Source of the DNA: Archangium sp.
Lineage (GTDB): Bacteria; Myxococcota; Myxococcia; Myxococcales; Myxococcaceae
Reading direction: 5' to 3'
NCBI GenBank assembly: GCA_030695565.1
Contig: JAUYRZ010000057.1
Coordinates: 1 to 36,874 of the forward strand
Length of the DNA stretch: 36,874 bases
A program made the position numbers and the translations under genes. This document shows, piece by piece, positions 1-36,874 of this stretch (position 1 is its first letter; each line of letters starts with the position of its first letter). Below the pieces are notes generated by a model. It made no database searches. It had not been told where the DNA came from and saw only the letters and a program-made list of their open reading frames with translations.

Positions 1-2
1 TC

Positions 3-476
3 GGCGTGCTCCAGCCGGTGACGACTCCTGACGTGAAGCTGCATCGTGCGGGTTGGGTGCTGCTGGGGTTGCTCGCGGTGCAGTTGACCTGGGGCGCGTT
101 CATGGCGGGGCTCAAGGCGGTGCTGATGGCGCCCACCTGGCCGGACATCAATGGGCAGTGGTTGCCCTCGGCGGTGTGGAGCGAGCTGCCCTGGCAACAC
201 CCGCTGTCGGTGCACTTCATTCACCGGACCCTGGGGTACGGGCTGCTGATCGCGTTCCTGGTGTTCTGGTGGGTGAGCAGGCGCGCGTTGAGCTGGCAGC
301 GGCATGCGGTGCTCGGGCTTGCACTCGTGCAGGTCGTGCTCGGTGTGGTGACCGTCATCTACTCGACGCAGCCCGGGGCCCTGTTGTGGCTGGGGCTCGC
401 GCATCAGCTGACCGGCACCGCCTTGTTGGCTTCGTTGGTGGCCGCGACACAGAGGACGGTCCGTAGGACCGGATGA
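3..476 (+). CDS. ctaA: Heme A synthase (COX15/CtaA family), C-terminal half, cut by the window edge
   Basis: Membrane enzyme that converts heme O to heme A for cytochrome c oxidase. The frame is open to the left edge, so the N-terminal half is missing; about 157 residues remain of a family usually 300-390 long. The visible half holds the family signatures: W-G-A-F-M-A-G-L followed by T-W-P-D-I-N-G in the loop after a membrane helix, then H-F-I-H-R-T-L-G-Y-G with a heme-ligand histidine, and near the end L-A-H-Q-L-T-G with the second ligand histidine. Several hydrophobic helices alternate with these motifs. The gene is convergent with the next one, with a palindromic repeat between them. The heme O synthase and oxidase genes often found beside ctaA are not visible. 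Identification is firm; the start is unknown. Confidence 0.88.
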   Translation, partial: GVLQPVTTPDVKLHRAGWVLLGLLAVQLTWGAFMAGLKAVLMAPTWPDINGQWLPSAVWSELPWQHPLSVHFIHRTLGYGLLIAFLVFWWVSRRALSWQRHAVLGLALVQVVLGVVTVIYSTQPGALLWLGLAHQLTGTALLASLVAATQRTVRRTG

Positions 477-513
477 GTGGCCCTCTCTGGAGCCCGAAAG
501 CCCCTCACCCCGG

Positions 514-540
514 CCCTCTCCCCGCTTCGCAGGGAGAGGG
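514..540. repeat. Palindromic repeat, copy 1 (CCCTCTCCC family)
   Basis: Arms CCCTCTCCC (514-522) and GGGAGAGGG (532-540) pair perfectly around a 9-base loop, and the unit is preceded by CCCTCACCCC (502-511). It lies between the convergent ends of the heme A synthase and aldo/keto reductase genes, where a hairpin could end transcription from both sides, though there is no T-run. It is one of five copies in the window. Confidence 0.75.
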
Positions 541-545
541 AGATC

Positions 546-1535
546 TCATCGTCTGACTGAGCCCATCGCGGAAGGCGGATACCGTTCGCCACTGGCGACC
601 TGCGGCGGGAAGGTCTGATCGATCGCCTTCATCTCCTCGGCGTTGAGCGACACGTTCACCGCGCCCGCATTGTCTTCCAGATACGTGCGCCGCTTCGTTC
701 CCGGAATCGGCACGATGAACGGCTTGCGCGCGAGCAACCACGCCAGCGCGAGCTGAGCGGGCGTGCACTTCTTCGTCGCCGCCATGCCTTCGATCAACGT
801 CACCAGGTTCAGGTTCTTCTGAAAATTCTCCGGCTGAAACCGCGGTGAGTTCCGCCGGAAATCATCCGCCGCGAGGTCTTCGATGCGCTTGAGCCGACCG
901 GTGAGAAAGCCGCGGCCGAGTGGCGAATACGCGAGAAACCCGATGCCCAATCGTTCGCAGACCTCGAGCACGCCGTCCTCCACATCCCGGCTCCACAACG
1001 AGTACTCGCTCTGCACCGACGCCAGCGGATGCACCCGGTGCGCGCGCTCCAGCGTGTGCGGCGCGGCTTCGGACAACCCGATGAAGCGCACCTTGCCTTC
1101 CTTCACCAACGCCGCCATCGCACCGACGCTCTCTTCGATCGGCGTGCGCGCGTCGACACGGTGCAGTTGATAGAGATCGATCACCTCGACGCCGAGCCGC
1201 TTCAAGCTCCCCTCGCACGACCTGCGAATGTACGCGGGCGTTCCGTCGATGCCGCGCACCCCGGGATTCTTCGGATCGCGCACGATGCCGCACTTGGTGG
1301 CGAGCACCACCTGCTCGCGCTTGCCAACGATGGCGCGACCGACCAGCTCTTCGTTGATGAAGGGCCCGTACATGTCGGCGGTGTCGAGCAGCGTGATGCC
1401 CAGCTCGAGCGCGCGGTGAATGGTGGCGATCGACTCCGCTTCGTCGGTCTGTCCGTAGAACTCGCTCATGCCCATGCAGCCGAGGCCGAGCGCGGGCACA
1501 GGGAGTCTGCCGAGGTGTCGAGTGGGCATGCTCAT
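546..1535 (-). CDS. Aldo/keto reductase
   Basis: NADPH-dependent oxidoreductase of the aldo/keto reductase superfamily, a cytosolic (beta/alpha)8 barrel that reduces aldehydes and ketones. At 329 residues it has the usual length. The catalytic tetrad is visible: Asp51 and Tyr56 in L-L-D-T-A-D-M-Y-G, Lys81 in A-T-K-C-G, and His125 in Y-Q-L-H-R-V-D. Cofactor-site motifs also appear: [11 protein letters not shown] in the middle and P-I-P-G-T-K-R near the C-terminus. The G-L-G-C-M-G-M-S start and overall pattern resemble the bacterial AKR13-like group, but the substrate cannot be read from sequence. The ATG at 1535 was chosen; a second ATG lies two codons in. It is transcribed divergently from the hydrolase gene at 1598, and the shared gap is about 60 bases. 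Confidence 0.9.
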
Positions 1536-1597
1536 GGCCCACGTATAACTCCGCTGCCGTGTGGTGGCTTCAAAGTGGGCTAGGACTCGGAGCGCGA

Positions 1598-3343
1598 ATG
1601 AAGACCCTCACCGTGGTGCTGCTGCTCCTGCTCTCGACCGGCTGTTCCATCGCGCAAGGCATCGTGCGCTCGAGCAATGGCCTGCCCGAGTACACCCACG
1701 CCGAAGGCACCTGGCGCCACCTCGACGTCACCATGCGCGACGGCGTGAAGCTCAAGACCCACGTGCTCATGCCCGCCGGCCTCGAGCGCGCGCCGATCGT
1801 GCTGATGCGCAACCCGTACCCGCGCGACATCTTGTTCAACTTCTCGTGCGGCGTCTTCTCCCGCTACGGCATCGGCTGCGTGGTGCAAGACGTTCGGGGT
1901 CAGCGCGAGAGTGAAGGTGAATGGCATCCCCTCGTGCACGAGGTCGACGACGGCGAAGACACCCTGGCCTGGCTCGACGCGCAGCCGTTCGCCGAGTCGA
2001 TCGCGCTCTACGGCCAGTCGTATCTCGCGGGCACCGCGCTGGCGGCGTCGACGAACCTGCCGCCCAAGGTGAAGACCCTGGTGCTGGCCGTCTTCGGCAC
2101 CGACCTGCGGCCGGTGGTCTCGGAGCGCGGCCTCTTCCCCCACGAGCTCCTCACCGCCTGGGCCTCGTACATGCCCTCGCGCGAGCGGCCGGCAGACGCG
2201 CAACGTTCGTTCGAGTCGGCCCTCGCCTTTCGGCCGCACTTCGAATGCGACGAGCTGTCTTTCGGCGGCAAACGCGGCTGGTACCGTGACTGGCTCGACG
2301 CGGCGTTGCCCTCTTCGCCCGTGTGGATGCTGGCGGCGAATCAGAAGTTGAAGCAGGTGCCCGAGCACATCTCGTTGCCGGTGCTCTACATCGAGGGTTT
2401 CGACGACCCGTTCCTCGTCGCCGGGCTCGACACGTTCTCTCGCCTGGCCAGCCGGGAGAACAGCCACCTCGCGTTGCTCCCCACCAGTCACATCGGCATG
2501 CAGCCGGGCGAAGTGCAGATGCCCGAGGCCGAAGGTCAGTACCTCTGGAAGATGCCGGTGCCCTGGTTGCTGCATCACTTGAAGGGCGTGCCGTTGCCGT
2601 TTCCCGCCACCGGCGTGACCAGCTGGGCGCGTGGTGAGCTGACGCCGGTGCACCGCGCGTCGTGGCCGCCAAAGACGAAGGAAGAGCCGTGGGTGCTGCA
2701 GCCGGTGAAGAGCGATTCGCTCGAGCCCTGCGTGCAGCGCGCGCTCGGTGGAGAGGCGGGCGCTCCGTCGTTGTTGTCGTATCGCTACAACCCGCTGCGG
2801 CCGTGGCCCAGTGAAGGGGGCGCGCGCGGCCTGGGGCTCAAGGGCCTGGTGGCCGGCACGCTGACGCCCGGCCCCGTGCGGCAGACGTGGGATTGCAGTC
2901 GCGCTGACGTGGTGCGCTTCGTGACGCCGGTGCTGACGGCGCCCAAACGCATCGCGGGCACCATGCGGCTCGAGCTCCACGTGCGCAGCTCGGCGAAGGA
3001 CACCGCGTTCTACGGAAAGCTGGTCGACATCGACGCGAACGGCATGGCGGTGCACGTGACCGACGGTGCCGCCACGCTGCGGCTGCCGACTTCACGTGAC
3101 GTGGAGTACGTGCCGTACGTGCCCCACGCGGTGCGCACCCTCGAGGTCGACTTCTTTCCGACCGAGTGGGTGCTTCAGCCCGGCCATCGGCTGGGCTTGT
3201 GGGTGAGCTCGTCGAACTACCCCGCGCTGTCCGCGCACCTCAACACCGAGGCGCCCTGGTTCCGCAGCAAGACGCCGTTGCTGGCCGAGCAGACCCTCGA
3301 GCTCGGCGGGCCTTCGGTGCTGCGGCTTGAGGTCGCTGACTGA
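1598..3343 (+). CDS. CocE/NonD-family hydrolase, lipoprotein
   Basis: Serine hydrolase of the X-Pro dipeptidyl-peptidase (S15)/cocaine esterase family, probably attached to the cell envelope. The ATG at 1598 gives a typical lipoprotein signal with lipobox L-S-T-G-C (Cys16); longer in-frame starts upstream would bury it. The N-terminal domain has the family opening (V-T-M-R-D-G-V-K-L near residue 44), Q-D-V-R-G-Q, and the nucleophile elbow G-Q-S-Y with Ser141. An acidic residue in G-F-D-D-P-F and a histidine in T-S-H-I-G-M are plausible triad partners. The last 200 or so residues form the family's jelly-roll domain ([14 protein letters not shown], then [13 protein letters not shown]). At 581 residues the length is normal. 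The substrate is unknown. It stands alone on the plus strand. Confidence 0.88.
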
Positions 3344-3390
3344 ACGTTGAGCGGCAACCTCGCTGCTGTTGCAACTCGATGGCGTGAGTC

Positions 3391-3419
3391 TTGACAGGCT
3401 GAGGTCGGCGCATTACCAA
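3391..3419 (+). promoter_or_regulatory. Candidate promoter for the His-rich gene at 3427
   Basis: A perfect -35 box TTGACA lies at 3391-3396, with a weak -10 candidate TACCAA at 3414-3419 after a 17-base spacer. A short palindrome GTTGCAAC lies just upstream (3369-3376). The predicted transcription start falls at or within a few bases of the GTG at 3427, so the message might be leaderless. The -35 is seen directly; the rest is inference. Confidence 0.3.
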
Positions 3420-3426
3420 CTCGACC

Positions 3427-3807
3427 GTGTTCAACCCTGCCCACACGTCGCGCGCGTCTGTCTCTGCGCTGCTGCTCGTCGTGCAGGTGCTGGGTCTGGG
3501 CCATCTCGCGCTCTCCGAACACAGCCTGGGTGAAGGTGGTGAGGTCGTCGATGCAGTCGCCCTGCACGCCGATGCGCACTCGGAAGACACCGCGCATCTC
3601 TGCGGCACGGGCGACGCCACGCTCCCGGACGACGCGGAGACGTGTGCGGTCTTCGCCACGTGGCGCAGCTCCTCGGTCGTCGATCGGCCGTCTTCGTTCA
3701 CGCTTCCGGCGGGGTCTCCCCGGCTCGAGGTCTCGTCGTTCTCCGTCGATGCAGTTCAGTTCGATGCGCTGAGCCGCGCGCCGAAAGCGTCACCGCCTCG
3801 AGGTTGA
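3427..3807 (+). CDS. Small exported His-rich protein, possible metal-binding
   Basis: A 126-residue protein that I do not assign to a named family. It begins with a hydrophobic signal or membrane segment (about residues 12-30) and continues with a segment rich in His, Asp and Glu (H-A-D-A-H-S-E-D-T-A-H-L-C) containing one cysteine, with a second cysteine in A-E-T-C-A. The C-terminal end A-P-K-A-S-P-P-R-G recurs, in a shifted frame, at the end of the small gene at 5316, so the two are probably paralogues flanking the lipoprotein gene. The start is GTG; later in-frame starts would cut the hydrophobic segment. The context (His/Cys-rich neighbours and a COG0523 GTPase remnant) suggests a role in metal binding in the envelope. 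This is inference. Confidence 0.6.
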   Translation: MFNPAHTSRASVSALLLVVQVLGLGHLALSEHSLGEGGEVVDAVALHADAHSEDTAHLCGTGDATLPDDAETCAVFATWRSSSVVDRPSSFTLPAGSPRLEVSSFSVDAVQFDALSRAPKASPPRG

Positions 3808-3950
3808 TCAGCGCTCGCCGCTGATCCCTCGTCTCAGCACAGCCAGCTTCATTCTGGTGACCGCCCCCGCGGCGACACCTGAGGCCGTTGGCTCCGCGAA
3901 CCTTCGTCCCCGTCGCAAAGCCGTTCCCCACCACCCTCACAGGAAGCTCC

Positions 3951-5171
3951 ATGTCGCTTCGACACACGCTCGTCCCCCTGTTCTTTGCTCTTGCCGCTTG
4001 TGGTCCTCCTTCTCCCGTTCCCGACTCCGGTACGGGCGGAGGCAGCGGCAACGACGGTGGTTTCTTCGCCGACTTCGCCGCGCCTTCGAACACGGCGGTG
4101 AACAACAGCCTGCTGGTCACCGTGACGGGTGAGACCAGCGCGACCGAAGGCAACGCCTTCCCGCCTTCCGCCGGCGACGAGCTCTACTTTCAGGATGGCT
4201 GGGAGATCTCCTACGAGCACGTGCTCGTCACTGTCGGCGCTGTCAGCATCAACGCGGGGCCCGATACCAACCCCAACGACCAGGCTGTCACGGGCGAACA
4301 GGTGGCCGAGGCGGTCGGCCCGTGGGCGGTCGACCTGGCGAAGGAGGGCCCTCTCGCCGCCAAGGAGCAGAACGGCAAGGCGTTCGCGCTGACCCGAATC
4401 ATCAACCAGAACAAGAAGTCGGGGACGCCCGCGTTCGACGCGACTGCGAAGTACGCGTTCGGCTACTCGCTGACTGCCGCCGCGGAGCGCGCGCAGAACG
4501 TGAACCTCGATGCCGACGCCCAGGCCGCTTACCGCCTGATGGCGCAGAACGGCTGGTCGGTCTGGCTCAAGGGCAAGGCCACGTGGAAGGGCGACCAGGG
4601 CACTCCGGCCTGCCGCACCACCAACGCCGCCTACGACTTCACGCGCGTGCCGAAGGTGGTGAACTTCGCGTTCGGGTTCAAGGCTCCGGTCAACTACAAG
4701 AACTGCGTCAACCCTGAGTTGCAGCCCAGCGATTCGCGCGGTGTGCAGACGGCGACCAACACGCAGACCATCGCGCAGGTGACGTTCCACCTCGATCACC
4801 CGTTCTGGGAATCGCTCGCCGAAGATGCGCCGCTCCGCTTCGATCTCGTGGCTGCGCGCAAGTCGGTCGCGGTGGGGCCCGCGCCTGCGATGGTCGACGT
4901 GACCGAGGCCGACCTCGCCACCGACTTTCTCGCCCCGAGAGACGCGCAGTCGAACCCGATTCCCTGGCGCACCTGTGGGCCGGTCAACGTGGGCGAGCGC
5001 ACCACGGGCACGGTTTCGTACGATCCGGCCACGGTGCCCCTCAACCCCGCGGGCGGCGCGGCCGGCTTGAAAGATCTGGCCGACTACATGACCTACAACC
5101 TCTCCAACTTCGGCCACCTCAACAACGACGGGCTCTGCTTCCCCGATCGCCAGTACCCCTCACCTCAGTGA
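3951..5171 (+). CDS. Lipoprotein of unknown function in the metal-type locus
   Basis: A 406-residue exported lipoprotein. The ATG at 3951 is preceded by AGGA six bases upstream and gives a lipoprotein signal with lipobox L-A-A-C (Cys17); the following P-D-S-G-T-G-G-G-S-G-N-D-G-G stretch is a flexible tether. The mature part looks like a beta-rich secreted domain (L-L-V-T-V-T-G-E-T-S-A, then W-E-I-S-Y-E-H-V-L-V-T-V) with few cysteines and motifs such as V-T-F-H-L-D-H-P-F-W-E-S and W-R-T-C-G-P. I cannot name the family with confidence. It sits between two small His-rich exported proteins that share a C-terminal motif, and is followed on the same strand by a His/Cys-rich gene and a CobW-type GTPase remnant. 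It may be a metal-responsive surface protein. The function is inferred from neighbours only. Confidence 0.75.
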   Translation: MSLRHTLVPLFFALAACGPPSPVPDSGTGGGSGNDGGFFADFAAPSNTAVNNSLLVTVTGETSATEGNAFPPSAGDELYFQDGWEISYEHVLVTVGAVSINAGPDTNPNDQAVTGEQVAEAVGPWAVDLAKEGPLAAKEQNGKAFALTRIINQNKKSGTPAFDATAKYAFGYSLTAAAERAQNVNLDADAQAAYRLMAQNGWSVWLKGKATWKGDQGTPACRTTNAAYDFTRVPKVVNFAFGFKAPVNYKNCVNPELQPSDSRGVQTATNTQTIAQVTFHLDHPFWESLAEDAPLRFDLVAARKSVAVGPAPAMVDVTEADLATDFLAPRDAQSNPIPWRTCGPVNVGERTTGTVSYDPATVPLNPAGGAAGLKDLADYMTYNLSNFGHLNNDGLCFPDRQYPSPQ

Positions 5172-5315
5172 CGTCTTGATGGGCTCGGGCAGGTGACCGT
5201 CAGTGGTGTCCTCCCAGGACTCCAGGCTTCGAGTGTGAGGGTGGTCCTCACCACTGGAACGAATTGCGCCACGAAGCGGCCGCCTGCCCGAGAGCAGTTT
5301 TTCGATTCAAAACCC

Positions 5316-5708
5316 ATGAGCCACTTCACCCCTCAATCACCGCTTCGTCGCCTGGCCGCGTTCGCGGCGGTGTGTCTGTTCGCCGGTGCGGGGCTCTCGC
5401 AAACGTTGCACGAGGCGCTGGTGCGACACGTGCGCTGCGCCGTGCACGGCGAGTGGGTGCATGCGAACGAAGCGCCGCTCGTTTCCAGCAGCGATCGAGA
5501 CCTCGTCGCAACCAGCGCGGACGACCGCGAACACACGCACGAACACTGCGTGGCTCACTTCGCGCGAGCTGCCCCCACCAGGGTGAGCCCGTGGGGCGTC
5601 GTGGCGGTGCCGCTGCATCTCGGTGTGCCCACGCTCAGCCCTGCTTGCCGCGCGCTGCTCGCGTGCCGCTCTACTCGCTGGCCCCCAAGGCATCGCCTCC
5701 TCCGCTGA
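5316..5708 (+). CDS. Small exported His/Cys-rich protein, probably frameshifted near its 3' end
   Basis: A 130-residue protein with an N-terminal hydrophobic signal (L-A-A-F-A-A-V-C-L-F-A-G-A-G) followed by a His- and Cys-rich stretch: L-H-E-A-L-V-R-H-V-R-C-A-V-H-G-E-W-V-H, then E-H-T-H-E-H-C-V-A-H-F. This density of possible metal ligands fits the other genes around it. The ATG at 5316 was chosen because it directly precedes the signal. The last 20 or so residues of this frame are Arg-rich and unlike the paralogue at 3427. Another frame over the same bases ends in L-A-P-K-A-S-P-P and stops at 5711-5713, matching the paralogue's tail A-P-K-A-S-P-P-R-G. A one-base shift around 5640-5675, real or a sequencing error, is likely. 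The next gene starts 47 bases later. Confidence 0.6.
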   Translation: MSHFTPQSPLRRLAAFAAVCLFAGAGLSQTLHEALVRHVRCAVHGEWVHANEAPLVSSSDRDLVATSADDREHTHEHCVAHFARAAPTRVSPWGVVAVPLHLGVPTLSPACRALLACRSTRWPPRHRLLR

Positions 5709-5755
5709 GCTGACGATTCGAACGCAGCCTGTTCCGTCACCCACTGGAGCTCCTT

Positions 5756-6313
5756 GTGCCGACCCATGTTCACGACACGCAATGCGCGTGTGCGCATCAC
5801 GCCACGCCTTCGAAGCGCGGCATTCTCGCCTCCCTCCTCGATGACCGCACCCTGAGCCGTCTCGAAAAGCTGTTCGACCTGCAGATGTGGAGCTTCGGCT
5901 GCGATGCGAGACGCGCCGGAGGAAACCTGTTCGCGCTGAGGGGAATGCGCTGCATGCCCGCTCCAGCGGGGAGCGCGCTGTCATCGACCTGGAGCGAGAC
6001 GGCGGGCGAGCTGACGATCGAGCTGAGCTCCGCGGGCGTGACGGTGCGCGCTCATGACCGCACCCTCACGTTGCAGCGCGGGCCTCTCGGGCCCCAACTG
6101 CGCGACGTGTCGACGGAGCTGCTCTCCGCGCTCGCCAGCTGGGTGCTCACCTGGGAAGCCTGGGTCGATCTTCAGCAGGGCCTGGAGTGGCGGGCCCAGA
6201 CGCTCGCGCAGAGACGACGCCCTTCGCCGTGGACTGCGGATGAGCTGCGCCAGCAGTGGCGTCAGCTAACCGCCAACCTCGAACTTCAACCCGCAACCCG
6301 GAGCACCCCATGA
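5756..6313 (+). CDS. Protein with His/Cys-rich N-terminus, translationally coupled to the CobW-type gene
   Basis: A 185-residue cytosolic protein that starts with GTG and has a striking N-terminal ligand cluster [12 protein letters not shown] (about residues 4-15). The central part has [12 protein letters not shown] and G-N-L-F-A-L-R-G-M, and the C-terminal third is helical with many Trp, Gln and Arg residues. From memory, proteins with this W-x-x-G-C-D-x-R / G-N-L-L pattern occur beside COG0523 GTPases, but I cannot check that here. Its stop overlaps the ATG of the next gene (ATGA at 6310-6313), which implies coupled translation and a shared job. COG0523 proteins are metal chaperones, several for zinc, so a metal-delivery partner role is the best guess. 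Confidence 0.7.
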
Positions 6314-6755
6314 CTCGCACCCATCGACCCCTGAAGAAGCGACCTCCCGTACCGGTCACCGTGCTGTCCGGCTTTCTGGGAGCAGGCAAGACCACGCTCC
6401 TCAATCACCTGCTGGCCAACCGGGAAGGCCGGAGGGTCGCGCTCATCGTCAACGACATGAGCGAGGTGAACATCGACGCACAGCTGGTGAAGCTCCACCG
6501 CGTCGAAGAGAAGCTCATCGAGCTGTCGAACGGCTGCATCTGCTGCACGCTGCGCGAAGACCTGCTCACCCACGTGGAGACCGCCGTCAGGAGCTGGTCT
6601 TCATCACCCGCGGGCTGGCGCAGGACCTCGTGCGGCGGCGGCTCTCGAAGTGTCTGCTCACCGACGCCGAGTGGGCGCGGGGCCCCGAGGGCTGGGCCGG
6701 CTTCGAGGATCCCTTTCCCCGGTGGGAGATCGTTCGTGACGAGGAGGCCGCCTGA
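6310..6755 (+). pseudogene. COG0523 (CobW/YjiA/ZigA-type) metallochaperone GTPase with the middle deleted
   Basis: The first 93 codons encode an intact N-terminal half of the G domain: Walker [10 protein letters not shown] (residues 21-29), N-D-M-S-E-V-N-I-D (48-56) and the metal-binding C-x-C-C motif in G-C-I-C-C (75-79). At about 6588 the frame loses similarity. A different frame picks up a typical COG0523 C-terminal tail ([12 protein letters not shown], then C-L-L-T-D-A-E-W and E-D-P-F-P-R-W) and ends at the TGA at 6753-6755. Together they give about 148 codons where the family has 320 or more, so the rest of the G domain and most of the CobW_C domain are missing, and the two parts are out of frame. 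Translated from 6310 without a shift, the frame runs on to 6819 with no family similarity. Such GTPases deliver metals, often zinc, under limitation. Confidence 0.8.
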
Positions 6756-6767
6756 TGCGCCGACCCT

Positions 6768-7436
6768 TCAGCGATTCGGAGCGAACAGGTCGGTCAGCTG
6801 CCCGTACTTCGCGCGGTAATCCTCGAACGACTTCTTGATCGTCTCCAGCGCCTCGGCGCGATCGTAGGTCTCTGCGATCTCCACGGGAGGATGCGGAGAG
6901 TCAGGCATCGCCTTGTAGGTGAGGAAGTAGTGGCGAAGGCGGTCGATCAACGTGGGCGGCACGTCTTTCAAATCCTTCCAGCCGCCGTAGACGTTGTCGC
7001 CCTTGAGCACCGCGATGATTTTGTCGTCGGCCTGATCGCCGTCGATCATGCGCAGGCCGCCGATCGGGATCGCCTCGACGAGGATCGCGCCGTGCTGAAT
7101 CGGCTTCTCGGTGAGCACGCAGATGTCGATGGGATCCTGGTCGCCGGTGATGCCGGTGCGGCCCAACCGCTGGCCACAGCGTTCACCCACGCGGGTGTCG
7201 CAGAGCGTGCGGGGAATGAAGCCGTACAGGCAGGGCGTCTGGTTCGAGTACCGCTGCGGGCGATCCAACTTGAGGATGCCGGTGTTCTTGTCGACCTCGT
7301 ATTTTACGACGTCGGTGGGGACCATCTCGATGTAGCTGGTGACGATGTCCGGGGCCTTGTCCCCCGGAGTCACGCCATGCCACGGGTGGGCCTGAAAGAA
7401 GAGGCCGAGCGCTTGCGTCAGCGAAGGTGTGGACAT
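6768..7436 (-). CDS. ppa: Inorganic pyrophosphatase, family I
   Basis: Soluble Mg-dependent enzyme that splits pyrophosphate to two phosphates and so drives biosynthetic reactions forward. The family I signature is visible as D-Q-D-P-I-D (Asp99, Asp101, Asp104), with the substrate-site stretch K-Y-E-V-D-K-N-T-G before it and the conserved [18 protein letters not shown] after it. At 222 residues it is longer than the roughly 175 of E. coli PPase; the extra length is at the N-terminus and in the loop holding C-D-T-R-V-G-E-R-C. It follows the CMP-Kdo synthetase gene by about ten bases on the same strand, so they are probably co-transcribed. This makes sense, since nucleotide-sugar activation releases pyrophosphate. 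Its 3' end is 12 bases from the end of the CobW-type pseudogene. Confidence 0.93.
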
Positions 7437-7446
7437 GCACTGTCCA

Positions 7447-8190
7447 CTACCACGCCAGACGCGCCAGCGCCGCTTCAGCCAGGGGCACGTCTTCCGGCCG
7501 GTCGACCGCCTGGCCTTCGTGCGGAGTCACCCGGCACGCGATGCGGATGCCGTGACCCAGGGCCCGCAGCTGCTCCAATGACTCGGTTCTTTCCAGCGCG
7601 GTCGGGGGCAGGGTGGCCAGCCGGGCGAGCACGCGCGCCCGATAGCCGTACAGCCCCACGTGGCCCCAGCGCTGTATCGCCACGCCACCCGGGTCGCGCT
7701 GAAAGGGGAGATCCGCTCGGGAGAAGTAGAGGGCGTTGTGTGCTTCGTCGAGCACCGCCTTCACCACGTTGGGGTTGCCGCGTTCTTCGTCTTTGAGCGC
7801 GCGCACCAGGGTGGCCATCTCGACCGCGGAATCGGAAAACGCTCCCGCCAGCAGGGCCAGCGCCTCAGGGTGCACGGCCGGCTCGTCGCCTTGCACGTTG
7901 ATCACCACCGACTCCGCGGAGAGGCCCAGCCCGGCCGCCACTTCCGCCACCCGGTCGGTGCCTGAAGCACAATCGGGCGAGGTCATCATCGCCTCACCAC
8001 CGAACGTACGCACGGCAGCGCTGATGCGTTCGTCGTCGGTGGCCACCACCACGCGGGAGAAACACTTCGCCTCGAGGCAGCGCTCCACCACGTGCTGAAT
8101 CATCGGCTTGCCACTGATCAGCGCCAACGGCTTGCCCGGGAAGCGCTGGGCCGCGTAGCGCGAAGGAATCACCGCGACGGGTGCAGACAT
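7447..8190 (-). CDS. kdsB: 3-deoxy-manno-octulosonate cytidylyltransferase (CMP-Kdo synthetase)
   Basis: Activates Kdo with CTP to CMP-Kdo for the inner core of lipopolysaccharide, in the cytosol; it implies a Gram-negative envelope. The 247-residue length fits the family. Motifs run in order: the nucleotide-binding V-I-P-S-R-Y-A-A-Q-R-F-P-G-K-P-L at the N-terminus, A-T-D-D-E-R-I, S-G-T-D-R, I-N-V-Q-G-D-E-P, Y-F-S-R-A-D-L-P, H-V-G-L-Y-G-Y and L-E-Q-L-R-A-L near the end. The ATG at 8190 starts the protein directly at this fold; the longer frame upstream reads into the divergent gene and has no similarity. The pyrophosphatase gene follows ten bases downstream. The start lies only about 25 bases from that of the divergent gene at 8216. 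Confidence 0.93.
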   Translation of the reverse strand: MSAPVAVIPSRYAAQRFPGKPLALISGKPMIQHVVERCLEAKCFSRVVVATDDERISAAVRTFGGEAMMTSPDCASGTDRVAEVAAGLGLSAESVVINVQGDEPAVHPEALALLAGAFSDSAVEMATLVRALKDEERGNPNVVKAVLDEAHNALYFSRADLPFQRDPGGVAIQRWGHVGLYGYRARVLARLATLPPTALERTESLEQLRALGHGIRIACRVTPHEGQAVDRPEDVPLAEAALARLAW

Positions 8191-8215
8191 GCGTGTGCTG
8201 ATACCATGCGCGCCC

Positions 8216-9142
8216 ATGCCGAAGATCGAGCGCAGTTCCTCTCTTGCCAGCACGCCGCGCGCAGAAGCCGTCAGCCGCCCCAGCGCCCCCGTGGTGACCA
8301 TCGCCCCGAAGGGCACCGTCACCGAGTACGCCGGCCAGGCGGCGCCCCCCAAAGAGCTCGTTCCCCGCGGCACCAACGTCTCGAAGTCGGCCAGCCCGTC
8401 TTCTTTGTGGGGTGAGGCGCCGAAGGGCGTCGAGCTGAGCCCCGAGGCGTTCGACAAGCTCTCCTTGCCCGAGAAGAAGAAGTTCATTCAAACCGCGCGC
8501 GCCGAGCACCGGCAGCTGGGCGCGGAGATCCTCGCTCGCGTCGAGGTGCTCGACGCCAGGTGGAAGAATTCTCGGCTCAGCACCCGCACCGAAGCGCTGC
8601 GGGAGTTTCAGGAGCGGCGGGGAAACCGGCTCGACGCGGGTTCGCGGCGCAAGCTCGACGGGCTCATCGATCGGTCGGAGGCATCGCAGCGGAAGATCAA
8701 CGAGCTGCGCGCGAAGATCGAGCTGCTGCCGAAGACGCCGGAGTCGAAGAAGGCCAAGGCCGAGCTGCGCAATGAGCTCGCCCGTGAGCTGCGGCGTGCG
8801 CGTGATGAGCAGTCGAAGGTCGTGAAGGAGGCGACCGAGGTGGTCGACGCGGTCGGTCTCAAGACGGATCGGTTGGTCACCACGGAGCAGATCATCGACC
8901 CCACCGCGCCTGTGCCGGGATCGGGTGAGAGCCTGCTCGACAAGGTGCAGCGGTTCTTCAAGTTCGATTGGTTCTTCAACGCGGTCGGGTTTGGCGACAA
9001 GACCAGGGACCTCTTCACTCAGAGCGTTGAGCGTCGAGGCGCTCAGATCGCCGAAGAAGGGAAGGCGAAGCTCGATGCGATTCGCGTGAAGGAGAACCTG
9101 GAGCTCGAGCGGGTGCGCAATTCTTTCCCTCTCCCTTTGTGA
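8216..9142 (+). CDS. Charged, mostly helical protein of unknown function
   Basis: A 308-residue protein without a recognisable family. The first 75 or so residues are low in structure and rich in Ser, Ala and Pro. From about residue 80 it is a run of charged, heptad-like helices (K-L-S-L-P-E-K-K-K-F-I, then R-K-I-N-E-L-R-A-K-I-E-L-L and R-N-E-L-A-R-E-L-R-R-A) that probably form a coiled coil. A short hydrophobic stretch R-F-F-K-F-D-W-F-F-N-A-V-G-F follows near residue 255. There is no signal peptide. The ATG at 8216 was preferred over the ATG at 8189, which overlaps the divergent kdsB start codon. The last codons (F-P-L-P-L) and the stop are contributed by copy 2 of the palindromic repeat, so the original end may have been replaced. 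Confidence 0.65.
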   Translation: MPKIERSSSLASTPRAEAVSRPSAPVVTIAPKGTVTEYAGQAAPPKELVPRGTNVSKSASPSSLWGEAPKGVELSPEAFDKLSLPEKKKFIQTARAEHRQLGAEILARVEVLDARWKNSRLSTRTEALREFQERRGNRLDAGSRRKLDGLIDRSEASQRKINELRAKIELLPKTPESKKAKAELRNELARELRRARDEQSKVVKEATEVVDAVGLKTDRLVTTEQIIDPTAPVPGSGESLLDKVQRFFKFDWFFNAVGFGDKTRDLFTQSVERRGAQIAEEGKAKLDAIRVKENLELERVRNSFPLPL

Positions 9143-9147
9143 GAGGG
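9127..9147. repeat. Palindromic repeat, copy 2
   Basis: Arms CCCTCTC (9127-9133) and GAGAGGG (9141-9147) pair around a 7-base loop. The unit covers the last codons and the stop of the gene at 8216 and sits 8 bases from the end of the convergent FG-GAP gene, where it could act as a two-way terminator. It belongs to the same family as the other four copies but is shorter. Confidence 0.65.
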
Positions 9148-9155
9148 GACTCGGC

Positions 9156-11156
9156 TTACTTGACCTGAAACGGCTCCGCCGCGCCCTGCTTGAGGCGCAT
9201 GAACTGATTGCCCGGTACCCGCGTGAACTGCTGCGTGGTGCCCTGGGCATCGGGCCACCGCACCGTCACTTCATCCGCGCCTTCGCAGCCACCGAGGCCC
9301 ACGTGCACCGTCAGATCATTCTGCATGCCGAAGTGCCCGTAGCCGCCTGACACCTCGCGCGTCACCGTGCGTCCACCTGCCTTCACGGTCACCTTCGCGC
9401 CGATCGCCGAACGATTCGTCGTGGTGCCGTCACCTTCCAGGTGCAGCAGCATCCAGTTCGTGTCGCTCGCCTGGTTCTCGTAGAGCCGCACCTCGTTCTT
9501 CGACCACCGTCGCGCGCAATCACGCGCCGTGCTCGCACCTGCCAGCACGTCGAGATCACCATCGCGATCGAAGTCGGCAATGGCGAGCCCCGACATGCAC
9601 TCGTGCCGCAGCCCCCACGCCAGCCCCTGATCGATGAACGTGCCGTCGGCCTTCTGCTGAAAGAGGAGCCCGAACTGATCCGCGTAGTCGCTCGCCGCCA
9701 CCACGAGGTCGAGCCGCCCGTCGTTGTCGAGATCGCCGCCCGCCGCCATCAAGCCGCCTTCATTCCAGTCGGGCGTGGGGTGGGGGAAGGCGAGCCCCAG
9801 CGGCCCATTCCCCGGCCGGGTGAACCGCGCCATGCCCGGCGTCGACACGTTCTTGAGCAGCTCCGACGAATCGCTCGAGCCGCCCGCCCACCAGTGGTGG
9901 ATCTCCGCGTTGTAGAGCTCGTTCTTCCCGTCACCATCCACGTCGCCGCACCAGGTGGTGAAGGTGTTGCCGCCATTACGCCACGCCGCATCATCGGTGC
10001 CCACGCTCCACGACTGGTTCGGGTTCGGGCAGCCGATGGAAGGGTTGGCTACGCCCGCACACTTCGGATCCGCGCGATTGGCCGTGCACCAGCACCGGAA
10101 GTTCTCGTTGTCGCGAGAGTCGGCGTTGGAGTCGCTCGCGAACCCCGATGCCACGCTCTGATCCACGAAGCGCCCCGCACCATCGTTGCGGTAGAGCAGG
10201 TTCGGCTGCCGGCCATACGCGCTCACCATCAGCTCGGGCGCGCCGTCGTCATCCACGTCGCACGCGGTCACCCCGTACGCGGGCCGGTGCTGGGTGAACT
10301 GCTCGAAGCCCAGGTCATCGGTGCCCAGGTTGCTGAGCTGGGTGACGTCGCTGAACTGCCCGCCGCCTTGCCCGCGATACAGCCGCGCCTGCACGCCGAG
10401 GTAGCTGGAGCCGTACGACTCGTACCAATTGCCCACGAACACATCGAGCCGGCCATCGCGGTCGGCGTCGGTGAAGGCCGCGCTGGTGGTGGGCATGCGC
10501 TCGCTGGGCAGCGGGGTGGTGGCCGACTCCTGCGCGATGGTGAAGTGACCGGTGCCGTCGTTGAGCAGAATCTCGCTGCGATCGCCCGGGTCGGTGCCCG
10601 GCTTGGTGGGGTCCGTGTACGTACCGGAGAACGCGTCGAGATCGCCGTCGTTGTCCACGTCGCCGAAGACCGCCAGCTGCGCCGAGCGGTAGTGCGTGGG
10701 CGAACCACCGAAGACCTCGAACAGCCCGTTGCCCGTCTCGTCGACGAAGGTGCGGTAGCCATCAGGGGTGGGCCGGTTCATCAACTGCCACACCAGGCGC
10801 TTGCCTCCATCGGGCAGCTCGATGGGCTGGCGCAGGTTGCTGGTGACCGCGTGCACCACCAGGTCGGGGTACCCGTCGGCGTCGAGGTCAGCGACGGTCA
10901 GCCGGTTGCCCACCAGCTTGAGCCCCGTGCTGCCCAGGTTCCACGCGTCGGTCATGTCGAGGAAGCGCGTGCCTCCATCGCGGGGCGTGCAGGCCACGGG
11001 CGCCTCGCCGGGCAGCCGCTTCACCACGTCGGGGTTCTGCAACGGGGGAAAGGGAGGCTTCACGCTCACCGGTGCCAGCGCTTCGAACTGCGTCTGCGAG
11101 GCGGTGCTGAAACAACCCGTGGCCAGGACGATGGTGCAGGCGAGCGTGAGGCGCAT
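9156..11156 (-). CDS. FG-GAP/VCBS-repeat lipoprotein with C-terminal ASPIC/UnbV domain
   Basis: A 666-residue exported protein. The ATG at 11156 gives a lipoprotein signal with lipobox L-A-T-G-C (Cys15). The body holds seven calcium-binding FG-GAP/VCBS-type motifs of the form D-x-D-x-D-G: D-L-D-A-D-G, D-V-D-N-D-G, D-A-D-R-D-G, D-V-D-D-D-G, D-V-D-G-D-G, D-L-D-N-D-G and D-F-D-R-D-G, as in an integrin-like beta-propeller. The last 90 or so residues (G-A-K-V-T-V-K-A-G-G, then V-G-L-G-G-C and V-R-W-P-D) match the ASPIC/UnbV domain that commonly follows such propellers. A cysteine-rich insert (F-R-C-W-C-T-A, then D-P-K-C-A-G and S-I-G-C-P-N) interrupts the propeller near its middle. Likely a surface-exposed binding or adhesion protein; the ligand is unknown. 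Confidence 0.87.
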   Translation of the reverse strand: MRLTLACTIVLATGCFSTASQTQFEALAPVSVKPPFPPLQNPDVVKRLPGEAPVACTPRDGGTRFLDMTDAWNLGSTGLKLVGNRLTVADLDADGYPDLVVHAVTSNLRQPIELPDGGKRLVWQLMNRPTPDGYRTFVDETGNGLFEVFGGSPTHYRSAQLAVFGDVDNDGDLDAFSGTYTDPTKPGTDPGDRSEILLNDGTGHFTIAQESATTPLPSERMPTTSAAFTDADRDGRLDVFVGNWYESYGSSYLGVQARLYRGQGGGQFSDVTQLSNLGTDDLGFEQFTQHRPAYGVTACDVDDDGAPELMVSAYGRQPNLLYRNDGAGRFVDQSVASGFASDSNADSRDNENFRCWCTANRADPKCAGVANPSIGCPNPNQSWSVGTDDAAWRNGGNTFTTWCGDVDGDGKNELYNAEIHHWWAGGSSDSSELLKNVSTPGMARFTRPGNGPLGLAFPHPTPDWNEGGLMAAGGDLDNDGRLDLVVAASDYADQFGLLFQQKADGTFIDQGLAWGLRHECMSGLAIADFDRDGDLDVLAGASTARDCARRWSKNEVRLYENQASDTNWMLLHLEGDGTTTNRSAIGAKVTVKAGGRTVTREVSGGYGHFGMQNDLTVHVGLGGCEGADEVTVRWPDAQGTTQQFTRVPGNQFMRLKQGAAEPFQVK

Positions 11157-11244
11157 GCCCAGGCCGATACAGCCGGTGCTCACGCAGCGGAAGAGCGGCC
11201 GGCACGAACATCCATCGGCACACGGAGGTTTTGGCCACCGTGGC

Positions 11245-13356
11245 TCAGGCGGCCAGTCGGCTGGCGGCTTCCTTCACCACCGGTTCTTCGGGCGGTGCGA
11301 GGAAGAACTCCAGCGGGCTCGCGACGAAGCGGCGCATGACTGCGCGGGCCAGCGACACCTGGCTGCGAACACCCAGGCCGCGCGCGCGCAGGGCCACCAC
11401 GATGGCAAAGGTGAAGCTGACGCCGAAGTTGATCAACCCGACCAGCGGAATCGAGAGCAGCGCGAGCAGGAAATCGGTGCGCCCGAAAACGGCGGGCCCC
11501 AACTCGACCGCGGCGTACGCGAGCTGACCGGTCACGAAGGTCACGTGCCGCACCTCGAGGGGAATGCCGAGCAGCCCGATCAACATGGGCATGAAGCCCA
11601 GCAGCATGCCGAAGCCCACGTTGCCGCCAAAGCCGCTGGCCTGCTCGGTGAGGAAGCGGGACAGGCGGTTGGCGCGCGAGGCCCCGAACACCCGGCGCAA
11701 GGTGCGGTTGGTGGCGATCGCTCCGGGCAGCTCACGCAGCACGAAGTAGTTTTCTGCAGCGCCGGCGAGCAGGCTGGCGGCCCACAACCACACGCCCGTC
11801 ATGATGGCCGAGAAGATGGTCACGCTGAAGATCGGGTGATGAACGCGAACGATCTTCTCTGCGTATTCAGAGCTCAGCACGTGCTGGCCCATCACCGACT
11901 GGTAGATGAGCCCGATCACGATGGCGAAGGGCATCACCACGAACACGTTGCCCAGCAGCGCGGTGAACTGGGTGCGGCTGGCGCGCGAGACCAGGTCGAC
12001 CAACGGCGCGAGCTCTGGCTTCTCCTCGTCGCGTTGCGCTTCGATCGCTCCTGCGAGCGTGGCCGCGGTCATCGCCGGCTGCTTGGTGGCCAGCGCGAAG
12101 TGCAGCAGCTGCATCGCCACGAAGCCCCACGCGTAGTTCAAGCCCACGAAGAGCGCGTCGAAGAACGGGGGCGGGTGCGCGAAGCCGATGAAGAACTTGG
12201 TGAAGACCATCACCGCGGTGATCGCCCCACCGCCCGCGGCCGCGTCGAGCATGGCCTGCTGCTCGGTGCGGGTCTTCGTCACGTAGTGCTCGCCTGAGCT
12301 GCCGGCCCGCTCGACCACGCGGCGCGCCAGCAAGCGGGTGCTCGATTGGAGGAGCGCGGTGAGCGTCTTGTCGGCCACCGTGCCGCGAATGAGCTCACGC
12401 TCGAGCTGCACCTGTGCCAGCTCGCGCGCTTCTTCGAGCCCGCACAGAATGGTGACCAGGTGAAGCAGGCGCGTGAGCAGCGCGTTGATGAGCTCGAGGC
12501 GGAACACCAGGTCGATGCTGATGCCCGTTTCGTCGAGCGAGGCGGTGACGTCGCGCAGGCATGCCCGGCACGCCGTGATGGTCGCCAGCAACGGCGCGAG
12601 CGGCAGCTCTCCCTTGAGCAGCCCCTTCACGTGCTCCGGCAGCAGCAAGAACGGAGAACTGGCGACCGCGACCGAAGGCATGCGCTTTCTCAGGTCGTCG
12701 CTGATGCCCTGCATGGCGATGCGCGAGGCCAGCAGCACCGCGGCTTCCCGCAGGCCCGGGTCGAGCGCGCGTTTGACCGTCTCCGTGTCGAGGCCCAGCA
12801 TCGTCGACAGGCGCGTGCGCACCGACTCGGGCATCGAGAGCAACCACTCCGCGCGCTCGGGTGAATCGATGAGGCGGCCCAACAACCGGCTCACCTCGCG
12901 GCCCACGGGGTAGGCGGGCAGCAGGTTCTCCGAGAAACGCTCCACCACCTCGCCCCAGAACCCGAAGTTCGAGGGCACACCGGTGTCGGTGAAGAGCATC
13001 GTCGCCGAGCTGCCCATCAACGCCTTGAGCATCACCCCGCGCAGGCGTTCGGCGAACGGCGGGATTTCTTCGGCGGCGGTGAGCAGCAGGCGGGTGCGGG
13101 TGTCGATCTCCCGCTCACCCTCCAGGCGGCCCGGTGCTTCGCCGCGCTCGAACAACCACTGCACGATGTCTTCGAGCCACTCGATGCCGTTGCCGTTGCC
13201 GGTGTCGTCAGCGCTGGCCAGCGCATGCAGCCGGCGGAGCACGCGGTTGTTCGGATCGCTCGAGCCGAAGCGCGTGAGGAACGTGTTTCTGTCGAGCAGG
13301 AGATGCGGGTCCAAGCGGGGCACCCTACCGCTTCCTTCCGCCCGGATTTCGAACAT
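11245..13356 (-). CDS. Gcr-type 'site-specific recombinase' family protein (polytopic membrane protein)
   Basis: A protein of about 703 residues resembling the family named after gonococcal Gcr (Pfam SpecificRecomb). The N-terminal 340 or so residues are soluble and helical. The C-terminal half holds several membrane helices, including G-G-G-A-I-T-A-V-M-V-F-T-K-F-F-I-G-F, V-F-V-V-M-P-F-A-I-V-I-G-L-I and L-S-I-P-L-V-G-L-I-N-F-G-V-S. Between them lies the conserved-looking G-F-G-G-N-V-G-F-G-M-L-L-G-F followed by I-P-L-E-V-R-H-V-T-F-V-T-G. No tyrosine or serine recombinase catalytic motif is seen, so the family name is probably misleading. The ATG at 13356 was chosen over an in-frame GTG at 13371. 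It lies upstream of the FG-GAP gene on the same strand and is divergent from the lipoprotein operon at 13470. Confidence 0.75.
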   Translation of the reverse strand: MFEIRAEGSGRVPRLDPHLLLDRNTFLTRFGSSDPNNRVLRRLHALASADDTGNGNGIEWLEDIVQWLFERGEAPGRLEGEREIDTRTRLLLTAAEEIPPFAERLRGVMLKALMGSSATMLFTDTGVPSNFGFWGEVVERFSENLLPAYPVGREVSRLLGRLIDSPERAEWLLSMPESVRTRLSTMLGLDTETVKRALDPGLREAAVLLASRIAMQGISDDLRKRMPSVAVASSPFLLLPEHVKGLLKGELPLAPLLATITACRACLRDVTASLDETGISIDLVFRLELINALLTRLLHLVTILCGLEEARELAQVQLERELIRGTVADKTLTALLQSSTRLLARRVVERAGSSGEHYVTKTRTEQQAMLDAAAGGGAITAVMVFTKFFIGFAHPPPFFDALFVGLNYAWGFVAMQLLHFALATKQPAMTAATLAGAIEAQRDEEKPELAPLVDLVSRASRTQFTALLGNVFVVMPFAIVIGLIYQSVMGQHVLSSEYAEKIVRVHHPIFSVTIFSAIMTGVWLWAASLLAGAAENYFVLRELPGAIATNRTLRRVFGASRANRLSRFLTEQASGFGGNVGFGMLLGFMPMLIGLLGIPLEVRHVTFVTGQLAYAAVELGPAVFGRTDFLLALLSIPLVGLINFGVSFTFAIVVALRARGLGVRSQVSLARAVMRRFVASPLEFFLAPPEEPVVKEAASRLAA

Positions 13357-13469
13357 TGGCCGGGCGGGCACCCTCAGTCACTTGAGACCTTGCACCATGA
13401 CCGTCTGTTGTGAGGGGATGTAGCCGCCCTTGGGTCGTGGCTCGGACGGCAGGGGGGCAATCGATTTCA

Positions 13470-14462
13470 ATGAGACCGTTTCTCGCCGCGACGCTCCTCC
13501 TCGCCCTCGGGGCGTGCCCTGAACCGCCGCCGCCCCCGAAGTGGGCCGTGCTCGCTCAGAAGCTGCCCAACGCCTTGCTCTCGGTCTGGGGCACGTCGGC
13601 CACCGACGTGTGGACGGTGGGCTCGGACACCGGCGATGGCCAGGGGCCTTTGGTGCTGCACTTCGATGGCACCTCGTGGTCGCGCCTCACCACGGGCGCC
13701 ACGGGTGATCTCTGGTGGGTCTTCGGCTTCGTCGACGGCCCTGTCTACCTGGGCGGTGAGGGTGGCCTCATTCTCCGGTACCAGAAGGGCGCTTTCATGC
13801 GCCTGGCCACCCCCGGCACCGCGGTCGTTTCTGGCATCTGGGGGGCAGCGCCCGGCGACGTGTGGGCAGTCGGTGCGGAAAGTGGCGGTGCCAAGGGTGC
13901 TTTCGCGTGGAGGCTGCGCGGCGGAGACGTGTGGGAAGACGCGGCCGGCTTTCCGCCCACGCTCGTCGACACCGACGCGATCTGGAAGGTCTGGGGCCGC
14001 GGCGCCGACGATGTCTGGTTGGTGGGCTCGGCGGGCAAGGTGCTGCACTGGGATGGCGCGGCGTTCACGTTGAGCTCCGCGGGAACCGGCGAGGCGCTCT
14101 TCACGGTGCACGCGAACGCTGAGCGTTTTGTGGCAGTGGGCGGTTTTGGCACCGCCAAGTTGGTGGAGAACGATGGCTCGGGTTGGGTCAACGCGGCGCC
14201 CCCGGGCGCGTCGGCGTTGGTGGGCGTGTGGCTCACCGGGAAGGGCGGCGTGGCGGTCGGTCAGTACGGCACGGTCTTTTCGCGCGGCGCCGCGGGGTGG
14301 GCAGAAGAAGACACGGGCTTGAGCTTCTCGCAGTCGCTGCATTCAGTCTGGGTCGATCCAGCCGGGGGCATCTGGGCCGCCGGCGGCAACGTACTGACGA
14401 TTCCTCTGAAGGATGGCGTGCTCATCCATCGTGGTCCCGCCGTTCCGGAGGTACGCCTTTGA
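13470..14462 (+). CDS. Beta-propeller lipoprotein, first gene of a lipoprotein operon
   Basis: A 330-residue lipoprotein with lipobox L-A-L-G-A-C and a following P-E-P-P-P-P-P tether. The ATG at 13470 directly precedes the signal; a longer frame from a GTG at 13410 would add an unlikely leader. The mature part is made of repeats of the type S-V-W-G-T-S-A-T-D-V-W-T-V-G followed by L-H-F-D-G-T-S-W-S, recurring as I-W-G-A-A-P-G-D-V-W-A-V-G and V-W-G-R-G-A-D-D-V-W-L-V-G. This is a propeller type common in predatory and social deltaproteobacteria. It starts a run of four plus-strand lipoprotein genes, each overlapping the next by four bases, so they are surely one transcript. The role is unknown; likely ligand binding on the outer membrane. 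Confidence 0.82.
   Translation: MRPFLAATLLLALGACPEPPPPPKWAVLAQKLPNALLSVWGTSATDVWTVGSDTGDGQGPLVLHFDGTSWSRLTTGATGDLWWVFGFVDGPVYLGGEGGLILRYQKGAFMRLATPGTAVVSGIWGAAPGDVWAVGAESGGAKGAFAWRLRGGDVWEDAAGFPPTLVDTDAIWKVWGRGADDVWLVGSAGKVLHWDGAAFTLSSAGTGEALFTVHANAERFVAVGGFGTAKLVENDGSGWVNAAPPGASALVGVWLTGKGGVAVGQYGTVFSRGAAGWAEEDTGLSFSQSLHSVWVDPAGGIWAAGGNVLTIPLKDGVLIHRGPAVPEVRL
14447..14451 (+). promoter_or_regulatory. Shine-Dalgarno GGAGG deciding a TTG start
   Basis: GGAGG lies seven bases before the TTG at 14459, which overlaps the stop of the previous gene (TTGA). It supports TTG as the true start of the NHL lipoprotein, whose signal peptide begins right there; no ATG or GTG fits. Confidence 0.7.
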
Positions 14463-15595
14463 AACTCAGAACGCTGTTGGTCGCGGGGGCGCTGCTCACT
14501 GCGTGCGAACCCGAGAAGAAGTGCGACGACCCGGGCCACGCCTGTACCTGGGCGGGCGTCGCGGGTGAGTTCGGCTTCAATGGCGATGGCCTGCACCGGC
14601 TCGACACCAAGCTCTACTGGACGATGGACATGAAGTTCGCGGCCGACGGCACGCCGTGGTTCATCGACTGGAACAACCACCTCGTGCGCAAGGTGTTGCC
14701 CGACGGAAAGGTGAAGACGGTGGTGGGTTGGGTCGACCCGATTTTTCCGGGCGACGGCTCGCAAGACGAGCTCACCCCCGATGGCGCGCTGGGCACCGAC
14801 GTGCAGCTCAACCACCCGACCGATCTCGCCCAGCTCTCCGACGGCACCATGCTGGTGATGGCGTGGCACAACCACAAGCTGCGCAAGATCGACAAAGACA
14901 CCGAGCGGGTGAGCATCGCCTGTGGCGCGGGCGCTGGCTTCTCCGGTGACGGCTCGATGGCGAAGGGCGCGTTGCTCAAGCAGCCCAAGGCGCTCGAGGT
15001 CGACGCGCAAGACAACATCTACATCCTCGATCAGCAGAACTTCCGCGTGCGGAAGATCTCGGCGTCGGGGGTGATCTCCACCATCGTGGGCAACGGCATG
15101 CAGGTCTCCGCGGGCGACAACGGGCCGGCCCTGATGGCCTCGCTCTTTCTCGAAGCAGGCAGCAACCCCGAGCCCTCGGGTGGTCTCGCGCTGCGCGACG
15201 GCAAGCTCTACATCTCCGAGACGCTCGCGCATCGCATTCGCGTGGTCGACCTCACCACCAACGTGATCACCACGGTGGCGGGCAACGGCACCGGCGGCTT
15301 CGCAGACGGCGCAGTGCTCGAGGCGCGGTTCGACAACCCGCGCGACATCGAGTTCGGGCCCGATGGCCGGCTCTACGTGGCAGACACCGACAACAACCGC
15401 ATTCGGGCGATCGATTTCGCGGCCGGCACGGTGAGCACGGTGGCCGGTACGGGTGAGCTGGGCCTCGACGAGAAAGACGACCTGCTGGCGACGGCCACCA
15501 AGCTCAAGCGTCCGTTCGCGATCGAGTTCGATCCCGCGGGCAATCTGTACATCTCCGACACCATCAACAGCCGCATTCTCCGGGTGGCGAAATGA
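14459..15595 (+). CDS. NHL-repeat beta-propeller lipoprotein (first of a tandem pair)
   Basis: A 378-residue lipoprotein starting with TTG, supported by a good ribosome site and by its signal peptide with lipobox L-L-T-A-C. Two cysteines follow in K-K-C-D-D-P and H-A-C-T-W. The rest is a series of NHL repeats, each with a hydrophobic strand then a D-x-x-N-x-R/K-x-R-K motif: F-I-D-W-N-N-H-L-V-R-K-V, M-A-W-H-N-H-K-L-R-K-I, I-L-D-Q-Q-N-F-R-V-R-K-I, V-A-D-T-D-N-N-R-I-R-A-I and I-S-D-T-I-N-S-R-I-L-R-V. V-A-G-N-G-T-G-G-F turns separate them. NHL propellers bind protein or other ligands. It is a tandem paralogue of the next gene, which it overlaps by four bases (ATGA). Confidence 0.87.
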   Translation: MKLRTLLVAGALLTACEPEKKCDDPGHACTWAGVAGEFGFNGDGLHRLDTKLYWTMDMKFAADGTPWFIDWNNHLVRKVLPDGKVKTVVGWVDPIFPGDGSQDELTPDGALGTDVQLNHPTDLAQLSDGTMLVMAWHNHKLRKIDKDTERVSIACGAGAGFSGDGSMAKGALLKQPKALEVDAQDNIYILDQQNFRVRKISASGVISTIVGNGMQVSAGDNGPALMASLFLEAGSNPEPSGGLALRDGKLYISETLAHRIRVVDLTTNVITTVAGNGTGGFADGAVLEARFDNPRDIEFGPDGRLYVADTDNNRIRAIDFAAGTVSTVAGTGELGLDEKDDLLATATKLKRPFAIEFDPAGNLYISDTINSRILRVAK

Positions 15596-16851
15596 ACCGA
15601 CTTTCCTTTCTGGCGCTCGGGCTGCTCGCCGCCTGTCCTGCCCCTGAGCCGAGGCCGTGTGACTTCACGGTGGTGGGGAACATCTGCACCGTCGCCGGTG
15701 CGGGCACCAACGGGTACTCGGGTGACGATGGGCCGGCGTTGAAGGCCGAGCTGTCGTTGCCGCAAGACACGCTCACCGCGGCTGACGGCACCCTCTACGT
15801 GCTCGATTGGAACAACCACCGCATTCGCAAGGTGGGCGCCGACGGCATCATGCGCGCGGTGGCCGGGCGCGGAGAGCTGGGCGGTACACTCGATGATCCG
15901 GCCAACTCCGACTTCAATCACCCGACGGCGATGTTGTTCGACCCCGCGGGGAACATGCTGGTGGCCGCGTGGCACAACTCGAAGATCCGCAAGATCGATC
16001 TCTCGACCAACGCGATCGTCGACACCTGCGGTGACGGCCGGCGCGCGTACTTTGGTGACGGCAGCGCGGCGATCACCGCTGCGTTGGATCTGCCGGCCAG
16101 CCTGGCGTTCGACCCCCAGGGCAACCTGGTGATCATGGATCAGGCGAACATGGTGCTCCGGCAGATCGATCCTTCGGGCAACATCAGCCTGCGTGCGGGG
16201 CAGTGCGTGATCGACGCAGCGCCGCCCGCGGGGCCCGGTGCGTGTGCAAGTGGCGTCGCGCCGGTCGCCTGCCCGATGGCTTCTGGCAAGACCACCTGCG
16301 GCGTGCCTGCGGAGACCTGCAGCAAGCCGTGTACGCCCGGCTACTTCGGTGACGAAGGCCCTGCGAGCGCGATGCGCATCGCGCAGCCCTTCGGCCAGTC
16401 GGCAGATCCCGGTGGGCGCATGGTGTTCGATGCTGCGGGCAACCTGTACTTCGCCGACACCAGCAACGCGTTGATCCGGAAGATCGACACGCAGGGCAAC
16501 GTGCACCGGTTCGCGGGCGTGGCTCCGGTCGCGGGCGTGGCGCAGCGCGGGTTCTCGGGTGACGAGGGCCCGGCGACGTCGGCGCAGCTGAACAACCCGG
16601 TCGACCTGGCGCTGTCCGATGACGGCACGATGTACTTCACCGACACGTACAACCACTGCGTGCGGTCGATCGACCCGGCGGGCATCATTCACACGGTGGC
16701 TGGCACCTGCGGCACCGCGGGCACCACGGGTGATGACGGCCCGGCGAGCGCGGCGTTGCTCAAGCGTCCGTACGGTCTCGAGTGGACGAACGGGTCGTTG
16801 ACGATCAGCGACACCGGCAACAACCGAGTCCGCGTCATCAAGCTCAAGTGA
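15592..16851 (+). CDS. NHL-repeat beta-propeller lipoprotein (second of a tandem pair)
   Basis: A 419-residue lipoprotein with lipobox L-L-A-A-C. It has the same NHL architecture as its upstream neighbour: V-L-D-W-N-N-H-R-I-R-K-V, V-A-A-W-H-N-S-K-I-R-K-I, I-M-D-Q-A-N-M-V-L-R-Q-I, F-A-D-T-S-N-A-L-I-R-K-I, F-T-D-T-Y-N-H-C-V-R-S-I and I-S-D-T-G-N-N-R-V-R-V-I. The turns are of the form G-Y-S-G-D-D-G-P-A, typical of bacterial NHL proteins. A cysteine-rich insert of about 50 residues (G-A-C-A-S-G, V-A-C-P-M, T-T-C-G-V, E-T-C-S-K-P-C) sits between the third and fourth repeats and is absent from the paralogue. It overlaps the previous gene by ATGA and the next by GTGA, so translation is coupled. Confidence 0.87.
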   Translation: MNRLSFLALGLLAACPAPEPRPCDFTVVGNICTVAGAGTNGYSGDDGPALKAELSLPQDTLTAADGTLYVLDWNNHRIRKVGADGIMRAVAGRGELGGTLDDPANSDFNHPTAMLFDPAGNMLVAAWHNSKIRKIDLSTNAIVDTCGDGRRAYFGDGSAAITAALDLPASLAFDPQGNLVIMDQANMVLRQIDPSGNISLRAGQCVIDAAPPAGPGACASGVAPVACPMASGKTTCGVPAETCSKPCTPGYFGDEGPASAMRIAQPFGQSADPGGRMVFDAAGNLYFADTSNALIRKIDTQGNVHRFAGVAPVAGVAQRGFSGDEGPATSAQLNNPVDLALSDDGTMYFTDTYNHCVRSIDPAGIIHTVAGTCGTAGTTGDDGPASAALLKRPYGLEWTNGSLTISDTGNNRVRVIKLK

Positions 16852-17324
16852 ACAGCTCCAACTCAAACCTCGCTTCGCTCACCGGCTCCCTCTCCCCGAG
16901 GGGGAGAGGGCTGACGCTGCTCTTCCTCACGCTCTGCGCCTGCGAGCCAGCGCCCACCTTCCCAGCGGACTACCCGAAGTCCTTCGCCGAGGTGCGCAAC
17001 TGCCGGTCGAGCTCGGAACACGACTCGCACAACATCCGCATCCTCGCCTCGCCGAGCGCGTTGGCGCCCTACCAGAACCGTGACGCCGGCTTCCCGGTCG
17101 GCGCAACGCTGCTCAAAGAAGAGCGCGACTTCGGAGACGTGAGCTGCTCCGGCCCCGTGCTCCTGTGGACCTCGATGACCCTGCAAGCCGACGGAGGCTG
17201 GCACTGGCAATCGGTGAGCCCTGAGCGGCGCGTGCTGACCACGAACGAAGGCCGCTGCATCGGCTGCCACGCAGGCTGCGGTCAGTCACCCGACGGTTAC
17301 GAAGGAACGTGCGCGGTCCCTTGA
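16848..17324 (+). CDS. Cytochrome P460-like c-type heme lipoprotein
   Basis: A 158-residue exported protein. The GTG at 16848 overlaps the previous stop (GTGA), like the other junctions of this operon. The leader is long: 20 or so polar residues, including S-L-S-P-R-G-R-G-L encoded by the palindromic repeat, then L-T-L-L-F-L-T-L-C-A-C with a probable lipobox. The mature part resembles the cytochrome P460 fold: F-P-V-G-A-T-L-L-K-E-E, a strand P-V-L-L-W-T-S-M-T-L-Q-A-D-G-G-W-H-W, and a C-terminal heme c site C-I-G-C-H in E-G-R-C-I-G-C-H-A-G-C. Such proteins are periplasmic hemoproteins; some oxidise hydroxylamine, but most are uncharacterised. Being in an operon with three propeller lipoproteins is unusual. 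The start is the least certain part. Confidence 0.75.
   Translation: MNSSNSNLASLTGSLSPRGRGLTLLFLTLCACEPAPTFPADYPKSFAEVRNCRSSSEHDSHNIRILASPSALAPYQNRDAGFPVGATLLKEERDFGDVSCSGPVLLWTSMTLQADGGWHWQSVSPERRVLTTNEGRCIGCHAGCGQSPDGYEGTCAVP
16888..16910. repeat. Palindromic repeat, copy 3, inside a coding region
   Basis: Perfect 10-base arms CCCTCTCCCC (16888-16897) and GGGGAGAGGG (16901-16910) enclose a 3-base loop. It lies within the leader of the cytochrome P460-like gene and is read in frame as S-L-S-P-R-G-R-G. The right arm is also purine-rich enough to act as a ribosome site. Confidence 0.8.
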
Positions 17325-17388
17325 AGTGGGCCGTCGGCATCCCAGTCCCGGCGGTGCTGGTGCCCGGGGGCGGCGCTACCAGTCGTCG

Positions 17389-18432
17389 ATGCTCCGCTTC
17401 GCCTGTCTCTCGCTCCTGCTGGCCGGCTGCAAAGACAAGCCGGCACCGAACGCCCTCACGGATCCGTGCGCGAAGGTCAGGCAGCACTCCGGGCGGGAAG
17501 AGCTCGTCTGTACCGTCGACCTGATCGACGAGCCGCTGGCCGCGCTGCTCTCGAAGCGGCCCGACCGCGATGAAGTGCAGCTGCTCTTCACCACCACCGA
17601 CCCCTTCAAGCTGGCGAGCGCCGCGCGAGTCGCCTGGGTGCGCAGCGTGCTCATCTACCCTGAGCAGGGCTCCGCCTCGGCCGATCTGCGCCAGCTCCAC
17701 TCGCTGCGAGGGCTGCGAAGTCTGAACGTGCGCAGCGCCCTGGTGCGTGAAGTGGAAGACGCCTGGGCCTTCCCCGAGCTCACCACCCTGTACGCGGTCG
17801 AATCAGGCACGGTCGAGCTCACCGGAGCGCCCCGCACCTTGCGCGACCTGAGCGTGGGCCCGGTCATCGACGATCTGCGCCCTCTCGCCGCGCTGACTTC
17901 ACTCGAACAGCTCGAGCTGCCCGGCAAGCACCACCAGCTCGCGGGGCTCTCCTCGCTCGTTCGGCTCGAATCACTCTCCATCGTCGTCTCCGAGAAGGCC
18001 GAGCTCACCCCGTTCTCCCAACTGACGGCACTGCGTGAACTCTCGATTCGGGGGGCTTCGTTGCCCGCGCTGGCGGCCGCCACCGAGAAGCTGCCGCACC
18101 TGACGCGGTTGTTCCTCGACGGCGATGACCAGGCCGTCGACACGAAGGCGCTCGGCCGGCTCAGGCAGCTGCAGTTGCTCGACTTCGGTTCTCTACCGGT
18201 GACAGACCTCGCGCCTCTGCAGGCGCTGCCCGCCTTGAAGGAGCTCTCCTTGTGGAACGCGAAGGTGAAGGACCTCGAGGTGCTGCTGGCGTTCCCCGCG
18301 CTGGGGCGGGTGATGCTGCCCAAAGACACGCCCGACGCCGTGCGCACCGAGCTGCGCCGGCAACGCCCCACGTGGTTTCTGAGCTTCAGCGGAACGAGTG
18401 CAGCAGCCAGGGGATCAACCGGCCGTCGGTGA
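17389..18432 (+). CDS. Leucine-rich-repeat lipoprotein
   Basis: A 347-residue lipoprotein. The ATG at 17389 gives M-L-R-F-A-C-L-S-L-L-L-A-G-C with a clear lipobox (Cys14). After a region containing V-C-T-V-D-L the rest is leucine-rich repeats spaced about 22-24 residues apart: L-H-S-L-R-G-L-R-S-L-N-V, L-A-A-L-T-S-L-E-Q-L-E-L, L-S-S-L-V-R-L-E-S-L-S-I, F-S-Q-L-T-A-L-R-E-L-S-I, L-P-H-L-T-R-L-F-L and L-Q-A-L-P-A-L-K-E-L-S-L. This is the internalin/SDS22 style. It lies 64 bases after the P460-like gene on the same strand and may be the last gene of that operon. Its last 47 bases overlap the convergent hydrolase gene. Probably a surface protein-binding scaffold. Confidence 0.82.
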   Translation: MLRFACLSLLLAGCKDKPAPNALTDPCAKVRQHSGREELVCTVDLIDEPLAALLSKRPDRDEVQLLFTTTDPFKLASAARVAWVRSVLIYPEQGSASADLRQLHSLRGLRSLNVRSALVREVEDAWAFPELTTLYAVESGTVELTGAPRTLRDLSVGPVIDDLRPLAALTSLEQLELPGKHHQLAGLSSLVRLESLSIVVSEKAELTPFSQLTALRELSIRGASLPALAAATEKLPHLTRLFLDGDDQAVDTKALGRLRQLQLLDFGSLPVTDLAPLQALPALKELSLWNAKVKDLEVLLAFPALGRVMLPKDTPDAVRTELRRQRPTWFLSFSGTSAAARGSTGRR

Positions 18433-19174
18433 CGAGCTGCATGTGATCGAGGCGCTCCGACTGCACGCTCACCAGCGGCGCCTTGCGAATCGCCGGAGGC
18501 AGTTCGTCATACAGCCAGGGCAGCGAATCGAGCTGCACCGAAGGCCCCTGTTTGCGGAGCATCCACTCCGCGCGTTGCTGCGTGTCGTAGCCGACGAGCA
18601 CCAACTGCCGCGGGCCGGGTTGTCCATCGAGCCACTGCTTGAAGTCGCTCTCGTTGCCGTACATGCCGTCGATGAGCAGCACCTGGCCCACGTTCTCGTG
18701 GCCGAGCCAGCCGGCGATGGTGCGGTAGCCGCCGGAGTGGCCCACCAACACGATGGGTCCTCTGGGCCGCTTGAGCTTGAGCCGCTTCTCCACCGCGAGG
18801 ATCAGCTTCTCCAGGTCGGGCCAGAGCACGGGATCCGTTCGCCAGCTGCGCGCTTCAGGAATGATGAACAGCCCGTTGCGGCCCGAGTCGCGGAACTGCG
18901 CGGTGAGCTGGTGCTCACGCATCGCCTGGTCGACCGAGGTGAAGAAGCCGTGCAGGTAGATGACGGTGGCCGCGGTGTCGCTGCGGTACGAACGCGGTCG
19001 CCAGACGTGAACGGGCCCGTTCTCCTTGGTGCCGAAGCGAACGTGCTTGCCGTCGTCGAGCAGCTGCTCGACGTACTCGTTCTCGGTGGTGCGGCTGATC
19101 AGCTCGAGCGCGGGCGTGGTGGGCTCATCGCCATCGGGCGCCTGAGCCAGCACCAGGAGGAGCGTGACCAGCAC
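18386..19174 (-). CDS. Secreted alpha/beta hydrolase
   Basis: A 262-residue exported hydrolase. The GTG at 19174, two bases after the stop of the upstream gene, starts a short signal M-L-V-T-L-L-L-V-L-A-Q-A; no better start exists without overlapping that gene heavily. Fold motifs are V-I-Y-L-H-G-F-F-T (oxyanion strand), the nucleophile elbow V-L-V-G-H-S-G-G-Y, L-L-I-D-G-M-Y-G with a possible acid residue, and L-D-H-M-Q with the likely catalytic His. The substrate is unknown; the family includes esterases and peptidases. The tight spacing shows co-transcription with the gene at 19177. The 3' end overlaps the LRR lipoprotein gene. Confidence 0.82.
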   Translation of the reverse strand: MLVTLLLVLAQAPDGDEPTTPALELISRTTENEYVEQLLDDGKHVRFGTKENGPVHVWRPRSYRSDTAATVIYLHGFFTSVDQAMREHQLTAQFRDSGRNGLFIIPEARSWRTDPVLWPDLEKLILAVEKRLKLKRPRGPIVLVGHSGGYRTIAGWLGHENVGQVLLIDGMYGNESDFKQWLDGQPGPRQLVLVGYDTQQRAEWMLRKQGPSVQLDSLPWLYDELPPAIRKAPLVSVQSERLDHMQLVTDGRLIPWLLHSFR

Positions 19175-19176
19175 GG

Positions 19177-20319
19177 TTACTTCGCTGCTGCCTTCTTGGT
19201 GATCAGCATGTGCTTCGAGAGGTTCTTGTCGAGATAGCCGTAGCGGAAGGCGAGCGGCTTGGCGTCCTTCCACAGCTTCACGAAGTCGGCGTTGTAGTCA
19301 GGGCTGGCGCCGAGGAAAGACTCGGCGAACTTGCCGTAGGTCTCCTGCGAGAAGCCGGCCTTGGTGGCGAACTTCGGGGGAATGCCGGTCGAGTCGCTGA
19401 CCATGAACTGCATGTTCTCCAGCAGGTAGTTGCGGATGGTGGAGAACGCGTCGCGCCAGAGCAGGTAGCTGGCGGCCTTGGTCATCGCGACGATGGGCGA
19501 GCGGGCCTTGAGGTAGTTCTTCATGCCCTCGTCCTTGCCGAAGTGATCGTCGTCGAGGTTCTGCGCGAAGTGACGGTGCACGATGCGATCTTTCACGGGG
19601 TCGCCGCCCTTCTTCACGGCGATGAGCTCGAGGTTGTCGAACGCCTCCGAGAAATCGGGCGCCACCCAGACCCTGTTGAGCAGCTTCGCTTCTTTCTTCT
19701 GCAGCTCGTCGAGCTCGGTCTGGGCGAGGTAGCGAATGGAGCCGTCGGCGTTGGTCTTGAGGTACTTGAGGCTGATGGGCTCGTAGCCGTGCACCGCGAG
19801 CGCGATGAGGAAGAAGGCGAGCTGGCCGGGCACTTCGCCGCGCTGACCCTTCATCAGGTTCGCGGTCTTGGAGTCATTCGCGGTGAGCAGCCCCGACGAC
19901 GTCGAGCGGATCAGCGCGAGCGAGGCCTTGAGCTGCTTGGCGGTGATGCCCTTGATGCGGCGTGGATCGCCGGCGTGCTCGAGGGACATCGTGGTGATCT
20001 CTTTGGCCTCCGGGTAGGTGGTGAGCGCGCTGATCAAGTCACCCCCGCCGAACGGGTAGACCACGGTGGTGGGCAGGCCCGCGGGCTTGAGGCTCTGGAT
20101 GAACGGAGACGCCTCTTTGATCCACGTCGCGCGGTACAGGTCGGCGCGGCGGTGCAGTTCTTTGCAGTGATCTTCGACGATCTTCGCGTCCATGCCCTCG
20201 GGCAGCGCGGCGTCATTTCCACACGCGACCACGCGGTAGAGGATCTTCGCCTCTTCGGTGAAGTCGAGAGCGGGAGCGGGGGCCTGAGCAAGAATCGCCA
20301 ACAGCGGGAGAGCGAGCAT
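19177..20319 (-). CDS. Secreted protein of unknown function
   Basis: A 380-residue exported protein with a short signal M-L-A-L-P-L-L-A-I-L-A-Q-A-P. I do not recognise a named family. Visible landmarks are V-V-Y-P-F-G-G-G-D-L-I-S-A-L near residue 90, S-L-E-H-A-G-D-P-R, R-I-V-H-R-H-F-A-Q-N-L-D-D-D-H-F near the middle (rich in His and Asp, possibly a metal site), and a Lys-rich end. The ATG at 20319 was chosen because it begins the signal; the frame continues upstream only through low-complexity Ala/Arg codons antisense to the Gly-rich end of the next gene. It is co-transcribed with the hydrolase gene downstream. Confidence 0.72.
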   Translation of the reverse strand: MLALPLLAILAQAPAPALDFTEEAKILYRVVACGNDAALPEGMDAKIVEDHCKELHRRADLYRATWIKEASPFIQSLKPAGLPTTVVYPFGGGDLISALTTYPEAKEITTMSLEHAGDPRRIKGITAKQLKASLALIRSTSSGLLTANDSKTANLMKGQRGEVPGQLAFFLIALAVHGYEPISLKYLKTNADGSIRYLAQTELDELQKKEAKLLNRVWVAPDFSEAFDNLELIAVKKGGDPVKDRIVHRHFAQNLDDDHFGKDEGMKNYLKARSPIVAMTKAASYLLWRDAFSTIRNYLLENMQFMVSDSTGIPPKFATKAGFSQETYGKFAESFLGASPDYNADFVKLWKDAKPLAFRYGYLDKNLSKHMLITKKAAAK

Positions 20320-20340
20320 GGCCCGCGCGCTTAGCAGGTC

Positions 20341-20370
20341 CCCTCTCCCTTCGGGAGATTCGGGAGAGGG
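20341..20370. repeat. Palindromic repeat, copy 4
   Basis: Arms CCCTCTCCC (20341-20349) and GGGAGAGGG (20362-20370) flank a 12-base loop that itself contains a partial extra arm (CGGGAGATT). It is followed by TGAGG, so in reverse orientation it shares the CCTCA lead of copy 1. It sits in the gap between two minus-strand genes (20320-20416). Confidence 0.72.
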
Positions 20371-20416
20371 TGAGGCCATCGCGACCGGCGGACTCAAAGA
20401 ACTGAAGCGGAGAAGT

Positions 20417-21838
20417 TCAACGAGCCGAGCGCCGCCGGCGCCGCGCCAGCGCACCAAGCACCAACAACGCCAGCGACCCTTCGCCCCCGCTGCTGCAGCC
20501 GCAGCCACTGCTGCCACCCAGCTTCCCGCCACCACCGCCGGTGCCGGCATCGGCCTCCATCGTGCCTCCGCCCGAGCCGCCGCCAGCACCGCCACCCGAG
20601 CCGCCGCCGCTGCCGCCACCAGTCACTGCACCGCCGCCACCACCGGTCGAACCACCACCACCGCCGCCGATCGGCGGATCCCAGAAGACATCGATGGTCG
20701 TGGACACCACATCGATGCACTCACCCCCTGTGACCCGCTGATCATTCACGAAGTCCCACTCGACGAAACGCACCGACGAAATGGACCCCACGAACTGTCC
20801 GGTGGCTTCGTTCTGCGTGGCGGTGGTGACGATCGCGGAGCCCGCCTGCCCGAAGAAGTCCTTCGCGCAGGTTCCGGCAGAATCGCAGCCGGTCGACATG
20901 AGCGCGCACAGCTCGCAGTTCGCGTAGCGGGTCGAGCTGTTGAAGGTCCTCATCGCGGCCAGCGTCAGCCCGCCGCCGAAGTACGCCTCGAGCGTCAGCA
21001 CGTCGGTGCCGCCATCGGCCTGCACGGCCTCCCGCTCGCCAAAGGCCGTCTCGTCAGCCGCGACATACCCGCCGCGGATCACGCCCGAGGGCCAGTTGGT
21101 GATGACCGTACAGCCCGCATCGGGAAGGGTGACGACGCCCGCGTCTACCGGGGTCGTCCCGCCATCCCCCGGGGTGCCTGCGTCGACGGGCGGCTGCGTG
21201 CCGCACGGCACAATCACCGAAGAACCCTGCGGCGTCGGCCCGCTCACGATGAAGTCGTTCCCGTTCGAGTCGGTCTCCGTACAGCCATTGCCGATGCGGC
21301 TGACCGAGGTGGTCGGCGACGTATTGGCCGTGGGCCCGCCTTCACTACAATTCGCCGCGGTGCCGTAGCCCACCAGGTCTACGATGCTGGCCGAGCTGGG
21401 GCAGGTGCCGTTGAGCCCGGTCATCGAGTTCACCAGCGCGACCTTGCCCGCGGTGCCGCTCATCGCGGTGGCGCCGCTCACGTCGTGCGCCGGCAACGGA
21501 GCGCCCGTGCTGCCCGTGGCCATGCGCACCAACAGATATTGGCCGGGCTGCAAGGGGCCCGCGAAGGTCGCGAGGCTGGTGGGCTGCCAGCTGCCGCCGG
21601 TGTCGCTGGTGTACTGCACCGACCAACCCGAGACGTCGACGGGCGCCGTGCCGCGGTTGAACAGCTCGACGAAGTCGTGCCGGTAGGTGGCGCCGGTGCC
21701 GGCCGCACCGCCGTACACCTCGCTGATCACCACGCCGCTGGAGAGCGCGTCATGCCGGGCCACGAAACGTGCGGGCTTCGAGACTTCGGGAGTGCAGGCG
21801 AGGACGACACAGGCGAGGAGCCACGAGAACCGCTTCAT
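20417..21838 (-). CDS. Lamin-tail-domain surface protein with MYXO-CTERM sorting signal
   Basis: A 473-residue surface protein. The ATG at 21838 gives a signal with lipobox V-L-A-C (Cys15). An N-terminal lamin-tail (LTD) domain follows: V-V-I-S-E-V-Y-G-G-A-A-G, D-F-V-E-L-F-N-R-G, V-D-V-S-G-W-S-V-Q-Y, and L-Q-P-G-Q-Y-L-L-V, about residues 33-140. Then come a Pro/Gly/Asp linker, a second domain with several cysteines (N-C-E-L-C-A, G-C-D, G-T-C-A), a long Gly/Ser-rich linker (about 385-445), and a MYXO-CTERM tail: C-G-C-S-S-G-G at 446-452, a hydrophobic helix L-A-L-L-V-L-G-A-L-A and a final Arg cluster. That signal is found in Myxococcota and is thought to be processed by a myxosortase. Having both a lipobox and a MYXO-CTERM is noteworthy. 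It is divergent from the DNA ligase fusion gene. Confidence 0.87.
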   Translation of the reverse strand: MKRFSWLLACVVLACTPEVSKPARFVARHDALSSGVVISEVYGGAAGTGATYRHDFVELFNRGTAPVDVSGWSVQYTSDTGGSWQPTSLATFAGPLQPGQYLLVRMATGSTGAPLPAHDVSGATAMSGTAGKVALVNSMTGLNGTCPSSASIVDLVGYGTAANCSEGGPTANTSPTTSVSRIGNGCTETDSNGNDFIVSGPTPQGSSVIVPCGTQPPVDAGTPGDGGTTPVDAGVVTLPDAGCTVITNWPSGVIRGGYVAADETAFGEREAVQADGGTDVLTLEAYFGGGLTLAAMRTFNSSTRYANCELCALMSTGCDSAGTCAKDFFGQAGSAIVTTATQNEATGQFVGSISSVRFVEWDFVNDQRVTGGECIDVVSTTIDVFWDPPIGGGGGGSTGGGGGAVTGGGSGGGSGGGAGGGSGGGTMEADAGTGGGGGKLGGSSGCGCSSGGEGSLALLVLGALARRRRRSAR

Positions 21839-21924
21839 GCGCCCGTCCTTATGCACCTCGCTGGTTTCGATCAACTCGCGCCGAACGCACTGTCGCCACC
21901 TGGAGCGGCTGACTCTTCTTTGTC

Positions 21925-23670
21925 TTGCACCTGGGTCGGCAGGTAGGGGTTACTCCGCGCGACGTGACTGCCGAACTCGCCGACGGAGAAGAGACCCAGG
22001 TCAAGGGCTCGGGCTCCTCCATCTACACGCTGAAGAACAGCGGGGGCGTGTACTCCTGCACCTGCCCTGCGTGGCGAAACCAGAGCCTCGGCCTCATCCG
22101 CACCTGCAAACACCTGCGCGCCTTCCGCGGTGACGACGCGGAGATCGCGCGCCTCGGCTCATCTGCCAACCTCACCGGCCGCCCTCCGAAACCGCCGAAG
22201 CCCCCGAAGGCGCCCGGCGACAACACCCCCGACGATGATGACGACGAAGGGCCGCCCGTTCTCCTCGCGCACAAGTGGGAGAACGACGTCGACCTCACCG
22301 GCTGGTGGCTCTCCGAGAAGCTCGACGGCGTGCGCGCGTATTGGGACGGCGAACGGTTCATCTCGCGCCTGGGCAACGAGTTCTTCGCCCCGAAGTGGTT
22401 CACCGCGGCGCTGCCGAAGTCACCGCTCGATGGCGAACTCTTCGGCGGCCGCAAACAGTTCCAGCGCACCGTGGGCATCGTGAAGCGTCAAGACGCGTCG
22501 GATCTCTGGAAGGAGCTCCAGTACGTGGTCTTCGACGCGCCTTCCCACGGCGGTGTCTTCGAAGAACGCGTGGCTTTCATCGAAGCGACGCTCACCACGC
22601 TCGACGTGAAGTGGCTGGTCGCGCACAAACACGAGCTCTGCAACGGCACCGAACACCTGCGCGCCGAGCTCGCGCGCGTCGAAGGGCTCGGCGGCGAAGG
22701 CCTGATGGTCCGGCAGCCGAGGTCTCGCTACGAGGCGGGGCGCTCCAACACGCTGCTGAAGGTGAAGAGCTTCCACGACACCGAAGCGCGCGTGCTCGGT
22801 CACGTCGCTGGCCTGGGCCGCCACAAGGGCCGGCTCGGTGCGCTGCTGGTCGAGCTGCCCGACGGCACGCAGTTCAACGTGGGCACCGGCTTCAGCGACG
22901 TCGAGCGCGAGAACCCTCCGAAGGTGGGCTCGATCATCACCTTCCGCTATCAAGAGCTGTCGAACTCCGGCACGCCGCGTTTCCCCAGCTACATCGGTGA
23001 ACGCATCGACGGCACGTTCCACAGCAACGCCACCATTCGCCGCGTCGAAGGCGTGACGCCGAAGAAGTCTGCCGCTTCCGCTCCACCCCCACCTGCAGTC
23101 GTGAAACGAGGAAACATGCCGACCCGCCGCTTCGAGATGACCGATGGTGACACGCGCTATTTCTGGGAAGTCGAGTCGAACGGCTCGAAGCAGAAGGTTC
23201 GTTTTGGGACCTTCGAAGAGAAGGAGAAGCTCTTCGAAGACGACGATGAAGCGCGTGAGAACACCGAGAAGAAGATCGCTGAGAAGCTGGGCAAGGGCTT
23301 CCAGGAAGTCGGCGGTGGTGCCGCAGCCGCGCCCGCGAAGAAGAAGAGCCCGTTCGATGACGAAGAAGATGACGCGCCGGCTCCCGCTGCCGTGAAGAAG
23401 GCGCCGGCCCCTTCTGCTCCGGCTGCGTCGAGCGGCGGTAAGTCGTCGAAGTCCGGTGAAGCAGGCGCGCGGTACTTCGAGTTCATCGAAGGCAGCTCCG
23501 CCAAGTTCTGGGAGATCCGCGTCGAGGGCACCACCTTCTACACGCGCTACGGGAAGATCGGCACCGACGGGCAGATGACCCAGAAGGACTTCGACTCCGA
23601 CGAGAAGACGCAGTCCGAGGCGAACAAGCTGATCGCCGAGAAGACCAAGAAGGGCTACGCGGAAAAGTAA
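21925..23670 (+). CDS. SWIM zinc finger - LigE-type ATP-dependent DNA ligase - WGR - WGR fusion
   Basis: Seals DNA nicks using ATP, as judged by an intact ligase core. In order: a SWIM zinc finger C-T-C-x13-C-K-H (Cys45, Cys47, Cys61, His63); a Pro/Lys and Asp linker (86-110); the nucleotidyltransferase domain with motif I E-K-L-D-G (adenylated Lys132), motif III L-D-G-E-L (168-172), motif IV G-G-E-G-L-M-V-R (256-263) and motif V L-L-K-V-K (277-281); an OB domain to about 365; WGR 1 (400-460, degenerate signature) and WGR 2 (516-580, R-Y-G-K-I-G). The core resembles the small LigE class, normally 230-280 residues with a signal peptide; no signal is seen here. The start is TTG 21925 or GTG 21964, neither with a strong ribosome site. 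The stop overlaps the next ATG by one base. WGR domains occur in PARPs and bind DNA. Confidence 0.88.
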   Translation: MHLGRQVGVTPRDVTAELADGEETQVKGSGSSIYTLKNSGGVYSCTCPAWRNQSLGLIRTCKHLRAFRGDDAEIARLGSSANLTGRPPKPPKPPKAPGDNTPDDDDDEGPPVLLAHKWENDVDLTGWWLSEKLDGVRAYWDGERFISRLGNEFFAPKWFTAALPKSPLDGELFGGRKQFQRTVGIVKRQDASDLWKELQYVVFDAPSHGGVFEERVAFIEATLTTLDVKWLVAHKHELCNGTEHLRAELARVEGLGGEGLMVRQPRSRYEAGRSNTLLKVKSFHDTEARVLGHVAGLGRHKGRLGALLVELPDGTQFNVGTGFSDVERENPPKVGSIITFRYQELSNSGTPRFPSYIGERIDGTFHSNATIRRVEGVTPKKSAASAPPPPAVVKRGNMPTRRFEMTDGDTRYFWEVESNGSKQKVRFGTFEEKEKLFEDDDEARENTEKKIAEKLGKGFQEVGGGAAAAPAKKKSPFDDEEDDAPAPAAVKKAPAPSAPAASSGGKSSKSGEAGARYFEFIEGSSAKFWEIRVEGTTFYTRYGKIGTDGQMTQKDFDSDEKTQSEANKLIAEKTKKGYAEK

Positions 23671-24767
23671 TGGCCACGGCGAAACGTCGTCTGAGCCCAG
23701 CTGACTTCGACGTCGTGCGCGGGGCGGCGCACGACGTGAAGGCCCTTCGTAAGTTCGTCGAACAAGAAGGCGCTGCCGCCACGGTCGTCGTCGAAGAAGC
23801 GCTCGACCGTGGGTCCAGCACGATGCACAAGACGGCGTGGCAGTGTCTGGCTCAACTCGATCCAACGCGCGCCGAGACGAAGGCGCTCGTGATGACGGCG
23901 GGCCTCACGAAGAAGGCGAAAGCGGCGCTGCTGCCGCTGTGGGTCGTCGCCACCACGGGGTGTCTCGATCGCCTCGTCGCGCTGGGCATTGAGGTCTACC
24001 CCGACAAGTTCCCCGAGACGTCGCTCTCGTTCTCGAGAGCGCAGGGCTGGGCCCTGGCGGTGCTGCTGCGGTCACCCGAGGTTGCAACACAAAAACAACT
24101 GCTCCAGGCGTGGTTCGGTCCTTACAACGACGCATCGACCGGGTTCGACCTTCTGCGCGGCGCGCTCGAGCACCCGGCTTTCCTGGTGCGCTCCGAGGCG
24201 CTGCAGCTGTTGATCGGGTCGCGAGACGTCGAAGCGTGCCGCCTCGATTCTCTGCCCGAGGACCTGGTGATCCGCGCGCGGTTCGTGCTGCCGGCCGCCG
24301 AAGCGTTCGATCGATTGAGGCCCTGGTTCGAGAGCAACCCTTCTCAGCGCGGTGCGGTGATCAGAGCGCTCGGCATCCAGCAGGAGTGCGACCCACGTTG
24401 GGTGGAGCTGTTCTCGTCACTCGATGACTCCGCGGTTCGAATGGCCGGGTTGATGGCGACGCGCCGGCCAGAGGCACTCGCGCTGCTCACTCCGTTGATC
24501 CAGCGCATGGAACCAGGTCCTGAACTGCTCACGGCGCTGATGGCGCTGCGCGGCTTTCGTTCGGCAGAGGCGGCGGCGCTGCTGGTGCCGTGGCTCTCGC
24601 GCAGCGAACTCGATGGCAACGCTGCGCTGCTCTCGACCTCGCTTCGGGAGTGCGGCTCGCCTGCAGATGCCGCCGCGCTCGAGGCCGCGGCAGAGCGCAA
24701 CCCGCAGGGCGCCTTGTTCTATCGCGAGGCCATCGCCCACATCGAGGCGCGCCACCCGAAAGGCTGA
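23670..24767 (+). CDS. HEAT-like repeat protein
   Basis: A 365-residue soluble protein of helical hairpins. Its ATG overlaps the ligase stop codon by one base (TAATG), so the two are co-translated. The first third is a helical region I cannot name. From about residue 150 it reads as HEAT-like repeats: L-L-R-G-A-L-E-H-P-A-F-L-V-R-S-E-A-L-Q, E-L-F-S-S-L-D-D-S-A-V-R-M-A-G-L, A-L-M-A-L-R-G-F-R-S-A-E-A-A-A-L-L. No enzymatic motif, zinc site or membrane segment is visible. Such repeats form curved protein-binding scaffolds. Its place between the ligase fusion and two much larger helical-repeat proteins suggests it is an adaptor of the same complex. The family is unnamed as far as I can tell. Confidence 0.78.
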   Translation: MATAKRRLSPADFDVVRGAAHDVKALRKFVEQEGAAATVVVEEALDRGSSTMHKTAWQCLAQLDPTRAETKALVMTAGLTKKAKAALLPLWVVATTGCLDRLVALGIEVYPDKFPETSLSFSRAQGWALAVLLRSPEVATQKQLLQAWFGPYNDASTGFDLLRGALEHPAFLVRSEALQLLIGSRDVEACRLDSLPEDLVIRARFVLPAAEAFDRLRPWFESNPSQRGAVIRALGIQQECDPRWVELFSSLDDSAVRMAGLMATRRPEALALLTPLIQRMEPGPELLTALMALRGFRSAEAAALLVPWLSRSELDGNAALLSTSLRECGSPADAAALEAAAERNPQGALFYREAIAHIEARHPKG

Positions 24768-24816
24768 CAACCCTGGGGCTGTCGTGAGAACGGCACATCG
24801 CTATCGTTGGAACGCG

Positions 24817-24957
24817 ATGAAGAAGCGACTGACGAAAATCGGTAACAGCCTTGGGATCGTTCTCGATCGCCCTCTGCTCGAGAAGCTCGGCGTCGATGCG
24901 GAGACCGACCTCGAAGTCTCTACCGACGGTTCCGTCATTCTGATCTCGCCGGCATGA
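24817..24957 (+). CDS. Small AbrB/MazE-type (SpoVT-AbrB fold) DNA-binding protein
   Basis: A 46-residue protein with the swapped-hairpin AbrB pattern: K-R-L-T-K-I-G-N-S-L-G-I-V-L-D-R, then L-L-E-K-L-G-V-D-A-E-T-D-L-E-V, then D-G-S-V-I-L-I-S-P. Proteins of this fold are dimeric DNA-binding antitoxins or regulators that usually repress their own promoter. Typical members are 70-90 residues with a C-terminal tail that binds a toxin; here the frame stops right after the DNA-binding fold. Its stop overlaps the ATG of a 42-codon frame (ATGA at 24954-24957). It lies 49 bases after the HEAT-like gene in the same direction. It may regulate the cluster or be a toxin-antitoxin remnant. Confidence 0.75.
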   Translation: MKKRLTKIGNSLGIVLDRPLLEKLGVDAETDLEVSTDGSVILISPA

Positions 24958-25082
24958 ACGGTCTCTGGGTCGAGACGATCAACGACGCGTTGGTCGAACG
25001 CACCTTGAACGTCGTCGAGGGCCGCGCTGCGAAGTCCGACGTGGCGGTGTTCTTCAGTGAACACGCCGAGCCGTGGGACTGA
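24954..25082 (+). CDS. 42-codon reading frame overlapping the AbrB-type gene
   Basis: Begins at the ATG within ATGA at 24954 and encodes 42 residues starting M-N-G-L-W-V-E-T-I-N-D-A-L-V-E-R and ending F-S-E-H-A-E-P-W-D. The four-base overlap suggests coupled translation with the AbrB-type gene. No toxin family is recognised, and it is too short for Fic/Doc, MazF or PIN toxins. It might be the C-terminal tail of the antitoxin shifted out of frame, since AbrB-type antitoxins often end in a short helix after the DNA-binding fold. It could also be a real small partner or a chance frame. Confidence 0.4.
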   Translation: MNGLWVETINDALVERTLNVVEGRAAKSDVAVFFSEHAEPWD

Positions 25083-25197
25083 CTGGCGGGAGATCAGGGG
25101 TGACACATCGCGGATGATCGGGGTGCAGAAAATCTTCCGTCCTCAATCTTGTGGAGATCCGCCGACCGCCTGACCTAGCGTCCGCTCGCTTTTGAAC

Positions 25198-25202
25198 GGA
25201 GG
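25198..25202 (+). promoter_or_regulatory. Strong Shine-Dalgarno GGAGG before the 887-residue gene
   Basis: GGAGG lies five bases before the ATG at 25208. The gap before it (25083-25207) separates the AbrB-type unit from the large repeat genes and is the best place for an internal promoter, but I can point to no convincing -35/-10 pair there. Confidence 0.6.
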
Positions 25203-25207
25203 GGTTC

Positions 25208-27871
25208 ATGGCTGATCGTCCCGACATCACGCTCGACGACTTGAAGACGCTGGCCCGAGGGCAGGCGCCTGATCTCGCCCAGGCCATCATTCATTTCGCA
25301 GCCCAGCCGCAGCCTGCTCCCGAGCACGTGCCTGAAGGCGCGCTCACGCCGGAGGCCTTCGAGCAGCAGCTCAAAGACGCGCAGAAGGAATACCGCGAGT
25401 CGGTCAAGCGCATGAAGGTCGCGCTGCTCTGGCGCCGCTACCTCACGCAGCCCGACCCGCCGCCTTCCGGCAAGTACCTGCTCGCCGACTTCCTGCTCGA
25501 GCTGTACCTCGAGGGGGGCGAGCCCAACCGCGCCACGCTGCTCGAGGTCGCTCGCAGCGCACCGCTGGCCCGCGGGCTGTGGGGTGGTCTCAAGCGCATC
25601 TACAAGCTCGCCGAAGAACGTCAGGACGCGCTCCTGTTCGGCGCGATCCTCGGCCGGCTCGAGTCGAACACCGGCGGTGGCGGCGCCGTCACCCGCGGCA
25701 CCATCGTCTATCTGCAGCGCCGCGGCTGGCGTTACCTGCGCAACCTCGCGCGCGCCGTGCCCGAGCTGTACCCCGTGTTCGCCACCGCCACGCTCAACCA
25801 GCTCTCCCAGGACGCCAGCACCTGGCAAGGCGTCGCCTGCGGGCGGATCATCAACGCGGGCGAGGAGTACTTCGAGAACGCGTGGAAGCTCTCACCTGAT
25901 CCGTTGATGGTGCTGCTGGAGACCGCGCAGCAGAACGACGTGGCGAAGTTCGCCATCGCCAAGCTCAAGAAGCACTTCCCGCAGCAGCTGCGCCAGACGA
26001 ACGTGGCCTGGCTCTCGCGGCTCGCGCAGCGGCCGATCGCTGCGGTGCACGAGCTGCTGGTGGACATCCTGGTCAACACGCCGGAGCTCCACCCCGCAAA
26101 GCTGGAGGGCCTCGGCCTCAAGCCGGCGGTGCTCTCGCTGCTGCTCTCTCCGTCGCCGGCCGCCCGCAAGTACGCCATCGAATACGCGCGCGCGCACGCC
26201 ACCGAACTGCCGCCTGCCGTGGTGGTCGAGTACGCGCTCACCGGCGAATCAGACACCCGCGCCTGGGCCATGTCGGTGCTCGAGACGGTCAGCGCCAAGA
26301 CGCTCGGCTTGCCGCTGCTCTCGAAGTTGCTCGCGGGCCAGAGCACCTCGGCCTGGGCGATCACCCGCCTCGAGTCTCAGTTCGATCGCGCTGAGCTCAC
26401 CGACGCGTTCTTCGTCGAGCTCGTCTACGGCACCGGCACGCAGCGTGACTGGGCGCGCAAGTACCTGGCGGAGCGCGTGAAGCAGAGCGATCAGCTCGCG
26501 AACTTCATCAAGGCGCTCTTCGCAGACCCGCGCCGGCAAGACGTGGCGCTCGCTGCGCAGCTGGTGCGTTTCACCCGGCAGTTGATGCCGCTCGTCGCGC
26601 CCGAACATCTCGGCGCTCCGTGGTTGATGGCGCTGTTGGTCGATCGGCCTTTCCGCGAAGTCGCCGACGAAGCATTGCGCCGCGCGAAGTCGCTGCCCGG
26701 TCTCGACATCGAGGCGGTGAAGGGGCTGGTGTTCGATCGTTCGGTGCGAGAGCTCGCGCTGCACCTGCTCTCCACGCACGCCAGCTTCAAGATCATCGGG
26801 CTGCCCTGGCTGCTCGCGCTCGCCCGCCGCACGGATCCCACGCTGTCTGGGTTCGCCACCCGCACGTTGCTCGGTCAGGTCGACCCGCGCGACTTCGGTG
26901 ACGGCGACGTCGATCGCGGCGTGAAGCGGCTGCTCGAGCTCGCCACCGGCGCGAAGGAGCCCGACCCGGTTCGCCTGTTCGCGCAGACCTATCTGCGTTG
27001 CCACCACCCCACGGTCGGTCCGCAGCAGCCCGAAGCGGTGGCCAACGCCATCACGCCCAGGCTGACCCTCGCCCAGTACCAGCCCGAGCCGTACTGGAAG
27101 GCGCTGTTCGATTCGCGCGCCGACGTGCGCCGTTTCGCGAGCGTGATCACCAGGGCCGAGCTGCGCCGCTGGGGCTACCACCTGCGCGTGTACGAGCTGG
27201 CCGACAGCGAACACCGCGAAGTGCGCACCCTCTGCACCAACGCGCTGGAGAACGCGGGTTCACCCACCGCCGAGCTCGCCTGCACCTTGACGGTCGAAGA
27301 GATCGATCCCGCGCAGGTGTTCCGGCTCACCGAGAGCCGCATTCGCCAGAGCCGCGAAGTCGCGATGGAGCTGATCGCGCGTCACTACGCCCGCCTCGGT
27401 GGCCCCGAGCGCCTCGCGTGGTTGATGGAGAGCGCCGATCGCAGCGTGCGCACCATGGCCGTGCGCATGTTGTGGGAACGCCATCGTCCCGCATCGCTGC
27501 CTGAAGGCTGGAAACCCAAAGGTCCGCAGAAGTTGCCCGAGCACGCCGGCCGTTTTGCCGACGTTCGAGTGCTCCAGGAGTTCCTCCGCACCTTGTTGTT
27601 CGGTCTTCCTCCCGGCCGCAGCCCCGATGCACGTGAAGGTGAGCTGCCTCGCCGCGCGTCGGGAGCCCAGGCCGCCAAACGCCGCGCCATCGAAGCGGCC
27701 CGCGCGCTCGCCGTGGAAGACGAAGGGTTCGCGCGCGCGGTCTCTCCTCTCTTCCTCGAGTTCTCGGGGAGCATCGCGCGGGGCGAGTGGCAGGCGTGCC
27801 TCGCCGCGCTCACCAGTCTCAAGGTCGCTCATCCGCACCTCGACGTCGGTCTTCACCTGAAGGGGGGCTGA
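25208..27871 (+). CDS. Large helical (HEAT-like) repeat protein
   Basis: An 887-residue soluble protein built almost wholly of helical hairpins. Near residues 90-200 there is a distinctive block: L-A-D-F-L-L-E-L-Y-L-E-G-G-E, G-L-W-G-G-L-K-R-I-Y-K-L-A and Y-L-Q-R-R-G-W-R-Y-L-R-N-L-A. HEAT-like units follow, such as P-A-A-R-K-Y-A-I-E-Y-A-R-A-H-A and R-E-V-A-M-E-L-I-A-R-H-Y-A-R. The last 100 residues have a basic linker (A-K-R-R-A-I-E-A-A-R-A-L-A) and a helical end. No enzymatic motif, zinc finger or WGR is seen. A good ribosome site precedes the ATG, and only four bases separate its stop from the giant WD40-HEAT-WGR gene, so the two are surely co-expressed. The Y-L-x-R-R-G-W-R-Y-L motif would be a useful search handle. 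Likely a scaffold of the WGR/SWIM system. Confidence 0.82.
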   Translation: MADRPDITLDDLKTLARGQAPDLAQAIIHFAAQPQPAPEHVPEGALTPEAFEQQLKDAQKEYRESVKRMKVALLWRRYLTQPDPPPSGKYLLADFLLELYLEGGEPNRATLLEVARSAPLARGLWGGLKRIYKLAEERQDALLFGAILGRLESNTGGGGAVTRGTIVYLQRRGWRYLRNLARAVPELYPVFATATLNQLSQDASTWQGVACGRIINAGEEYFENAWKLSPDPLMVLLETAQQNDVAKFAIAKLKKHFPQQLRQTNVAWLSRLAQRPIAAVHELLVDILVNTPELHPAKLEGLGLKPAVLSLLLSPSPAARKYAIEYARAHATELPPAVVVEYALTGESDTRAWAMSVLETVSAKTLGLPLLSKLLAGQSTSAWAITRLESQFDRAELTDAFFVELVYGTGTQRDWARKYLAERVKQSDQLANFIKALFADPRRQDVALAAQLVRFTRQLMPLVAPEHLGAPWLMALLVDRPFREVADEALRRAKSLPGLDIEAVKGLVFDRSVRELALHLLSTHASFKIIGLPWLLALARRTDPTLSGFATRTLLGQVDPRDFGDGDVDRGVKRLLELATGAKEPDPVRLFAQTYLRCHHPTVGPQQPEAVANAITPRLTLAQYQPEPYWKALFDSRADVRRFASVITRAELRRWGYHLRVYELADSEHREVRTLCTNALENAGSPTAELACTLTVEEIDPAQVFRLTESRIRQSREVAMELIARHYARLGGPERLAWLMESADRSVRTMAVRMLWERHRPASLPEGWKPKGPQKLPEHAGRFADVRVLQEFLRTLLFGLPPGRSPDAREGELPRRASGAQAAKRRAIEAARALAVEDEGFARAVSPLFLEFSGSIARGEWQACLAALTSLKVAHPHLDVGLHLKGG

Positions 27872-27875
27872 GCCC

Positions 27876-30800
27876 ATGGCCACCTACGCAATCGGACACC
27901 TCGAGCAGGTCCGCGCGCTCGCTGCGAGCGGCCGCCTCCTCGCCATCGGCGGTACCCGTTCGGAAGCCACCTCGGCGGTCACGCTCTTCGATGCAGGCAC
28001 GCGGAAGGTCACGCGCACGCTCGCCCTTCCCACGCACACGGCCGCGCTCGCCTTCTTCGGTAAGCAGCTGGTGGTCGGTGGCGTCGACGGTCAGCTCCAC
28101 CGTTTCGACTTCGCTTCGGGTGAATCGGCCGGTGCTGCGCTGGCGCATCAAGGCGGCGTCACGGCGCTCAGCGCGACGGTCACGCTGCTGGCCAGCACGG
28201 GCGTCGACGGCAAGGTGATCGTCTGGGCCGACGGCGCGAAGAAGTACGAGTTCATGGCGCCGGGCCCTCAGCGCGCGGTGGCACTCGATCCCGCGAACGG
28301 CCGCGTGGCCGTCGCTGGTGATGACGGCATCGTGCGCCTCTTCACCTTCGGCCAGAAGCAGCCGCGCGAGATGGAAGGGCACCGGGGTGCGGTGACGGCG
28401 CTCGCGTTCACGCCGCGTGATGGCCGCCTCGCGTCGACCGGTGACGATGGCACCGTTCGGTTCTGGTACCTCGAAGGCGCAGTCGAGTGTGAAGTGCGGG
28501 GTGAAGGCGACACGGGTCACGCCGGTGGTGCGACCGCGTTCGCGTTCCTGCCTTCTCCGAAAGACGGCGCGAAGGACACGAGCGATCGCCTCGTCTCCAC
28601 GGGCCTCGACGCGAAGATTCGCACCGTGCGGCTCGACGACAAGAAGCGCAGCAAGACCTTCGATGCCGACGGTCCACAGCGCGCGCTCGCATTGGTGGAG
28701 AGCGATCCGCGCAAGGCGTCGATCGAGATCGTCACCGGCGGTGATGGCCGCAAGCTGACGTTCCTCGAGGTGGGCGTCGAAGGGGCGCTCCCCGACTCGG
28801 CGCATCAGGGGCTCGATGGTTTCACCACCTGGTCTGCGCAGCTGAAGAGCGCGCAGCGGGCGGCGAAAGAAGTGCTGGCGAAGGACCTGCCGAAGATCCC
28901 CGAAGCCGAGGTGTTGCCGCTGCTCGAGGCGCTCGCGGGCGATCGCGAAAACCCCGTTCGCCTCACGCTGGCGAAGACGCTCAAGGACAAGCCGCGCAAG
29001 GACACCCGGGCGCTCCTCCGCAGCCTGGTGAAGGACAAGGATGCCGGCGTGGCCCAGGCCGCGCTCGAGTCGCTCGCCGTCACCGAAGACCAGCCGTTCT
29101 TCGCGTATCGCGAGGGGCTGCGTGCCGCGGTTCCTTCGGTGCGCATCTCGGCGCTGAAGGCTCTCGCACCGCTCTACCCGGCGGTGCCGTTGGTGCCCGC
29201 GTTGGTCGCGGGTCTGCTGAAAGATGCCGACCCCACCGTGCGCATGTCGGCGCTCGACGCGCTGCAGGCGGTGTTTCCGCAAGGTGTCGAAGCGCTGGTC
29301 ACGGGCTTCGAGAAGGGCACCGCCGACGTCCGCGCCGAAGTGCTGGTGCGCGCGTTGTTCCAGGGCCAGTTGCCCTCCTTGCAGTCGATCTCCGGCCGCG
29401 CGCTCGATGATGAGAACGTGGTCGTGCGCCAGGTCGCCTTCGTGGTGCGCGTGCTGGAGCGCCCCTCACTCGGCCTCCTGCTCGAGAAGATGCTCGAGCT
29501 GCCCGAAGTTCTGCGCCGCGCGAACGGCGGCAAGGACCCGAACCCCGAACAGCTCACCGCGCTGCGCGGAAAGCTGCAGCTCACCGGCAAGCCAGCCGAG
29601 CTGACCCAGGACGATCTGACGCCGCTGCTGGTGGCCATGTCGGCGCGCGCGACGGACGTCGCCAGCCGGGGCGCCGTGGGCCTGCTCGTCGCGTCGAACG
29701 ACGTGCGTGCGGTCAGCGCTTTGTTGCAGCTCTCCCGTGAAGAGCCCGCGGCGCACCGCGTGTGGGTCGCGCAGACCCTTTCTTCTCTGGCCGATCCGCG
29801 CGCCCGGCAGCGCGTCGCTTCGATGACCGACGACAAGGACGCGGCGGTTCGCGCGGCCGCTGCCGATGGTCTGACCAGGCGGAAGGACGAAGCCTCTCCG
29901 CTGGAGTTCGCGGGCATTCTATTGCGCTCGGCCTACGAGGACATGCGCAAGCGTGGCCTCACGCGCCTGGTCGCGGTGCCTCAGAAGGATCGAACCGAAG
30001 AGGCCGAGACGCTGCTCGGTCACGCGCTCGAAGACGAAGCGGGTGGGGTGCGCAGCGAAGCGTTCAAGACGCTCTGGGCGTGGCACGAGAAGGACGCCAC
30101 CGCCGCGATTGATCGTGCGCTGCTGTGCCGGTTCGCGGATCTCCGCCTCGCGGCCGTGCGTCAGCTCGCGCTGATCGCCAAGGTCCCCAACGACGATGAT
30201 CAGCCGGCGCCGAAGAACACTCCGGCGTGGATTTTGGATCGGCTGGAAAAGGCCGTCGTCGATCGCGATGCGTCCGTCGGCGAAGCAGCGGTCACCTCGC
30301 TCGCGCGCCTGCTCGGCAAAGACGCCGCGAAGCCCTGGCAGAAGGGTCTCGAGTCAGAGGCCATCGCCACTCGCATTCTCGCTGCGCGACGTGCCGCGGG
30401 GTTGGCCGGCAAGGCCGAAGCCGAGTCGTTGCGTTCGCCGTTGGTGAAGGCGCTGACCGATCTCTCCGTGCCGGTGAAGCTCGCCGCCATCGAGAGCGTG
30501 GACGCGTTGGTGAAGAACGACGCCGGGCCGCTCACCGCGGGGCTGATGGGCGATTCGCTCGAGCTGCGTGTGCGTTCTGCCGAGCTGCTCGCGCTGCGCG
30601 GCGAAGAGATCATCATCGAGCCAATGCGCGGGTTCGTGCTCGACGCCGAGCTCAAGCTCCGTCACCCGGCTGCGTATCTCGAGCCGCTGCGCGCCCGTGC
30701 CGTCGGTGCGCTCGCGACCCTGGGCAGCCCTCGCACCGCGGGGCTCTTCGCCGAGCCGTTGCTCAAGGATGAGAACCCGGCCGTGCGTGAACAGGCCGCG

Positions 30801-33800
30801 CGTGGCTTGTGCAACTCGGGTCACGAAGCGTTCCTGCTCGACGCGCTCAGCCACGCTGACGTCGCGGTGCGCAGCTGGGCCGCTGAAGGCCTCGCTCGGC
30901 TCGGCGATGATCGAGGCCTCGCCGTGCTCACGGGCACGCTGAAGGATCAGCACCTGCCGATCCGTGAAGGCGCGCTGCGTGCGCTCGTCGCGCTCGGCCC
31001 CGCGGGTGACAACGCGCTCTTCCTCGGGCTCGACGACGCCGACGACTACCTGTCGGACACGTTCTTCGCGACGCTGCTCGCGCGCGATCTGCGGGCGGCG
31101 CGTGAAGGCAATGAGCCTGAGCTGCTCACGGCTGCACTCTCTGCCCAGCGCCCCGACGTGCGCTACGCCGCGGCCCGTGCGCTCGAGCTGCGCGCTGACG
31201 TGAGCTCGTACACGGAGCTCCTGCTCGCCGCCGTCAGCCCTCCGAAACTGGAGAAGGCGGGCGACATGAAGGACTGGCCTGAAGAGGGTGAGCGCGAGCG
31301 CGCGGCCATGCGGCTGCTGCAGTTGCTCGGCGCCGACACACCTCAGGCCCGGTACGCAGCGGGCCAGGCGCTGCTCCTGCGACGAAAGCCGCTCGAGTTC
31401 TTCGCCGAGGTGAAGCGGGTCGTCACGATTCGCCCCGCTTCCGAGACCACCGTTCCCGATACCAACCAGCGTGGCCGTGCGGGCACCGATGCGGTCGCTC
31501 GCAAGGACTGGCTGCGGAAGTTGTTCGCGGGCGCGTCTTCGAAGGTCCCTGCGTCTGACTCGAAGGAACTCGAAGTGCGCCGGTGGATTTCGTTCGGCGC
31601 GTACGTCGGGCTGCTCCGGCTCTCCAATCCTGATGAGACGGTGCGCCGGGTGCGGCGTGACGTGGTCGACCGGATGATCGAGATGGCGGGCGCCGGGAGC
31701 CCCAAGCCGGCTTCCGTGATCCCCGCGCTCGTGCGCGCGCTCGACGATGAAGACGCGCTGGTGCGCAAGAAGACGATGGCGGGTCTCTCGAAGTTGCTCG
31801 AGGCGACTCCCGACGTGGCGCTGCGGCACGCCTTGTCTTCCGCTTCGGCTGACGTCGGCCTGCTCGCGCTCGCGCAGTTGAACGAGCGTGGTGAAGCGGC
31901 CCGGCCGTGGTTCATCGACGCTTTGTCTTCCAACGTGGTCGAGGTTCGTCAGCAGGCGTTCGTCTTGCTGGAGCGCAATGTCGGCCCCGGCAGTCTCGAC
32001 GCGTTGATGGCGGCGCTGGCGAGCCCGCACTCTGACCTGCGCCTGGGCGTGTTGCAGAAGCTCGCCGCCAGCCAGGACGCGCGCGTGTTGCCTGCGTTGC
32101 GCAAGGCGCTGGAGAGCGATCGCGACGACGTTCGCCTGCTCGCCGCGCAGCTGCTCGCCGAGCGCAAGGACGACTCGGCGGTGCCTGCGCTCGCTGCGTT
32201 CCTGGTGCCCGAAGGTCCGTCACTCGGCGCGGCCCGTACTGCGCTGGGCACCTGCGCGACCGACGCCTCAGCCCTCGCGCTGGGCACGCACCTGCAGGAA
32301 CTCGCGGCGATGCCCGCGGCTGCTGATCCCGCTCCGCTGAGCACGCTCAAGCGTGACGCCATCGCGGCGCTCGCTTCGACCCGTCGGGTGGTTGGCCTGG
32401 GCGCACTGCTGGAGCGCTTCGAAGATCCCGCGGCCGACGTGCGGCTCGCTGCGTTCACCGGCGCGCTGTTGCTCGGCAATCACCGAAGGCCTCCGGCGAA
32501 GGGTGCTCCGACTCGTGAATACCTGAAGGACGAGAAGCGGTACCCACGCAACCCGGCCGCCGTGCTGCAGACGCTCCGCGCGGGCGTGAAGGCGAAGGAC
32601 CCGATTCTGCGCAGCTCGGCTGCTCGCGAGCTCGACGTCGGCGTGGAGCCGGAGAACGACACGCTGCTCATCTCGCTGTTCGGCGATCGCGACGTCGCGA
32701 CCCGCGTGCAGGCCGTGGGCAGCTACGCCCAGCGCGTGGAGAAGCACGCCGCGCCCGTCGCCGCGCTCGAGCTGGTGATTGCGCAGGGCGCTCGTGAGCT
32801 GATGCTCAACGCCGCCGAAGGGCTCGCCGCGAAGCAACACGTCGCGTCGCTGCGGCCGCTGTTGCTCTTCACCCGCGCAGGCGAAGTCGAAGAACAGGTG
32901 CGCGCGGTGTTGGCGCTCGGCAACAGCGGGCAAGTCCGCGCGCTGGAAGAGATGGAGCTGCTCGCGGCCGGTGGCACCGAAGAGGCGCCCACCGATGTGC
33001 TCGTGCGTGCGGCGGCCATCGAAGCACTCGGCCGGCTCTACAAGGTGCTCACCGACGTGGAGCAGAAGAAGCGGGTGCTCGAGCTGGTCGAGGCCAGCGC
33101 GCTCGAAGGCAACTTCCGCATGGCGGGCGTGCGCGGCCTGCGTTGGATTGGTGACGATCGTTCGCTGGGCCGGCTGCAGCAGCTCGTCGCGGCCGAAGAC
33201 GATCGCGACGTCGAGGTGCGCAAGGAGGCCATTCGTTCGCTGGCCGTGCTCGCCGATCCTTCGAGCGAGAAGGTGCTCACCCGCGCGCTCACGCAGTGGC
33301 AGTTGGCCGACACTGCGCTGCAGGCGCTCGAGGCCTGCTTCCCGAATGATCCACTCCGCGTGGCGATGAACGCTGCGTCGAGTGAGTTGCCGAACATCTC
33401 GGGTCCTGCGCTGGCGTATTTGCTCGCCGAGGCCGAGCCTGCTCCGCTGTTGGAGCGCCTGGCCAACCCGCGGCTGCGCCCCGACCTGCGCGCGAAGGTG
33501 AAGTACGGCCTGGGCCGCAGGCCGTCGCTGCCGACCGAGGCGTTGGTGAAGTACGCCGGCTCTGAGTTCGCCAGCGTGCGTGACGACATGGCGTGGCTGA
33601 TGGCGCGCCATGCGCTGGCGGGTACGGCGCTGCCCGCGGCGGAGCAGCAGCAGCGCGCGAAGAGCCTGGTGGCTTCGGCGACCAGCACTGCGACGCCTTG
33701 GGCGAAGAGCGTGGGGACCGACAAGGTCGCTGAAGAGAGCGCGTTCTTGCGCTTGCTCTGGGCGGCCACGCTGCACGCTTCGCGCGAAGTGGAAGAGCTC

Positions 33801-34886
33801 GCGGCGAAGTCGTTGTCGGGTGGCTCGCCGGCTCCGGCGAGCGTTCGTGCGGAGTCGGCGCGGGTGCTGCAGAAGGCAGGCGCTGGCGCGGTGCCGGTGC
33901 TCATGCGCGGGGCCAGTGACATCGACGGCGGCGTGCGACGTGCTTCCGTGTCGGCGCTCGTCAAGACGAACGCGGCTCAGGCCACGGCGCTCATCGAGAG
34001 CAGCAAGCCGCTCGACTCGCTCTCCTTCGACGCCGTGAAGGGCGACGCGATGATGCTCGCCACCGAAGCCGCCCGTGCGGTGATGCTGCCCAAGTTGATC
34101 GGTGCCGGCGATCCCGCGGTGCTGATGACCCAGGCCGAGAAGGGCGCCTCTGAAGCGGTTCAGCGCGCGGCGCTGATGGCGCTCGGTCGCATGGGTGGTG
34201 AGTCGGTCGCTGAGTTCCTCGCGAAGCTCGCGTTCAGCGCGGGTGGTGGCGAAGACGGTGACGACGAAGAAGAAGAGGACCAGGACGAAGAAGAGCCCGA
34301 GGAGGATGACGACGACGGGGGAGACGAAGACGAGGACTCCGGTCCCAGCCCCGACGTGTCGATGCCCGGCTCGCGCCGCTTCGAGTTCGAAGAAGACGAC
34401 AGCTCGAAGTTCTGGGAGGTCGTCGTGCAGGACACCATGTGTGTCGTGCGCTTCGGGAAGATCGGCGCCGCGGGGCAGAAGAAGCCCAAGAAGCTCGCGA
34501 CTCCCGAGGCTGCTCAGAAGGAGATGGAGAAGCTCATCAAGGAGAAGACCGGCAAGGGCTACGCAGAGGTGAAGCTGCGCGGCGTGGCCGCTCCGAAGGC
34601 GCTGGCGGCTCCGAAACCGGCGAAGGCGGCCAAGCCTGAGAAGGTGGCGAAGGTCGAGTGGGGCACTCCGGCGCTTCGTGAAGCGGCGTTCAGGGCGCTT
34701 CGGCGCGCTCAGCGCACGAATGCGCGGCGGCAGAACATGCCCAGGTGGTTCACCTCGGAGCAGTTGGTGCAGTTGGCCGCGAACCCGGAGTTGGCCGAGT
34801 CGATGATGCCGGTGGTCGCTGTGGCTCCGGCTCGCGATGATGAGGATGATGGCGATGAGGATTACGACGAGGACGACGATGAGTAA
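27876..34886 (+). CDS. Giant WD40 - HEAT repeat - WGR protein
   Basis: A 2336-residue soluble protein. Residues 1 to about 300 are WD40-type blades, such as L-L-A-S-T-G-V-D-G-K-V-I-V-W-A and the better G-H-R-G-A-V-T-A-L-A-F (from 169) followed by L-A-S-T-G-D-D-G-T-V-R-F-W. From about 300 to 2110 runs a very long array of HEAT repeats, seen as the recurring hydrophobic D-x-x-V-R-x-x-A-A-x-A-L pattern (A-A-V-R-A-A-A-A-D-G-L, P-A-V-R-E-Q-A-A-R-G-L, A-D-V-R-L-A-A-F-T-G-A-L). An extremely acidic linker (about 2125-2160) leads to a WGR domain (2166-2232) with W2180 and R-F-G-K-I-G, closely related to the second WGR of the ligase. A Lys/Ala linker, a helical basic motif near 2266 (A-L-R-R-A-Q-R-T-N-A-R-R) and an acidic tail finish the protein. 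It is probably the central scaffold. Confidence 0.87.
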   Translation: MATYAIGHLEQVRALAASGRLLAIGGTRSEATSAVTLFDAGTRKVTRTLALPTHTAALAFFGKQLVVGGVDGQLHRFDFASGESAGAALAHQGGVTALSATVTLLASTGVDGKVIVWADGAKKYEFMAPGPQRAVALDPANGRVAVAGDDGIVRLFTFGQKQPREMEGHRGAVTALAFTPRDGRLASTGDDGTVRFWYLEGAVECEVRGEGDTGHAGGATAFAFLPSPKDGAKDTSDRLVSTGLDAKIRTVRLDDKKRSKTFDADGPQRALALVESDPRKASIEIVTGGDGRKLTFLEVGVEGALPDSAHQGLDGFTTWSAQLKSAQRAAKEVLAKDLPKIPEAEVLPLLEALAGDRENPVRLTLAKTLKDKPRKDTRALLRSLVKDKDAGVAQAALESLAVTEDQPFFAYREGLRAAVPSVRISALKALAPLYPAVPLVPALVAGLLKDADPTVRMSALDALQAVFPQGVEALVTGFEKGTADVRAEVLVRALFQGQLPSLQSISGRALDDENVVVRQVAFVVRVLERPSLGLLLEKMLELPEVLRRANGGKDPNPEQLTALRGKLQLTGKPAELTQDDLTPLLVAMSARATDVASRGAVGLLVASNDVRAVSALLQLSREEPAAHRVWVAQTLSSLADPRARQRVASMTDDKDAAVRAAAADGLTRRKDEASPLEFAGILLRSAYEDMRKRGLTRLVAVPQKDRTEEAETLLGHALEDEAGGVRSEAFKTLWAWHEKDATAAIDRALLCRFADLRLAAVRQLALIAKVPNDDDQPAPKNTPAWILDRLEKAVVDRDASVGEAAVTSLARLLGKDAAKPWQKGLESEAIATRILAARRAAGLAGKAEAESLRSPLVKALTDLSVPVKLAAIESVDALVKNDAGPLTAGLMGDSLELRVRSAELLALRGEEIIIEPMRGFVLDAELKLRHPAAYLEPLRARAVGALATLGSPRTAGLFAEPLLKDENPAVREQAARGLCNSGHEAFLLDALSHADVAVRSWAAEGLARLGDDRGLAVLTGTLKDQHLPIREGALRALVALGPAGDNALFLGLDDADDYLSDTFFATLLARDLRAAREGNEPELLTAALSAQRPDVRYAAARALELRADVSSYTELLLAAVSPPKLEKAGDMKDWPEEGERERAAMRLLQLLGADTPQARYAAGQALLLRRKPLEFFAEVKRVVTIRPASETTVPDTNQRGRAGTDAVARKDWLRKLFAGASSKVPASDSKELEVRRWISFGAYVGLLRLSNPDETVRRVRRDVVDRMIEMAGAGSPKPASVIPALVRALDDEDALVRKKTMAGLSKLLEATPDVALRHALSSASADVGLLALAQLNERGEAARPWFIDALSSNVVEVRQQAFVLLERNVGPGSLDALMAALASPHSDLRLGVLQKLAASQDARVLPALRKALESDRDDVRLLAAQLLAERKDDSAVPALAAFLVPEGPSLGAARTALGTCATDASALALGTHLQELAAMPAAADPAPLSTLKRDAIAALASTRRVVGLGALLERFEDPAADVRLAAFTGALLLGNHRRPPAKGAPTREYLKDEKRYPRNPAAVLQTLRAGVKAKDPILRSSAARELDVGVEPENDTLLISLFGDRDVATRVQAVGSYAQRVEKHAAPVAALELVIAQGARELMLNAAEGLAAKQHVASLRPLLLFTRAGEVEEQVRAVLALGNSGQVRALEEMELLAAGGTEEAPTDVLVRAAAIEALGRLYKVLTDVEQKKRVLELVEASALEGNFRMAGVRGLRWIGDDRSLGRLQQLVAAEDDRDVEVRKEAIRSLAVLADPSSEKVLTRALTQWQLADTALQALEACFPNDPLRVAMNAASSELPNISGPALAYLLAEAEPAPLLERLANPRLRPDLRAKVKYGLGRRPSLPTEALVKYAGSEFASVRDDMAWLMARHALAGTALPAAEQQQRAKSLVASATSTATPWAKSVGTDKVAEESAFLRLLWAATLHASREVEELAAKSLSGGSPAPASVRAESARVLQKAGAGAVPVLMRGASDIDGGVRRASVSALVKTNAAQATALIESSKPLDSLSFDAVKGDAMMLATEAARAVMLPKLIGAGDPAVLMTQAEKGASEAVQRAALMALGRMGGESVAEFLAKLAFSAGGGEDGDDEEEEDQDEEEPEEDDDDGGDEDEDSGPSPDVSMPGSRRFEFEEDDSSKFWEVVVQDTMCVVRFGKIGAAGQKKPKKLATPEAAQKEMEKLIKEKTGKGYAEVKLRGVAAPKALAAPKPAKAAKPEKVAKVEWGTPALREAAFRALRRAQRTNARRQNMPRWFTSEQLVQLAANPELAESMMPVVAVAPARDDEDDGDEDYDEDDDE

Positions 34887-34899
34887 GCCCTCTCCCCGA

Positions 34900-34923
34900 C
34901 CCTCTCCCCCGCTGGGCAGAGGG
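34900..34923. repeat. Palindromic repeat, copy 5, just before the SWIM gene
   Basis: Left arm CCCTCTCCC (34900-34908) and imperfect right arm GGGCAGAGGG (34914-34923, one extra C). A second left arm precedes it (GCCCTCTCCCC at 34888-34898), giving the tandem lead also seen in related repeats. It fills most of the 45-base gap between the giant gene and the SWIM gene. Confidence 0.72.
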
Positions 34924-34925
34924 AG
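34920..34925 (+). promoter_or_regulatory. Shine-Dalgarno AGGGAG formed by the repeat's right arm
   Basis: AGGGAG ends six bases before the ATG at 34932 and overlaps the right arm of repeat copy 5. If the hairpin forms in the message it would hide this site, so pairing could tune translation of the SWIM gene. The site is seen; the tuning is inference. Confidence 0.5.
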
Positions 34926-34931
34926 ACAGGA

Positions 34932-36740
34932 ATGTCGATGAGCTCCGTTCGTGACGTGAAGGTTCAGTACGCCGGCCCCAGCGCGCTCGTCGCTCAAGAG
35001 GGTCGTGCCCAGGTGAACCTGGTGCTCGATGCCTCGCGTGGCCCGGTCGGCGTGCGCGGTACGGTGAAGTCACCTGCGCTCTTCCGCGATGCGTTGATGG
35101 CCGCGTTCGACGTGCTCGGCAGCGACCTTCGCTACAAGCGCAAGGATCTCGCCGTCTACCTCGCCTACCTCACCAAGCAGGGCAAGAAGGCGAACAAGGA
35201 GATCTGGGAAGCCCAGAAGGCCTTCCTCGAACAACAGCTCGGCAACGAAGAGAAGCCACAGCAGGTGCTCGAGCCCGTGCTCACCGTCAGCCCCGATGAG
35301 ATCTCCCTCGAGGTCTTCTCGCGCGACGAGTCGAGCTACGCGCGCCTCTCCCTGCCTTCTTCGATGTTCGAGAAGCGCGAAGCCGCGCACGGCACCACCA
35401 CGCTGTCCGTCGACGAAGCCTTCATCGCCCGCTTCGAGCGCCTGCGCAGCTGGCAGCCGGTCTCTCTCGAGGCCACCAGCCAGCCCGGCAGCACGCCCGT
35501 CTCGACCCGCCAGGTGCCGCTCGCCTGGTTGCGCAACTTCGTGCAGGTGCAGTCGGCCTCCACGTTGCCGGCCGCCGTCGCTGAGCTTTCGCCCATCGAT
35601 CTCTACAACCTGCTCTTCGTGTTGCGGACCCGCTCCGCGAAGAAGCCGCCGCGCGGGCTGCGTTTCGAGCTCGTGCCCGGTGCGCAGCCGCGCCTGGTGA
35701 TCGAGCCGTTCGACATCGTGCTGGAGTGCCACGGCGCGCCGTACGCGGGGAAGACGCCGCGCGTGGTGCGCATCTTCGGCCGTCAGCGCCTGCTCTCCCT
35801 CGCCCGCGCCCTGCAGCACGTCAAGACGGCCAGGGTGCACTTGATGGGCGCTGGACTGCCGGTGTTCTGGGCGCTCGACTTCGGGCCCGATCGCGGCAGC
35901 CTCACCGTCGGCTTCACCGGGTGGACCGACTCCGGCTGGTCGAGCGCTTCGGCCTTCGACGCGCTCATGCCGCCGGCCAGTGCCGAGGCGCTCGCCGAGA
36001 AGGCGTACGCGCACCTGCTCAAGCACGGCCCCACCACCTTCGACGGCATGGTGCGCGAGCTGGGCGCTCCCGCCAAAGAAGTGCGCGCGGCGCTGCAGCT
36101 CGAGTGTCTCAAAGGGCGCATGCTCTTCGACCTGGTCAAAGCCGAGTACCGCCCCCGCCAGCTGCTCGACGCGCCCATCGACGTGGCGCAGATCCGCTTC
36201 GGAGGCGAACGCGAGAAGCTGGCGCATCGCCTGCTCGAAGGCGCTGGCGCCGTGCGGCTCACCAAGGTGCACGACCTCGGCAGTGAAGGCACCGAGCTCT
36301 CCGGCGAGGTGGAGGATCTCGAAGCCCGACGCACCTTCACGCCCAGCTTCACCCTCGACCCCGAAGGCCGCGTGCGCGGGGCGGGCTGCACCTGCCTGCA
36401 CTTCAAACGTGCCGGCCTGCGCGAAGGCCCCTGCGAACACCTGCTCGCGCTGCGCATCTTCCACCAGCGCCGGTTGCTGCACGACGAAGAGCTGCGGCAG
36501 ACCGCCGAAGGCCGCGCGCTCATTCGTGCCGAGACGCGCACCTTCGTGCGGCGCGAGACGGGCAAGGAGCTCGTCTACCGCGTCTCGCTCGACGACAAGC
36601 TGGTGCGGGTGATGTGGGGCCCGCGCAGTGAAGAGCCCCGGCAGCAACGCACCTGGTTCGACTCCGATGCCCAGGCGCGCGAGGCGTACTTCGCTCGACT
36701 CGATTCACTCACCCAAGACGGCTTCATCGACGCAGGTTGA
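34932..36740 (+). CDS. SWIM zinc-finger protein with probable winged helix
   Basis: A 602-residue soluble protein. Residues 1 to about 340 form a mixed alpha/beta region without a name I can give (landmarks: L-R-Y-K-R-K-D-L-A-V-Y-L-A-Y-L and R-V-V-R-I-F-G-R-Q-R-L). About 353-410 looks like a winged helix: A-Y-A-H-L-L-K-H-G-P-T-T-F-D-G-M-V-R-E-L followed by V-R-A-A-L-Q-L-E-C-L-K-G-R. A SWIM zinc finger lies at 486-503: Cys486-T-Cys488-x12-Cys501-E-His503, the canonical C-x-C-x(n)-C-x-H form. ATG 34932 is followed by an in-frame ATG two codons later; the ribosome site is well placed for the first. From memory, E. coli YehQ is also a SWIM protein, encoded near a WGR protein and a MoxR ATPase. 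It is the last gene before the window edge, so further partners may follow. Confidence 0.85.
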   Translation: MSMSSVRDVKVQYAGPSALVAQEGRAQVNLVLDASRGPVGVRGTVKSPALFRDALMAAFDVLGSDLRYKRKDLAVYLAYLTKQGKKANKEIWEAQKAFLEQQLGNEEKPQQVLEPVLTVSPDEISLEVFSRDESSYARLSLPSSMFEKREAAHGTTTLSVDEAFIARFERLRSWQPVSLEATSQPGSTPVSTRQVPLAWLRNFVQVQSASTLPAAVAELSPIDLYNLLFVLRTRSAKKPPRGLRFELVPGAQPRLVIEPFDIVLECHGAPYAGKTPRVVRIFGRQRLLSLARALQHVKTARVHLMGAGLPVFWALDFGPDRGSLTVGFTGWTDSGWSSASAFDALMPPASAEALAEKAYAHLLKHGPTTFDGMVRELGAPAKEVRAALQLECLKGRMLFDLVKAEYRPRQLLDAPIDVAQIRFGGEREKLAHRLLEGAGAVRLTKVHDLGSEGTELSGEVEDLEARRTFTPSFTLDPEGRVRGAGCTCLHFKRAGLREGPCEHLLALRIFHQRRLLHDEELRQTAEGRALIRAETRTFVRRETGKELVYRVSLDDKLVRVMWGPRSEEPRQQRTWFDSDAQAREAYFARLDSLTQDGFIDAG

Positions 36741-36824
36741 AAAGGCACTGAAACGAACCCAAACGAACTTCCCGCCAGAGAGCGAGGTGTCGAGGAACAT
36801 CAGCCTTCGCGCTTCAGTGCGCAG

Positions 36825-36843
36825 GAGCGGCGTTGCGCCGCTC
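36825..36843 (+). terminator. Terminator-like hairpin after the SWIM gene
   Basis: Perfect 8-base arms GAGCGGCG and CGCCGCTC around a TTG loop, 84 bases after the stop of the SWIM gene. There is no T-run after it, so an intrinsic terminator is only a possibility. If real, it would mark the end of the cluster's transcript. Confidence 0.3.
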
Positions 36844-36874
36844 TGGAGATTGGTCCAACACACTCCGCTAGGTA

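What the first reader, a model, noticed from the sequence alone, without database searches (positions are those of the whole stretch)
21925..36740. Candidate undescribed DNA-associated system: SWIM-ligase-WGR, three HEAT proteins, an AbrB-type switch and a SWIM protein
Seen: six co-directional genes (plus one tiny frame) with very tight junctions (one-base overlap at 23670, four-base gap before 27876). SWIM fingers are in two of the proteins, WGR domains in two (three copies), and HEAT-like repeats in three. Known: WGR domains bind DNA in PARPs, SWIM fingers bind DNA or protein, and a DNA ligase seals nicks. Also known, from memory, is that the E. coli yeh region combines a WGR protein, a SWIM protein, a MoxR ATPase and a vWA protein. 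Inference: the genes encode one complex that senses and repairs, or otherwise acts on, broken or foreign DNA, with the giant HEAT proteins as scaffold. Combining a LigE-type ligase with these parts in one locus is not something I know to be described.
Basis: partly seen in the sequence, partly recalled or inferred. Interest (0 to 1): 0.85.

Follow-up and report, generated by a model that had tools for sequence, protein, structure and literature searches.

The report
Retron with clamp-like protein and ligase
These genes are most of a type XIII retron (a bacterial system that makes its own small DNA, probably against viruses) whose reverse transcriptase lies on the next contig; in a few myxobacteria it also carries a DNA ligase, and one of its proteins is predicted to fold like the ring that slides along DNA during replication.

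Summary
Genes D, E and F belong to PADLOC families of type XIII retrons. In sister genomes F is followed by the retron RNA gene (msr-msd) and a type XIII reverse transcriptase. The contig ends 134 bases after F, inside the first msr-msd. The missing half, with the reverse transcriptase, ends contig C21 of the same genome; a sister contig bridges both. No MoxR or vWA gene was seen among the neighbours checked. The 'AbrB switch' is the remnant of an AbrB-Doc toxin-antitoxin pair, intact in the sister; gene B is an insertion found only here.

New, as far as I could check:
- A SWIM-LigE-WGR ligase sits directly beside D in all six genomes with this retron subclade, and in genomes of those two genera without D it is absent. 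The giant protein E has a WGR domain only in this subclade.
- Four of five resolvable subclade loci carry two tandem msr-msd units with different msd stems; across the family the stems are strictly Watson-Crick paired.
- F is predicted to contain a PCNA-like sliding clamp (Z 16), then winged helix, SWIM and a WGR-like end.

Function is inferred. Antiphage defence is likely from the class; the role of the ligase is a hypothesis.

The parts
21964..23670 (+). Gene A: SWIM finger (22057-22113), LigE-type ATP-dependent DNA ligase (about 22249-23004), two WGR domains (about 23113-23310 and 23470-23667).
   Evidence: LigE structures 4d05, 8u6x, 6gdr; start; SWIM and ligase motifs intact in all six orthologues; tree
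23670..24767 (+). Gene B: 365-aa protein with weak HEAT signal; found only in this genome among the six loci, so probably an insertion and not part of the core
24817..25082 (+). Remnant of an AbrB/MazE-type antitoxin (24817-24957) and of the C-terminus of its Doc/Fic toxin (24951-25082); intact pair in sister genome G003 (L061:12077-12690, minus strand)
25208..27871 (+). Gene D: 887-aa HEAT-ARM protein of type XIII retrons (PDLC02921, 708 bits)
27876..34886 (+). Gene E: 2336-aa WD40 propeller + HEAT repeats of type XIII retrons (PDLC02919, 1024 bits) + C-terminal WGR (34383-34571) that occurs only in the ligase-bearing subclade
34932..36740 (+). Gene F: SWIM protein of type XIII retrons (PDLC02972, 487 bits); predicted PCNA-like clamp (residues 40-333, 35049-35930), winged helix (about 347-393), SWIM finger (486-503, 36387-36440), WGR-like C-terminus (533-595)
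36764..36874 (+). Start of msr-msd unit 1 (retron RNA gene), cut by the contig end; putative branch-site CAGC at 36801-36804. The array and the RT continue on contig C21 of the same genome (L085, RT at 12985-14436, minus strand)

Best explanation
The locus is a type XIII retron of the myxobacterial (Mx162-like) lineage, in a clade-specific form that has taken in a DNA ligase. Shown by sequence: order ligase - D - E - F - msr-msd (two tandem units in most) - reverse transcriptase. Inferred: the RT copies each msd into a small DNA whose core is a 29-bp perfect DNA duplex; RT and msDNA sit in a large complex scaffolded by the HEAT proteins D and E and by F, whose front half is predicted to be a PCNA-like clamp that would hold duplex DNA. 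The complex is held inactive by intact msDNA and is released or activated when phage infection changes that DNA (cut, modified or titrated), as in better-known retrons, so that the infected cell stops growing. The ligase is tethered through WGR domains of the kind also gained by E, and most likely seals nicks in the msDNA duplex or in DNA held by the complex, keeping the sensor intact or resetting it. Confidence by step: type XIII retron 0.95; ligase a functional part in this subclade 0.7; clamp fold of F 0.8; antiphage function 0.65; ligase acting on msDNA or held DNA 0.35.
For: Family membership of D, E, F and RT_XIII downstream in G003, G009 and several other genomes. Own RT at the very end of contig C21; C57 and C21 both align collinearly to one G003 contig, which bridges them. 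msr-msd units with a conserved frame in 66 of 96 family genomes. Ligase adjacent to D in all six subclade genomes; ligase and D both present in 6 and both absent in 7 of the 13 genomes of the two genera (Fisher p 6e-4). In the four non-sister loci homology to the window is confined to the ligase and the stretch D to msr, plus the RT via C21, so the ligase travels with the cassette. WGR-bearing ligases form one clade, 100/100. E has its WGR only in this subclade. Two units in 4 of 5 resolvable subclade loci against 2 of 60 elsewhere. Stems: 32 distinct sequences, 29 variable pairs, no G-U pair, only rare mismatches, as expected if selection acts on the DNA duplex. Clamp fold: Foldseek E 4e-6; VIA-align Z 16.2 over 206 residues, rmsd 3.2; the listed best matches in PDB are all clamps, and named clamps dominate the viral library.
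Against: No functional data for any type XIII retron were found in the papers at hand. The clamp rests on one AF2 model (pLDDT 73.8, pTM 0.52, 17 sequences; the other four models scored lower), and no sequence search sees PCNA. No PIP-box motif in A, D or E. The ligase also exists as a stand-alone gene unlinked to the retron in 44 of 50 genomes, and two WGR-bearing ligases (G018, G022) have no D. No known toxic domain was recognised in D, E or F, so the effector is unidentified. Genomes in one subclade are not independent, so the p-values are optimistic.
Confidence: 0.72

Rival explanations
1. An ordinary type XIII retron beside which the ligase is only a neighbour: it moved in once and is kept by linkage, with its own repair role.
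For: SWIM-LigE is a stand-alone gene in 44 of 50 genomes; all six linked cases share one ancestry; other genes (B, Doc pair, a 288-aa gene) come and go between A and D.
Against: The ligase is the one constant: it stays at the same side in all six loci across two genera and different chromosomal sites while the filler changes, and ligase and E carry related WGR domains in the same clade only.
Confidence: 0.25
2. An undescribed DNA-repair or conflict complex of the E. coli yeh kind (WGR, SWIM, MoxR, vWA), in which the reverse transcriptase plays no part.
For: Shared domain types (SWIM, WGR, HEAT).
Against: RT_XIII and msr-msd directly follow F in the subclade and in other genera; no MoxR or vWA gene among the neighbours tested.
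Confidence: 0.03
3. The clamp fold of F is a modelling artefact; F is a DNA-binding SWIM protein of another fold.
For: One model with shallow alignment; pTM 0.52; the other four models score lower; no sequence signal.
Against: Z 16 over about 206-218 residues, against a usual best of 7 to 8 for models without a clear match; only clamps in the PDB list and named clamps at the top of the viral list.
Confidence: 0.2

Closest known systems
Type XIII retrons (Mestre et al. 2020 classification as held in PADLOC: RT_XIII, SWIM_XIII, HEAT-ARM_XIII, WGR_XIII), with the M. xanthus retron Mxa1 (Mx162) as the probable founder
   Same: D, E, F and RT match these families; CAGC branch site; the layout (msr of about 71 nt, msd of about 162 nt) agrees with Mx162 by my count, and the same unit with F and E is in M. 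xanthus AM003 (L115)
   Different: Adds a SWIM-LigE-WGR ligase and a WGR on E; often two msr-msd units for one RT; F predicted to be a PCNA-like clamp, not noted in the papers held here
LigE (periplasmic ATP-dependent DNA ligase of Proteobacteria; 4d05, 6gdr, 8u6x)
   Same: Nucleotidyltransferase and OB domains with all motifs
   Different: No signal peptide evident; a SWIM finger precedes it and two WGR domains follow, so presumably cytoplasmic
PCNA / beta-clamp sliding clamps
   Same: Predicted fold of F residues 40-333
   Different: No sequence similarity detected; extra winged helix, SWIM and WGR-like domains; oligomeric state unknown
E. coli yeh WGR/SWIM/MoxR/vWA region (from memory)
   Same: Shares domain names
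   Different: No MoxR or vWA seen; RT and msr-msd present instead

Membership tests
Type XIII retron | RT of the XIII clade | tested here: met
   RT_XIII E 1e-145 in G003, 1e-146 in G009 directly downstream of F; own RT on C21 E 7e-145 and 92% identical to that of G003
Type XIII retron | HEAT-ARM, SWIM and WGR accessory proteins | tested here: met
   HEAT-ARM_XIII for D and E, SWIM_XIII for F; WGR domain in E
Type XIII retron | msr-msd with long msd hairpin and branch G beside the RT gene | tested here: met
   no Rfam family matched
Type XIII retron | RT and msr-msd on the same DNA as D-E-F in this genome | tested here: inconclusive
   Two contigs, C57 and C21; joined only by collinearity with G003
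Retron | branched msDNA produced in the cell | not testable with these tools
   needs DNA extraction and sequencing
LigE DNA ligase | Catalytic motifs I, III, IV, V and OB domain | tested here: met
LigE DNA ligase | Signal peptide for the periplasm | tested here: not met
   By inspection: from the shared start only about 30 residues without a hydrophobic stretch precede the SWIM finger; so LigE-like, not LigE proper
PCNA-like sliding clamp | Clamp fold | tested here: met
   predicted model only:
PCNA-like sliding clamp | Sequence similarity to PCNA or DnaN families | tested here: not met
PCNA-like sliding clamp | Ring assembly around DNA | not testable with these tools
   structure or loading assay needed
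yeh-type MoxR/vWA/SWIM/WGR system | MoxR AAA+ and vWA genes in the cluster | tested here: not met
   not among the proteins of the cluster or the flanking genes scanned; not every flanking gene was scanned

The most novel reading that the evidence does not exclude
This retron lineage is a clamp-and-ligase DNA machine: RT-made hairpin DNAs with different stems are held by a PCNA-like ring (F), and the WGR-tethered ligase joins them to other DNA (phage or host ends, or each other), so that msDNA is a building block and not only a sensor. Two msr-msd units per RT give two DNAs with separate tasks, one of them often carrying a GATC methylation site.
Probability: 0.12. Interest if true: 0.93.

Novelty: new variant of a known kind. 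Interest (0 to 1): 0.72.

Why it matters
msDNA of Mx162 type is among the first retron DNAs described, yet I found no paper in the library that tests what its accessory proteins do. A predicted sliding clamp in the SWIM protein, a dedicated ligase in one lineage, and stems conserved strictly as DNA duplex turn that question into concrete tests (does F ring DNA, does the ligase seal msDNA, does stem methylation trigger it). The case also shows a practical trap: the long msd hairpins and repeats break assemblies exactly between the accessory genes and the RT (G000, G030, G116, G032), so such loci look like RT-less 'new systems'.

Tried and rejected
yeh-like MoxR/vWA system: no such gene in the flanks tested. 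AbrB as a regulator of the cluster: a decayed antitoxin-toxin remnant. B as a core HEAT subunit: no homologue in the other five loci. Stems as phage-derived, spacer-like sequences: two stems have no exact match in 2.9 million viral contigs, and the unit motif is absent there too. PIP-box in A, D, E: none. WGR identity of the F C-terminus by profile: only 2.5% probability, so it is called WGR-like from the pattern alone. Sequence search of the F profile against PDB: nothing. D folded without an alignment: pLDDT 46, not usable. Rfam: no family matches the msr-msd. The paper that defines type XIII (Mestre 2020) is not in the library; the type name rests on PADLOC family names and my own knowledge.

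Full report
Observation. The six genes are present at the stated places with the stated junctions. Gene A is a SWIM + LigE-type ligase + two WGR protein, with a probable start at GTG 21964, where homology to its orthologues begins. D, E and F hit PADLOC families HEAT-ARM_XIII (708 bits), HEAT-ARM_XIII (1024 bits) and SWIM_XIII (487 bits).

What 'XIII' means. In other loci the gene after the SWIM protein is a reverse transcriptase whose best PADLOC family is RT_XIII, in a library where RT families carry retron type numbers. The PADLOC paper (PMC9252829) states that retron systems and msr-msd models are included and cites the retron classification of Mestre et al. 2020; that paper itself is not held here, so the type name rests on PADLOC and on my knowledge.

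Where the RT is. The window is contig C57 of a 134-contig genome and ends 134 bases after F. RT_XIII of the same genome sits at the end of contig C21. The bases after F are the first 111 bases of an msr-msd unit. C21 begins with the tail of one unit and a complete second unit, then the RT. Sister genome G003 has F, two complete units and RT on one contig, and this contig aligns collinearly with window 15371-36874 and with C21. So the retron is most likely complete, split by the assembly. Contigs also break inside the msd region in G030, G116 and G032.

The RNA gene. An exact 19-base motif of the unit finds the same element in Myxococcus (including M. xanthus AM003), Corallococcus, Pyxidicoccus, Archangium, Hyalangium and related MAGs, and in 66 of 96 family genomes with up to two mismatches (two of these hits, in G080 and at C123 of G000, have two mismatches and may be chance). 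The msd hairpin is 101 or 102 nt in every complete unit. Across 32 distinct 101-mers the 29-bp stem varies at almost every position and remains Watson-Crick: no G-U pair occurs in it, and mismatches occur at three columns. Selection on RNA folding would tolerate G-U; selection on, or copying within, a DNA duplex would not. The CAGC branch site and the msr/msd lengths agree with those given for Mx162 in PMC6868368, so these are most likely Mx162-type retrons; I did not compare with the published Mx162 sequence.

Two units. Tandem units occur in G003, G116, G119 and (from the two contig ends) G000 of the ligase subclade; G009 has one; G030 is unresolved. Outside it only G084 and G086 have two, of 60. 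The frames are nearly identical in G003 while the stems differ. Four of five RT-distal stems contain GATC at the same place, none of 35 other distinct stems does; the sequences are related, so this is a lead only.

The ligase. SWIM-LigE is found in 50 of 96 family genomes and in none of the 49 further genomes of the order that were searched. In 44 it is not beside D, and those sampled in the tree carry no WGR, except G018 and G022. In the six genomes with the D subclade (79% identity or more) it lies directly upstream of D on the same strand. The other seven genomes of the two genera lack both (Fisher p 6e-4). In four of these genomes sequence similarity to the window starts at the ligase and ends after the RT, apart from the variable stretch between A and D. 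WGR-bearing ligases are one clade (100/100). E has a WGR in this subclade wherever its end could be read and lacks it in the other genera; the WGR of E and the second WGR of A are 52% identical. All ligase motifs are intact in the six.

Clamp. AlphaFold2 of F with 17 sequences gives pLDDT 73.8 and pTM 0.52. Residues 40-333 match PCNA: Foldseek E 4e-6 with target TM 0.62; VIA-align Z 16.2, rmsd 3.2, 206 residues aligned to Sulfolobus PCNA, and the fifty rows shown are all PCNA. The viral library is also led by PCNA and beta clamps. Sequence methods see nothing, so this is a fold-level claim on one model. It is followed by a winged helix, the SWIM finger and a WGR-like end; the last is not supported by profile comparison.

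What does not belong. B has no homologue in the five sister loci. G030 has an unrelated 288-aa gene in the same slot with the same one-base junction, G119 a collagen-like gene, G003 an intact AbrB-Doc pair, G009 and G116 nothing. The AbrB frame in the window and the 42-aa frame after it are the two ends of that pair with the middle lost.

Mechanism. Other retrons are tripartite toxin-antitoxin-like defence systems in which RT and msDNA restrain an effector (PMC12548924 abstract; PMC11555353). By analogy D/E/F with RT and msDNA form the restrained complex here; [quoted passage not shown] The effector activity is not identified. The ligase is best seen as a subclade add-on tethered by WGR and working on DNA held by the complex, most simply sealing nicks in the msDNA duplex. 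That last step is inference and is the first thing to test.

Noticed in passing
G000 contig C90, L072:7090-13023 (minus strand): A second type XIII retron of another subtype in the same genome: SWIM_XIII, a 622-aa HEAT-ARM_XIII and an RT_XIII with a long N-terminal extension (689 aa).
   Followed up: partly
G003, G116, G119, G084 msr-msd unit 1: RT-distal msd stems share GATC at the same position while the flanks differ; 35 other distinct stems have none. Could be a methylation-sensing site.
   Followed up: partly
msd stems of L101-L135: Six-base palindromes are about twice as frequent in the stems as in shuffles (39 against 21, 0 of 2000 shuffles); related sequences are counted, so it may be inheritance.
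   Followed up: partly
L066, L068, L074: Another type XIII form: a WGR + beta-propeller protein, a roughly 1000-aa HEAT protein, a SWIM protein and RT; propeller and WGR there form a separate gene, here both are within E.
   Followed up: partly
L067, L069, L070, window 23670-25200: Gaps between retron genes are insertion spots: LysM gene between F and RT (G012), JmjC/cupin gene between D and E (G027), Uma2 nuclease before E (G019), Doc pair and B between A and D.
   Followed up: partly
G000:C131:141388-143081 and C47:20199-20393: Further WGR proteins unlinked to the retron, two of them adjacent (not matched by PADLOC).
   Followed up: no
G032 C24/C38, G030 C314/C339, G116 C66/C36, G000 C57/C21: Assemblies break inside the msr-msd region, which hides the RT from the accessory genes in annotation.
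   Followed up: yes
window 11248-13371 (minus strand): Protein of the 'site-specific recombinase' family PF10136 (E 2e-174) upstream, outside the retron block.
   Followed up: no

Follow-up and report, generated by a model that had tools for sequence, protein, structure and literature searches.

Gene content of the locus

The window, that is, the whole stretch of DNA analysed (36,874 nucleotides from Archangium sp.), is the entire contig C57 of a genome in 134 contigs, and ends 134 bases past a SWIM gene. The genes and features that concern us are these:

21925-23670, forward strand: gene for a SWIM - ATP-dependent DNA ligase - WGR - WGR protein (Pfam ligase and WGR)
25208-27871, forward strand: 887-aa HEAT/ARM protein (PADLOC PDLC02921, HEAT-ARM_XIII, E 6.5e-213)
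27876-34886, forward strand: giant protein of 2336 aa, HEAT-ARM_XIII (PADLOC PDLC02919 and homologues)
27876-28865, forward strand: WD40 beta-propeller of the giant protein, about residues 1-330 (Pfam WD40 and propeller models)
28866-34232, forward strand: HEAT solenoid, about residues 331-2119 (Pfam HEAT_2; all-helical model of the second half)
34233-34670, forward strand: lineage-specific insert made up of an acidic linker, a WGR (34362-34595) and a second linker (alignment, Pfam and our own HMM)
34671-34733, forward strand: terminal basic helix (alignment and model)
34932-36740, forward strand: 602-aa winged-helix/SWIM protein, SWIM_XIII (PADLOC PDLC02972, E 1.1e-146)
36492-36734, forward strand: WGR-fold C-terminus of the SWIM protein (profile comparison and fold)
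36771-36874, forward strand: 5' part of the first msr-msd, cut at the contig end (alignment of copies)

The giant protein

Positions 27876-34886 form a single unbroken frame from ATG to stop, with coding-type GC at the three codon positions (0.74/0.49/0.84). Pfam detects HEAT_2 in 12 separate stretches of the 2336-aa product (E 3.8e-51), WD40 (E 1.7e-14, the propeller models covering about residues 12-265) and WGR (E 3.7e-15, residues 2171-2232), and the sequence has an acidic linker, a basic helix C-terminal to the WGR and an acidic tail. A first-pass annotation, made from the sequence alone, had described exactly this succession (WD40, some 1800 residues of HEAT repeats, acidic linker, one WGR, basic helix, acidic tail) and was right throughout, both the WD40 and the HEAT signals being recovered by profile searches. 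Its statement that there is no kinase was also borne out: neither a kinase nor any other catalytic domain is present among 25 of the 26 Pfam families listed. In particular, the FAT/PI3K-like kinase domain that would mark a PIKK was not found among the 25 Pfam families listed, and the ADP-ribosyltransferase domain that would mark a PARP was not found by Pfam, which detects only the WGR. A damage-kinase scaffold was rejected because a kinase is absent from the Pfam families listed.

A structural model of residues 1137-2336 (mean pLDDT 55, about 70-84 across much of residues 1297-1646) is built of helix pairs as far as about residue 2119; beyond it come disorder, the strands of the WGR and the terminal helix, in agreement with the architecture first proposed. 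In the PDB its fold comes closest to designed HEAT repeats (Z 15.5, rmsd 6.4 over 263), with PP2A-A and importin repeats ranking lower; the fold matches listed for this 1200-residue model all lie within model residues ~23-901 and are not informative on the WGR. By sequence, the WGR matches PDB entry 2ra8 (E 2.2e-10) and the WGR of PARP3 (E 0.0016). It reads FGK and not WGR, so that DNA binding could be altered.

Identity of the operon

What does such a protein belong to? The window alone does not suffice to understand the ORF, because the contig ends 134 bases past the next gene. Residues 1-2123 of the giant protein match the PADLOC profile HEAT-ARM_XIII PDLC02919 (E 0), and homologous loci supply the reverse transcriptase (RT) gene, which directly follows the SWIM gene in L010, L012 and L013 and lies two genes further in genome G012. 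The L012 RT matches RT_XIII (PADLOC, E 2.5e-145) and reads YADD, NALVH and VTG; we take YADD, NAxxH and VTG to be the motifs expected in RTs of type XIII retrons. The window's own genome has an RT at C21:129987-131432, 367 bases from the contig end and 92% identical to that of L012, and the msr upstream of it is identical to the last 89 bases of the window (36786-36874). The end shared by C57 and C21, together with the RT on C21, indicates that the operon is a type XIII retron split inside a repeated msr-msd. The order of the operon is HEAT/ARM protein (887 aa), giant protein, winged-helix-SWIM-WGR protein (602 aa), msr-msd, RT, and in the window's genome it is predicted from these shared sequences to run contiguously across C57 and C21.

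Wherever the contig reaches far enough, the examined loci of this kind all have the giant gene ahead of the SWIM and RT genes, and a WGR-less version is kept with an RT in 11 of 11 loci of what we call the common form (see below). The giant protein is almost certainly the HEAT-ARM_XIII scaffold subunit of a type XIII, Mx162-like retron. A role in defence is quite probable for the retron. MolR/YehI WGR proteins presumably combine WGR with DUF4132 and have MoxR/VWA neighbours; DUF4132, MoxR and VWA had no match in the giant protein or the scanned neighbours, and a yeh-type MoxR/VWA cluster was rejected because such neighbours are absent.

The window's genome also has a second type XIII retron (L072, G000:C90:5800-25700), a few kb downstream of rpoB-rpoC, with HEAT-ARM_XIII, SWIM_XIII and a 689-aa RT; a similar locus, L073, occurs in G003. 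A gene of about 585 aa directly follows the RT in G139, G135 and G136 (L010 21160-22923), its G139 copy having no Pfam match.

Two forms of the giant protein

Five related genomes also encode the giant protein, four at full length (L010, L011, L012 and L013, 77-90% identity) and one cut at a contig end, so it is not an assembly fusion, a possibility that the first-pass annotation had raised. The RTs of these genomes and the window's (the window clade, six rows) form a fully supported sister group to those of the common form (11 rows). Common-form giants share the WD40 beta-propeller and have 2155-2186 aa without a WGR, except for one annotated from a longer start, at 2426 aa; all 11 C-termini end in a helix like ELRKAAYRAHKRARRA. 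In an alignment of five window-clade and seven common-form giant proteins, the acidic linker, the WGR and the second linker together form a single insert of about 145 residues ahead of this shared helix, to which the terminal basic helix at 34671-34733 is equivalent. The insert is present in all five window-clade proteins whose C-terminus could be read, in none of 11 common-form proteins and in neither of two outgroup homologues.

Was the WGR gained in the window clade or lost elsewhere? The outgroup homologues (G160 and G185, from other families of the phylum) run directly into the terminal helix, which makes insertion the simpler history, although the placement of these two in the tree is unsure (long branches). 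By the sequence alignment, the WGR of the giant protein is a lineage-specific addition and not a core part, and the basic helical motif after it is the old C-terminus of the protein. The WGR itself is nearly invariant between the two genera, and its flanking linkers vary.

The linked ligase gene

The gene at 21925-23670 encodes a SWIM-type CxC...CxH, a ligase with KLDGVR, presumably the adenylation motif, and two WGRs (23122-23337 and 23461-23667); it has no PADLOC match. A two-WGR ligase gene lies upstream of the retron in all six window-clade genomes, in four different upstream neighbourhoods (one shared by G000 and G003, one by G135 and G136, and one each in G139 and G009). Among 13 sampled genomes of two genera, the ligase gene, the 887-aa gene and the clade RT occur together in six and are all absent from seven, of which four are <90% complete; one of the 13, G001, has a different RT match. 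Because the window clade is one lineage, its six co-occurrences are not six independent events. A 365-aa HEAT-like gene (23670-24767) lies between ligase and retron in the window and has no counterpart in the other window-clade loci compared.

Ligases with a WGR also occur without such a retron. Of the 96 genomes in the family, 44 further ones have a match to the ligase that lies outside any window-type retron. Of three of these scanned with Pfam, the ligases of G096 and G133 have one WGR and that of G110 has none, and the two single-WGR ligases rule out that WGR ligases are confined to retrons: at E 1e-60 no type XIII RT was matched in G096, G133 is absent among the genomes listed with such a match, and the 887-aa gene was not found in either. 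In G185, which belongs to another family, a SWIM-ligase-WGR gene is divergent from the retron and a few genes away, and a 343-aa WGR gene adjoins a 915-aa HEAT/ARM gene.

The msr-msd RNA gene

The part of the msr-msd inside the window holds the a1 repeat and a CAGC priming site at 36801-36804. Thirty copies align across a1/a2, the priming site and the long msd hairpin, each with 24-25 of 25 tested stem positions paired; one copy folds at -204 kcal/mol as against -121 for shuffles (z -13.5). Rfam gave no match for the msr-msd at the gathering score. A CAGC priming site is reported for Mx162 and Sa163 (PMC6868368).

The gene is doubled in four of the six window-clade genomes (G003 and G139 carry both copies on a single contig, and in G000 and G135 they lie on contig ends that face each other); G009 has one copy, and in G136 the contig begins at that site. 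Common-form loci have one copy in 11 of 11. Tandem copies have near-identical msr and different, fully paired stems. They were seen at window 36771-36874, at L012 19050-19680, at L010 19100-19700 and at L094, L097 and L093, and several assemblies break exactly there.

Hypervariability of the msd stems was considered and rejected, as they do not in general change faster than neutral when RT-proximal arms are set against fourfold-degenerate sites: divergence is 0.33 versus 0.33 for G003/G000 and 0.04 versus 0.29 for G009/G136, and it is between genera that the arms differ more than the degenerate sites. Sixteen msd stems contain 21 six-base palindromes where 10.6 are expected (3 of 2000 shuffles as high), a figure that is overstated in that several of the stems are close relatives.

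WGR folds elsewhere in type XIII retrons

Pfam finds no WGR in the SWIM protein at E 0.5. Its C-terminus nevertheless has the WGR fold: residues 534-599, the only part used of a model with an overall pLDDT of 38, best match 2ra8 (Z 9.5, rmsd 1.6 over 66), followed by PARP1 (7.5; 2.1 over 72), PARP3 (6.6; 3.0 over 73) and a further PARP1 match (6.4), unrelated structures scoring Z 5.7 and below. Profile comparison with 11 WGR sequences gave a probability of 81.8, as against 7.5 for the reversed profile and 19.3 for the best of 39 shuffled ones. This C-terminus is found in 11 of 11 common-form genes, in all five window-clade genomes, of six, whose SWIM gene was compared, and in G149, G159, G160 and G185. 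The SWIM protein of every Mx162-like retron examined has it; there was none in the other RT groups examined. In the SWIM proteins of G160 and G149 (L104, L109) the C-E-H zinc ligands are lost, GPTVPM replacing GPCEHM, and the WGR-fold C-terminus is kept.

Further WGRs accompany type XIII RTs. A third lineage (L076-L079) has a WGR gene and a WGR-HEAT gene ahead of SWIM and RT in four of four loci; in L076 a WGR-propeller protein (9746-11482), itself with no PADLOC match, directly precedes the WGR_XIII HEAT protein, SWIM_XIII and the RT. In G149 a small WGR gene begins immediately after the RT stop. L070 has one WGR, close to an RT that belongs to a distant group, and L107 a weak one (1e-5); WGR was not found at loci L056-L069, L071-L074, L080-L082 and L108.

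Proposed mechanism and alternatives

Taken as a whole, these observations are probably best explained by a type XIII retron in which the giant protein is the scaffold, its WGR addresses DNA ends, and the linked ligase shares that target. In other retrons a toxic effector is restrained by the RT and msDNA until triggered by phage, and in PARPs the WGR reads broken DNA. By analogy, the RT and msDNA would keep the accessory proteins bound and in an inactive state, and a core made of both solenoids and the propeller would hold the SWIM protein along with the RT-msDNA. A phage that disturbed the msDNA or its protein contacts would release the assembly, which would then act on DNA and stop growth. 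In the window clade, the WGR on its flexible acidic linker might bind DNA ends or nicks, either in the msDNA duplex or in broken DNA, and the two-WGR ligase might share this target. The DNA-end mechanism of the WGR is in itself doubtful. RT and ligase are the only catalytic domains recognised, with no catalytic effector among the operon proteins, and the common form works without the WGR insert and without a nearby ligase. The first-pass picture, a long solenoid that would bridge DNA (through its WGR) and several partners, fits all the results, the HEAT and WGR matches among them; the WGR, however, is a later addition in one lineage.

The same genes could instead serve the host in DNA damage, with the giant protein as scaffold: WGR solenoid and WGR ligase would then be a pair for break repair that happens to lie beside a retron. 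The SWIM-ligase-WGR genes without a retron in G096 and G133, the divergent ligase of G185 with other genes between it and the retron, and the ligase matches outside window-type retrons in 44 of 96 family genomes are all in keeping with this. The giant protein itself, however, matches a type XIII profile and keeps its place before SWIM and RT wherever the contig allows, and its WGR-less form stays with the RT in all 11 common-form loci; we regard a host damage scaffold as improbable. Alternatively, the insert could lie idle in a tolerated loop and the ligase be kept by synteny alone. That both occur in a single clade, that the common form has neither, and that the insert sits at the solenoid end on disordered linkers would fit such neutral passengers, but the near-invariance of the WGR between two genera amid variable linkers, the persistence of the ligase link across four upstream settings and the recurrence of WGR with type XIII RTs elsewhere make them unlikely. 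An artefact in which several proteins were fused in silico might be suggested by the contig's ending in a repeat; with full-length homologues in four other assemblies and an independent PADLOC model covering nearly the whole length, its probability is negligible.

Returning to the retron scaffold with a DNA-end WGR, one could go further and view Mx162-like and related type XIII retrons in general as DNA-end readers, with the clade's retron both sensing and sealing ends. WGR modules would then have been recruited several times, and the WGR of the scaffold would have come with a dedicated ligase and a second msDNA, sealing acting as an antidote or resetting the signal. We offer this extension, all its parts together, as a speculation that is rather unlikely to hold.

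The kind of retron is already known, Mx162-type retrons being the first found (1984); what is added is, for the clade, the WGR insert, the link to the ligase and the doubling of the msr-msd, and, beyond the clade too, the WGR fold of the SWIM protein, none of which appears in the PADLOC or Pfam matches. The open-access literature searched yielded no paper on retrons with WGR, a ligase or a tandem msr-msd, and no mechanism for type XIII. The repeated recruitment of WGR, together with the linked ligase, offers a testable clue to what type XIII retrons sense or act on, and the doubled msr-msd with unlike stems raises the question whether one RT serves two msDNAs.

Comparison with known systems

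ATM/ATR/DNA-PKcs-type HEAT scaffolds resemble the giant protein in their long HEAT solenoid but have a kinase domain that is absent here. The parallel with eukaryotic damage scaffolds drawn in the first-pass annotation therefore stands as a likeness of architecture; it missed the retron context that the operon, the profiles and the RNA gene provide. PARP1/2/3 and 2ra8, a WGR protein of Bacteroides fragilis, are alike in WGR sequence, the PARPs differing by an ADP-ribosyltransferase domain that was not found in the giant protein. The WGR_XIII lineage (L076-L079) has RT_XIII, SWIM_XIII, HEAT/ARM and WGR in common with the window clade, but there the WGR is N-terminal in a HEAT protein of 1023 aa and also forms part of a separate WGR-propeller protein. 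Compared with the common form, the window clade has the WGR in the giant protein, the upstream ligase-WGR gene and two msr-msd with unlike stems, none of which occurs in the 11 common-form loci. Of the type XIII retron profiles of PADLOC-DB (RT_XIII, SWIM_XIII, HEAT-ARM_XIII, WGR_XIII), the RT, the SWIM protein and both HEAT/ARM proteins find their match. Retron-Mxa1 (Mx162) and Retron-Sau1 (Sa163), as reported in PMC6868368, share the same CAGC priming site and an N-terminally extended RT.
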